This document shows positions 1-64,000 of a stretch of DNA of 64,000 nt, piece by piece (the stretch's first letter is position 1; each line of letters opens with the position of its first letter). A program made the translations under genes and the position numbers. Origin of the DNA: Nereocystis luetkeana (lineage: Eukaryota; Sar; Phaeophyceae; Laminariales; Laminariaceae); contig JARUPZ010000020.1 of NCBI GenBank assembly GCA_031213475.1, positions 8,855,562 through 8,919,561 of the forward strand. Direction: 5' to 3'. The notes beneath the pieces were generated by a model. It had not been told where the DNA came from and did not search any database. It saw nothing but the letters and a program-made list of their open reading frames with translations.

Positions 1-39
1 CAACGCAAAAGAAGGGGTGGGCAATCCCTTCAGACGTTG

Positions 40-275
40 GACAGACAGATCACGATCTATCTGTCTACAGTAGTAGATCATATACCAAGTATATACATCC
101 TGACCTGCCGCTCTCAGGTGCTGCGCAGGAAATGTCTAGTACAAACCCAACCCAAGAAACATGCCGTAGATCATGCAGATTACACAGATCCCACCCCGCA
201 ACCTGCCCCACAGATCAAACAAATCAGGAATCTGTTCCTCCCGAAAGATCTAGACCATGCAGGGGGGAATCATTT
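40..275. repeat. Family C GATC-rich repeat
   Basis: About 230 bp. Shared markers with the other copies: CAGATCACGATCTATCTG, CCTGCCG....GAGGTGCTG.GCAGG, and repeated CAGATCA steps, ending near AAGATCTAGACCATGCAGGG. Confidence 0.65.
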
Positions 276-810
276 ATCCGGGCGGAGTGTGAAACCTCCT
301 CCTGCACGCCAAAAAGCACCGACCCGACCGGGGCTCATTATCGCTCGGCCACGTTGCGTCAACCTCGACCCGCCCACCGTAACACTCAAGCCCTTCCCGG
401 TAAAAATAACCGACCGAAACAAGACCTTACGTTGCGCCGGCCGGGGCTTAATGTGGCTAGGAATTTTCTGTAGCCCACGATTTCTCACAGAAGCGCTCTC
501 GGGTCAATAACCCACCAGCCCGACAAGTCAACAGACGAACGCAAAAACTTGACCGGTATTGTTGACGCCACGCGGCGGTCGGGGTTCGTTTCGGCTAGAC
601 GCCTTCCAACGTCACCGCAATGGGAAAGGCAAAACGTCCCATCAAGTCCAGCCACCACGCCGCGCAGAAAAAAAACGACCCCCATGCCGGCAGGGAAAGT
701 AACCGACCAACACAGTGTATCTATAGCTTCCCTTTGCAGGCGCAATGCGCCGGCAGGGGCTAGTCATGGCTAGACACCCACTACCCGACCTCGAACCGCA
801 CCGCATCGAC

Positions 811-960
811 GGGGGGGGGGGGGGGGGGGGGGGGGGGGGTGTACTCGATAGGAGAGAGGGGGGGGGGGGGGGGGGGGGGGGGGGCGTACTCATTTGTAGC
901 TTGCCTAAGTCATTTGCCCATTGACCACGCATCCCTTTCGAGGGGAGGGGGTGGTGGTGG
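811..960 (-). mobile_element. E retroposon copy with poly-C tail
   Basis: On the plus strand: G runs (811-839 and 858-884), then CGTACTCATTTGTAGCTTGC and GACCACGCATCCCTTTCGAG. Read on the minus strand the element ends in poly-C. Confidence 0.7.
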
Positions 961-1037
961 TATCCACCAGTCTGGAAAAGGAACCCGGTCAACACAAACA
1001 TTCATCTTGCCTGCGCGATGCGCCAGCCGATTACTCT

Positions 1038-1137
1038 TTAACCCCCTTTAGAACCACACTCCCGTTTTGGGGACAAACTGCTTGAAGTTTGAGTGGTGTG
1101 TCCCCAAAACAGGACTGCCGTTCAAAAAAAGGGTTAA
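1038..1137. mobile_element. Family B palindromic MITE with TTAA ends
   Basis: About 95 bp, nearly a perfect hairpin: arms of the form CCCTTTTAGGACCGCAGTCC with GTTTTGGGGACAAAC. TTAA stands at both ends, as in piggyBac-type target duplications. Confidence 0.8.
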
Positions 1138-1358
1138 AACTATTGGTGCTTTTTAGAGTAAAACCTCCGACTTCAAAATCGACAGGAATACGGAATAGCG
1201 TCGGCACGAGAGGGGTACGTCGGCATTTTTTTGGCCGAATTTCTCAACCCAACATCGCTGGAGTAGCACCAGTTCTGTTTTCAAACGTGCTTTTGTATGT
1301 ACAGTACGTACGTATGCCGAATAGGCGATAGCGCATCGCCCATCGTGTTGCAGGTTGG

Positions 1359-1512
1359 GTTTTTTTTTTTTTTTTTTTTTCTCATCCCATTTATTATCTT
1401 CGCACATCTTCTTCTCTCTCTCCTTCCAACTCGTAACTCAGATCCGGGGGCACATAGCAGGCTCTCCTCCCCCCTTCCCGCCACGGTACGTGCCTTCCTT
1501 TTTATCGGTTAG
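1359..1512 (-). repeat. Family F repeat
   Basis: Reverse-oriented copy of the element also at 30572 and 33331, with an A tail (seen here as the T run 1360-1380). Confidence 0.75.
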
Positions 1513-1518
1513 GTGCGG

Positions 1519-1632
1519 TATTACAGGGGGACCGTAATTAATAGGACCAAATACTGTTAGTAAAAAATGGTTAAATATATAGGTTTTTACGTATACCACT
1601 CGTAGGCCTATTAACTATGGTCCCCCGTAATA
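1519..1632. mobile_element. Family A MITE
   Basis: About 110 bp with imperfect terminal inverted repeats of the form TTACGGGGGACCATAGTAAA. Family without coding capacity, flanked by TA or TAATA sequence. Confidence 0.8.
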
Positions 1633-1944
1633 GTACATCTCCTCAAGTGAGTGCTAGGTCTCTGTACCGGGTACACACGGGGGTCTGTCTCACTACATAA
1701 AATCCCAGTGTTTTTTTATATTCGTAGGTGCTGCCGACTGTTTCAATGAAAGAAACACCAAACACCAAGACAACAACTCACCCTGATTCACCCGCAGTTT
1801 TTTGTTTGTTTGTTTGTTTTCTCTCAAAAAATCTGGGAGTTCGTACCTCTGCTGAAGCGTGCGTCGCTAAAATAGACGCATCCTCTACTGACAACGAACC
1901 CCAACCCTGTAAGGGCACCCACCAGTCTGTGCACACCCGCCCAT

Positions 1945-2053
1945 CCACGTCGGCGGCGCCTTCGGTCTTGCCCATGCCGCGGGAGGAGCAAGCGGGGGTG
2001 GTGCCCATGCCGGCGAAAAGCGAAGGGTTTCCGATGATAGGGGTCACGGCCAG
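1945..2053 (-). CDS. PPC-repeat gene exon 15 (3' border uncertain)
   Basis: Starts in phase 0 after acceptor GACCTGCAG with LAVTPIIGNPSLFAGMG, the counterpart of the LTGDPDLYV strand. The reading frame stays open past 1945. Donor candidates are GTGTGC near 1942, GTGGGT near 1931 and GTTGGG near 1908. Later exons must lie closer to, or beyond, the left edge of the window. Confidence 0.5.
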
Positions 2054-5000
2054 CTGCAGGTCTTTGTTGTCCTTTCAGAAGAAGAAGAAGCAGCAGCAGC
2101 AGCAGCAGTAGCAAGTGTTTTTACGGGAGAGCATAATAGTAAATAGGATCTACGGTACACACAAAAACCTGCCTGTTTCCCTGTTTTTACCAACAATACT
2201 TGGTCCTATTTACTATAGTCCGTCGTGATAGTAGCAGCAGACAACAGCAGCAGCAGTGGTAGCAGCAGAAACAGCAGCAAGAGCAGTAGCAGTAGCAGCA
2301 GAAGCAGTAACAGTAGCAGCAGAAACAGCAGCAGCAGCGGCACAGCAGTAACAACAGCAGCAGCACCAGTAGCACCATCAACAACAGCAGTAACAGCAAC
2401 ACCAACAGCAATGCAACAACAGCGACAACAACAAAACAAACACACAGCAGCAGCAGCAGAAACAACACCAACAACAACAAACCCAACCCTGCAGCGGCAG
2501 CGCCCCCCCCCGCGTGCGCGCGCATTTCAACATCGCATGGCAACTACCGTGGCTAAATCGCCCTATGCTTCTCCTACAATAGTTATCTACCGGTTCATAC
2601 CTGGTCCACGAGAAACCCAAACACCATCTCGTTCCCCGCAATCAATGCATGCCTCTGTGGAACGCCCGCTTGCAGCAGCGAAACTCCCTGCCGGAGGGGA
2701 GTCAAGCACGCCACAGCGGCGGACCATGCGCGACAGCAGTTACGTTTCATATGGCCTAGTGAAACGCTCAAAAGCATATACGCTGGGAGATCGTTCCGGA
2801 CACCGGTCTTTTTGGGCTCGTTCCGCCATAAAATGCTAGTTGTAGTGTAGGAGGCGGCCAGTCAAGAGGTCTTTGCGCAGGGGTGTCTGCAAGGAGTAAC
2901 ATAGGACTCGCAGGAGTGTCGCTGTAACAGGAACTCGCGCAGCAGCATATTCACATCTGCCGTCAACTCGTATGCGTTGGTGGTCGGCCTACGTCGGATG
3001 TCGGACGGCGTCAGGCAACTCGAACGGGGGTTCTATTTATTTGGCGCCGTCAAAATTAGCACTGGCATTGGCTCGATTTATTCAACTATTACGGGGGACC
3101 ACAGTTAATAGGACCGAATATTGTTAGTAAAAATGTTTAAATATATAGTTTTTTATGTATACCATAGGTCCTATTAACCATGGTCCCCCGTAATAGAGAG
3201 TCAGTTGCGATGGGTGAAAGGAGGTGGGGATCTAAACACACCTAGGACAGATCAGACAGATCATCTACAGGCAGATCATCTAGATCAACTACATCCTAAC
3301 CTACCGTTCTGAGGTGCTGTGCAGGACCTGCACAGTCCATATCCAGCCCAGGAAACACGTCATATTAAGAGATCGTGCAGACTATACCGGTCCCACCCGG
3401 CAACATGAGCTAGATCATACAAATCATACAGATCACACAGATCACACATCTCTCTTCCCTGAAATATCTAGGTGCATCACGTGAGGATCTGATCTCTCTG
3501 GTCTGTCCAATCTTCCGAATATTTCACCCCAAAACCGAGGGCGAGGCGGTGGCGGCTGGTTGGGCCGGGGCGTAGACACGGCAGCGTCCGTTCACCACCT
3601 TTGAAACCCCGAGACAACAACAATGACGTTGGTAGCATCCGCGGTGAGTGCCCAGCAGCAGTACGGGTAGGAGGTAGGACGATGTTGCGCCCGTGCCGCT
3701 CAACCCCTTGCATTCAACCACTGTAACTCGGACACCAACCATTGCGTCGCCCACCAATCACGCAGTGGCCGCAATGGTTGCCGTAACCATAGTAACCTTT
3801 TCATCGTCAAGTTTTTTTCCTCTCAAGTCCCCCCCCCAAGGAGACGAGTCTGCCCCCATCTCGGGTCGTGCTGCCGTAGACGAAGGTGCATTCGTACCGC
3901 TTCCCTGGGGTTCCTTTCATCATAACCCGAGAAGCTTGTATATCTCGCCCTTAAAAAGGCCTTTGAGGAAAAACCATGCGCACATACCGAAGAAACACCC
4001 CCATGGACAAGGAATTATACAAAAAAAAAAAAAGCCAACGCAGTAGCTCAACCCTGTTATCACATTACTGCACTGTACTTCATTCAACCCCAGTGTTACC
4101 CTAATTCCAAGCGCAGTCAGCCCAATAGGAACTTCTGCGGTTAGGTGCTTGATCAGTCAGTCAGCAAGAGTTACGCTCCTAATTCTCACCCTTGGCGTAA
4201 TGTGGAGCAGTAACTCTGACGATTAAAACCTGGAAAAATACATGCGAGATTCTAGAGGTACTGGGCAGTTCCTCCGTTTGGGAGACCAAATCAGCCGAGA
4301 ATGTTGGGGCCCAAAAGTGCCCCCCCCCCCCCCCCCCCTCCCCTACATACCGCACTGTAGAGGCATGAATCCCTCCCCTACCGATCAACCCTCTCTCCCT
4401 ACCGCACTGTAGAGGCATGAATATCTCCCCTACCGATCAACCCTCTCTCCCTACCGCACTGTAGAGGCATGAATATCTCCCCTACCGATCAACCCTCTCT
4501 CCCTACCGCACTGTAGAGGCATGGCTCTCTCTCCTGCCCGTGGCATGACTATTTCCCCTCATTTTTATTTCATCCGCGTAGCCCATCCGTAGAGGGATAG
4601 AGGGGTGGTGTGCTCGATATCATGCATGGCGGTAGACGTATGTATGACCATAGACCCTCGCTCCCCTAAAATATACCGGGACGGAGCACGTGGGGTTTTC
4701 ACACCGACCATGCAGACATAGCTTGCACCAAGCGCGAAGCACCGTGAGATGTTCGGCGAGTCGCATGAAGGGTGATCTGCATCCTACTACGAAGAACCGA
4801 TTTTGAGGCGAACTTCGGCGCCTTGCGCGTATTTTCTTGTACATGGGGATAGGGGTGGGTGATCGGAGGACGTTTTTTTTTTCCAGAGCGCTCATATCTC
4901 CCTCTTGCCGATTCTCGAAGTCAGGGCCATGCAAAATAGTGCACAGTCACGCGAATCGACTCCAAGCGTGCGCAAGAAAGCCCGCGCAGGAGATCCGACA

Positions 5001-6876
5001 TCACCACGCGCGACTTCACAACACGTAATACGCGTATGTACGATGCTCACAACAACCTTTCGAGAGCAGGCACATCAGCAGACTACAGTAGTGGTTTACG
5101 TTGGCTCAAACTAGGGCAAAAAGGGTTGACAGTCTACACTAACTCCTCAACATTTTCCAAGAAAATTCCCAGGGTTGCGGGTTCAGAGTTAAGAGTTATA
5201 AATTAGAGTATATTTCAACCATTCTATCGAACCTGGGTTAATGTCTATTTCAACCATTCTGTCGGCGGGGTAAACGGGGGTGACACAAGCGACAAATACT
5301 ATCTCACCGTCGACCTTAAGACACGAAAATCGAAACAAAAAAGCGACTCCACCCCTTCAGGACTAACCTCCCTCCCATCGCGGGGACCGAAACACTATTA
5401 TAACAAGAATTATACCCAAGAGTTAGGTTTCTGTTACAGTACGGGTCTAAAATGGCTTAGGGTTTGTAGAGTTAAAACGCATTCGACCTGGCGCTGCCAT
5501 TACACGTCGTCGTTCCCCCTCCCATGAGAGGTGACCTCCTCCCTCCGCCCGCTTGATTGCCGCTAGTGATGGGTATCGGACCAAAATCAAGCTCGATACG
5601 ATACCCATAAATGGTACCTAAACCGATACGATTGCCGCTAGTGATGGGTATCGGACCAAAATCAAGCTCGATACGATACCCATAAACGATACCGAAACCG
5701 ATACGATTGCCGCTAGTGATGGTTATCGGACCAGAATCAAGCTCGATATGATACCCATAAACGATACCGAAACCGATACGATTGCCGCTAGTGATGGGTA
5801 TCGGACCAGAATCAAGCTCGATACGATACCCATAAATGATACCAAAACCACTACGATTTCGATAGTGGATGCGTCCAAAACAATCGTCCGGCCTCAGCAC
5901 GAACAGAGACGGGGATCCCAGGGGATTGCAGGGCAACATGGGCACGATATGAAGATGTTACCGAAACTTTCGATATGTCGATGTTATCCAAACTTTCGAT
6001 ACGATATCCAACACTATAATACAGTATTGTCAACGCTTTCTTGTGTTCGTGTTTCGTTTCTGTAGGGTTTCCACGAGTTCTTTGCTGGATTGTTCTGTCG
6101 GGATTCCCGGCTGCTCAGCGATCCCACCCTTCCTTCTCTTCTCTGGTAAAGCAGTGCAGGCAGGCCCGATTTTGCGCGGAAAGACCAAAAGCAGCAACAG
6201 CAGCCTCCAACAACAAGCCACCAACAAGGCGATGGGGAGGGAAGCACGCCGGCAAACAGGAAACAACGAAGAAAAAACGAAAAGCATACTACTATTACGG
6301 GGGACCATAGTTAACAGGACCTATGGTACACATAAAAACCTATATGTTTAACCATTTTTACTAACAATACTTGGTCCTGTTAACTATGGCCCCCCGTAAT
6401 AATGCCAAAACAAAAAACCACAAGCAAAAACAAACCTGTGAGAAGGTAGCGATGACAGAAAACGTCACGTCCATGATGCCAAACACGCCGATCAGATAAG
6501 GCTCCGCGGTTCCGCCCGGACCCTGCGCGGTGATCGCTTTGACAGGCATGCCCTTCGACGTCCAACTGAGAAAAACACGATCAGCCGAGGCATGGGCAGG
6601 GTGGTCGGGGTTTTTTTTGGGCAAAGACGCAGCAAAACGACCCAGCACTTACAAGAAAATGGAAGTTAAGGAACATGGGCTCGATTTTTTTCAGGAAAAA
6701 AAACTGAAATAAACCCTTACACTTTTTTCGTGGTCGGAATGCACATTCGTGTATTAACACACCCTGCCTCACGTAAGAAAAAAAATAGCCTGGCCTGACA
6801 TAAAACATCGTCAAGTGCTGTCGCATACTGTCTCTATCGCAAGCCGCGTGATGAAAATGTTGCCACCAGGTATACA

Positions 6877-6913
<37 letters not shown>

Positions 6914-6932
6914 TAATAATATTAATAATAAT

Positions 6933-6994
<62 letters not shown>

Positions 6995-7034
6995 TAATAA
7001 TAATAATAATAATAACAATAATAACAATAATAAC

Positions 7035-7102
<68 letters not shown>

Positions 7103-8215
7103 CAATAATAAAAAACACCAGCTGTGAGGTCGAGGATGTCGTCGAAATTCGTTTTTGCAAGCTGTGTGCGATAATATATATTTACTCGCCCAAAAAGGCT
7201 TCGCTATGCGAGTTCGCCCTTTGGCCTTCGAATTGGGCTGCGCATTTAGAGCCTCGCATAGTGTCATCACCCCCACCCATACACGGAAGGGGGACATCGC
7301 TTTGGGCTTCGCATTGTCGTCGTCCCCGACCCTATCCACGGGGAAGGGAAAGGAAACGTCGAAGAGTGCATAAAAAACGACGCGCCGAACCGCGTCATTG
7401 AGCTCCCACCGCAACCGCAACCGTCTCCATCAAGATTTTTTCATCACAACCTGTACGGGAAAGTGGAGAAACTCACCTCCCCCCCCTCCCCTCTCCTTCA
7501 ACCGCGACCGTCTCCATCAAACTGTTTTTATCGCAACCTGTACGAGAAAATGGAGAAACTCGTCTCCCCCCCCTCCCCTTTCCTTCCCCAGCAACATACA
7601 AACTAAAATACACGAACGGCAAAAAGGACAAACTCATCTCCCCCCCCCCCCATCCTCCCTTCCCCGTTAAAAATAAGCTATTCATAAAAGCATGCCCGAA
7701 CCGAACCTGTACGTGGTATCGTCCAACGGGTCGATCACCATCGACTCGTTCCTCCTCGCCATGTAGAGGTCGCCTTGTCCGATGGACGTGGTGAGAGTTA
7801 CCGTTAGCCTCGCAGTGTCGCTCTCCGGCCGCACGAGGTAGTAGTGCATGCGCCCAGCGTGCACCCAGCCCGCCTGGGGGCGGCCGTGCACGAGCAGGGT
7901 GGCTGTTGAAGGGGGGGGGGGGGGGGGAGGGGGCAGGATTGGGGGGGGGGGAGGGGGATGAGGATGAGGGGGGGTGTACTCGATAGGAGATATGTACTCC
8001 ATCTCATGCATGGCCGTAGTCGTATGACCAATGGGGGGGGGGGGGGCAGGGGACGGGGGAGTTGGGGAGCGATGGAGGGGGGAAACAAGGGGGAAACCAC
8101 CACCACCACCACCAACGACAACACCAACACCAACACCAACACCAACACCAACACCAACACCAACACCAACACCAACACCAACACCAACACCAACACCAAC
8201 ACCAACACCAACACC

Positions 8216-8270
<55 letters not shown>

Positions 8271-10071
8271 GCAACAACAACAACAAAGTCGGGCGGTTTC
8301 ACCGAAACCGTCTCGGATATAAATCATCCGCAGGTAAACGCAGAATCATGCCGCGAGCGTGTAGCGCGACACCTTGTTCTGCGCAGTTTCAGCGCTACTC
8401 GTACCTGGTACAGTAAATGTGTTAGCATCCCCTATTGAATAGTCTAACCCCTCAGCGCCGGGTCATCGCTACAACGTGCGACCGATGCTGTAGAGGCCCT
8501 TCCTCTCTTTGCCATTTTCGCCTCTCAGACGCCAATGGGCTATAAACGCATGCGCAAGACGAGGTCGGCGGCTCTTCCGTCGCAAGAAAGAGAGGAAATA
8601 AAGGAGCCGAGAGCGAGATTCAAGGAACGCCCTGAGAAGAGTCCAAGGAACATCCTGAGAAAAATCTACGGAAAACTATGAGAAACAGTTCCGAGATCGT
8701 TCGCAGAACTATCCGAGGAACGTTCTGCGACAAACCATGCGCCCGAGCGGCGGGCGAGCGAGTGCTCTGGTCTGCCAAAAATACAGTCACCTACCAGGTG
8801 TTAACTTTGGTCGTCAGCAGTATGGAGGTTGAGACTTGCTTAGCCCCGCAATGCGGCAGACTATCGTACCACACTGGGTGATAAGATGACACACCCGTAT
8901 CACAAGAGTGATAAGCTAACACACCCCCTAGGATGAAGTTGCTATTACGGGGGACCATAGTAAATAGGGCCTACGTTACACACAAAAACTTACCAGGTAT
9001 ACATTTACCTATTTATGCTCTCAATATTTGGTCCTATTTACTATGGTCTCCCGTAAGAGCTATTCTCTCCCCCCAAGGCCGGGGGAGCACTCACACACAC
9101 GAAACGGGAACGGTGGCGTTGGAATGGTCCCGACGAGACATTTCCACCCATGCATCGCTCGGCGCAATGCAAAACCCTACCCGTTGCGGAAACATGCGGT
9201 TTTGAAGCTCGTTCTGAGGGTGGGAGCGGTATCTCGCGTGTTACAAAAATCTACTATTAATACACCAGGTGTAACCTTCGGCAACAGCACATACAGGGGC
9301 TGCTGACGGGGGTGGGCTTCGAGGCCCGCTTAGCGCCACATTGCGGCAACACAGACTATTCAGGTCAACCAGACACAGAAAGAAAAGTACGATAAAAAGA
9401 CAAAACATCTGCCACCCTCCTATTTACTAGGCGAAACTTACTTGCTTCCGTTTTTTTACCGCACGAAAGAAAATATCTGCCGCCCCTCTCAATGGATATA
9501 TATATATTTTTTTAGGCCTGTTCACGGGTCGGGTCGAATCTCGCGGGTCAGGCCGAGTCGGGTCGGGTGACGGTGACCGGGCCGACCCGTGATCATTTGA
9601 GTACCTGCTGAACCGACCCGACCCGACCCGACCCGTGATATTTCAAAACCTTCCTGGCCCGACCCGCGGGTCGGGGTTGCAATTTTCTTCTCACAGACGG
9701 TTTTTTCTCAACCATTGCAATGGCCAAGGTAAGAATACCCCACACATATTGGTTCGATGAGTACTTCGGTGAACAAATAAAATGCATTAGATACCTCCCA
9801 AGGGGAATGTGCTATGTCGGCCCTTCTGCATGGGCTAAGTTTAGACCTCTTCAGGCGAGGGCTCTCAGAACACGTAAGGTGCTGCGTACGATTTCTCTAA
9901 AGTTCCACGTGCAGTCTGTATATACCGAATACCTGGTACACTTTTTTCGAGACTACAAGAACTAGGGGACAAAAAAAGTATCGCTTCCCTACACAGATAA
10001 GAGCAGAAGTGCAATGCCTTTAAAAAAATCGAGCATCCTCGTTGGAAGGACGAGGAGTTACAACTCAACCC

Positions 10072-10103
<32 letters not shown>

Positions 10104-13100
10104 TATCCCTATCCCTGTTCCTATCCTAGCAGGCGTGTCTGGCGCGGATCAACCAACGCACCGCCCTCGTCTTCGTGGCGGACAGACACAGTGAAGGACG
10201 AGTTGCTGACGGAAGAGATGCCTATCTGGTAAGCGCAGTCCTCGCAGAAGTTGGGGCCCGTCGAGTCGATCATCACGAAATCCGAGCCTGCCGCAGCGCA
10301 CGTCGGGAAGAGCGAACGCACCCCACCCCACCCCACCCCACCCCATCAGAATAGGCGGACAACGGCGACGACGTAAAACGAGAGGGGAAACGACCAGAAA
10401 AATAGGCGCACGGGGAGGGGGGGGGGGGGGGGGGGGGGAGGGCGTACTCGTTCGTTGCTTGCCTTAGTCTTTCGACCATTGACCACGCATCCCTTTAGAG
10501 ACGGAGAAAAAGCGTGGGGGGAGGGGGGGGGGGGGGTGTACTCATTATCATGCATGGCCGTAGTCGTATGACAATAGAGGGGGGGCGGGGGGGGCTCGAT
10601 AGGAGAGATGTATTCGATCTCATGCATGGCCGTAGTCGTATGACCATAGACCCTCGCATCCCTACAATGCCGGGACGGAGCATGTCGGGTTTTCACCGAC
10701 CAGGCAGACATTGCTTGCACCAAGCGCGGAGCGCCGTGGGGTATTGGGCGAGTCGCATGAAGGGTGAGCTGCATCCTACAAAAAAAAACGCCTGTGAGGC
10801 GGACTTGCATATGGATGACAGCTTCAATGAGATAATTTAATTTCCGGTGTAGCCACTTCCATAGACAGCCATGGGAGTACTATGTAACTGCCTCTTGGGT
10901 GCCTTACCATGAACAAACACTACGAGATACGACCACTCTCCTTGTGCGGAGTAAAGGTTTTTCACCTCGCACCAATGATCTAACTCGACAACCAGCGGTG
11001 GGCGGCCGCCAAAAAAAAAAAGAAAAAAAGTACCCTGGTTGTCTAGCTCACGTAGTGAGCGGCATGTTTTACAGTGTCGTTGCCAATCGACGCCAACCCA
11101 ACCTATAGACAAAAAGGGGGGGCTGAATCGTGCCCCCCCCCCCCCCCCCCTCCCCCCGCGCTTTTCGTTTCCCTTCCTTCTCCCACGAAGCCCAGGCTGC
11201 GCAAAACAAGAGTAACCTGTTGTGAACTGCAGCTATTAATAGTGCGCGGCACAATTTCGCCCTCTAACTGCCACATAAATCATCCTACACATTTTTTTTC
11301 ACGAAAATTCGTCCAAAACCAGAATGGCATTTGCAGCGTTCAAGGGATTTAGAAACAATGATATTTTGGGCCAGGCTCACATGCCAATCTGGACGGAAAA
11401 ATAAGCAACGTTTTACATTGAACTCAGAGTGCAGAGAGGGATTGTATTCCGACCAGAGCGGTAGTGGTATTATTAATAGTTGCTCTTGCAATTTTCGGGC
11501 TGTGTCCGGCTCAAACTAGTTGGTGTGGACTGCCCGAAGGTAAAAGACAAAATGGTTTCAATTGTGTTTCGTGCAAAAGTCGACCCTAAAATTATCGACT
11601 CCCGAATGATCAAACCTCCTCGTAGACTTGACAACATGGTTTTTGTTCGTATCGGCGCAAAAGCCGTGCCTACAATTATCAACCCCCAGATCAGGAACCC
11701 CTTGAAAACTACCCGGTGAAAAATATTGTTACGTTTCGTGCAAAACTCCGGCCAAAAAAGTCTCACCTCCCAAGATGCTCAAACGCCTATGGAACAAAAA
11801 ACTTGGTTCAGTTGTGTTTCGTGCAAACCTCCAGCCTAAACAATCTCAACTCTCAGATTCTTGAAACGACGTTAGGACAAAAAACATGGTTTCATTTCTT
11901 TTCGTGCAACGAAATTGAGCCTGAACTCCCAAATCATCAAGATTCCTTCAGAGCTTCGCCCACATTTTGGGTGTCACGACACTTGGAAATTGGCGTGGGA
12001 ACATAATCGCAGTGCATAAAAAAAAGGCTACGTGAATTGTATCGGGTACCAGGTACATGCTGTACGTATACGCGTGGAGACCAGTCGGTGCTTTCGAAAA
12101 ATCTCGAGAAAAACGGAACAAAACGGTCCAGCATTCCGTACCACTCTGTCCCTAAACAGAATCCCGGTTTGTATACTAATATTCAAGATAAATGTTGCTA
12201 ATATTTCTGGACAGAGCGGTATTATTTACCCGTGCCGCCCGTGCTTTAAAAAAACGGCCCAATGCAGCCTTTGCCCATGACCTACAGTAGTCGGCGGACA
12301 GTGCCGCGCGGCCTGCTCGTGTGCCTCTGCTCTACACGCGCAGCTAGCGAATGCACACCAAGCCAAGAGGTACTCGAGAGTGACCCCCTCTCCTTCCATC
12401 CTCCTCGCCTTCTGCTAATACAAGGATAAACCCCGACTTACGTCAGTAGAGCCCATGACTATCATGACTATCATTACCAAAAAACAAAAGTCAACTCAGT
12501 TGGTTGACAACAGGAGTCATTCATAGTTCTTTCTGTACGCTTGACTCTGGCAAATATTTTCGGTTTATTTACCCGTGGCGCCTCCCATCCAGTGGAAGTT
12601 GTGCGGCCCCGGCAGGGCGCTGCCCCCGGCGGCGACGTAAAGGTCCGGGTCGCCGGTTAAGGCCGTCAGCACAACCTTTTTTTTTTCCAAAAAACAAAAA
12701 CGAAACCGAAAACGAAAACGAGAAACGCACACACATGCGTATAACACACGGAGAAGAAAGAGAGACCCCCAAGCAAGTTAATAAAACAATAGGAGTAACC
12801 AGCAGCGAAGTAGAATGAAAAGGGGGGGGGGCGTTTGGATGGGGAGGGGGGGGGGGGGGGTGGAGAGGTTGGAGGGCTGGGGGTGGAGGGCCGGGTTGGC
12901 GTGGGAGTGGGGGGGGGGGGGGGGGGGGGGGGGTGAGAGGGAGGGGGGGGGGGGGGGGAGTGAGCTGAAGGGGGGAAGGGGGTACTTACTTATGAGAGCT
13001 GAAGGGTGGGGGAGGCAAAGAGGGCCCCTTGCGCAGGTGTTCTCGCGCCATAAACTGCCGCAAGCCGTACCATGTCTGGTATCACGTACCAGATACCACG

Positions 13101-16100
13101 GCGGTAGGTCTTTGGGTCCAACAAATTATGGTTCACGGTGCTCCACAGTTGACAAACTAGCCCCAAAAAATTGCAATTTGTTAGAATATTTGTAGTGGAG
13201 GAACAACGAGTTTTAGAACTCCAGTCCAGTTTTGGAAATAGCCCACTTACAAATTGAGGGTTTTGTCCCCAAAACGGGACTGCAGTCCTAAAAGGGTTAA
13301 CAGTTAACAGGATATTCGGATTTTGTACTTTTTGCATGGCGGTTTTCACTTGGACACGAATCCGCCAGAGTACAAGCGGCTTCGGCGCTTGTGCTGTGAG
13401 AGTTTTCTTTTTAATTCACTCCGTTTTCTACTCTACCCGGACCCCCTACCCAGCGCTACAAGCAGTAGCTGGGGTACTGCATGCTCTTCTGCCGGAGCGC
13501 CCGCCACTGTTTGCACGGTCTACTGCTGCAGTGCCGCCACAATCTCCCTCGCGTTTTTTGTCATCTTATTTACTTTATGCTCACCGTACTGTAAGCAAGT
13601 AGTCTATTGGGATTGTTCATTGAGCTGCTCGCACACCGAGTCTCAGAGTCGAGTTTTGGGTGAGGTATAGAGCGAACTCATTGACGCCTCGGATACTGTA
13701 AACAGATGATGATCTATCTGATCTGTCTATCTACAGATCATCTACTAACCGTAGTTCATCACCTGCCGTTGTGAGAGGCTGTGCAGGATCTGCCTAATAG
13801 GGCAGATCCAACCCAGGAAAAATGAGCTAGATCGTGCAATATCGGGAATAAATGATCTATCTGCCTTGGAAAAATCTAAATCATTAACTGTGGGAAAGGA
13901 TACCCCCCGCAAGGTGTGAAACTCATGTTTATACGGTGGGCCATAGCAATCAGGACCCAATACATACACAAAAACCTATATGTTGGGATTTTTTTAAAGC
14001 ATATTCGGTCGCGATTACCCCGTTCGCCCCTGATAGATAGTAATAATAGTATGCTGAGCAAAAAAATTGACCACAGTACGTTGATGGACGAGATAGTGGA
14101 GTGACGTCGACGGCAGTTTCCATTTATAAGCTGTCCCAAAAATGCATGGAAAACCCTTCATTCTGCTACGCAGTAACTCTTCAGCTGTGCAGAAGCACGC
14201 CTTCGCAGTACTCCACCGTTTGCTTGCTCCCGGGCTCTTCAAAAGAGACGATAGCTCAAGCCGGCCCATGCTCTACGGTAAGAAGGATGATGAATGTGTC
14301 GAGGCTCAGTCATACCTTGAAAGAATGATGCGCATGTCTCCAGGCTCTGTTTCTGTGATGCTATCACGGGAGACCATAGTAAATCGGGTTCTTCAAAAGA
14401 GACGACAGCTCAAGCCGGCCCATGCTCTACTGTAAGAAGGATGATGAATGTGTCGAGGCTCAGTCATAACTTGAAATAATGATGCGCATGTCTCGAGGCT
14501 CTGTTTCTGTGAATCTATCACGGGAGACCATAGTAAATCCGGTTCTTCAAAAGAGACGATAGCTCAAGCCGGCCCATGCTCTACTCTAAGAAGGATGATG
14601 CATGTGTCGAGGCTCAGTCTTAACTTGAAATAATGATGCGCATGTCTCGAGGCTCTGTTTCTGTGATTGCTATCACGGGAGACCATAGTAAATCGGGTTC
14701 TTCAAAAGAGGCGATAGCTCAAGCCGGCCCATGCTCTACTGCAAGAAGGATGATGCATGTGTCGAGGTTCAGTCATAACTTGAAAGAATGATGCGCATGT
14801 CTCGAGGCTCTGTTTCTGTGATGCTATCACGGGGGACCACAGTAAATAGGACCTACGGTACACACAAAAACCTGTATATTTCGCTATTTTTACTAACATG
14901 ATATGGTCATGTTTGCTACGGCCGCCCGTAAAAAATATGCTCGTCCCCCGACGCACTGCAGGGGTAGTTGTCGTGCCCGGCATCTGTCTACCGTTACGAT
15001 GAGGATGACGACGTTCTCATACTGCTACTAACTCGTTTCCGTGAACTTTAAGCCCGATGTCGCAAAAACATGCTAAAAACAAAAAAAGCGTTTCGACGGG
15101 AAGAAACACTCGTACAATGCAAAACAACACGTGCATCGCAGCACCAGCACGCAGGGGAACGGTACTAACGACCTTGCACCACTTGCAAACCGAGTATTAC
15201 CAGAACAGGAGCATGTCAGGGTACGTGCATACATAGAACCTACGGTAATTGTGCTTGGCAAGCATGGACTGTCCAAATCATGACCACTCTGGTCGGAAAT
15301 ATAAGTAGCATTTGGACACTAATATTAAGACGAAGCGGTCAATATATAAGCGCGCAGAGTGGTACCTGTAAGGGTTCGGTGCGCCCAGGAGGGTTGAAGA
15401 ACTCGTAGTACTGCTTCACCGCCTTCCCGCCTCCCACCGTCCCCTGCTGCGGAAAGCCTTCTTGCAGCATTGACAGCCCCTGACTGGCAAGGATAGAGTA
15501 CCCGCCTTCCTTGTAACCGTAGATGCCCAGGTAGATCGTGCACTCCGTACAGAATCTGCGGGTTGAGGCGTAGACATTATATGAGAGGACCTTTAGAGGC
15601 AGGCAGCAGCCATACCAACACCAGCACCCGCACCAACATCAACACCACCATCAACACATCGAGACTTACCCCAGCACCAACACGAGCGCTAAAACCAACA
15701 CCAACGCTAGCACCAATATTCAACAGCAATATCAGCAACCCACGCCAGCACCAGCACCGACGCCAGCACCGGCACAAGCGCCAACGCCAACAAACCAACA
15801 CCCGCAGCACCCACGTCAGCACCAACACCGACACAACATCCGCACTAGCAGCAACAGCACCAGCACCAGCGCCAACACCACCACCCGTACCACCACCACC
15901 AACACCACCAACACCAACACCCACACCAACACCGACAAACCAATACCAACGCCCATACCAGCACCAACAACAAACCAACAGCAACACTCATACCAACACC
16001 AACACCAACAAAACCAAAACGCCCAGGGTTAAGGTCACCACAAAAAACACACACACGCACGAAACACCTCAGGCAGGGCTCTACAACAGCACAATCCCCC

Positions 16101-17595
16101 CGTGCTCAATGCAGATATTGGGATGACGGAATCCCTCAACCAACACACTCCCCAATATCGTCACATCGATGTATGATACCACATATGTTTTTGAGCATGT
16201 ATTCGTGAGATACCTAACCGTACCGCAAAAAAAGAGCGTCGGGTCGGGTTCGCGCGGAGGTGCTGCGCGATCGATTTTCGGCGCTCCATCTTTAAAGGAA
16301 CGGGGAAGGTTAAGGCTGACAAAAACACGGGAACAATACTAAGGTGTTTTCGGGAAAACAAAAACAAAAAACTGGTCGAGAAAGAGAGAGCCTTAAGCAA
16401 AAAAACATGCTCGACTTTAGCACCCTCTGTATACCATTGTTAGGAGAAGAACGCTCTCTAACTCCGTTAGGGTAGTTGGCGTTAACTTTTGGCCACAAAT
16501 CACTTAGGTTACAAGTGCCTTGTCCCCAAACCGGGACTGCGGTGGTAAAGGGGTCAAAATCACTCATGTAAGTGTGTATCGGGCTCAGCGTATACCGGGT
16601 TTTATTTCATCAAGATCGGTTGCTGGATCTCCTCCAAGTGAGGGACTTCGTAAAAACTAGGTGCTATGACGGGGGGGCATAGTAAACAGGATACGGTGCA
16701 CACAAAAACCTGTATGTTTCCCTGTTTTTACTATTAATAACCATATCATATTTGGTCCTGTTTACTATGGTCGCCCGAAATACTACGTACCCCTAGTGTA
16801 GCACACGGGTGAAGCCTTCACGCTGTACAAACCCCAAAACCCATGCCGGCCTCGACATTCACTACCGTTACCGACCCAAGCCTCCACAGTGCGGTGTGCC
16901 TCCACAGTGCGGTGTGCCTCTACAGTGCGGTATGCCTCTGCAGTGTGGTATGATATGCCACTACAGTGCGGTATGCCTCTACAGTGCGGTATGCTTCTAC
17001 AGTGCGATACTACGCATCTACAGTGCGGTATGCCTCTACAGTACGGTAGAAAAATTACTGCTTCCATCAGAATATTTCTGACCGGATGGACTCCTCTCAG
17101 CTAAGGAACTGCTCAGTATTTATTCACACCTACTGTAGGACAGACCACGATCTAGATCATCTACAGATAGATCATCTAGATCATCTAGATCCTAACCTGC
17201 CGTTGTGAGAGGTTGTGCAGGATCTGGATAGTACACGTCCAGTTCAGGAAATATTTTAAAGAGTATGCAAGTCGTACGGCTCCCACCCCGGCAACATGAG
17301 CTAGATCATAGTATAGATAGATATAGTTAATACAGATCATACAGATCATACAGATCATATAGATCAGGATCATATCTGCCCTGAAAGTTGTAGATCATTG
17401 AGTGGGGATCACTGATCTCTCCGAGCTGTGATACAATTGCGAAAATCTCATGAGGACACAAAAAATGATGTCTTGATCGGCCTAGCCAATAGGATTAATC
17501 GTTGGGATGATGTGATACACATTCCCCCCCCAAAACACTTGGTTTGGGCATGAGGTTCGCACAGAGCTCCCGGTGCCTTGTAACCCGTCAAAATC

Positions 17596-17626
<31 letters not shown>

Positions 17627-20275
17627 GCCCCCACTGCAGCATGGTGCAAGCAAATGCCTGCCTGGTTGGTGAAAATCCGACATGCTCCGTCCCGGCATTG
17701 TAGGGATGCGAGGGTCTATGGTCATACGACTACGGCTATGCATGAGATCGAGTATATCTCTCCTATAATATCGAGTACACCCCCCCCCCCCGCCCCCACT
17801 GCAGCATGGTTCTGCTACAAAACCTGACCCGACATATCATCAGGGACGCGTGTGACTCCAAAAAAAGTGCGAACGGCGTACACACATTTTTCTCAGTCGT
17901 TAGTACAGGGGACGGAACGCTACTATCCCCTTGAACCGAAAAACAGGGCTTTCCAATATGTCTGGGAGGCATTTCCCAAGAGGTAGCTATTTTTGAAAAA
18001 AAATCCGCGAATGGTATTTAATAAGAAGAAGCTGTCGTGCGAACGGCGCGAGGGTTTTGCGAACTACAGCAGTAGAGCGTTTACGTGCAACGCGCTTATG
18101 TAGCATTCATCCCAGCACAATTGCTATCCGTCTTGCGCTGTCTCGCTTTCGCTCTTACCGTTGAGCCGTTTCGGAAAACATCACCGTCAACGAGCCGGCC
18201 CAGTTGGTGCTCTTCACGTCGTAGTCCTTGGGGCCCGGCTCGCGCGTGCGATTGGTGGTCACGTAGATATCCTTCGGAGAGGGAAGAACGGGTCGGACAC
18301 AACGATAACAATGGTTGGGGGGGGAGGGGGGGGGGGGGGGGGTGTACTCGATCTCATGCATGGCCGTAGTCGTATGACCATAGACCCTCGCATCCTTACA
18401 ATGTCAGGGCGGAGCACGACGGGTTTTCACCGATCAGGCAGACATTGCTTGCACCAAGCGCGAAGCGCCGTGAGGTGTCCGGCGAGTCGCGTGAAGGGTG
18501 AGCTGCATCCCACTGAGTACCGCTTTCGAGGCGGATTTTGTTGCATTTGGAGGACAGCGTCCATGAATTGATTTAATTTCTGGTGTGGGCACTTCCAGAG
18601 ACAGCAATGGAACTGCCTCGTGGGTGCCTCACCATGTACACACTTTTCATGTGTGATACGAGCATCCCCCTTGGGCGGAGTGATGGTTCTCCACGCACAA
18701 AAATGATCTAACTTGACCGCCCGCCGTGGTGACCACCAAAAAAAAAAACGCGGTACCCTGGCTGTCTAGCTCACGTAGTGAGAGGCGTGTTTCGCAGCGT
18801 CGTCGCCAACCGACACCAACCCAACCTATATACAATTATAAAATAGGGGGGGAAAGGTTGGGGGGGGGGGGGTACTCATTCGTTGCTTGCCCTAGTCATT
18901 TGATCATTTGACCAATGAGCACAACTCATTTTCGAAACGGAACACAGTTCCAACTCCTGATGGGAGACACATCCAACGTTTGGGCGGGGGGGGAAAAGGA
19001 TGTACTCATGCCATGCGTGGCCGAAGCTATATATATATGACCACAAGACCCTCGCACCCCTACAATGCCGGGACGGGATTGCACGTCCGGTTTTTCACCG
19101 ACCAGACAGCAGACATTGCTTGTTCGCACCAAGCGCGAACCGCCGTGAGGGGGCGATCTCGCGTCTTTTTCGTCCCAACAGGGTGTGCTATCCGCTATCT
19201 GCGTGCCATACGCGCGTGTACCCTGGAGTCACCTGCTGTCCGCCATCTGTAGGGGTGAGGGTGATGACGACGCTCGCCCAAGGGTCATTCTCGGGCGCTC
19301 GCGGGATGAGCAGCGCATAGTAGTCGAAGCTGCCCTGCGCCACGAAGGACGACTGCGGCTTCCCCATCAACAGGGTGCCCGGGGTCTTCCACCCGCTGTT
19401 CAAGGACGCCTTTGCAGGAACAACAGCGTAGGGCGGGGGGGGGGGGTACTCATTTCTTGCTTACCTTAGTTATTTGAGCACTTGCCATCAGGGGCGGGGG
19501 GGGGGCGTACTCACTGTCATGCATGACCGTAAACGTATTCACACAACCATAGACCCTCGCATCCCTAGGATGACGAGACCGAGGAGCACGTCGGGTTTTG
19601 TTTTCGCCGATCCTTGCACCAACCGCGAAGCGCCGTGAGGTGTTCGGCGAGTCGCATGAAGGCTCAGCTGCATCCTGCTAAGAACCGCTTGTGAGGCGGA
19701 CTCCGGCCCAGCGTGCGTACATTCTGACATGTATGTAGATGACAGCGCCGAATTACTTGGAGGGGGGCAGCCTACGACGGGTGCTTGCCTTACACGGATG
19801 GCACCAAAATCTTTATGAGGGTCCTCTCGTAATACCAACAATGTTGAAATATGTCAATGGTTATATATGGCATTTCAATGATATTCGGGTTAACGAGCAA
19901 GGTCAGTCAGATTTTTTTCCCCCAAAAAAGCTACACCCCTCTCGTACATAGCACGCATCCTATGTACCTCCACGATGCCGCCTTCTGCCCCAAGGCCATT
20001 GGCGCGGCACCTATACCCCACGCGTTTCGAGACCGAGGGAGCTGATAGGCCTCAACACTACTCAATCAACTGGTGTGATACGGTACACAGAATATGTGAG
20101 GAGCCATATAACTATTGGCAAGCCTATTCTATCACGCGCGCTGAGCGATGGGCACGGTGCGCCAGGGACAGCGGCGATAAGCAGCGGGCTTGAAATAACA
20201 ACAAGACAACGAACAGCAATGACCACCAACAACACGCAGCAGCGGGAGCGGGAAGCAGCAGCAAAGGCAGCAGCC

Positions 20276-20314
<39 letters not shown>

Positions 20315-23300
20315 GCAGCAGAAGCGGACGCGGACGTAAACGAAAGGGAAAACAAGCCCAGAAACAAATTACACACAGCCGTACATGCATGCGCACGCAC
20401 ACACCTGTATGGTGTAGCTGCAGTTCGACCTTGCCGAGACCCCGATGACGTACGTGCACGCCGATTCAGTCGTCGCATCTGGCATGCAAAACTCGGACAG
20501 CTCTTCGCTCTGCGTACACAACACAAACAAAACGGGGTGGGATAGCAGACGAGGGCGGGAGTGTCAGCCGGGGGCAGATTTTTTTTTTTCCGGTTTAAAT
20601 CCTCCGGCGACGCACGAACGAAAACAAAAAACAAAACACGTATACACAGCAATGAAAAAAAACCTGTCCCTAGAATCCTACCCTCTCGTGTACAGTACCA
20701 GGCACAATATTAGGATTAGTCCCCCCCGCCACGTGGCCGTGCGACACAAGACGCAACAGCTAAACACGGAAAACACCGAAACGCGACACAAAATGAAAAC
20801 ACACCGAGCAATGAAGCAGCAATAACAAGAAACACTATTAATAGACGAGACACACAGTCCGAAACGCGAAAAGGGTTCGAAAAAGCTCTTCTGCTATCCC
20901 CCACCCCGGTCAGCAATGCATGCATGCACGCACCCTCCTTCACGTCCCGATGCCTAACCTGCACGTGAAGCGCGTCTCAAGACAACAAACAAAACCCCTC
21001 ACAAATAGTGAGGAACAGATCTTCTGCGACCCCCCCCTCCCGCCCCCATTTCCCTCCCAAGGATGCTACAAATATGTCAAAACAATCGCGACCACAAGTG
21101 GTGCGTAAGCCTGCCACCCACACACGCACCCATGCATGCTTTCTCACCCCCCGGTGCCTGACCTGCATGGTAAAGCGTGCCTTAACCCTTTTAGGACTGC
21201 AGTCCTTTTAGGGGGACAATTCACTCAAATTCAAAGTAGCGTGTCCCCAAAACGGGGCTGCGGTCCTGAAAGGGTGAAGACAAGAAGAAAAATAAAACGC
21301 AAAAAGGGCGCGGGAGAGGTCTTCTGTGACCCCCCCACCCCTGCCACCCACGCATGCATTCGCCTTTTCCCCCTTCAGAGCCTGATCTCACCTGCATGTG
21401 AAGCGTGTCTTTGCCGAAGCTGAGCCCCTGCCACGTGAAGTTCTCCGGTGTAGGAAGTGAGAGCCCCTCCGGGTCTTCGAGCGAAACGTACATGTCCGGG
21501 TCTCCGAAAAACGGATCGACAGAAATGGACAGGTCCGTCGCATTCTCCTCCACGGCGATGCTGAAGTATCTGCGTTGGACAGATCGTGCAGGTCATTTCC
21601 ACAGTTCATGATCTAGATCTTTCAAAGGAAAGATACGTTGCTGATCTGTATGATAGCAGCTTATGCTGCCGCGTGGGGGGCGTATAGTCTGCATGATGTA
21701 GGATCGGTTTCCTGGGTTGGATCTGTACTATAATGTTCAGATCCTGTACAACATATCATAACGGCAGGCTAGGATCTATCTGATCTATCTGGTATGTCCC
21801 GCGTGTGGAAGCATTTACTGACTCCAGCTCTCAGACGGGAGCGGTGTGAGTTGGCTTATCGCAAAATTACTTCACGGCTACTGTAGGTACTGCAGTATCT
21901 GGGTGGCGAAATAAGCCAACTAACCCACTTAACAGATACCCTGGTAGTGCTTATCGCAATACACTCGACCGTCACATTACTCGAAAGACTTCGCCTACGC
22001 TCAACACTAAAAGTCATCCGGACGCCGTATGCGGAGCTAAGCTCATCACATTTCACCAAACAAAGACACGCACGTCGACCCACACCAACACGCCAGTCAG
22101 ATACAAAGAAGCAAAAACTCCCGTAATTATCGTTTTCCGGAGGTGGCGACTATCCGACATACCAGGTGTTGGGTTTCCACACTTGCAGGAAGGGCTGACA
22201 TACCTCGCTTCGCCCGCCTCACATATGTCGGCAAGTTGGCTGGCCACGACCTGCCCCCGCCAGCCGACTTACCGACTGAGAGTCAGTTATTCGGACAAAG
22301 GCGCGTACCGATTAGTTATTAGTCGTGCAATCCTGCCGACTATTAGATAGCAGCTCTTCTCTTTTCGGATACTATTACGGGGGACCATAGCAAATAGGGC
22401 CTACGGTACACACAAAAACCTACATATTCCCCTTTTTTTACCAACAATATTTGGTCCTATTTACTGTGGTCCCCCGTAATATGTTAACCCCGGGAGGGGT
22501 TTAATAACTCACCGCATGTCAGATCCATCCTGTAGCATCTGCACTGGCAGTCCGTCCTCTAGCCGGAGAACGTCCTCGTGGCTCGCCGGCAGCACCCGAA
22601 ACTGAGCTGCAGACGTGGCGTTAACCAGAACCATCAACTGTTCATGGACCAGAGTCGGAGAGCAACAGCGGCGACAGGCGACGCGTTCGAGCGACAACTC
22701 GAAAGCTTTCACGCATCGAACAGATAGATCAAACGGACAAACCAGACGGATTGATCGAACAGATACACCAGACAGATGGATGACCGAATCTACAGCAGAT
22801 CCCTGCAGACCCCTTAGGTGGCGTGACGGTATGCGGCGAGAGATTTTACTGTGGCGCCGAGATAAATGTGTTGGGAGCTCACCCAGTCCCCTTCGTGCGG
22901 AACGGACCACCCGGGGAGACGCAAGACGTTTCCCCCCTCCCAATCGCACTCGGTTGGCGTAGGAATTTCCCCTCCGCTCCTCGCGTAGACCTGTGCGGTC
23001 GGGCGGAAGCAATGATGGGCAGTGGGGGTCGGGGGGAGGGGGGTTACTCGATAGAAGATATGTACTCGATCTCATGCATGGCCGTAGTCGTATGACCATA
23101 GACCCTCGCATCCCTACAATGCCGGGACGGAGCAGGGGGGGGGGGGGGGGGGGGTGAATTTTCCGGTTGGGATCGCACGTAAATTTCCGGAGGATCCTCA
23201 CTTGGGTATAGTGTAGGAGTTCTATATCTCTCACCCAGCAACACAGGGGGGGGGGAGGGGGGAACAACGTATTCTACGGTAGAGACAGCAACTATTTTTT

Positions 23301-24184
23301 CTGAGGATCCTCACTTGAGCATATTGTAGCAGTTCTATATCTCCCACCCAGCAACATACGTTTTTCAAGCAAAGTTGTACGCTAATCCCGATCCACGAGA
23401 ACATGGGAGTATATAGCTTTCAAACCACCAGCACGCCGGCAACATCCTCGAGCCCCATACAGGGGTGGGTGCGATCGTTCTTCAGCTCCCTTTTTTCTCT
23501 CCGAATGGTGAGGGTGTCATACACGAAGTCGCGAAAGTTACGTACATTTTTGGAAGGCTCTCGACCGCCCAGATTTTTGTTTTTTTTTTCCCCCGAAAAA
23601 GCGTCGTTCGGTACCTGGTAGAGTTGGCAACCTTGCCGTCAAGAAAAAAAATCGAGCGCTCTAATAGAAAAAAAAGGAAAAGAATCGCACCCCAGTGCGA
23701 AGCCAATGCTCGAAACCGTCGTACCCCTCCTCCCTACATTGGCATTGCTCCGACATCGGTCACTTCCAGTCAGTCGCATGCTACGTTACAAATACACCTG
23801 ATCATTATTGAGGTTCCCGACCTAAAGAGCTCTGTTAAGAGCTATCCGATGAGCGATGCCATGGCTCAGCTCAAGCATGTTGTCAACAACTACAGTAGTA
23901 GTGAAAAAACACAACAATATATGTTCCGACGATATTGAGAATCCCTCTGTTTAGAGGAAACCCATCGCGGCCAGAAACGCTTCCGCCAAAAAAGTGATAT
24001 ACCCCTATTTGCAGGCTCTAGTAGAGTAGAGTAGCACGTGTCAGTGGTCCGTGCGTGTGCTTTTGTCACCTCCACTTCCCCGTACGCGACCGTGACGATG
24101 ACTTCGGAAGCCTGTATCTGGGGAGTTCCAGCCACCTGCGAGGCGAAAAAAAAAAACACGAAATCGGCACCGATCCCATCAAGA

Positions 24185-24218
<34 letters not shown>

Positions 24219-26205
24219 TACTCATATGTTGCTTGCCTTAGTAATTTGAACATTGACCACGCATCCCTTCCGAGACGGAGCACCGTTCCTATTCCGAATA
24301 CAGACTCCCTCAATATCCGAGTGAACTCTGAAGAATCACGGAGTTGAAGAATGCGAGGAGATATTATAGAACGAAGAGTATCTGGCTGTCGGCTCTCTCG
24401 CGGGGGGAAAGAGACTGATGGAGGCACTCATCAGTGCAGCATCGTCCTCCGCCCGGAGCGACTCGTTGAGGCCAGCGGCTGCTGTGCCCTCGTGAGCAAC
24501 CAAGGCTCTAATGGGGGCCCTTTGTTCTACCAGGGTTTGCCTTAGTATTAGTATCATAAATACGGTATGATACCACGGTACATGAAATACCAGAGGGTAC
24601 CATACCAGGTATGTTGTACGGCAACCAGAAAAAACAAATTGCGCCGCCTGCAGCTGTTGGGGAAAAAAAAAAAAAATCGAACATTTTTTTTTTTTTTTTC
24701 CCACAGCGGCGGTACGAGGAAATTTTCGGCTGTTCTTTGAAAGCAATATATTTGAAAAAAAACTTTTGAAATTCGCGTTTCCATTGGCATAGGTTTAACA
24801 CTGGCCCTTTAGGTTCACAAGCAGTGTTAGGGTTAACCTGATTGGCTCAGGGTTAGGAATAGGGGTACTGTAGTTATATTCGTCCTATACACAGACTGCC
24901 GTAGTGTGTCGACCATTTTCTCTACCAAGTGAGCTACAAGCTACCTTAACCCCTTTAGAACCGCGGTCCCGTTTTGGGGACAAACCACTCAAATTCTAGG
25001 TAAATTGTCCCCCAACCGGGACTGGTTAGCCCTTTTAGGGCCGCAGTCCCGTTTTGGGGACAAACTACGCGAAATTTGAAAGGTTTGCCCCCATCACGGG
25101 ACGGCGGTTCTAACAGAGTTAATGTGTATAGACGCACCCGTGTACCGGTACTCGTCCGCTACCAAGGTGGTGGTGTACCGTAGGTACCGCTTAGGCGCCG
25201 TCGTCTTGCTGCTGGAAATAACCAGATGCCTCGTATTCTTACAGTCGTTTCATCAGAGAGCTGGGAGAGGAAACGTGTCGAGAAAAGAGACGACGACGTG
25301 CGTAATCGGCCTGTCGGTTACAACAACCAGCAAGGCTTGCGTGGGTTGCTGGGGCAGGGGATATGTATGTCCGAATTGCAACGCAAGGATATGCACGACA
25401 CGCACGAAGCGCGCAGCATCAAAGTGATCTGTCTATATACCTGTTGTACTGCTACTGCTGCTGTTACACGCTGGACACTTTGCGCACTATTTACGACACT
25501 GCTGTACCAGGTACACAGGTACGTCTGATGTACCGGTATACCTGGTACCAATTAATATCATATCATTCTGTACCAAAATATAAGCACTGTTTTTATATTA
25601 AAAATTATTACAAACTATCCTTACATTTTCGGTCAAGAGTGGTACAGTACATGGCTGGAATAGCAGAGACCGGTCTTTCGGGAGCGTCAAGACAGTCCGT
25701 CGATATACCAAGACCCACGGGGGGCTTTCAATACTGTTTTTAGCGTACATTAGCGGTCAGTCAAGAGGTCAAACCGCGGTCTCCTAGACTATGTGATTCG
25801 TGATTCGTGACGGTATGATACCTGGGTTGTCCAGTCTCATTTTTTTCTGAACACGCCGCGCCTCTCCCCTTTACGAGTACGATTAGGTAATACGCTGCTG
25901 TTGTGCACTGGAAATTAATAGGTGTCTCTATTCACCTTGAAGTAGTTTGCATCGCCTGTCTCCGCGCTGACCCAGGGATCTCCGAAAGCTTTCCCCATCT
26001 CCAGCTTGCATGGAGCTTTCGCTGGGCACGGCGGTGGCAGTGGGGCTGCTACTACTACCGCTGTGGAGCCTGAGCCGGATGGAGTATTAATAGAGGTCGT
26101 TGCAGTTTCCTCCGCTAGTGCTCCCTGTCCTGCTGCGATGCTCGTTGCAGCGAGCATTGCGAGGACAAGGGAAGAGCGGACTTGTTGGGAGGTGAGCGCC
26201 TTCAT
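1945..26205 (-). CDS. Large secreted protein with tandem PPC-like repeats (multi-exon, 3' end outside window)
   Basis: I assembled this gene by translating the minus strand and requiring GT-AG borders and matching phases. Exons in order: 25936-26205, 24070-24135, 22883-22990, 22513-22637, 21392-21569, 20405-20509, 19233-19409, 18159-18271, 15366-15555, 12573-12675, 10162-10287, 7707-7902, 6436-6565, 3536-3598, and 2053 down to about 1945. The first 14 join without a frameshift (1,950 nt, 650 codons). The product has a signal peptide (residues 1 to about 31). About six repeats follow, each with a YY or YF strand, a GDPDLYV-like strand, a P-x-NFxW segment and a C-xx-C-xY-x-IGV strand. This pattern resembles bacterial pre-peptidase C-terminal domains. 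I infer an extracellular or cell-surface protein; the ligand is unknown. Introns run from 245 to 2,837 bp and carry MITEs, retroposons and satellites. The 3' end is not seen. Confidence 0.72.
2081..2465 (+). repeat. CAG/CAA trinucleotide-rich tract
   Basis: Interrupted by the A element at 2118-2231. Open in several frames only because of the repeat. Confidence 0.8.
2118..2231. mobile_element. Family A MITE, diverged
   Basis: Internal AAATAGGATCTACGGTACAC and the closing GGTCCTATTTACTATAG match the family; the left terminus is changed (ACGGGAGAGCATAATAG). Confidence 0.65.
3086..3196. mobile_element. Family A MITE
   Basis: Both termini intact: CTATTACGGGGGACC and GGTCCCCCGTAATAG. Confidence 0.85.
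3231..3490. repeat. Family C GATC-rich repeat
   Basis: Contains AGATCATCTACAGGCAGATC, GAGGTGCTGTGCAGGACCTG and CAACATGAGCTAGATCATAC. Confidence 0.7.
3536..3598 (-). CDS. PPC-repeat gene exon 14 (tentative)
   Basis: A 21-codon phase 0 segment, VVNGRCRVYAPAQP to TASPS, after acceptor TTTCAAAG, with the weak donor GTTTTG. It resembles the opening strand of the other repeats but lacks the usual linker before it, so a further small exon may be missing between 3.6 and 6.4 kb. Confidence 0.45.
4346..4545 (+). repeat. 52-bp tandem repeat, four units
   Basis: Units start near 4351, 4403, 4455 and 4507, each with ACCGCACTGTAGAGGCATG followed by TCCCCTACCGATCAACCCTC. A C run precedes it (4320-4338). 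Confidence 0.9.
4605..4826 (-). mobile_element. D retroposon, partial
   Basis: ATCATGCATGGCGGTAGACG, GACCATAGACCCTCGC, CCGGGACGGAGCACGTGGGG and GGCGAGTCGCATGAAGGGTG. Little of the G run is left. Confidence 0.7.
5556..5855 (+). repeat. 75-bp tandem repeat, four units
   Basis: Units start at 5556, 5631, 5706 and 5781 with ATTGCCGCTAGTGATGGGTA. Each contains an internal inverted pair, GGGTATCG and CGATACC. Confidence 0.92.
6292..6402. mobile_element. Family A MITE
   Basis: Both termini intact, of the GTTAACAGGACC subtype. Lies in intron 13 of the PPC gene. Confidence 0.85.
6436..6565 (-). CDS. PPC-repeat gene exon 13
   Basis: 1 nt plus 43 codons between acceptor TTTTTCTCAG and donor GTTTGT. 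It encodes WTSKGMPVKAITAQG, then PYLIGVFGI and TFSVIATFSQ. A family A MITE sits about 35 bp downstream of the donor in the intron. Confidence 0.74.
6878..7112 (+). repeat. TAA microsatellite, about 235 bp
   Basis: AAT/TAA repeats with a few C and G interruptions, in PPC gene intron 12. Confidence 0.95.
7707..7902 (-). CDS. PPC-repeat gene exon 12
   Basis: 196 nt in phase with both neighbours, acceptor TTCAACAG, donor GTTCGG. It encodes TLLVHGRPQAGWVHAG, then MHYYLVRPE, LTVTLTT and GQGDLYMARRNES. The split Ser codon joins exon 13 to give TTYSWTS, the expected NFxW-like position. Confidence 0.74.
7970..8040 (-). mobile_element. D retroposon, 5'-truncated to about 70 bp
   Basis: GTGTACTCGATAGGAGATAT, ATGCATGGCCGTAGTCGTAT with G runs on both sides. 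Confidence 0.65.
8091..8290 (+). repeat. ACCAAC hexamer array passing into CAA array
   Basis: About 20 ACCAAC units to 8217, then CAA units. Confidence 0.95.
8942..9056. mobile_element. Family A MITE with CCAGGTA micro-insertion
   Basis: The internal AAAAACCTATA of the family reads AAAAACTTACCAGGTATA here, i.e. the TA is split by CCAGG and doubled. Confidence 0.85.
9525..9675. repeat. GGGTC inverted repeat
   Basis: GGGTCGGGTC-type repeats on the left and GACCCGACCC-type repeats on the right, with CGGGCCGACCCG in the middle; could fold into a long hairpin. Confidence 0.75.
10162..10287 (-). CDS. PPC-repeat gene exon 11
   Basis: 2 nt plus 41 codons plus 1 nt, from acceptor TGCGGCAG to donor GTGCGT. 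It encodes SDFVMIDSTGPNFCEDC, then AYQIGISS and SSFTVSVRHEDE. The donor GTGCGT is the same hexamer used by intron 3 of the minus-strand HSP70 gene. Confidence 0.72.
10419..11107 (-). mobile_element. Nested E, short D and full-length D retroposons
   Basis: Three G-run heads in series: E at 10419-10510, a 60-bp D fragment at 10517-10577, and a full D at 10578-11107 ending CGCCAACCCAACCTATAG. The full copy includes an internal A run (11010-11028). Confidence 0.8.
12573..12675 (-). CDS. PPC-repeat gene exon 10
   Basis: 34 codons plus 1 nt. Encodes VVLTALTGDPDLYVAAGG and PGPHNFHWMGG. The acceptor is unusual: AG follows a run of A rather than a pyrimidine tract. The donor is GTAAAT. Confidence 0.72.
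12826..12970 (+). repeat. G-rich tract
   Basis: G runs at 12843-12860, 12911-12933 and 12946-12958 in purine-rich sequence. Confidence 0.8.
13208..13300. mobile_element. Family B MITE, left arm diverged
   Basis: Right arm TTTTGTCCCCAAAACGGGAC followed by CTAAAAGGGTTAA. Confidence 0.65.
13697..13915. repeat. Family C GATC-rich repeat
   Basis: Contains GATGATCTATCTGATCTGTC, GAGAGGCTGTGCAGGATCTG and AATGAGCTAGATCGTGC. Confidence 0.7.
13932..14037. mobile_element. Family A MITE, degenerate
   Basis: Retains ACACAAAAACCTATATGTT and GGGCCATAGCAATCAGGACC, but the right end is altered. Confidence 0.5.
14227..14845 (+). repeat. 155-bp tandem repeat, four units, each carrying a MITE terminus
   Basis: Units start near 14236, 14390, 14545 and 14699 (at CTTCAAAAGAG). 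Each includes GCTCAAGCCGGCCCATGCTC and ends with ATCACGGGAGACCATAGTAA, the left end of a family A MITE. A fuller MITE follows the last unit. Confidence 0.9.
14826..14935. mobile_element. Family A MITE at end of tandem array
   Basis: Left end CACGGGGGACCACAGTAAAT; right end diverged (GCTACGGCCGCCCGTAA). Confidence 0.7.
15366..15555 (-). CDS. PPC-repeat gene exon 9
   Basis: 190 nt: 1 nt plus 63 codons, between acceptor ACCCGCAG and donor GTACCA. It encodes FCTECTIYLGIYGY, then GGYSILAS, the linker QEGFPQQGTV, then KQYYEFFNPPG. It therefore closes repeat 3 and opens repeat 4. Confidence 0.76.
15600..16025 (+). repeat. ACCAAC/ACCAGC degenerate array
   Basis: Related in unit to the array at 8.1 kb, but older and more varied. 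Confidence 0.8.
16481..16557. mobile_element. Family B MITE, diverged
   Basis: Right arm CCTTGTCCCCAAACCGGGAC; left arm weak. Confidence 0.55.
16667..16783. mobile_element. Family A MITE with TTAATA micro-insertion
   Basis: The family reads TTTTTACTAACAATA; this copy reads TTTTTACTATTAATAACC, an extra TTAATA after TA. Confidence 0.8.
16887..17048 (+). repeat. 18-bp tandem array, TGCCTCTACAGTGCGGTA
   Basis: About nine units. The reverse complement of the unit (ACCGCACTGTAGAGGCA) is the core of the 52-bp array at 4.3 kb, and one diverged unit lies at 45707-45731. Confidence 0.9.
17143..17412. repeat. Family C GATC-rich repeat
   Basis: Contains CCTGCCGTTGTGAGAGGTTG, GGCAACATGAGCTAGATCAT and a run of CAGATCATA steps. 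Confidence 0.7.
17646..17791 (+). mobile_element. D retroposon with 19-bp target site duplication
   Basis: A 5'-truncated plus-oriented copy ending ATCGAGTACACCCCC with a poly-C tail. GCCCCCACTGCAGCATGGT stands at 17627-17645 and again at 17792-17810, exactly at the borders: a target site duplication. Confidence 0.85.
18159..18271 (-). CDS. PPC-repeat gene exon 8
   Basis: Starts in phase 0 with DIYVTTNRT after acceptor CTCCGAAG and ends in phase 2 (CG) at donor GTAAGA. It contains PGPKDYDVKS and NWAGSLTVMF. The split Arg is completed by exon 9. Confidence 0.74.
18319..18832 (-). mobile_element. D retroposon, near full length
   Basis: G run, ATCTCATGCATGGCCGTAGT, GGCGAGTCGCGTGAAGGGTG, internal A run 18737-18748, end CCAACCCAACCTATA. 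Confidence 0.8.
18856..18925 (-). mobile_element. E retroposon, short
   Basis: G run then GTACTCATTCGTTGCTTGCC and TGATCATTTGACCAATGA. Confidence 0.65.
18988..19165 (-). mobile_element. D retroposon, partial
   Basis: GTACTCATGCCATGCGTGGC, CTACAATGCCGGGACGGGAT, GACATTGCTTGTTCGCACC. Confidence 0.7.
19233..19409 (-). CDS. PPC-repeat gene exon 7
   Basis: A 59-codon phase 0 exon, ASLNSGW to TDGGQQ, between acceptor TGCAAAG and donor GTGACT. It contains AQGSFDYYALLIPR and ASVVITLTP, the opening strands of repeat 3. Confidence 0.75.
19434..19700 (-). mobile_element. E fragment followed by D retroposon
   Basis: E head GTACTCATTTCTTGCTTACC, a second G run (19494-19506), then D from CGTACTCACTGTCATGCATG to CGCTTGTGAGGCGGACTCCG. 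Directly adjoins PPC exon 7, whose acceptor is at 19410. Confidence 0.75.
20265..20325 (+). repeat. GCA microsatellite
   Basis: About 20 GCA units, PPC intron 6. Confidence 0.9.
20405..20509 (-). CDS. PPC-repeat gene exon 6
   Basis: A 35-codon phase 0 exon between acceptor TACGCAG and donor GTGTGT. It encodes SEELSEFC, then ACTYVIGVS and NCSYTIQ, the cysteine-bearing strands that close repeat 2. Spacing of the cysteines matches exons 9 and 11. Confidence 0.74.
20884..21412. repeat. Triplicated PPC exon 5 donor region
   Basis: The exon 5 3' border ACCTGCATGTGAAGCG (at 21390) recurs at 21161 and 20957. Each is preceded on the plus strand by TCTTCTG.GACCCCC and GCATGCA stretches. A B MITE is inserted between two units. 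Confidence 0.75.
21182..21277. mobile_element. Family B MITE
   Basis: TTAACCCTTTTAGGACTGC to GGGCTGCGGTCCTGAAAGGG. Inserted in a tandem unit of PPC gene intron 5. Confidence 0.8.
21392..21569 (-). CDS. PPC-repeat gene exon 5
   Basis: 178 nt: 1 nt plus 59 codons, between acceptor AACGCAG and donor GTGAGA. It encodes YFSIAVEEN, then FFGDPDMYVS, then PTPENFTW, the clearest PPC-like stretch in the window. Copies of its 3' border recur twice further into the intron (near 21161 and 20957). A family C repeat begins directly at its acceptor side. Confidence 0.78.
21572..21800. repeat. Family C repeat, reverse orientation
   Basis: Begins directly at the acceptor of PPC exon 5 and includes AACGGCAGGCTAGGATCTAT and TCATGATCTAGATCTTTC. 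Confidence 0.65.
22372..22482. mobile_element. Family A MITE
   Basis: Both termini intact. It lies just downstream of the PPC gene exon 4 donor, inside intron 4. Confidence 0.85.
22513..22637 (-). CDS. PPC-repeat gene exon 4
   Basis: Starts after the acceptor AACAG with LMVLVNATS and ends in phase 2 (CG) at donor GTGAGT. The split Arg codon is completed by the first base of exon 5. It holds the last strand of repeat 1 and the linker LEDGLPVQ to repeat 2. Confidence 0.72.
22883..22990 (-). CDS. PPC-repeat gene exon 3
   Basis: A 36-codon phase 0 exon between acceptor CGCACAG and donor GTGAGC. It starts VYARSGG and contains PTPTECDWEGG, the counterpart of the P-x-NFxW segment in the other repeats. 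The intron to exon 4 is only 245 bp, the shortest in the gene. Confidence 0.7.
23028..23150 (-). mobile_element. D retroposon, 5'-truncated
   Basis: GGTTACTCGATAGAAGATAT to CTACAATGCCGGGACGGAGC, then a second G run (23136-23154). Confidence 0.7.
23188..23362. repeat. G-like direct repeat pair
   Basis: GGATCCTCACTTGGGTATAG and GGATCCTCACTTGAGCATAT, both followed by TTCTATATCTC and CACCCAGCAACA; related to the interior of family G. Confidence 0.55.
24070..24135 (-). CDS. PPC-repeat gene exon 2
   Basis: A 22-codon phase 0 exon between acceptor CGCAG and donor GTGACA. It reads VAGTPQIQ... to ...VAYGEVE and continues the NYFK strand of exon 1. A poly-T run of 11 lies just before the acceptor on the coding strand. 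Confidence 0.65.
24186..24292 (-). mobile_element. E retroposon
   Basis: A G run of about 30 (24186-24216), then CATACTCATATGTTGCTTGC and ACCACGCATCCCTTCCGAGA. Confidence 0.7.
24953..25122. mobile_element. Two family B MITEs in tandem
   Basis: TTAACCCCTTTAGAACCGCG starts the first, truncated copy; TTAGCCCTTTTAGGGCCGC starts the second at about 25027, which ends AACAGAGTTAA. Confidence 0.75.
25936..26205 (-). CDS. PPC-repeat gene exon 1: signal peptide
   Basis: Exon of 90 codons, ending AAG before the donor GTGAAT. The start MKALTSQQ is followed by a hydrophobic core and an Ala-rich cleavage region ending GQGALA, then a Ser/Thr/Pro-rich linker and the first beta strand (GDANYFK). An in-frame ATG 15 codons upstream (26250) would also give a hydrophobic N terminus. 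I prefer 26205 because it gives a normal signal peptide length. Confidence 0.7.
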
Positions 26206-26250
26206 CGCGCTGCCTGCGTAGCCCAGCAGCAGGGCACAACACACGCGCAC

Positions 26251-27949
26251 AGCAGAGCGCAGAGCTCACAGCAATACAAGATGCTCCTAATCTCCCAATT
26301 CCCAGCTCCGAATTAGCTTCGGGATAAAAGGTGATTGGATGAACAAATTAAGGTGGGATTAAACCGATTGAGCAAAAAACGCGCCGCGTCCATATAATCA
26401 ACCAATCACAAGGGGCTATTTTGTACCTGCTATATTATCCCGTAAACCAACAGCAGTAGCGGCAGCAGCAACGGCACACACTCCAACCCGATACTAATCT
26501 CCGGCTGTGTCCATCGAAACGCTGGCTCTTCAGCGTTTTGCCGAGCGGGAAGGGGGCAAGTTAATTGAGGCGCCCAAGTATGCATGCATTTTGTGTGCAT
26601 AAACGCATATATATGTGAAAGTGTTACCTACTACTGAGCTATAGGGGTTAAAGACCGATCGATTACCCAGCCCAAGGTAATCCGTATGACACATACCTGG
26701 AATAGAAAACATTTGGGACTCTCAGTGACAACACACACCACATACATAGGTAGGTAGGTCACGATGTTATCAACCGTCACAAGTGAGAACGAAGTGGCAC
26801 ATCATGCGGCGTGCGCGTCGGATGTGCGTTATTTTGCATTGTAGCTCGGGTAACCTCCCTACCTCACCCAGTAGCCCGGGTTGGTTATAGGGGGCCCGGT
26901 GCTGCTGTGTCCTTCCTTGTTATGTTATAATAAAAAGTGTTACATGATCAGAGACTGCTGTATGTGTTGTTTGATAGGTACCAGGTAGTTATTAATAATA
27001 GTTGTTCAGTATATAGCTGTGCTTATTTTATTTTATTTTCTGCGCCGGAGCGCGAGAGGAAACCCCTGTCCACACTTGTTTCTCAAGTTTTCGTGTACCG
27101 GTTCGAACCCCGTTCGTTTCTTCCACCTTGGTCGGGCCTGCCTGTGGCCGTCATTAAAGTGTGGTTTACTCCGAGGATGTAGGCACCTGAATCTATAGTG
27201 CGTACTGTATTGATAACACAGAAGAGTAGTACTTTAAGCGGACAGCAAGCAGGATTGAACCGTTGGGTTTACTATCAATAGTGGGCACATTGCACCGTTG
27301 TACCTTGAGAGCGTGAACAAGAGAACGCCGTCAATGACGCACGACCTCTGGGGGACGGGCTGCTTCGATCTTGATGGCGCATGCGCTAAGGAGCACAGAG
27401 GGATGGCTTCAAGCACGGCCAAACCACTCCAACCATCCACACTGCATACCCGCCGCGAGAAGCGCACAGCCCGGAGAATGGGGATCGCAATGGAGCAGCC
27501 ATGAAATCATAGCTATCATAGCTGATGGAACAGCCATTGTTGTTGACGCTCGCGCAATATTTCATCATGCATGCCCAGAATATGAAGCCCCCCTGGTCAC
27601 AGGATATACATACTTCAAAAGCTGGAGCGGACCAAATCTCAGGAGGAAAAATATATTTATAGTAAAATCAAACAACACCAAGCAGTCCGATACACATCGT
27701 GACTGAAACACATCGTACATCTTAAACAGCTAAAAGTCAATCCTTGCACGATTCGGAACCTAATCCACTGAGGCCGCATGCGAAAAATAAACTGAAACAA
27801 AATGAAGTGAAGAAATGAAACGAAACACCCCAAGTCGAAGAGAATGAGAACAACAAGGGTAAGGCGAAAAAGCAGACACTGGGGGCAGGCGAGGGAGTCC
27901 GCGCGGCCCTACGCTAGTTATGTACTCATGGCGCTGAGAAGGCACGCAT
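26251..27949. other. Gene-free stretch upstream of the PPC gene
   Basis: No supported gene. It would include the PPC gene promoter just right of 26205 (AT-rich TATATTATCC near 26430). One TACCAGGTA at 26979 and TATTAATA near 26992. Confidence 0.5.
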
Positions 27950-29312
27950 CATGACGATGAAGGCCATGCCCAGTCGGCAAGCGTTTCGGGCAGAGCGCCC
28001 CCCCCCTCCCCCGCCCTCGCCCCCGCCCCCGTCCCCGTCCGCGTCCGAGTCTCCGCCCCACTCTGGCTGCATTGATGTCCACGGTCCGTGTTGCGGATGC
28101 GTGTCGCGCTTATCCGGAGCATGCCATCTCCGCATGTGAGCCTCGGCCCCGTCCTCGACCCCTCGATATCATCTGACGGCCGACAGTGTGCTGTCTTGCG
28201 CCACCCTTCCGACTTGATGCCGACCTTCTCGAGGTCCTCCTTGAGGCGACCCATCCAACTCCTCTGCCTGACCAAAGGAGTAGTCCTTACCTCCCACCAT
28301 CCCGCCAAACATCCCCCTCCTCGGCAGGCGCTCCTCTCCCATGCGCGCCATGAAACTCGCAAACAATATCCTTCGTCTGCGCACCGTCACCTCAATGCTC
28401 TCGCAGTCTATCTTGACAAGCGCGCGGGCGTAGAATGTAGAGTATGGTCATCGCTCTCCCGCTTCCGCCTGCCGAGGCATCGGGGGAGCACCAAGTGATG
28501 CACCCGCCGTAGCCTGTCGTAGTCAGCCGGTTTCAGGCTCCACGTGACGCACCCGGACAGTATCGTCTCGATTTCCTCAGCTTTCAGCCGCCGCACCTTC
28601 AGTGGCAAGCGCACACCCGCGGGCGGTCATATATTTCCATCTTACACCACCCCAAGCACGCCCATCCCCTCTGGAGTCGACGCGTTTTATCTCGATGCGT
28701 TACCTCGGTACTGAGATCTCGGTTTGCGTTGGTAGCCCCCAAAATCGGCAGTTTGTTTGTACATCTGACCGGCCATAGTCTTTTTTTTTCTTTTTTTTTC
28801 TTTTTTTTTCATTTTTCTTTCATTCCCGTTTGTACCTCTTTGTGTTTTTGTTAGTACGGTCCGTTTTGCCTTTTTTTGCGTTTTGCTATCTGCGTCTGTT
28901 TTTGTTTTGTTTGTTTTTTTTTTGCTTAGCTTCATCTTCTTTTTTTAGGTTTTTGTCTGCTATTAATAGTCTCCTTTTTGCTTCCCTGGTGTCCGCAGTG
29001 GTGGAGTGCGTATGCTTGTTTTTGTTTTTGCCTCTGTTTTTACTTGAGGTATTTCTTCCACTCCAGAGTTATTGGAGCCTGTCCTGCGACCACGGACTGC
29101 ATTGAATTGTGAGTTAATGTGAGAACAACAACAACAACAAGTGACGTCGAACGAAACCTTTTCTCCCCATCTTTTGTTTGCAGATGCATGATCTCCATCT
29201 TGGCCTCCGAGACCGCAAGCCCGAAAGACGCACACGCAGTCATGATTTATGTCTTCATCTTCTTCAAAACTCCTGGTGATCGAGATACGATGCTGCATCG
29301 TTAGCCTACAGC
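27950..29312 (-). mobile_element. LINE-type reverse transcriptase remnant
   Basis: The minus strand, read across several frames, gives a degraded ANDAA at the YADDA position (about 29.3 kb). SFGLAVSEAKMEIMHLQTKD, MAGQMYKQTADF, ETILSGCVTWSLK, VHHLVLPRCLG and VTVRRRRILFASFMARMGEE follow in order. These match the C-terminal half of non-LTR retrotransposon reverse transcriptases common in algae and oomycetes. Frames are broken repeatedly and no N-terminal part or endonuclease is visible, so this is a 5'-truncated, inactive copy. A T-rich stretch (28779-28816) and a later insertion-like segment (28840-29040) interrupt it. Confidence 0.75.
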
Positions 29313-29335
29313 ATTCCCCACAATGTATGGAGGCC

Positions 29336-29577
29336 TTCTACGATAGAGGTTCACTCTCAATTTTCTGAGGCTCCTCACTTAAGGAGCTCCTCCATACCTC
29401 ACCCGAAAAATACTTTACCAAAAATCAAATTGCACCCCGATAAATAATCCCATGGCCCAAGTATACAAAAACGCCAATTTTCGAAACAAGAATGGCACCC
29501 CGGCGAGTTTGGGTTAAGGAGACCCGTCATCCAGAAACTTTTTTGCGGAAATGTGCTACCTCTATCGTAGAACGGGT
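29336..29577. mobile_element. Family G MITE
   Basis: About 240 bp with perfect terminal inverted repeats TTCTACGATAGAGGT and ACCTCTATCGTAGAA. Shared interior: GAGGCTCCTCACTTAAGGAG and AAGTATACAAAAACG. Confidence 0.85.
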
Positions 29578-29897
29578 CTATGCCCCCCCCCCCCCCCCCC
29601 CCCCCCCGTCGGTCTTGCCCTCCTGCACCTTCCCCCTCTTCTCCTCCCCTGTCTGGCTCTTTCTCTAAAGTTTTTCACTATGTTGTCCATGATGGCTACG
29701 CCGGCGATGAAGTGTTTCTCGGCCACGCGCAGCACCGCCGTGAAAAACATGCTGAACAGCTTAGCTATGAAACTGGCTGCATGCACTGAGAGAAGGGCAG
29801 TAGCGATGGCTTCTCGCACGGCAAAACCACCCCATCTGGCTTAAAGATCCGCACTATATTTGGAGTAAGGTACTGTTACCAGCCCCAGTGAGGGAGC

Positions 29898-30436
29898 GGG
29901 GGGGGGGGGGGGGGGGGGGGGTGCTCGATAGGAAATATTTACTCGATCTCATCGAGGGCCCCGTAGTCGTGTGACAATAGACCCTCACATCCCTGCAATG
30001 ACGGGCCGGAGCATGTCGGGTTTTCGCCGACCAGGCAGACATTGCTTGCTCCAAGAGCGAAGCGCCGTGAGGTGTCTGGGGAGCCGAATGAAGGGTGAGC
30101 TGCATCCTACTAAGAATCGCTTGTGAGGTGGGCCTGCGTATGGATGACAGCTTCAATGAGTTAAATTTATTTCCGGTGTAGGCTTTTCCAGAGACAGCAA
30201 TGGGAATACTACGTAACTACCTATTAGGTGCCTTACCATAAACACTACGCGATACGATCATTCCCACTTGTGCTGAGTTAAGGTTGTTCACCTCGCACAA
30301 ATGATCTATAACTCGACAACCAGCCGTGGCCGACCGCCAAAACAAAACAAAAAAAAGCGATACCCTGGTTGTCTAGCTCAAGCAGTGAGCGGCATATTTT
30401 ACAGTGTGTCGTTGCCAACCGACGCCAACCCAACCT
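29898..30436 (-). mobile_element. D retroposon, full length
   Basis: G run 29899-29921, then CTCGATAGGAAATATTTACT to GCCAACCCAACCT. Flanks GCCCCAGTG (left) and GCCCCGGTG (right) may be a short target duplication with one mismatch. Confidence 0.75.
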
Positions 30437-30511
30437 CGCCCCGGTGGTTCAAGTGGGTAACCTCGAATTCTACTTGTGTTGAGTCCTGGGTTCGAGTCCC
30501 AGGTGGGTCGG
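30437..30511 (+). repeat. tRNA-like SINE head or tRNA pseudogene
   Basis: Has an A-box-like TGGTTCAAGTGG and a B box GGTTCGAGTCC with a perfect T arm (CTGGG / CCCAG around TTCGAGT). The acceptor stem does not pair, so I do not call a functional tRNA. It lies between a D retroposon and a family F copy. Confidence 0.5.
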
Positions 30512-30571
30512 ACTTTGACTTTATTTGCAAAATGAAAATAAAAAGGATTCAATTGTTGAGAGCGCCTTACA

Positions 30572-30757
30572 GCGTGGGTAGGCACAATTCGATGCGAGTC
30601 GACGAGGGAAGAAAAGGCTGAAATCTTCTCGCGATAAAAATGAAGGCACGCACCGTAGCGGGAAGGGGGGAGAAGAGCCTGCTATGTGACCCCGGATCTG
30701 AGTTACAAGTTGGAAGGAGAGAGAGAAGAAGATGGGCGAAGATAATAAATATTAATA
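30572..30757 (+). repeat. Family F repeat
   Basis: Shares about 175 bp, starting ATTCGATGCGAGTCGACGAG, with the copy at 33331. Contains AAGGGGGGAGAAGAGCCTGC and a GA-rich 3' part ending in AAT-rich sequence. Probably a SINE-like retroposon. Confidence 0.75.
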
Positions 30758-31107
30758 ATAAATATATATATATAATAGGGGGGGGGAGGGTCGAGGAGAA
30801 CTTCCGAAAAATGTCCTCTATCTGTGGCCTAAAAACCCTCACTACGGCTATCCGCCCCGACAAGGCGGGGAGGAGGGGGGGGGGTCGAAGTGGGCTTCCA
30901 AAAAATCTCTCTGTCTGACCTACAGAGTAGCACTACCCACCGATGGGGGGGTTCGAAGGACGCTTACGTCCATACACAATATCAGTGAAGATTCGAGTAC
31001 ATGCCCCCCCCCAAACAGGAAGGGGATACTAATAGCAAAACGCTTTATGTAACATTTATTTGTGGACAGAACGTAATGAGCGCCAAACTGTTGGGTGCAC
31101 CTCTACT

Positions 31108-31208
31108 AGGAGTGGGATCGGTGCTCCGTCTCGCAAGGGATGCGTGTGGTCAATGGTCAAATGACCAAGGCAAGCAACAAATGGAAACGCTCCCAACCCC
31201 CCCCCAAA
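31108..31208 (+). mobile_element. E retroposon
   Basis: GATCGGTGCTCCGTCTCGCA, GTCAATGGTCAAATGACCAA, ending near a C run. Confidence 0.65.
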
Positions 31209-31611
31209 CATATCCCGCAACTCAATGTCGTCGGCGTGTTCGAGAGTAGTTTGGGATCTGCTTCGTCCGGGAGAAAGTGATACAAAAAGTTAGAAGTCAT
31301 CTTGATGACGGAAGGACATGACGTAAAGCCAGATATTAATAGCTGTGGCCGGACAAATTATATCAGGCTTGGCGTGGGGTATTACGGGAGTCACCTGCTG
31401 TATCATGTATCTATCTGCATACATGCGTACCGTGAACAACGAAGCATCGCGTATAATATGTCTGCCAGTCTAATAGGCCGAGAAAAGGCACGGGACACCG
31501 CCGCAGTCCGCTGCGGAAGGTTCAACCGTGAAGCGAGGTCAATCAGCCGTGTGGCGAGGTCAGGAACACGCATGCGTGCCGTGTGCCGTGACCCAGACAG
31601 ACGAAAATCAA

Positions 31612-31830
31612 AAGTATGTATGTATGTATGTATGTATGTATGTATGTATGTATGTATGTATGTGTGTATGTATGTATGTATGTATGTATGTATGTATGTA
31701 TTTATGTATGTATGTATGTATGTATGTATGTATGTATGTATGTATGTATGTATGTATGTATGTATGTATGTATGTATGTATGTATGTATGTATGTATGTA
31801 TTTATGTATTTATGTATTTATGTATGTGGT
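31612..31830 (+). repeat. GTAT microsatellite, about 215 bp
   Basis: More than 50 units of TATG/GTAT with rare changes. Confidence 0.97.
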
Positions 31831-32149
31831 GTGTAGGTGCCGGGAGTCTGTCGTGGGTATAGATATATCGATGGTAGCGAGGGCAGCAAGAGCAGCCGGA
31901 AGAAGGACGGGCGGACGTGAAGACACCAACAACCCCTCTCTTCTGTCTCAGGAGGCATTATTAATAAGCCGTGGAACTCACGGTCAAAATATCAAATTTC
32001 GAAAAAAAAAGGCTTACCCACAGCGGGCGACCAGGATGATGGTGTCAAACATGTGTTGGGTGTATAAGTCTGTGCTTGCATGTATCAGCCGCAGATCTTG
32101 GGGACGTATCACATTAAAAAAATATACCAGGTATAGCGCACCCAGCGGG

Positions 32150-32710
32150 TGATCAGGATGGCCCGGGACGCAAATTGTTTTGTATCCGCATGTATTCTCA
32201 GGCCAGTTCTTCTCATATAGTGTGGGATAAGAATGGTGGAAGCACCTATACCAAGGGTCGGTGCTGTCACCCCGTCGGCGAAAATAGCCTTCGAGTGTAG
32301 GGTTTCTTGCATATTTCGAAGATATAGAAACCCGGACACACGGATCTTTTTTCTACCGGCGGTTTTTAGAGAAGAAAAACTTAGTAAACCAGGCCTGTCT
32401 GGGAATACCTGGAGTCTCAAGTATCATGTTTTATCTTTTTGAGGGGTGGGCGGGTGGTGTCTCAAAAAACCTCTTCTTCTCGACCTCTATTTGAAGAAGA
32501 AAGCTTTGATCTCGAGGGGGGCCTCTTAACTGTCCCAGAATGAGGCTTTACTTTTGGGCCGGGTTGGGGGATCCTTCAAGAACGTTCCCCAACTCGTTCT
32601 TGGGTAATACCGCATGTATGTATTCTTGGGCCAGTTTTTCTTTCCATATAGTAGTGTGGGATAAGAATGGTGGAAGCACCTGTGCTCCCGTTGCCGGTGC
32701 TACCACCGCC
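32150..32710. repeat. Duplicated segment with GTGTGGGATAAGAATGGTGG
   Basis: Segments at about 32177-32265 and 32608-32705 share a stretch from GCATGTATTCT through GTGTGGGATAAGAATGGTGG to AAGCACCT. The left part (GACGCAAATTGTTTTGTATC) also recurs at 33250. No gene is visible. Confidence 0.6.
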
Positions 32711-32840
32711 CCCCCCCTCCCTTACTCTATGGTCTCTATCAGTATCACGACTCTCCGTTGTTTGTGGTGTGTCGCTGTACTAATCGGGGCTGTTTTCCCA
32801 CACTCCTCTCGCTTGGTTGCTCTTCCTGTAAGTCTTTGTA

Positions 32841-33314
32841 TTACATCATGATCGGTTCATTCCCGAACGCCCCCCATGACCTGCTCTGCTCACTCAACGG
32901 AAACTCGTTGATCACCCTGTATTGCTCCTCTGTCACCCCTGGGATCATGGCATACCCCGACGAACCCGGTGACACTACTTGAGCCAGCTGCAAGTACCTC
33001 CAAATCGTTTTAGGGTTCTCCCAGAACGCCTTTTGCATAATAATAGTGAAACCGTCCCCCCCCGACCTAAACAAAGGCATCGAGAAATCCCCTTGTACAC
33101 CTGCCGCTACTGTGCTCTGCTTCAGAAGCACTGTCATTTGGCTTGCTGAGAGTGGGAGAGAGCCTCGCGTCGGTGTACTGCACTCTCCTATCGAAGAGGT
33201 GGTTGGAAAAAGGTATAACCCTTCTCCATGTTCCATCCAGCGATGGCCCAGGACGCAAATTGTTTTGTATCCTATTGAATCATCCGCCGAATGTAAAGGG
33301 GCACGCCACATCAT
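32841..33314 (-). CDS. Unrecognised 157-codon ORF
   Basis: An open frame on the minus strand with balanced composition, including FPTTSSIGECSTPT, GFDS-free middle sections and a C-terminal SWGAFGNEPIMM. I recognise no domain. Part of its 5' end (near 33240-33275) recurs near 32156, in a region whose other part (GTGTGGGATAAGAATGGTGG) recurs at 32222 and 32656. The ORF may therefore belong to an uncharacterised mobile element rather than a cellular gene. Confidence 0.2.
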   Translation of the reverse strand: MMWRAPLHSADDSIGYKTICVLGHRWMEHGEGLYLFPTTSSIGECSTPTRGSLPLSASQMTVLLKQSTVAAGVQGDFSMPLFRSGGDGFTIIMQKAFWENPKTIWRYLQLAQVVSPGSSGYAMIPGVTEEQYRVINEFPLSEQSRSWGAFGNEPIMM

Positions 33315-33330
33315 TCATGACCCTATATAT

Positions 33331-33510
33331 ATTCGATGCGAGTCGACGAGGGAAGAAAAGGCTGAAATCTTCTCGCGATAAAAAATGAAGGCACGTACCG
33401 TAGCGGGAAGGGGGGAGAAGAGCCTGCTATGTGACCCCGGATCTGAGTTACGAGTTGGAAGGAGAGAGAGAAGAAGATGTGCGAAGATAATGAATGGGAT
33501 GAAAATATAT
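33331..33510 (+). repeat. Family F repeat
   Basis: Near-identical to 30572-30757, with a different AT-rich tail. Confidence 0.75.
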
Positions 33511-33528
33511 ATATATATATGCTATATG

Positions 33529-33602
33529 GGCGTCCTCGGTGGCTCGGTAGGTGGTCCTCGTGCCTATTATTAAAACCAATTTCTTGATACGTGGGTTCAG
33601 TT
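33529..33602 (+). repeat. tRNA-like segment
   Basis: CCTCGGTGGCTCGGTAGG resembles the 5' half of a tRNA with an A box, and GGTTCAGTTCTC about 45 bp later is B-box-like. No complete cloverleaf. Directly follows a family F copy. Confidence 0.4.
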
Positions 33603-35592
33603 CTCATCGAGTACAGATAGAAATACGCCACAGATGCTCTGGGAATGAAGAGTAATTTTCCGAGAGGAAATACTGCTCCACCAGGTACTCGATCGAGTAT
33701 CTGGGATTTTGTAGTGCGAGTACTCGCAGTGTTTCGAGATTCTATACAACGGATACTGCCGCCGTAATCGCAGCAGTTCGGGGTTCAATATGTACCACAG
33801 TGGAATACACCTGTATTTGCAAGTATTCCGGGTTTCTTTGCTGCGGGTACTGCCAAGTACTACAGGTGAAGTACTGGCAGTATTTCCTCCGTCGGTACCG
33901 CGAGTGAGAGCCAAAATACTTTAAATGTGTGTGTGTTGTCTTCACACTGTAGAGTTATATGTACCCAACGAACCAGGACACCCGGGAGTGTCCATCCTGA
34001 TTCCCTATCCTAAAGAGATCCTTATTATAATGATGTGGTCACAGACCGAGACAAAAAACCGACAACGAGGCAATCACAAATAAAAGAGGAGTGAAATGGG
34101 GGTGTACCGGTACCGGGTACGGGAACACACCTACACGTAGCTACGCATGCCAGACCAGAAATTAGAACTACCAGGTCAGCGACAAAAAACAAGAAAATAA
34201 AACGAAACAGAATAATAGTGTAACATGTGACGCGAATAGATCAGGAAGGCAAAAAGCGTACTACATGTTGAAGGGGAAGAGGAAGCTGCTGCACACAGAA
34301 AGGCGTAAAGGAGATACCGGTGTGAAGGACGACGAGGGTGGGGAGGAAACGAAGAGAGGAACACGTGAACGAGCGAGAACAGGAATCGTACTCAGGGCAG
34401 TGATTGTAAGATAGGCAAGGCTAGGAGCAATTACTGCCGGGGGTGGTAACTGACGGTACAGCAGTAGTCGATACTCTCCGCGGGTACGAGTATTTACTGC
34501 CGAGTACTCACAGAAAGTTTCAAGACTCTTGATCGTACTCAGGCGTGTTTCGGATATTTGTACCGCATCAAGATGCCGTACCCGCTTGCGTCAGCCGTAG
34601 AACTTGAGCATGACGGATCAAAAATCGACAACAAATGTCTACAAAATTAGGTTGATTCGCGTATCGAATTGCATCAGCCAGCCGTAGGTAGAACTGAGGG
34701 CGCAAGTTCACTAAAAAAAGTGCAATATCGAGATGATAAAAATGAGTATTTTGCTTCAGCCGTAGAACTCGAGGCGTGACGCGACATTTCAAAAGCCTGC
34801 CTGCTGGCGGCAGACCAATACAACTGTCACGGTGTTTCTAGCGTTGCACCTACCGGTACTGGTGCTGACTCACACGCGAGCCGCAACCCCGCACTTTTCA
34901 TGAGGGCAAACCCTCAGCGTGCCGATATGAATCGCTCATGATTCATTTAGAAAAATGGACGTCGTTTAATACAATACATTGACGCGTCACAACGCAGCGG
35001 TCTGACCCGCAACGGTACCGCTCGACAACCTTTCTGGTTGGGAGATACTCCGATTATCCTTCACAACTCGTACTCCGAAGAGGAGCCACAATAACATCGT
35101 GCTCGAAGAGCAATTTCCACTGTGTAAACTGCCGAGCTATCGTTGGCGTACCGTTACACGTTACAAACAAACGATCTGGCGAAACAAACAAAACTTACGT
35201 TCGCATTCCCGTAAAAAAACACGATTGGAAGGACGAGCACATGGCTCTCACGATTGGCAAGGTATGAGCACACAGCTATCCCGAACGAAATCACCCATTA
35301 ACATCTCCCACCACCCACAAGCTTGACGCGGAAATCGCATCAAGCCATCGGTCAAAACAAACAACGAGTTACAGCATACAAAAACCACTACTGGTTAATG
35401 TGACACCGTAATTCAAAAACTGAGGCCTCAACACCTCTCCAAAAAGAACTGCATCATCACTACTGTTTCAACAATCCTCGGTACACTACAAACTTGGGGA
35501 GACCGACGGGAATCTAGTTCGATAAAACAACTGGAAATCTCCAAATCGAAATATCGAAACGTCCGATACGATATCCAACACATTGCCCTAGC
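33603..35592. other. Gene-free stretch
   Basis: Short degenerate repeats of GAGTACTCGCAGT type (33700-33900, 34480-34560) and three copies of CAGCCGTAGAACT-like sequence (34590-34770). No gene seen; the left part of the HSP70 copy 1 3' region is included. Confidence 0.5.
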
Positions 35593-39835
<4,243 letters not shown>

Positions 39836-40170
39836 ATCTGCGACTCTGTTGCAATTGGTAAAAGGTGTTGGGTGTGATCTCGAGCAATCCTTGCGGTTGT
39901 GAGGGTGGTGGGAAGGCGAACGGGTGGCCAAGATTTTGTCGAAGACCACCTCAGCAAAAGGATTGGTATTGAAACCCCGGGAAAAAATCCAATATGGCCC
40001 CTAAGCTTCTGGAGCCTTCGATATTGATATGTTTTTTATTGGTGGAGAGGAGCCCAGGCGGGAATTCGAAATTCAAATTTCGGCATTTCATTGTTCCAGA
40101 AAATTTCCATGGGGAAGCGCGCAAGGCTTTTTGGTATGCTTCGCGCCTGGCCCGCCACGCTGGCTTACAC

Positions 40171-40276
40171 CATCCCAGGTGGAGTAGAGTAGGTGTCAGC
40201 ACTTCCCAGCAAGAGCAGACTGTCATCCCAGGTGGAGTAGAGTAGGTGTCAGCACTTCCCAGCAAGAGCAGACTGC
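40171..40276 (+). repeat. 53-bp direct repeat, two copies
   Basis: The unit beginning CATCCCAGGTGGAGTAGAGT occurs at 40171 and again at 40224, nearly identical, about 340 bp upstream of the HSP70 copy 1 start codon. Confidence 0.85.
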
Positions 40277-40640
40277 CGGTGGTATGAAGATGTGTTTGTT
40301 TGGATAAAAGTTATGTACCTGGTACTTATGACAATGCAAAGCTGCATCCGACAACTCATTATTTTCGTCGCGCCAATATGTCCAGAAAAGTAATGATTGA
40401 TATAGTGACTTTCCTTACATTTCCACTAGCTGGCTAAAACAGCTCAGAATGTACGCTTAGCTACGGTCTAGAGCAGCTCTAGAACGCAAACTCTGGCTAC
40501 CTACCTAGGCTCTAGGGCAGTTCTACAGCAGACATTTAGAGTCAGATGCTGGTGAGTCGTGGACGGGCGAAGAATTAAAAAAAAACGCCAAACGAACATG
40601 AAGGCGACGCATGATGATTGGTTAAAAACATACCGCGTCT

Positions 40641-40650
40641 AGAAATTTCT
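40641..40650. promoter_or_regulatory. Heat shock element candidate, two units
   Basis: AGAAATTTCT matches nGAAnnTTCn exactly, 241 bp upstream of the HSP70 copy 2 start codon. Two units alone are weak binding sites in known systems, but the neighbouring degenerate element supports a real cluster. Confidence 0.45.
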
Positions 40651-40717
40651 CTTTCGAATTTAGACGGAATATAGAGCCAGCGCCGACTGTGCACTCGTCT
40701 TTAGAAACCAACCCCGT

Positions 40718-40730
40718 TTCTAGAGATTCC
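40718..40730. promoter_or_regulatory. Heat shock element candidate, imperfect three units
   Basis: TTCTAGAGATTCC fits TTCnnGAAnnTTC with two mismatches, 161 bp upstream of the HSP70 copy 2 start codon. Confidence 0.35.
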
Positions 40731-40890
40731 ATCGTACATTGCCGCTTTCCCCCAAAAGCCAACTTGCGCACACAACTCTTGCAGCTCACAGCACTTCGCA
40801 GCATCACAGCAGAACAGCCCCCCGCAGCGATACACCACAGCGACACGACAACACATCAAGCAAAGCGCGGATCAGCACACGAAATATAAC

Positions 40891-46677
<5,787 letters not shown>

Positions 46678-49640
46678 TTGCTTTGGCAAGAAAACAATGT
46701 GGAGGCGTTTCTTGTATTGGGTTGAGGTTTGCAAATTTGTCGCGGACGGTACGAAGTGAGTTTTTTTATCTCAAGTCTTGTTAGGCTCGGGGTTGGGGTT
46801 GCAAAAAGAAATGACGGCCGGGCAGAGCATCTGTTGCCCACGGTCTGTGTTTCGAGACATTTTGCAGTTTCTGGGGATAGCTGCTTGTTGTTTTGAGTCA
46901 TGGATTGGACGGCACGGCTGTCCCAATGCATGCATTCCTGTCCGCAGCTTTTTGTAGGTTTCGATGTTGTTTTTGCGAGGGCGGATGACGGCTGAGTTGG
47001 TATCGGTTCGTTTAGTCATTTATGTAGAAATACGCGAAAATCACCTACTTCGTAATTCTCCTTGATTCGACCAGCAACGGAGTGTGTGGTGGTGCGGTGT
47101 TCCGATGATCGGGTCACAAGCTGCACCGTACCGCTCGTGCAGGGGAAATTTCTTACGGAAGGGTGCGCGCGTGAATGCCGGCTGTATACCGTGGCTTCGT
47201 CTGTGGTGCCGTTTCCGTCGCACTTGGCCAGGTGTAGATCGTTGTTTTTATCTGTGCTTCCGTCGTGCCCTTCAGGCGGCTTTTTTTTTGTGTTATTAGT
47301 TGAAGGAGGTTTGTTTCTTCTGGTGGTGTCGACATGCTTTTATCCGATACGCTTGAGATAGTGGTGGACTGAAGGGCTGGCTGGTGGATAGACCGTTTCA
47401 TGTGATAGGGGCTGCATGTAGGCGGCCGTGTGTAGGGGATGGGGGGAGGCGAGAAAGGTGCGCAGCGCCCGACCCTTTCTCGTGTGACGTACGTTGCCTG
47501 GTAACTTTGATGTGCCAGTGCAACCATTTGGTGTCTGTACCAAAACGGCCCCGGAGCAGGCTCGAGAAGCAGTTGTTTGTACACGGGATCTTATCTGGTG
47601 CTCTGGTGTGTCGTCGGGGATAGTTGGAGGGGTTCCCCGCTGGAGGCATGCCGGTGTGTGCAGTAGCAAATGCTGGTAGGTGGAAACGATATGTATTCGA
47701 TTTTTGTTCGTTAGGTCCTACCTGGTCTTGGGTACCTTGTACCCTGGTATGTGTTTAGGAGAGGTTTGGGGAGATCTCTGCAGGAGCGGTGTTGGTGTGT
47801 ACGATAGCGAACGATGGTTGCTGGAACATGATGGCATGGTCTTGTTTGCGCGAGTGACCGCCACGAGGCGACAAGGTATATAGAGCAGAAAACTGCTATT
47901 GTATCATAGCGTGTGGTGTGTAGCACGTGGCGGCCGCCCCTCGTGTGAGTTGGTGAGGATGTTCGCGATTTACTTGCAAGAAGAGGGGTGGATCTTGTCG
48001 GATGATGTCTGTAGGATGCATCGCGATATCGGTTTGAATCGTTGCCAACTATTAAATAAGAATATTGAACGCTGAACACAGCCCGCCCGGTGAGGTGTGT
48101 GAGGCGATGGCTGTCCACCTTTCTCTCCTTTTGGTGGGACGGCGTCGTCGGATCGCTTGTTTCGTGGCTTTGTCGTGTCGTTGGGTTATTCGGAGATGTG
48201 CTGTCCCTTTCGCCGTCCGCATGGGGAAAACATGGGTGTTCGCCATCACTTGATATAATATACCTGGTAGGATATTCAAACTGCTTCTTTCGCAGCCTCT
48301 GGGCATGATGAATCGCAAGGCCTTGCTGCTTGCCGCTGCAGTGCGGTTGAGGGACCGAACCAAGCGATTATTGATGCTCTTTTCAAGTATCATGAAAAGT
48401 GATGGTAGAAACGTCGAAGAAACAAACGGGAAAACAGTACTGGTATGGCCGTTCATTGCTGTACCGATATCTCGTTTTCGTCGACTTTCTTGGGCCTTTT
48501 GGGTGGTCTGTCTACGGTTGCGGCTGCTGCAACGGGAATAGCCCATCGAGCCCGAATGAACACCGTTGGATACCTTGCACAAAATACTGGGATGCCATAT
48601 ACTCGTAGGGACACGCGCAGGCAGCTAACTAACTGCACGTCGCGCCGGCTGACCTCTTTGTCATGAAGAAGCACGTACTAGTAATACGTATCTGGTACAG
48701 CGGTACTGTAGTAGCGGTCCCTCTTTAGTGCCGGTATGATGTGCACCAGCCAACAATACCTGCACTATATGTAGCGGCAACCGGCACTAATGACTCCGCA
48801 CGCTACCACACCGGTTAATCTAATCTGTAACAAGCGATCCCACAGGCATTATATATTGCGTGCAAGCGGCACTATAGGACTACTACTACTGCTGTAGATG
48901 GTGGTATGATCAAAGTACGTACGTCCCTGGTAGCTTGGTAAACGTGTACCATCATGTCTGGGAATATAGTACGCGCTTGAAGGGTTCTGTGAATACCAAA
49001 CGATTGTTACATTTCCGGCCAGAGTGGCACCAGGACAACATATATACCCTTTTCATTGTTGTGTGTAGAAAAACAGTCAGATGAAAGGGCTAGGGCAGAC
49101 GAGATGCTTGAAAACCTCCGGCTGTATGGCTGACTTCTGGCCGGGAGTTAAAACAAATGAGTGCCTGAAGGCCCGAGCGAATCGAACGACCTCTTCCATG
49201 GAGTAACATGAAGCCACCCGGGGATGATTGATTGTAACCCCGCCTCCAAAACGCCTCGAAATGAGCCTTCCTATGTCCTTGGACCAGTCGAAATGGAGCA
49301 TGCTCGGAAAAAAATGGCGGTTTCTCGGGAAAATTTAGACCCCAACCGAAGGGGCGTACATAAAAACAAATCCATGGCCATCACCCCCCCACGCCCACGC
49401 CCGCCCATGGAGGGTCGAATAATTGTTTTCAACACGTTGCCCCACAAGCATCCACAATGAATGAATAGGGCACAAATAAATGTGGTGCACTCTGGAAGTT
49501 CAGGCCTGCGCAACGAAACCGATCTCCACGTTTCCGATCAACCGACCTCATCTCATTCGGCGAGGTACTGTTTTGTACTCGGCCTTCCATCGTCTGAAAG
49601 AGAATATTCGCGATCGGGTTTCACAGAAATCGCAGAGGCG
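46678..49640. other. Gene-free stretch downstream of HSP70 copy 2
   Basis: Open frames here are short or compositionally odd and I recognise none. Holds one TACCTGGTA (48261). The interval 47560-47860 has two related GTGTGT.AGTAGC-like segments. Confidence 0.45.
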
Positions 49641-49645
49641 TTCGT

Positions 49646-49692
49646 GGGGTGTACTCATGATTTATTTCAGGCCGTAGTCGTATGACCATGGA
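49646..49692 (-). mobile_element. D retroposon fragment
   Basis: GGGGTGTACTCATGATTT and GGCCGTAGTCGTATGACCAT only. Confidence 0.5.
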
Positions 49693-49847
49693 GGGGGTAA
49701 ACATTAACCACCCCCCGACCCGAAAACATGTACCAGGTAACCTTTTTTCTGCTCGTGTATGCAAGGGGCACACGGCAACACATATATATAGCCTGCTTAC
49801 GAGACTGCTGGAAAGGGTCTGCGACCTAGTAATGCCTACCTTGCCGA

Positions 49848-49960
49848 CCGACCGACCGACCGACGGACCGACCGACCAACAGGGAGAGAAAACATAGACA
49901 GACAAACAAAACATACAGACCGATCGACTGACCGACGGACGGTCCGACGAATAACGACGG
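49848..49960 (+). repeat. ACCG/GACC tetranucleotide tract
   Basis: GACCGACCGACC steps with substitutions. Confidence 0.85.
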
Positions 49961-50040
49961 CAATATTATAGCGGCAACATACAATGGTTCTCCACAAAAA
50001 AAACAAAGCACCGTCCGCGTAGTATCCAGAGATGATGGTA

Positions 50041-50220
50041 CCCCCCCGTCTATGGTCAGACGACTACGGCCAAGCATGATAACGAGTACCCCCCCCCTCC
50101 CCCTGCCTGGTCGGTGAAAACCCGACGTGCTCCGTCCCGGCTATGTAGGGATACGAGGGTCGACGGGCATACGACTACAGCCATGCATGACGTGATTCTC
50201 CCCCCTCCCCTCCCCGGGTC
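50041..50220 (+). mobile_element. Two D retroposon fragments in tandem
   Basis: CTATGGTCAGACGACTACGG to AACGAGTACCCCCCC, then CTGCCTGGTCGGTGAAAACC to ATGACGTGATTCTCCCCCC. Confidence 0.65.
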
Positions 50221-50318
50221 CCAAAGCTCGTTGAATAAGAGGCAAGCGTTTTGTTTGGCAATAACGTAGAGGCAATCTAATCCGGAAAGGCAGGAAGGGG
50301 CGGTGGGGGGGGGGGGTA

Positions 50319-51013
50319 TTCCAATTTGGAGCCAAATCCTCTCTTGGAAGGAAGAACTACAGTAGTAGTGCCGCCAACGGCAATACTGAGGGGGAGGGGG
50401 GGTGTACTCGATAGGAGAGATGTACTCGATATCATGCATGGCCGTAGTCGTATGACCATAGACCCTCGCATCCCTACAATGCCGAGACGGAGCATGTCGG
50501 GTTTTCACCGACCAGGCAGACCTTGCTTGCGCCTAGCGCGAAGCGCCGTGAGGTGTTCGGCGAGTCGCATGAAGGGTGAGCTGCATCCTGCCAAGAACCG
50601 CTCGTGAGGCGGACTTGCATATGGATGACAGCTTCAATGAGTTAATTTAATTTCCGGTGTAGGCACTTCCAGAGACAGCAATGGGAGTACTACGTAACAG
50701 CCTCTTGGGTGCCTTACCATGAACACTATTAATACGTGATACGATCAATTCTTTTGTACGGAGTAAAGGCTCTTTACCTCGCACAAATGATCTAACTCGA
50801 CGACCAGCTGTGGGTGACCGCCATAAAAAAACTAGGGGGGGGGGGTACTCGATAGGAGAGATGTACTCGATCTCATGCATGGCCGTAGTCGTATGACCAT
50901 AGACCCTCGCATCCCTACAATGCCGGGACGGAGCAGGGGGGCTATTCCAACTTGGAATCAAATCCTCTCTTGGAAGGAAGAACTACAGAGCTAGTGTCGC
51001 CAACTTCAATACT
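50319..51013 (-). mobile_element. Two D retroposons between 72-bp direct repeats
   Basis: Full D at 50390-50832 and truncated D at 50833-50938. The segment with AAATCCTCTCTTGGAAGGAA occurs at 50319-50391 and again at 50942-51013, bracketing both. Confidence 0.75.
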
Positions 51014-51039
51014 ACTCTGTAGTAGTGGTCCCCTCCCCC

Positions 51040-51122
51040 CCCTCGCGGCACTGTAGGGGTCCGAGGGTCTGTGGTCATACGACCACGACCCTGCATGACA
51101 TAGAGCACACAACACCCCCCAT
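51040..51122 (+). mobile_element. D retroposon fragment, diverged
   Basis: CACTGTAGGGGTCCGAGGGT, GTGGTCATACGACCACGACC, then CACAACACCCCCC. Confidence 0.5.
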
Positions 51123-51167
51123 CCCAACCCTGCCGTCTCCACTCGCACAACCCATCTGAAGCGCTCT

Positions 51168-51408
51168 ACTAGAGAGGTTCACCCCGAATTTTCCGAGGCT
51201 CCTCACTTGAGGAGGGAGCTCCATACCTCACCCGAAAACTGACTTCAGCAAAAATCTAACTTCATCCCGATTAATAATTCCATGGCTCGAGTATACAAAA
51301 ACGTCCTTTTTTCGAAACAAGATTTACATCTCGGCGATTTTGGGTTAAGGAAACCCGTCATTCAGAAAACGTTCAGGCGGAAATGTGCTACCTCTATCGT
51401 AGAACGCG
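51168..51408. mobile_element. Family G MITE
   Basis: Right end CTACCTCTATCGTAGAACG intact; left end ACTAGAGAGGTTCACC slightly changed. Confidence 0.85.
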
Positions 51409-51514
51409 TCATCTATCCATCCATCCATCTACCCTCTCACCCGATCCATTCACTCATCCACTGCCTCAGACCAAAAAACGGTCCCGATTCTTTTTTTCCC
51501 TTCCTCCCCTCTTA

Positions 51515-51625
51515 CTATTACGGGGGACCGTATTAAATAGGGCCTACGATAAACACAAAAACCTATATATGTCTGTATTGTTACTGTCAGTATTCGGCCC
51601 TTTTTACTATGGCTCCCAGTAATAA
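51515..51625. mobile_element. Family A MITE
   Basis: CTATTACGGGGGACCGTATT to GGCTCCCAGTAATAA. It lies 18 bp beyond the stop of the frame-broken secreted-protein gene. Confidence 0.8.
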
Positions 51626-51643
51626 TATGCCCATTTACATATC

Positions 51644-53035
51644 CTATTTTTTTGTTCTTGAAGTTTTCTTTGACAGGAAACGCATGGCAATGGGGCAGTT
51701 GACGATTATGCCGCTCGACCCGTGCGGCTCGCTTCCGGGCGCCGTGATCCACCCCTGCTGCACCAGGCCCAAGACCTGGAACTCATCGAACAGCCGAGTG
51801 CGGATGCCTCCGTCCACGGCCTGCTCCGTCCACTCCCCCACGTTGATGTCCCACATGGGCGAATAATCGGTCGCTACATACCTTCGAAATGCCCCCGAGG
51901 ACGTTCAGGGGCGCCGCGCCGTCCCTGAGCACGCTCAAGAACCCCTGACGGTGGGGATGGTTCACGGTCCCGTCGGGCACAGCGCTGGGAAGGTCCGAGT
52001 TGGAGAGGCCGTTGACGGTGGCAAAGAGCCGTTCGATCGCCGAGAATGCGCTGTCGTCGCCGCCGGGGGCTGTCCCCGCCAGCCTCGGCGCGAAGGTGAT
52101 GTCCTCGAACGCGGCCGCGAGGTCGACGGAGGAGTCCAACGAGAAGTACACAGGATCGGCTTCGCGACAGGAAAAACCCGGGCACCAGCCTCATCACCAC
52201 CGTCTGCTCGCGGTGGGCATATACGGTGACCACCTTGGGGTACAGGTACTCGTATGCTTCCGACGCCATCCCCGGCGGGATGGCGTCCATGTCGCAGAGC
52301 TGGTTGAGGTACTCCGCCATCGCGGTCGCATGATGATGATGATGATCATGATGATGATCATCATCATCAGCAGCAGCAGCAGCATCGCTCGCCACGATGG
52401 GTGCGTTCCACACGGTACCGTTAGCGACGTTGTCCCCGACCACGAGGGGGCTGTAGTACACGTCTCCCACGGCACCGTTAGCGAAATCCCCGGGCGGGGG
52501 GAAATGGAGCGGGCTCGTCCGCGGCGATCACGGAATTCTCCGGAGAGAAGTCTACCTTCCCAATGGGGTCGACCAGAACGACCCTCTCGAAATCGAGGGT
52601 AGCATTGGTGGCCCCACCGCGCGAGAACGCGAGCTTGGGCGAGTGGTTGAGCCCGAGGGACGCCGCGGTGGCCTCGTCTGTGGTGTCCGTGAGGACGTGT
52701 AGTGGTGGTGGCTGGAACCGTCCTTGTAGTAGCCGGTGTACAGAGGCAGCTGGATGGTGGCCAGGTCTTCGCCGATCACGCCGGCGAGGAGCGGCTGGAC
52801 GGGGCCGACTAGGCGCTTGTCGACGCTAGACGGGGCGGGGCCGGATTACGCCAGCGGCACGTCGGCGCCTATGGAGGGAGGGGCGGGGCCTGACGTCGTC
52901 GTCGAGCTGCTCCGCCGACTCCTCCTGCCCCTGTTCCTGCGCGTGCACCCGGGTTTGGAACGGGGTGGGGTAGAGCGCCAGCAGGGCTGTTGCCGCCGTG
53001 GCCACGCGAATCATCGTCACCGACGATGAGGCCAT
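51644..53035 (-). pseudogene. Intronless secreted-protein gene with bacterial-like domain, frame broken
   Basis: The minus strand starts with a signal peptide (MASSSVTMIRVATAATALL... to VHAQ). Stitching frames gives about 460 codons of continuous protein-like sequence: LPLYTGYYKDG, VLTDTTDEATAASLGLNHSP, FERVVLVDPIGKVDFSPENS, GDVYYSPLVVGD, WNAPIVAS, PVYFSLDSSVDLA, DYSPMWDINVGEWT and SGIIVNCPIAM. This order recalls a family of secreted bacterial proteins of unknown function, possibly the DUF7482 type; I am unsure of the name. Breaks: frameshift near 52880-52895, in-frame TAA at 52846-52848, frameshifts near 52700-52720, at the C6 run 52496-52501, the T5 run 52172-52176 and the G5 run 51892-51896. 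An Asp/His run from a GAT/CAT repeat interrupts the middle. It has no introns, unlike its neighbours. Decay is likely; homopolymer sequencing error is the alternative. Confidence 0.6.
52330..52385 (+). repeat. GAT/CAG triplet tract inside the broken gene
   Basis: Encodes the Asp/His and Ala runs on the minus strand. Confidence 0.85.
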
Positions 53036-53103
53036 GATGATAGACGGCCTGATCTATCCGTTTTGTTTGTTATTGTTGCTGCTTGGTGGGAGGAGGGTGT
53101 GGG

Positions 53104-53121
53104 TACTGCTACTGCTGCTAC

Positions 53122-53155
<34 letters not shown>

Positions 53156-53195
53156 GCGGCGGCGGCGGCGGCGGCGACGGCGGCGGCGGCAGAGG
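53104..53195 (+). repeat. CTG then CGG triplet tract
   Basis: About 15 CTG units then about 10 CGG units, 70 to 160 bp upstream of the minus-strand start at 53035. Confidence 0.9.
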
Positions 53196-53199
53196 CGAA

Positions 53200-54540
53200 T
53201 GGTTCTAGCGCAGTCAAGCTTTAACGCCTAGCAAAAGTTCCCCGAATTCACGAGAGACAGGCAGAGGGTGGGAGAGGAAGGGGAGGACGGCGCGAAAGGC
53301 GTTGCGATCATTGAGCCTGTGTGATGGGGTAGGGGCTGTGAGTTGTATATATTTTATTTCACGACGTTCACACGCGCATCTCGGTCCCACAGCGTCCCCA
53401 GCGACGAACCCGCCCATAAAAAGGAGCCAGATACGTGTAGCCGCCAGCCAGCCCCCATCTCCTTCGAAAATGAATAGGAGAACTAATGTATCTACGCCCC
53501 TGCTTCTGCATGCTTATCATCGATTCTGCGTGAAGTGCACACGGTCATCGCACAGCAATACGTTTTCAGTATTTCTGTAGTGAAGTGGAGTGGAGGAAAG
53601 AGGTAAGCGTGTGTTTGGAAGTTGAGTTGGGGGAGGAGGAGTCGGTTGCGTGGAAGAGACCAATGATGCACGGTCATCGCATGGTTACAGGTTACAGAGT
53701 ACCGCTCTTGACCGAAGTATAGGGACCGTTCGGATAATAAGTTAGTATACAAAAGGCGCTTACTTTGAGGGACAGAGTGGCATGTACCAGGTATAAACGT
53801 ATGCTTCGAAGTATAATTCGCGCGTACGATGTGTGTACGCCTGGTAGGTTCTGGCATCATATGCGCGTACACACATAACGTGGGAGCAAAGAGGATTCCG
53901 TGCCCGCAGTTTTCTGATTGGTCAATTTTTAATCCCGTATGTTTTGATTGGTAGAAAATCCTTGGTCGACACATTTGCCGTCACCCGGAATCGTGACGCA
54001 GGGGGGAGGGGCTGCTGTGTCGTCCGATTTTTCAGGACCGTGGTGCCCCTCTCTCTCTGTGTTGCCCACCGAGTAGGTAGTGGAACGGTGTTGGATCCAC
54101 CGGCGTGTTGGATCCACCGGCCGGTTGAAGAATAGGGATATCCTATAAAAAGTACGACGCGCACGACAGTAATAAGGGGGGGGGGGGACATAGTATTCGG
54201 AACCAAAAAAATGGTGTGGAAGTACAGGGGGGGATACCTGCAGCCTGCGGCTCTCGGGTCTATCATCGGTCCTGATTAATAGGGGCCCCCGTTATATTTA
54301 TAGTAATAAATAGGTCTAATGGGGTTGGGAGTTATGCGAGATTGTTCCACCAAGGTCGATGCTTCGTTGGAGAAATGCTCGGAGAGGGGGGCTCAGTCGT
54401 TGTTTGACGGTTGAGACGCTCTGGGGCATGTTGGTGATAGGAGGCTTGTTGTGCGTCAAGTCGGTTTAGGGTGTCGTATACCTCGTACTCCTGAACTTTT
54501 TTTTTTGTAGCGGTCTTCGCTTTTTTGTTTGTTCGCCATT
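53200..54540. other. Gene-free stretch
   Basis: No supported gene or named repeat apart from one TACCAGGTA (53785) and a partial A-like segment near 54265-54330. Confidence 0.45.
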
Positions 54541-54544
54541 TTTT

Positions 54545-54835
54545 CGCGATTGTGTTAAGATCACACGGACAGTGGGACACTTTGTATCCCTGGACAGGTC
54601 TGCCTATTAAGCCGGTACTCATTGGTACTCACCATGTGTTGCTTGCTTAGAGATAGAAGAGCAGCTTTATTCCTTTCGTGCGCGACGGAGACTGAGACCA
54701 CGCTCGTGCCTCTCTGGAAAACCCCTGGTTTTCCACCTAAGATACGCCTTTCAAGTACTACAAATACGATCCCAGTGCCTAAACCCAGGTAATTACCAGG
54801 CTTTCAACCTCATGCGAAGCAGTATCATAACACTA
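54545..54835 (+). repeat. Family H repeat
   Basis: About 285 bp shared with 55207-55490: TAAGATCACACGGACAGTGG, TATTAAGCCGGTACTCATTG, AAAACCCCTGGTTTTCCACC and CAAGTACTACAAATACGATC. Contains the palindrome GGAAAACCCCTGGTTTTCC. Confidence 0.8.
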
Positions 54836-55206
54836 GCCCACTCTGATGAGCCGTATATATGTGCAGAATTATGGGAAATTCATGGAAACCCCGATTCCAC
54901 GAGCTAGAACATGAGTCGAAGATGCGGCTCCTCAAGACCCACTCCGACACCTCTGAACGGCAAGGCAACAAAGCCGGCAAAGTACATAAAAAAAAATTAA
55001 AGGAAGGCTTAGCCTTAAGGGGCAGGAAGAAATCGTCAACGAAAAATCATCGCCATGTCACCCGCGACCGGGGGGGGGGCGAGGAAGATGCATGGAAAAG
55101 TGAAAAGTGGATATAAAAAAACGAGAAGGAAAAATAAACCCAGAAGATGTCAAGAAACACCGAAAATCCAGCCAAAAAGGCAAAAAGTCCTAAGTCGACG
55201 ACGCCA

Positions 55207-55490
55207 CTTGTTAAGATCATGGACAGCGGGACACTTTGTATCCCTGGGCAGATCTGCCTATTAAGCCGGTACTCATTGGTACTCACGTTGATGTTCGCTT
55301 AGAGATAGAAGAGCCACTTCATTCCTTTCGTGCACGACGGAGACTGGGACCACGCTCGTGCCTCTCTGGAAAACCCCTGGTTTTCCACCTAAGATACGCC
55401 TTCCAAGTACTACACATACGATCCCAGTGCCAGAACCCAGGTATGTACCGGGCTTTCAACCTCATACAAAGCAGTATCATAACACAGCCT
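55207..55490 (+). repeat. Family H repeat
   Basis: Second copy, about 90 percent alike by eye. Confidence 0.8.
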
Positions 55491-55859
55491 ACAACTCGGG
55501 AAACGTGCCCTGCGAATGAGTGGCCCGATTGCCCAGACCAGCCCCGACACTGAGCGGGGGGGGAGGCAGGACAAAAATACGCGAGAACCATCCCCAACCA
55601 AGCCCAAGAACAAAAAACAAACAAACAAACAAACCGACAACTCTGGAACACACCTGCCAGAAAAAAACCGACCCGAAAACTCGGAAAACGTCAACAAGTA
55701 GAAAAACCACCGCCCAGAGTCCAGGAAAACGTCAAGAAAGAAATATCGAGTGCAGCCGAGAAGCGACGCACGCTGTAGTACATTGTTGGGCGGCAAACTT
55801 AAAGTAGTAATGATGGAGGTTAAGCAGAAAGTAGGTGCAGAAAAAAAAGGGAGTAAGAC

Positions 55860-56185
55860 TTCGTGCTTGGGTATACTTTTGGTTTTGGGTTTCCCTTGGT
55901 TTTGTTGTAGCTAGGAGTGTTTATGAATGATCAATGCTGAAGCTCACATGCTGCACATTGTCGGATGGCGAACGCAACAATGATATAATGATAATGATAA
56001 TACTAAGAGATTAGAAAAAAAACAATAGTAATAACAATGATAATATTATACTGATAACAAAAACAATAACAATAACTTGGTGCGTGGGTTTCCTTTTGTT
56101 TCGGAGGTTTTCTTCGTTCGGGAAAGTTATGAGTGATCAATGTTGAAGATCATGCTGCACATTGTCGGATAGTAAGAGAAATAAT
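55860..56185 (+). repeat. Two family I copies with AT-rich spacer
   Basis: GATCAATGCTGAAGCTCACA and GATCAATGTTGAAGATCATG, each followed by GCTGCACATTGTCGGATRG and AATAA-type simple sequence. No gene is visible. Confidence 0.7.
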
Positions 56186-56588
56186 AACAATAACAACAAC
56201 AGCAATGACGCAACGACACTCGCGGTATTTTTTTTGTTTAGGTTTTTTGCTCTCCGACGCTGCATCGCACATGTTCCAGTCCGACATAAACATCGACTAT
56301 CCTCTATTAATAGCAGCACAGTGGGTCGTCGTCTCTCTTCAACCAGTCTGAGCCAAACGATACCCCACTTTCCCTTCTTGAAGGCTCCTCCGTAAACCTC
56401 TCCCTCCGTACCTCGGCAAACCCTTGTTTACCCTATACTCCTCGTCACGTAGCGTTCCACTCCCACGTACATTGTCAGCAGCTGTCCGTCCTACCGGTTT
56501 AGAGTGGGCCTCGGAGGCGGTAATATTCAATTAACACGAACTCATGTAATAATAATATCGTCTTTCCCTCGGGTGTACATGCTTGTCT

Positions 56589-56697
56589 TATTACGGGGGA
56601 CCATAGTTAACAGGACCTGTGGTATACATAAAAACCTATATATTTAACCATTTCTACTAACAATGTTTGGTCCTGTTAACTATGGACCCCGTAATAG
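56589..56697. mobile_element. Family A MITE
   Basis: GTTAACAGGACC subtype with both termini. Confidence 0.85.
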
Positions 56698-56940
56698 TTC
56701 TTTTATCGTATCCTCGAGAGAAACAACTGACACGGTTATAAACCAGCCATTCAGATGGACAGCGGGCTTTTGGTAGATGCTTCTCCGGGGGTTGCTTAAG
56801 GAGGGGAGTGGTCGTTTTTTGGTGGATGAGATGGAGGGGCGTTGGCGGTAGCATTCTTCCATGTTCGTCACATCAGTTTTGATTTGTCGTTGGATACTGC
56901 CGCGCTTTTGTTCTGAAGAGTTCCTCACTTTCTGTTATTA

Positions 56941-57051
56941 ATATTACGGGGGACCATAGTTAACAGGACCTATGGTACACATAAAAACCTATATGTTTAA
57001 CCATTTTTACTCACAATATTTGGTCCTGTTAACTACGCCCCCCCGTAATAG
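56941..57051. mobile_element. Family A MITE
   Basis: Near copy of the element at 56589. A TATTAATA site lies at its left border. Confidence 0.85.
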
Positions 57052-57170
57052 TCGTTTATTCGAACAACACTACACATTATTGTCGGATGGCAAGCATAAT
57101 AACAATAGTTGATAAATAATAATAGTTGATAAATACCTGGTAACAATAAATAGTTGACACCACCAGCACT

Positions 57171-57279
57171 ATTTACGGAGAACCGTAGCAATCAGAACCC
57201 ATCATATCCATAAAAACCTACAAATTCCGGTATTTCTACTAACCCTATCGGGTCCTGATTACTATGTCCCCCCGTAATG
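57171..57279. mobile_element. Family A MITE, diverged
   Basis: TTTACGGAGAACCGTAGCAA to ACTATGTCCCCCCGTAAT, of the ATCAGAACC subtype. Confidence 0.7.
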
Positions 57280-57639
57280 GGCATTACCAGGTATTCAAAA
57301 ACACTTAACACCACTATTAATAGGAACAACAGCGAGTTCACCCATCCAAACCCATATACATCACACTACTACTCTGTTCCAAAATAACACAAGGACGGGT
57401 GTGATTTAGTTTTAAACTACAAAGGTTCATTACATCGATGGGCACAGAGTGGCACTGGTACATAATACATAAAACGACGGCTGCAAGTAAGTCTGGTCTA
57501 TGCCCTGGGTGCCTGGTAAACAATCATGCGCGGGCACTGATATGGCGGGTACGGGCTGCAACGTCCAGTCCCCGACAGGCTACATCCCACCACCCGGACG
57601 GTCCTCGCGAGGTTCTCTCAGCTCCGCAATCGATTGCTG

Positions 57640-57768
57640 TTTGTTATGATACTGCTTTGTATGAGGTTGAAAGCCCGGTAATTACCTGGGTTCTGGCACT
57701 GGGATCGTATTTGTAGTACTTGGAAGGCGTATCTTAGGTGGAAAACCAGGGGTTTTCCATACTTGATA
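57640..57768 (-). repeat. Family H repeat, partial
   Basis: Reverse-oriented half: ATGATACTGCTTTGTATGAG to GTGGAAAACCAGGGGTTTTC. Confidence 0.75.
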
Positions 57769-57771
57769 TTA

Positions 57772-57942
57772 TAACCCTTTTAGTACCGCAGTCCCACTTC
57801 GGAGACGAAACTAGTTAGAATTCGAGTAGGTTGTCCCCGAATTGGGACTACGGTATCAATAGTTGGAGTAGTTTGCCCCTGAAGCGGGACTGCGGAAGTT
57901 TGAGCAGTTTGTCCCCAAAACGAGACTGCAGCCCTAAAAATA
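57772..57942. mobile_element. Family B MITE plus partial second copy
   Basis: CCCTTTTAGTACCGCAGTCC, a central GTTGTCCCCGAATTGGGAC, then a further right arm ending GACTGCAGCCCTAAAA. Confidence 0.65.
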
Positions 57943-58489
57943 AAGGTATCCCTCATTAATTATTAAGAAACGACTCGTAAACACCCCCCAGAAGAGAAGA
58001 GGAAAGCCGCAAGGCAAGGCTAAACAAATACCCTTGTCTGGTCTGGAATATAAAGACCATTTACCCAGTAATACCAAGACCAAGCGGTCCTTCTATTTAC
58101 GCCCAGAGTGGTAGTTATATCTGGTACGTACGTAAATGCTACCAGGTACAGGAGTAGTTTCGAGTTACACAGCAACAGCAGTGTTTTATGGGTGACAGTT
58201 GCACTGTAACTACTAGCTGCTGCTGATGTGGCTTATTCTTGAAAAATGAATTCCAGTAGGTTCCTGGTATCAGGTGCCTCGTATATATATTATACTCGTA
58301 TATATACCAGGTATACCTGGTATATCAGTTGTAATTTTTTCCGTCGAGCACGGACCAGTCAGTGCTGCAGCCTCGGCCCGGACGCGCCTTACGTTGTTCT
58401 GTTACAACTATTAGGATAGGAAGGCGGCAGTTCTGGGGCAACTAAAATGGAATCCATGCTATGATTTACCTGGTATGTACCTGGTACTG

Positions 58490-58578
58490 GTTTATTTATC
58501 TCATCTATTATCTTCGCCCTCCTTTCGTATCTCAGATCAACCATTGGATCACATAGCAGTAGGCGTTTACCCCCCACC
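58490..58578 (-). repeat. Family F repeat, partial
   Basis: Reverse-oriented diverged 3' part; retains TCATCTATTATCTTCGCCCT, the complement of the GGCGAAGATAAT end. Confidence 0.5.
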
Positions 58579-58596
58579 CCCCTCCCCCCCCGCCCA

Positions 58597-58875
58597 TCTA
58601 TGGTCATACGACTACGGCCGTGCATGAGATCGAGTTCAGCTCTCCTCTATCGACCCCCCCCCCCCGCCTCCCATGCTCCGCCTCGAAAAGGATGCGTGGT
58701 CCATGGCCAAATAAATGACCAAGGAAAGCAACTACTACGGAGGACCATAGTTAATAGGACCTATGGTCTACACAAAAACCTACCAGGTATATATTTACCT
58801 ATTTTTAATAGCAATATTTGGTCCTATTTGCTATGGTCCCCCGTATCAAATGTGTGCACCCCCTCCCCCCCCTTA
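58597..58875 (+). mobile_element. D fragment followed by E retroposon split by a MITE
   Basis: D tail ATGGTCATACGACTACGGCC to TCGACCCCC (58597-58665), then E from TGCTCCGCCTCGAAAAGGAT, interrupted by the family A MITE at 58733-58846. Confidence 0.7.
58733..58846. mobile_element. Family A MITE with CCAGGTA micro-insertion, nested in an E retroposon
   Basis: It splits an E element between AAAGCAACTA and TCAAATGTGTGCACCCCC, and itself contains AAAAACCTACCAGGTATA. Confidence 0.85.
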
Positions 58876-58999
58876 TCCTAGGAGATAGATGGTGGCCACA
58901 GCCGGCCAAACAGGAAGGGGATAATATTTAGCAAACAATGTAATATATTGGAAACAATATCATGAACGCCCTTTGTTGGTGGTGTCTCTTTTAGGAAAA

Positions 59000-59085
59000 G
59001 GAACGGTACTCCGTCTCGAAAGGGATGCGTGATCATTGGTCAAATGGCTAAGGCGAGCAACTAATAGGTACGCCCCCCCCCCGCC
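59000..59085 (+). mobile_element. E retroposon
   Basis: GGTACTCCGTCTCGAAAGGG, GTGATCATTGGTCAAATGGC, GGTACGCCCCCCCC. Confidence 0.7.
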
Positions 59086-59320
59086 CTATCTACTACGCAC
59101 GGTACCACTTCATTTATGTCGCGTGAAGGGAGAGTTCAGCATTAGTTTCTTCCCTCGACGGCTCGCGTCTAATCGTGCATACACGCGCTGCTGTATGGGC
59201 GCGATCTGCTGCCTCTGATGTGTATGCCTGTGCATAAGGGACGTTTCTCTTGATATTAACATGAAAACGAGACCTTTGTCTAGCGACAGAGCGAGGTAAA
59301 ATTTCCAGTAATGAGGCATT

Positions 59321-59574
59321 CTGCGATAGAGGTTCACCCTTATTTTTCCGAGGCTCCTCACATAAATAAGGAGCCCCATACCTCGCCCGAAAACTGGCTT
59401 CACTCAGCAAAAATCAAATTGCATCCCGATAAACAGTCCCATACCTGGTATGCCCCAAGTATACAAAAACGTCAGTTTTCGAAACAAGCTTGGCATTCCG
59501 ACGATTTTGGGCTAAGGAGCGCTGTCATCCGGAAAACATTTTAGCGAAAAGGTGCTACCTCTATCGTAGAACGT
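59321..59574. mobile_element. Family G MITE with TACCTGGTA site
   Basis: TTCTGCGATAGAGGTTCACC to CTACCTCTATCGTAGAACG. It carries CCCATACCTGGTATGCCCC where the other copies read CCCATGGCCC. Confidence 0.85.
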
Positions 59575-59683
59575 GTATACTACACTTGTTAATGTTCGCG
59601 CAAGAAAAATTCCCTCGGCGGGAATGCGAACTCGCGCAATCGACCTTCTGAGCAGTCACGAGATTAAGTCACACCTTTTGACC

Positions 59684-59795
59684 GGGGGAATACAGCAATA
59701 ATCAGAACCAAATTTGCTGTGTAAACATAGGGGGAAATATGGGTTTCGGGTCCATCCTGGGTCCTGATAACAACGTTACCCCCCCCCCCCCGTGT
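59684..59795. mobile_element. Family A-like MITE, degenerate
   Basis: GGGGGAATACAGCAATAATC to GGTCCTGATAAC and a C run; similar length and layout but poor termini. Confidence 0.35.
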
Positions 59796-60553
59796 TAGCC
59801 CACCGAGGGCACCGGGGGCATACGCCTGGTATGTGCCCAAGTATAGGAAAACGTTTTATTTAATATTAATGTGTAAATAGTCATTATATTTCCGGACAGA
59901 GTGGTATATGTTAAATATTCACATTATTATGCGGATTATTAAAATAGTATATATAGTACTAACAGTTTGGTTCGAACTTTTGGGCTCCGGTGGCTGGTGA
60001 GAATTAAAGAGCTTCTGCCGCGCAAGTAATTTCTACGTGCAAATAGCGGCGTAATACCAGGGGCTTCCGAAACGAGACTGTCAGCATGAATAAAAAAAGC
60101 TCGAGACCGTCAGCACTTGGAAGCGTTCGATCGAGAGAGTAACGCCCCGCATCGTGAACAAAAATAAAAAATCCTTTCTTTTCTCCGGGTTTCTTCTATA
60201 TATATATATATTGGTGACTCGTGAGATACGTAGACGTTGACCGATGTTATATGGGCCCGAGCAACCGCCAGTTCAGGCGTGTGTTGTTCTAGATCACCCG
60301 CTCGCTGCGGGCAGTCCCAGCGCAATGAGGCTCGCACAGCCGCAGCACAACGAGCAGCACGCCAACATCCTCACACCACACAGCGCACGCCGGCGACGTA
60401 CATCACCACATCGCCGCGATAGCACGGGATAAGAGGCAAGAAGAGCACACAGAAAGAAAGAAAGCAGACACAGCCACTCTGTCTCTCTCTCTCTCTCTGC
60501 CGAGAAGAAGAAAAAGAAGCAGAAGAAAAAAAAAAGGCACTAACAATAACAAG
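59796..60553. promoter_or_regulatory. Upstream region of HSP70 copy 3
   Basis: AT-rich; contains a TATA-type run (60198-60211) about 345 bp before the start codon and a TC tract. I see no clear GAAnnTTC heat shock element, unlike the divergent pair. Confidence 0.4.
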
Positions 60554-60976
60554 ATGGCTGCTGTCGAGGGAGAGAGCATCGGGATCGACCTGGGCACGAC
60601 GTACTCGTGCGTGGGCGTCTGGCAGAATGACCGCGTGGAGATCATCGCGAACGACCAGGGCAACCGCACCACCCCCTCGTACGTCGCCTTTACCGAGACC
60701 GAGCGCCTCATCGGCGACGCGGCCAAGAACCAGGTGGCAATGAACGCCACAAACACCGTCTTCGACGCCAAGCGCCTGATCGGTCGCCGGTTCAGCGACC
60801 CGGCCGTGTCCGCCGACAGGAAGCACTGGCCCTTCAGCGTGGTCGAGGGAGTGGGGGGCAAGCCCGCCATCGAGGTGGAGTTTAAGGGGGAGAGGAAGCA
60901 GTTCGCCCCCGAGGAGGTCTCGTCCATGGTGCTCGTGAAGATGAAGGAGACCGCACAGGCTTACCTGGGCAAGGAG
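60554..60976 (+). CDS. HSP70: HSP70 copy 3, first exon only
   Basis: A full-length first exon of 141 codons, [18 protein letters not shown] to AYLGKE, with an intact ATP-binding signature and donor GTACGT at the same position as the other two copies. The 3,024 bp that follow contain no sequence matching exon 2 (which begins [13 protein letters not shown]). Either intron 1 is longer than 3 kb (0.99 and 1.7 kb in the other copies) or the gene is truncated. The 5' region has a TC repeat (about 60478-60500) and a purine-rich stretch. The start context is AAGATGG. It points the same way as copy 2, 13.9 kb away. Confidence 0.85.
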
Positions 60977-61204
60977 GTACGTAAATATATATATATACCA
61001 TACTTCGAAATATTTATGTATATGTGCTTTCTATTTGATGTTTGACGTATACTAATGTAGTATATATATACCAGGTACCAGGTATATATATATATTTATA
61101 TATACACATATATTTATATATGGCCGGCGACGGATTCACCGTACAGAATGGGCCCTCATCTACAAGAAACACCCACTGTTACTATGAAGAAGCCTGTATC
61201 CCAT

Positions 61205-61298
61205 CCCTTTTAGTACCGCAGTCCTCTTTTGGGGGAAAACCATTCCAATTCCAAGTGTTTTGTCCCCAAAACGGGACTGTGGCCCTAAAAGGGTTAAA
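61205..61298. mobile_element. Family B MITE in HSP70 copy 3 intron 1
   Basis: CCCTTTTAGTACCGCAGTCC to GTGGCCCTAAAAGGGTTAA. Confidence 0.75.
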
Positions 61299-61826
61299 CA
61301 CCTTGTTGGGATCTCATCATCCTCGAACAGCCTCGGGCCGTATAGGCTGTTGCAATAGAGGGTTTGGTGTGGCGGTCGCCGCCGATCGCGAATTCAAGTG
61401 TCTGAGGTAACGCCCCCGGCGACGTGAGCCTATGTTTCTCGTTCTTGTTGCTGTAGGTTATTCTCTCGTCCGTGGGTCTATGCTGCGGTATACAGCAGTG
61501 GGCGCCCGATCTCAAGAAACGTCAATTTGGTGTCCAGGCTCAAATGTCTCCTTTTTTTCCGAGATTGATCCAACTCTACTGCCTGTGGAGGAATCAGAGT
61601 TGGTCTTACTGTTGAGCCGCGTTTCTTACGGAACCCGATTTTCTTATTGTTCGTCCCGATTTTCTTATTGTTCCGGTGTTTCTAAAAAAAAACAAGGTCT
61701 CTTAACTGCGGGCGCCCACTGTATACATGTGGTTGGGTTTGACTACTGGTGCGGTGTCGAGCACTTGGGCCAAAGTGTTGGTTTCTAGAGCCCAACAACT
61801 CGATGCTCAAATTGATCCTTTTTTTT

Positions 61827-61955
61827 TACGGGGGACCATACTACGGAGGGCCATAGTAAATAGGACCAAATAGTGTTAGTAAAAATGGTGAAATACATAC
61901 CAGGTAGGTTTTTGTGTGTACCGTAGGTCCTATTCACTATGGTCCCCCGTAATAG
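61827..61955. mobile_element. Family A MITE with CCAGGTA micro-insertion
   Basis: A truncated left end (ACGGGGGACCATA) is followed at once by a second left end and a full element. Contains AAATACATACCAGGTAGG. Confidence 0.85.
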
Positions 61956-62046
61956 TAAATAGGACCAAATATTGTTAGTAAAAATGGCGAAATACATAGG
62001 TTTTTGTGTGTACCGTAGGTCCTATTTACTATGGCCCCCCGTAATA
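61945..62046. mobile_element. Family A MITE, empty-site control
   Basis: The next copy, sharing its border with the previous one, reads AAATACATAGGTTTTTG with no insertion. Confidence 0.85.
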
Positions 62047-62049
62047 CGG

Positions 62050-62136
62050 CCAACTGCAGTCAGTCCCGTTTCGGGCACAAACCACTCAAATTTTATGTAG
62101 TTTGTCCCCAAAACAGGGCTGCAGTCCTAAAATGGT
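62050..62136. mobile_element. Family B MITE
   Basis: Adjacent to two A elements; right arm TTTGTCCCCAAAACAGGGCT. Confidence 0.7.
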
Positions 62137-62210
62137 TTTAGAGTATATTATTAACGTATAGGCTACGGTATACATACAATGCGTTTGTTTTGTTTTTGCC
62201 GGTGCAAGGG

Positions 62211-62322
62211 ATATTGCGGTGGACCGTAGTAAATAGGACCTACGGTACACACAAAAACATGTATGTTCACCTATTTTTACTCACAAGATTTGGTCCTATT
62301 TACTATGGCCCCCCGTATTATT
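62211..62322. mobile_element. Family A MITE
   Basis: TTGCGGTGGACCGTAGTAAA to ATGGCCCCCCGTATTAT. Confidence 0.8.
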
Positions 62323-62420
62323 AATATAACTTCGTGCCAGGCACGTACCAGGTATGTATGCATGCATGTATGTATGCATTTACGTATGCATGTTACTGCC
62401 GCCCTATTAGGCATACCATC

Positions 62421-62529
62421 TGTGACGGGGGAACATAGTAAATAGGGCCAAATATTGTTGGTGAAAATAGGTAAATATGTAGTTTTTTGTGTGTATCACA
62501 GGTCCTATTTACTATGGTGTCACGTGATA
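62421..62529. mobile_element. Family A MITE, diverged ends
   Basis: GTGACGGGGGAACATAGTAA to TTTACTATGGTGTCACGTGA. Confidence 0.75.
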
Positions 62530-63035
62530 CCTGACCGGCTTGAGCGGGCGTGTCGTTTGTACTCTCCCCAGCCCCAGGCACCACCTGCTGCTTGTTCGGC
62601 TGTGCACGCTGCTACTTTCTGTTGTGCGCACCATCGAATAAGTCGGCGAGGGCGATCATGCCGCTTTGTTTACTTGAAGCATTCTCACAAATAATAGCAA
62701 CAACAACAAATACTTTCTACTACCTGTTCGGTTTGTTGTGCTGTCTATTAGAAAACTTGGGTGCGTGCGTCAACTGTGAGATGCTTTTGCCTTCACACTT
62801 CCCACCCACATGAGAGAAACACACACAAAATAAGCAGCCCCGACATATACGGTCGGTGCCGCCGTACGGTATCCACATCGATATCAGCGTTGAATACCGC
62901 ATCGAAACTTCTTCTACTATACCGGCGTATCGCATCTATCGAACGCGGTTTCCCGTCCATCCCCTGGCATGGCATCCCCCGTGTTCTCTCTGTTGACGCT
63001 GAACGGTACCTTCGACGTATCATATATTATTATTG
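62530..63035. other. Gene-free stretch
   Basis: No gene or named repeat recognised; short open frames only. Confidence 0.4.
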
Positions 63036-63385
63036 GGCTTGCCATCCGACAATATGCAGCATGAGCTTCAACATTGACCAATCAAAGCATTCCCGAAAGA
63101 AGAAATCCCCGGTTACAAAGGAAACCCTCGCACAAGATAATATTGACAAATACATAGTACCGATTCGTTTTCGGTCGAACGGTATTGTGTCGAACTCGAT
63201 TCCAACACTAATCGGTATCGTGGCTATCGACTTATCATATAATGGCATACTACAATCAATTATTATATCATGCTTGCCGTCCGACAGCGTGCAGCATGAG
63301 CTCCAACGTTGATCAATCAAAACCTTCCTGAAATAATAAATTGATACGATCCGAAAAACGGCCTTGCAACCAAAAACGTGTTTCA
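63036..63385 (-). repeat. Two family I copies, reverse orientation
   Basis: CATCCGACAATATGCAGCAT and CGTCCGACAGCGTGCAGCAT, each followed by AGCTYCAACRTTGAYCAATC. The interval between them holds CGGTATCG-type sequence. Confidence 0.7.
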
Positions 63386-63407
63386 CGCGGCACACCACAA
63401 AATAATA

Positions 63408-63529
63408 TTAGGGGGGACCATATTCAATAGGACCTACGGCACACAAAAAACCCTACCTGGTATCTATTTCGCTATTTAGCTATCTTTGGTAACAAGATTT
63501 GGCCCTATTTACTATGGCCCCCCACAATG
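63408..63529. mobile_element. Family A MITE with CCTGGTA micro-insertion
   Basis: Contains CCCTACCTGGTATCTATTT where the family has CCTGTATATTT. Termini AGGGGGGACCATATTCAA and ATGGCCCCCCACAATG. Confidence 0.8.
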
Positions 63530-63978
63530 ACAAAGACGGGCTGTTCCGCCTCAATACGTAGAAACCCGGAAAAACTATCGCGCGCAATGCTTATACTTTC
63601 TGACCGCGGGTTTATATCCTGGCCCCTCACCCGCTATTGCTGCTGTACACCAAAAAACGCTGAGTCGATTGCATTGAAAAATGAACCTGTGCGCGCCTTT
63701 TGAGAACCCCCTCCTGTTTCGCACATCTTACAGCTTTTGCGATGACATTGTTCATGCTGGAGTCGTGCTACAGTAGCAAAAAAGGGCGGCGGCGGCGGGG
63801 GGGGGGGGGGGGGGGGGGTATGAGGTTGTTACTTTGATTCGGCTCCCCATAAGAGGTTACCTCACCCCACCAAGCCCGATATTTTTGCAATTATCCTTTT
63901 TGGGACTTTGATTAACTTGGTTAGAGTATAGCGACCTAAAACACGACGACAAGGGCACTCTTATCAAGCGTCTAGAGT

Positions 63979-64000
63979 AGGGGGGGGGCGTACTCATTTG
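63979..64000 (-). mobile_element. E retroposon cut by window end
   Basis: Ends in GGGGGGGCGTACTCATTTG, the poly-C end of an E copy. Confidence 0.5.

Follow-up and report, generated by a model that had tools for sequence, protein, structure and literature searches.

Dispersed TA-CCWGG-TA insertions in the brown alga Nereocystis luetkeana resemble excision footprints of a TA-targeting DNA transposon

Results

The window analysed here is a 64-kb stretch of the Nereocystis luetkeana genome (C20:8855562-8919561, with positions counted from its first base), and genome-wide counts refer to the assembly of 465,085,209 bases in 1,987 contigs. It contains two very similar HSP70 genes with introns, which lie in inverted orientation at about 36401-39949 (minus strand) and 40804-45330 (plus strand); one HSP70 exon shows 97% identity with a protein of Scytosiphon promiscuus and 91% with one of Pylaiella littoralis, which marks the host as a brown alga. 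Long poly-C/poly-G runs occur across positions 1-64000 (CCCCCCC is found 471 times on both strands, versus 16 expected), as do CAG, AAT and CATA microsatellites, and inverted repeats that contain a CCCGGTAATTACCTGGG-like word internally are present in three copies at 54755-57734. The repeat termed family A, a palindromic MITE of ∼110 bp (TTACGGGGGACCATAG...CTATGGTCCCCCGTAA), has 21 aligned copies in the window, which span positions 1519-63523.

Scattered among these features are 35 exact copies of the palindromic word TACCWGGTA (Table 1), here referred to as scars. Only 0.48 copies are expected, and the largest count in 100 dinucleotide shuffles was 3, which agrees with the ∼35 sites against ∼0.5 by chance given in an earlier note on this DNA. 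Simple repeats aside, TACCWGGTA is the top-enriched 9-mer in the window by our own score. The enrichment extends to a 264-kb sample, comprising the window and a further 200 kb from the same chromosome (137 copies versus 2.4 expected from trinucleotide composition), and to the whole genome, where a count against a control, as the same note had proposed, gave 182,395 copies versus 1,744 for the reversed pattern, a dispersal far above chance. The flanking sequences vary between sites, and across all 137 sites in 264 kb the centre of the word on the top strand is A in 74 cases and T in 63. The assertion that coding exons are free of sites was examined for ∼3.3 kb of approximate HSP70 exons, which contain no scar; this zero says little because ∼1.7 sites would be expected there at average density. 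Comparison of the HSP70 gene pair at intron scar sites revealed no match between the copies.

Table 1 Positions of scars and of selected family A copies in the window
Feature	Position	Strand	Remarks
Family A MITE copy with scar (filled site)	61854..61954	-	alignment of 21 window copies
Scar TACCAGGTA	61898..61906		in filled copy 61854-61954
Adjoining family A copy, plain TA (empty site)	61953..62046	-	window alignment
Scar TACCAGGTA	8991..8999		in family A copy 8943-9060 (+)
Scar TACCAGGTA	58781..58789		in family A copy 58733-58845 (+)
Scar TACCTGGTA	63454..63462		in family A copy 63406-63523 (+)
Family A copy with CCGG-type scar (TA-CCGG-TA)	43400..43511	-	scar at a different TA
Scar TACCAGGTA	57285..57293		just past end of family A copy (57173-57278); 56957-57076 aligns as an empty relative
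Scar TACCTGGTA in second repeat family	59442..59450		empty relatives 29361-29551, 51189-51383
Adjoining scars TACCAGGTA then TACCTGGTA	58305..58322		
Tandem scars with one common TA, TACCAGGTACCAGGTA	61069..61084		
Two scars TACCTGGTA	58467..58486		starts 11 bp apart
Two scars, 25505 A-centred and 25539 T-centred	25505..25547		starts 34 bp apart
Scar TACCTGGTA	8402..8410		
Scar TACCTGGTA	9930..9938		
Scar TACCAGGTA	12047..12055		
Scar TACCTGGTA	23612..23620		
Scar TACCAGGTA	24603..24611		
Scar TACCAGGTA	26979..26987		
Scar TACCAGGTA	32125..32133		
Scar TACCAGGTA	37893..37901		between HSP70 exons; in non-HSP70-like part of ORF 37851-38594
Scar TACCTGGTA	39128..39136		between HSP70 exons
Scar TACCTGGTA	40316..40324		
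Scar TACCAGGTA	41699..41707		
Scar TACCAGGTA	41798..41806		
Scar TACCTGGTA	44175..44183		upstream of HSP70 exon
Scar TACCTGGTA	45736..45744		
Scar TACCAGGTA	45927..45935		
Scar TACCTGGTA	48261..48269		
Scar TACCAGGTA	49731..49739		
Scar TACCAGGTA	53785..53793		
Scar TACCTGGTA	57134..57142		
Scar TACCAGGTA	58140..58148		
Scar TACCAGGTA	62346..62354		

Two adjoining family A copies at 61827..62046 had been described in the earlier note as a filled and an empty site. The two are 93% identical when the scar is excluded, and they do differ by exactly 7 bases at one TA. The scars noted in three further copies (starting at 8991, 58781 and 63454) are likewise present, with the caution that they share one TA position with the scar at 61898. 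Alignment of the family A copies in 264 kb to a consensus gave 71 rows, three of which are duplicates, leaving 68 distinct copies with a mean divergence of 11% and unchanged scar counts. The 71 rows contain 48 insertions of at least 4 bp, the commonest length being 7 bp (13 insertions), and the motif is present in 11 of these 13. With two more at other gap lengths there are 13 scars in 12 copies, distributed over three TAs with 5, 1 and 7 scars, and the filled and empty sites among the 68 copies differ by insertion at TA with duplication of the TA. The nearest relative lacks the scar in all 12 cases, although in one a scarred copy is almost equally close. Since the nearest relatives are unscarred and scars are also found at other TAs, these are separate events, and the view that the sequence was inserted and is not ancestral to the repeat is upheld. 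A single ancestral event behind the four window scars was considered and rejected on the basis of the unscarred nearest relatives, though several of the scars share a TA. Family A therefore displays repeated independent insertions, at TA, of CCWGG and a second TA. The family accounts for 14 of the 137 sites in 264 kb, including one in a truncated copy outside the alignment; these 14 lie in 7.4 kb, versus 123 in the remaining 256.6 kb.

The insertions are not confined to this family. A self-alignment scan that was not directed by the motif returned 28 gaps of 7 bp, and TACCWGGTA makes up 8 of the 11 that have a 2-bp flanking duplication and the only one with a 3-bp duplication. A scar in a second repeat family has empty relatives within the window (Table 1), and outside the family A mask 11 sites could be matched to one or more empty sites, with a number of these matches weak or located in scar arrays or low-complexity sequence.

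Target preference was determined from 212 pooled arms after 62 scar-like arms had been removed. A is avoided at +1, T is favoured at +6 and A/T at +7, and background is reached from about +9. These features are present on each arm separately at the 109 sites where both arms are scar-free, with a slight asymmetry between arms that was reached by 7 of 1000 permutations. The preference around the TA is thus palindromic and AT-leaning. Scars also stack in tandem at 7-bp spacing, with 8 tandem words in 264 kb, which fits because each scar supplies TA-N5-TA. One-mismatch neighbours of TACCWGGTA are in excess, both as transitions (79 versus 19 expected) and as transversions (56 versus 37), corresponding to ∼6.5% change per site. 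From this transition-rich decay it follows that the scars are inherited and, on average, not new; they decay like neutral DNA.

Several related words are also enriched in 264 kb, including TACCGGTA (22 versus 4.3 expected) and TACCAGTA (18 versus 7.4), whereas the short form TACCTGTA, unlike TACCAGTA, shows no enrichment (10 versus 10.7). One further pair behaves unequally, with 7 copies of TACCAGGGTA but none of TACCTGGGTA, each versus 0.8 expected. The scars thus have a main form of five bases and minor forms of four and six. The rarer forms CCGG, CCAG and CCAGGG are consistent with imperfect joining of staggered ends. Separately, TACAGTA (108 versus 32) and TACCGTA (75 versus 32) are enriched in the same 264 kb, as is TATTAATA, and TACAGTA may represent a second class of footprint.

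The main family A hot spot has 119 places in the genome where a base other than T follows TACCWGG. Among the 100 of 119 matches listed, 77 are TACCAGGG and 1 is TACCTGGG, 15 end in C (9 with central A and 6 with T; mostly decayed scars) and 7 end in A (central A in 5, T in 2). The extra G is therefore nearly confined to scars with a central A (77:1), which suggests that the ends of the putative transposon read 5'-CCAGGG, although the hot-spot search covered one orientation of the extra-G form and the TA there favours A anyway. The centre base does vary with the TA, being T in 5 of 5 scars at one family A position and A in 5 of 7 at another; this site dependence and the arm asymmetry are not predicted by plain random mismatch repair.

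A resident source element was sought in several ways. All 110 occurrences of TACCWGG without a following TA in 264 kb were inspected by eye, and no recurrent continuation starts at the motif. Among the matches listed, a paired-end search at 20-12,000 bp in 264 kb yielded nothing beyond clusters of scars and pairs of family A, and a search for TA-flanked inverted repeats of up to 4 kb was dominated by family A. Of 129 sites in 357 kb put to a downstream-repeat test, three gave a match and none of these is a source element, one being the boundary of a family A copy, one a decayed scar next to a repeat and one a coincidental match; the 22 candidates for CCAGGG/CCCTGG ends were just words internal to repeats. 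The hot spot was also used as a trap, and the 40 of 119 places inspected (20 TACCAGGG, 7 A-ended, 12 C-ended and 1 TACCTGGG) are all scars that by eye run on into family A, and hold no transposon; in the 20 TACCAGGG places TA follows directly in 13, G and then TA in 3, and other sequence in 4. Neither the 264 kb nor these 40 of 119 places contain an element with TA-CCWGG...CCWGG-TA ends, and the full transposons with TA-CCW...WGG-TA ends that the earlier note had proposed to search for did not appear there, a sample that hundreds of surviving elements genome-wide could escape. Scans of ∼2.9 million viral contigs gave 9 matches to a tandem scar word, regarded as chance, and none to a family A word.

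Transposase searches gave no DDE_3 match (controls matched in 3 of 14 genomes) and no Transposase_1 match (the control matched in no genome), and 28 DDE_1 matches, with a control that gave none. Where visible, the DDE_1 ends read TA-CAGTACCGG or TA-CAGTGGGG, those at the pogo-like loci L048, L051, L054, L038 and L040 being TA-CAGTACCGGCC... or TA-CAGTGGGG... These visible ends begin CAG, and CCWGG does not stand next to their TA; the scar predicted from CAG ends is therefore the 3-base form TACWGTA. The elements ended by TA-CAG would account for TACAGTA being enriched in its own right. L038 and L040 have blocks in common at 99.7-100% identity, which suggests that these pogo-like elements were recently active. 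Identical 3.5-kb DDE_1-bearing stretches (L055, L056 and L057) occur on contig C2 and two small contigs, and contigs C1099 and C1378 have equal DDE_1 match scores. The 20 DDE_1 loci examined contain 10 scars; a single one of these, located in a family A copy, could be matched to an empty site within this set of loci, and the scars of L050 and L052 fall outside the portions aligned to other pogo-like copies, giving a weak hint that the scars are mostly older than the DDE_1 elements.

Discussion

We propose that the TACCWGGTA scars are footprints left on excision by a cut-and-paste DNA transposon, one that targets and duplicates TA and cuts with a 5-nt stagger, a reading to which we assign a probability of roughly 0.77. 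Both ends of such a transposon would begin 5'-CCAGG(G), and cleavage of the non-transferred strand five bases inside each end would leave a 5-base 3' overhang, CCAGG, on each flank. The overhangs could pair as C-C-x-G-G with a central A.A mismatch, and end joining with mismatch repair would then yield TA-CCAGG-TA or TA-CCTGG-TA. An A.A mismatch between identical CCAGG overhangs would, we infer, give the central W. Occasional trimming, or a cut one base longer, would produce CCGG, CCAG or CCAGGG, and the resemblance of TA-N5-TA to the preferred target would lead scars to attract new insertions and to stack. We know of no precedent for a 5-base stagger at TA, which, if real, would be a new cleavage geometry.

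Excision of Sleeping Beauty and other Tc1/mariner elements gives footprints of the form TACWGTA, with a central mismatch. The scars share with these systems the TA target and its duplication and a palindromic, AT-leaning target (PMC7827188, PMC7913693). Sleeping Beauty footprints are described as the 3' overhangs, joined by NHEJ (PMC7827188), and the footprint would likewise equal the 3' overhang in the alga. Tc1/mariner footprints are reported as 2-4 bp (PMC7913693), whereas the algal scars have five bases, are very uniform and number ∼180,000, with no source found. Hence the likeness to DNA-transposon excision scars seen in the earlier note stands, and membership of Tc1/mariner is not claimed here, since five bases exceed the lengths reported for that group. 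Similarly, the Stowaway and Osmar5 elements of grasses are reported to leave TA with 1-4 bp of the element end, in several forms per site and with insertion beside an old footprint (PMC1925063). Those footprints come from individual gene loci where elements survive alongside them (PMC1925063), whereas the algal scars are genome-wide and their element is missing. No account of footprints with such sequence or on such a scale was found in the limited open-access library searched, and the words 'footprint' and 'excision' are absent from the main text of a curated Ectocarpus repeat paper (PMC12477816).

The pogo-like DDE_1 elements are a resident candidate for the origin of the scars, as they too have TA next to their ends and some look recent, with two loci sharing nearly identical blocks. 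Their visible ends begin CAG and predict a scar of three bases, unlike those observed, and the corresponding TACAGTA is enriched as a word of its own, making these elements a very unlikely source. Alternatively, the ∼180,000 scars, for which no source element turned up in the 264 kb or in the 40 of 119 hot-spot places inspected, could reflect micro-insertion without a resident transposon, in which nothing enters a TA but a short end fragment, or extrachromosomal or viral DNA that integrates and then leaves, so that the chromosomes would carry no copies. We consider this improbable, as the target preference on two arms, the variant lengths and the TA duplication are the outcome expected of a DDE transposase followed by end joining, and surviving elements would have escaped detection even if they numbered a few hundred; nor do we know of any process of this kind.

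Scars without elements would also be accounted for if the elements resided in the genome of another nucleus, cell or life-cycle stage and were excised from the sequenced one by programmed elimination. The internal eliminated sequences of ciliates are comparable in being cut out at TA-related sites that number tens of thousands; their junctions retain a single TA without added bases. The algal scars differ in being inherited and decayed, as their transition-dominated mutations indicate, and are therefore not remade in each generation. We know of no programmed elimination system in brown algae and regard this origin as extremely improbable. Almost as difficult to maintain is a functional or ancestral motif, such as a binding site or part of a repeat, kept under selection. 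The very many exact copies and the palindromic nature of the word would be in keeping with it, but filled and empty sites coexist at three positions of one repeat family with unscarred nearest relatives, the decay looks neutral and the flanks are unrelated between sites.

If the scars are excision footprints, the transposon itself may be a ghost, with CCAGGG ends, a 5-base staggered cut and a turnover so fast that no copies, or almost none, survive, a tentative reading that we hold at somewhat less than even odds. It would have left one scar per 2.5 kb of the 465-Mb genome, and its scars would recreate the target and seed tandem arrays. The activity of transposons is usually counted from surviving copies, and in this genome the footprints are far more numerous than any source yet detected, such that a transposon family could shape a genome and yet be absent from its repeat library. 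Were the ghost transposon real, the genome would keep a dated record of cut-and-paste events that is invisible to repeat annotation that looks for elements. The scars are datable, independent and target-resolved events in large numbers, and from them the outcomes of end joining, the choice of target and the rate of transposition could be measured over brown-algal evolution.
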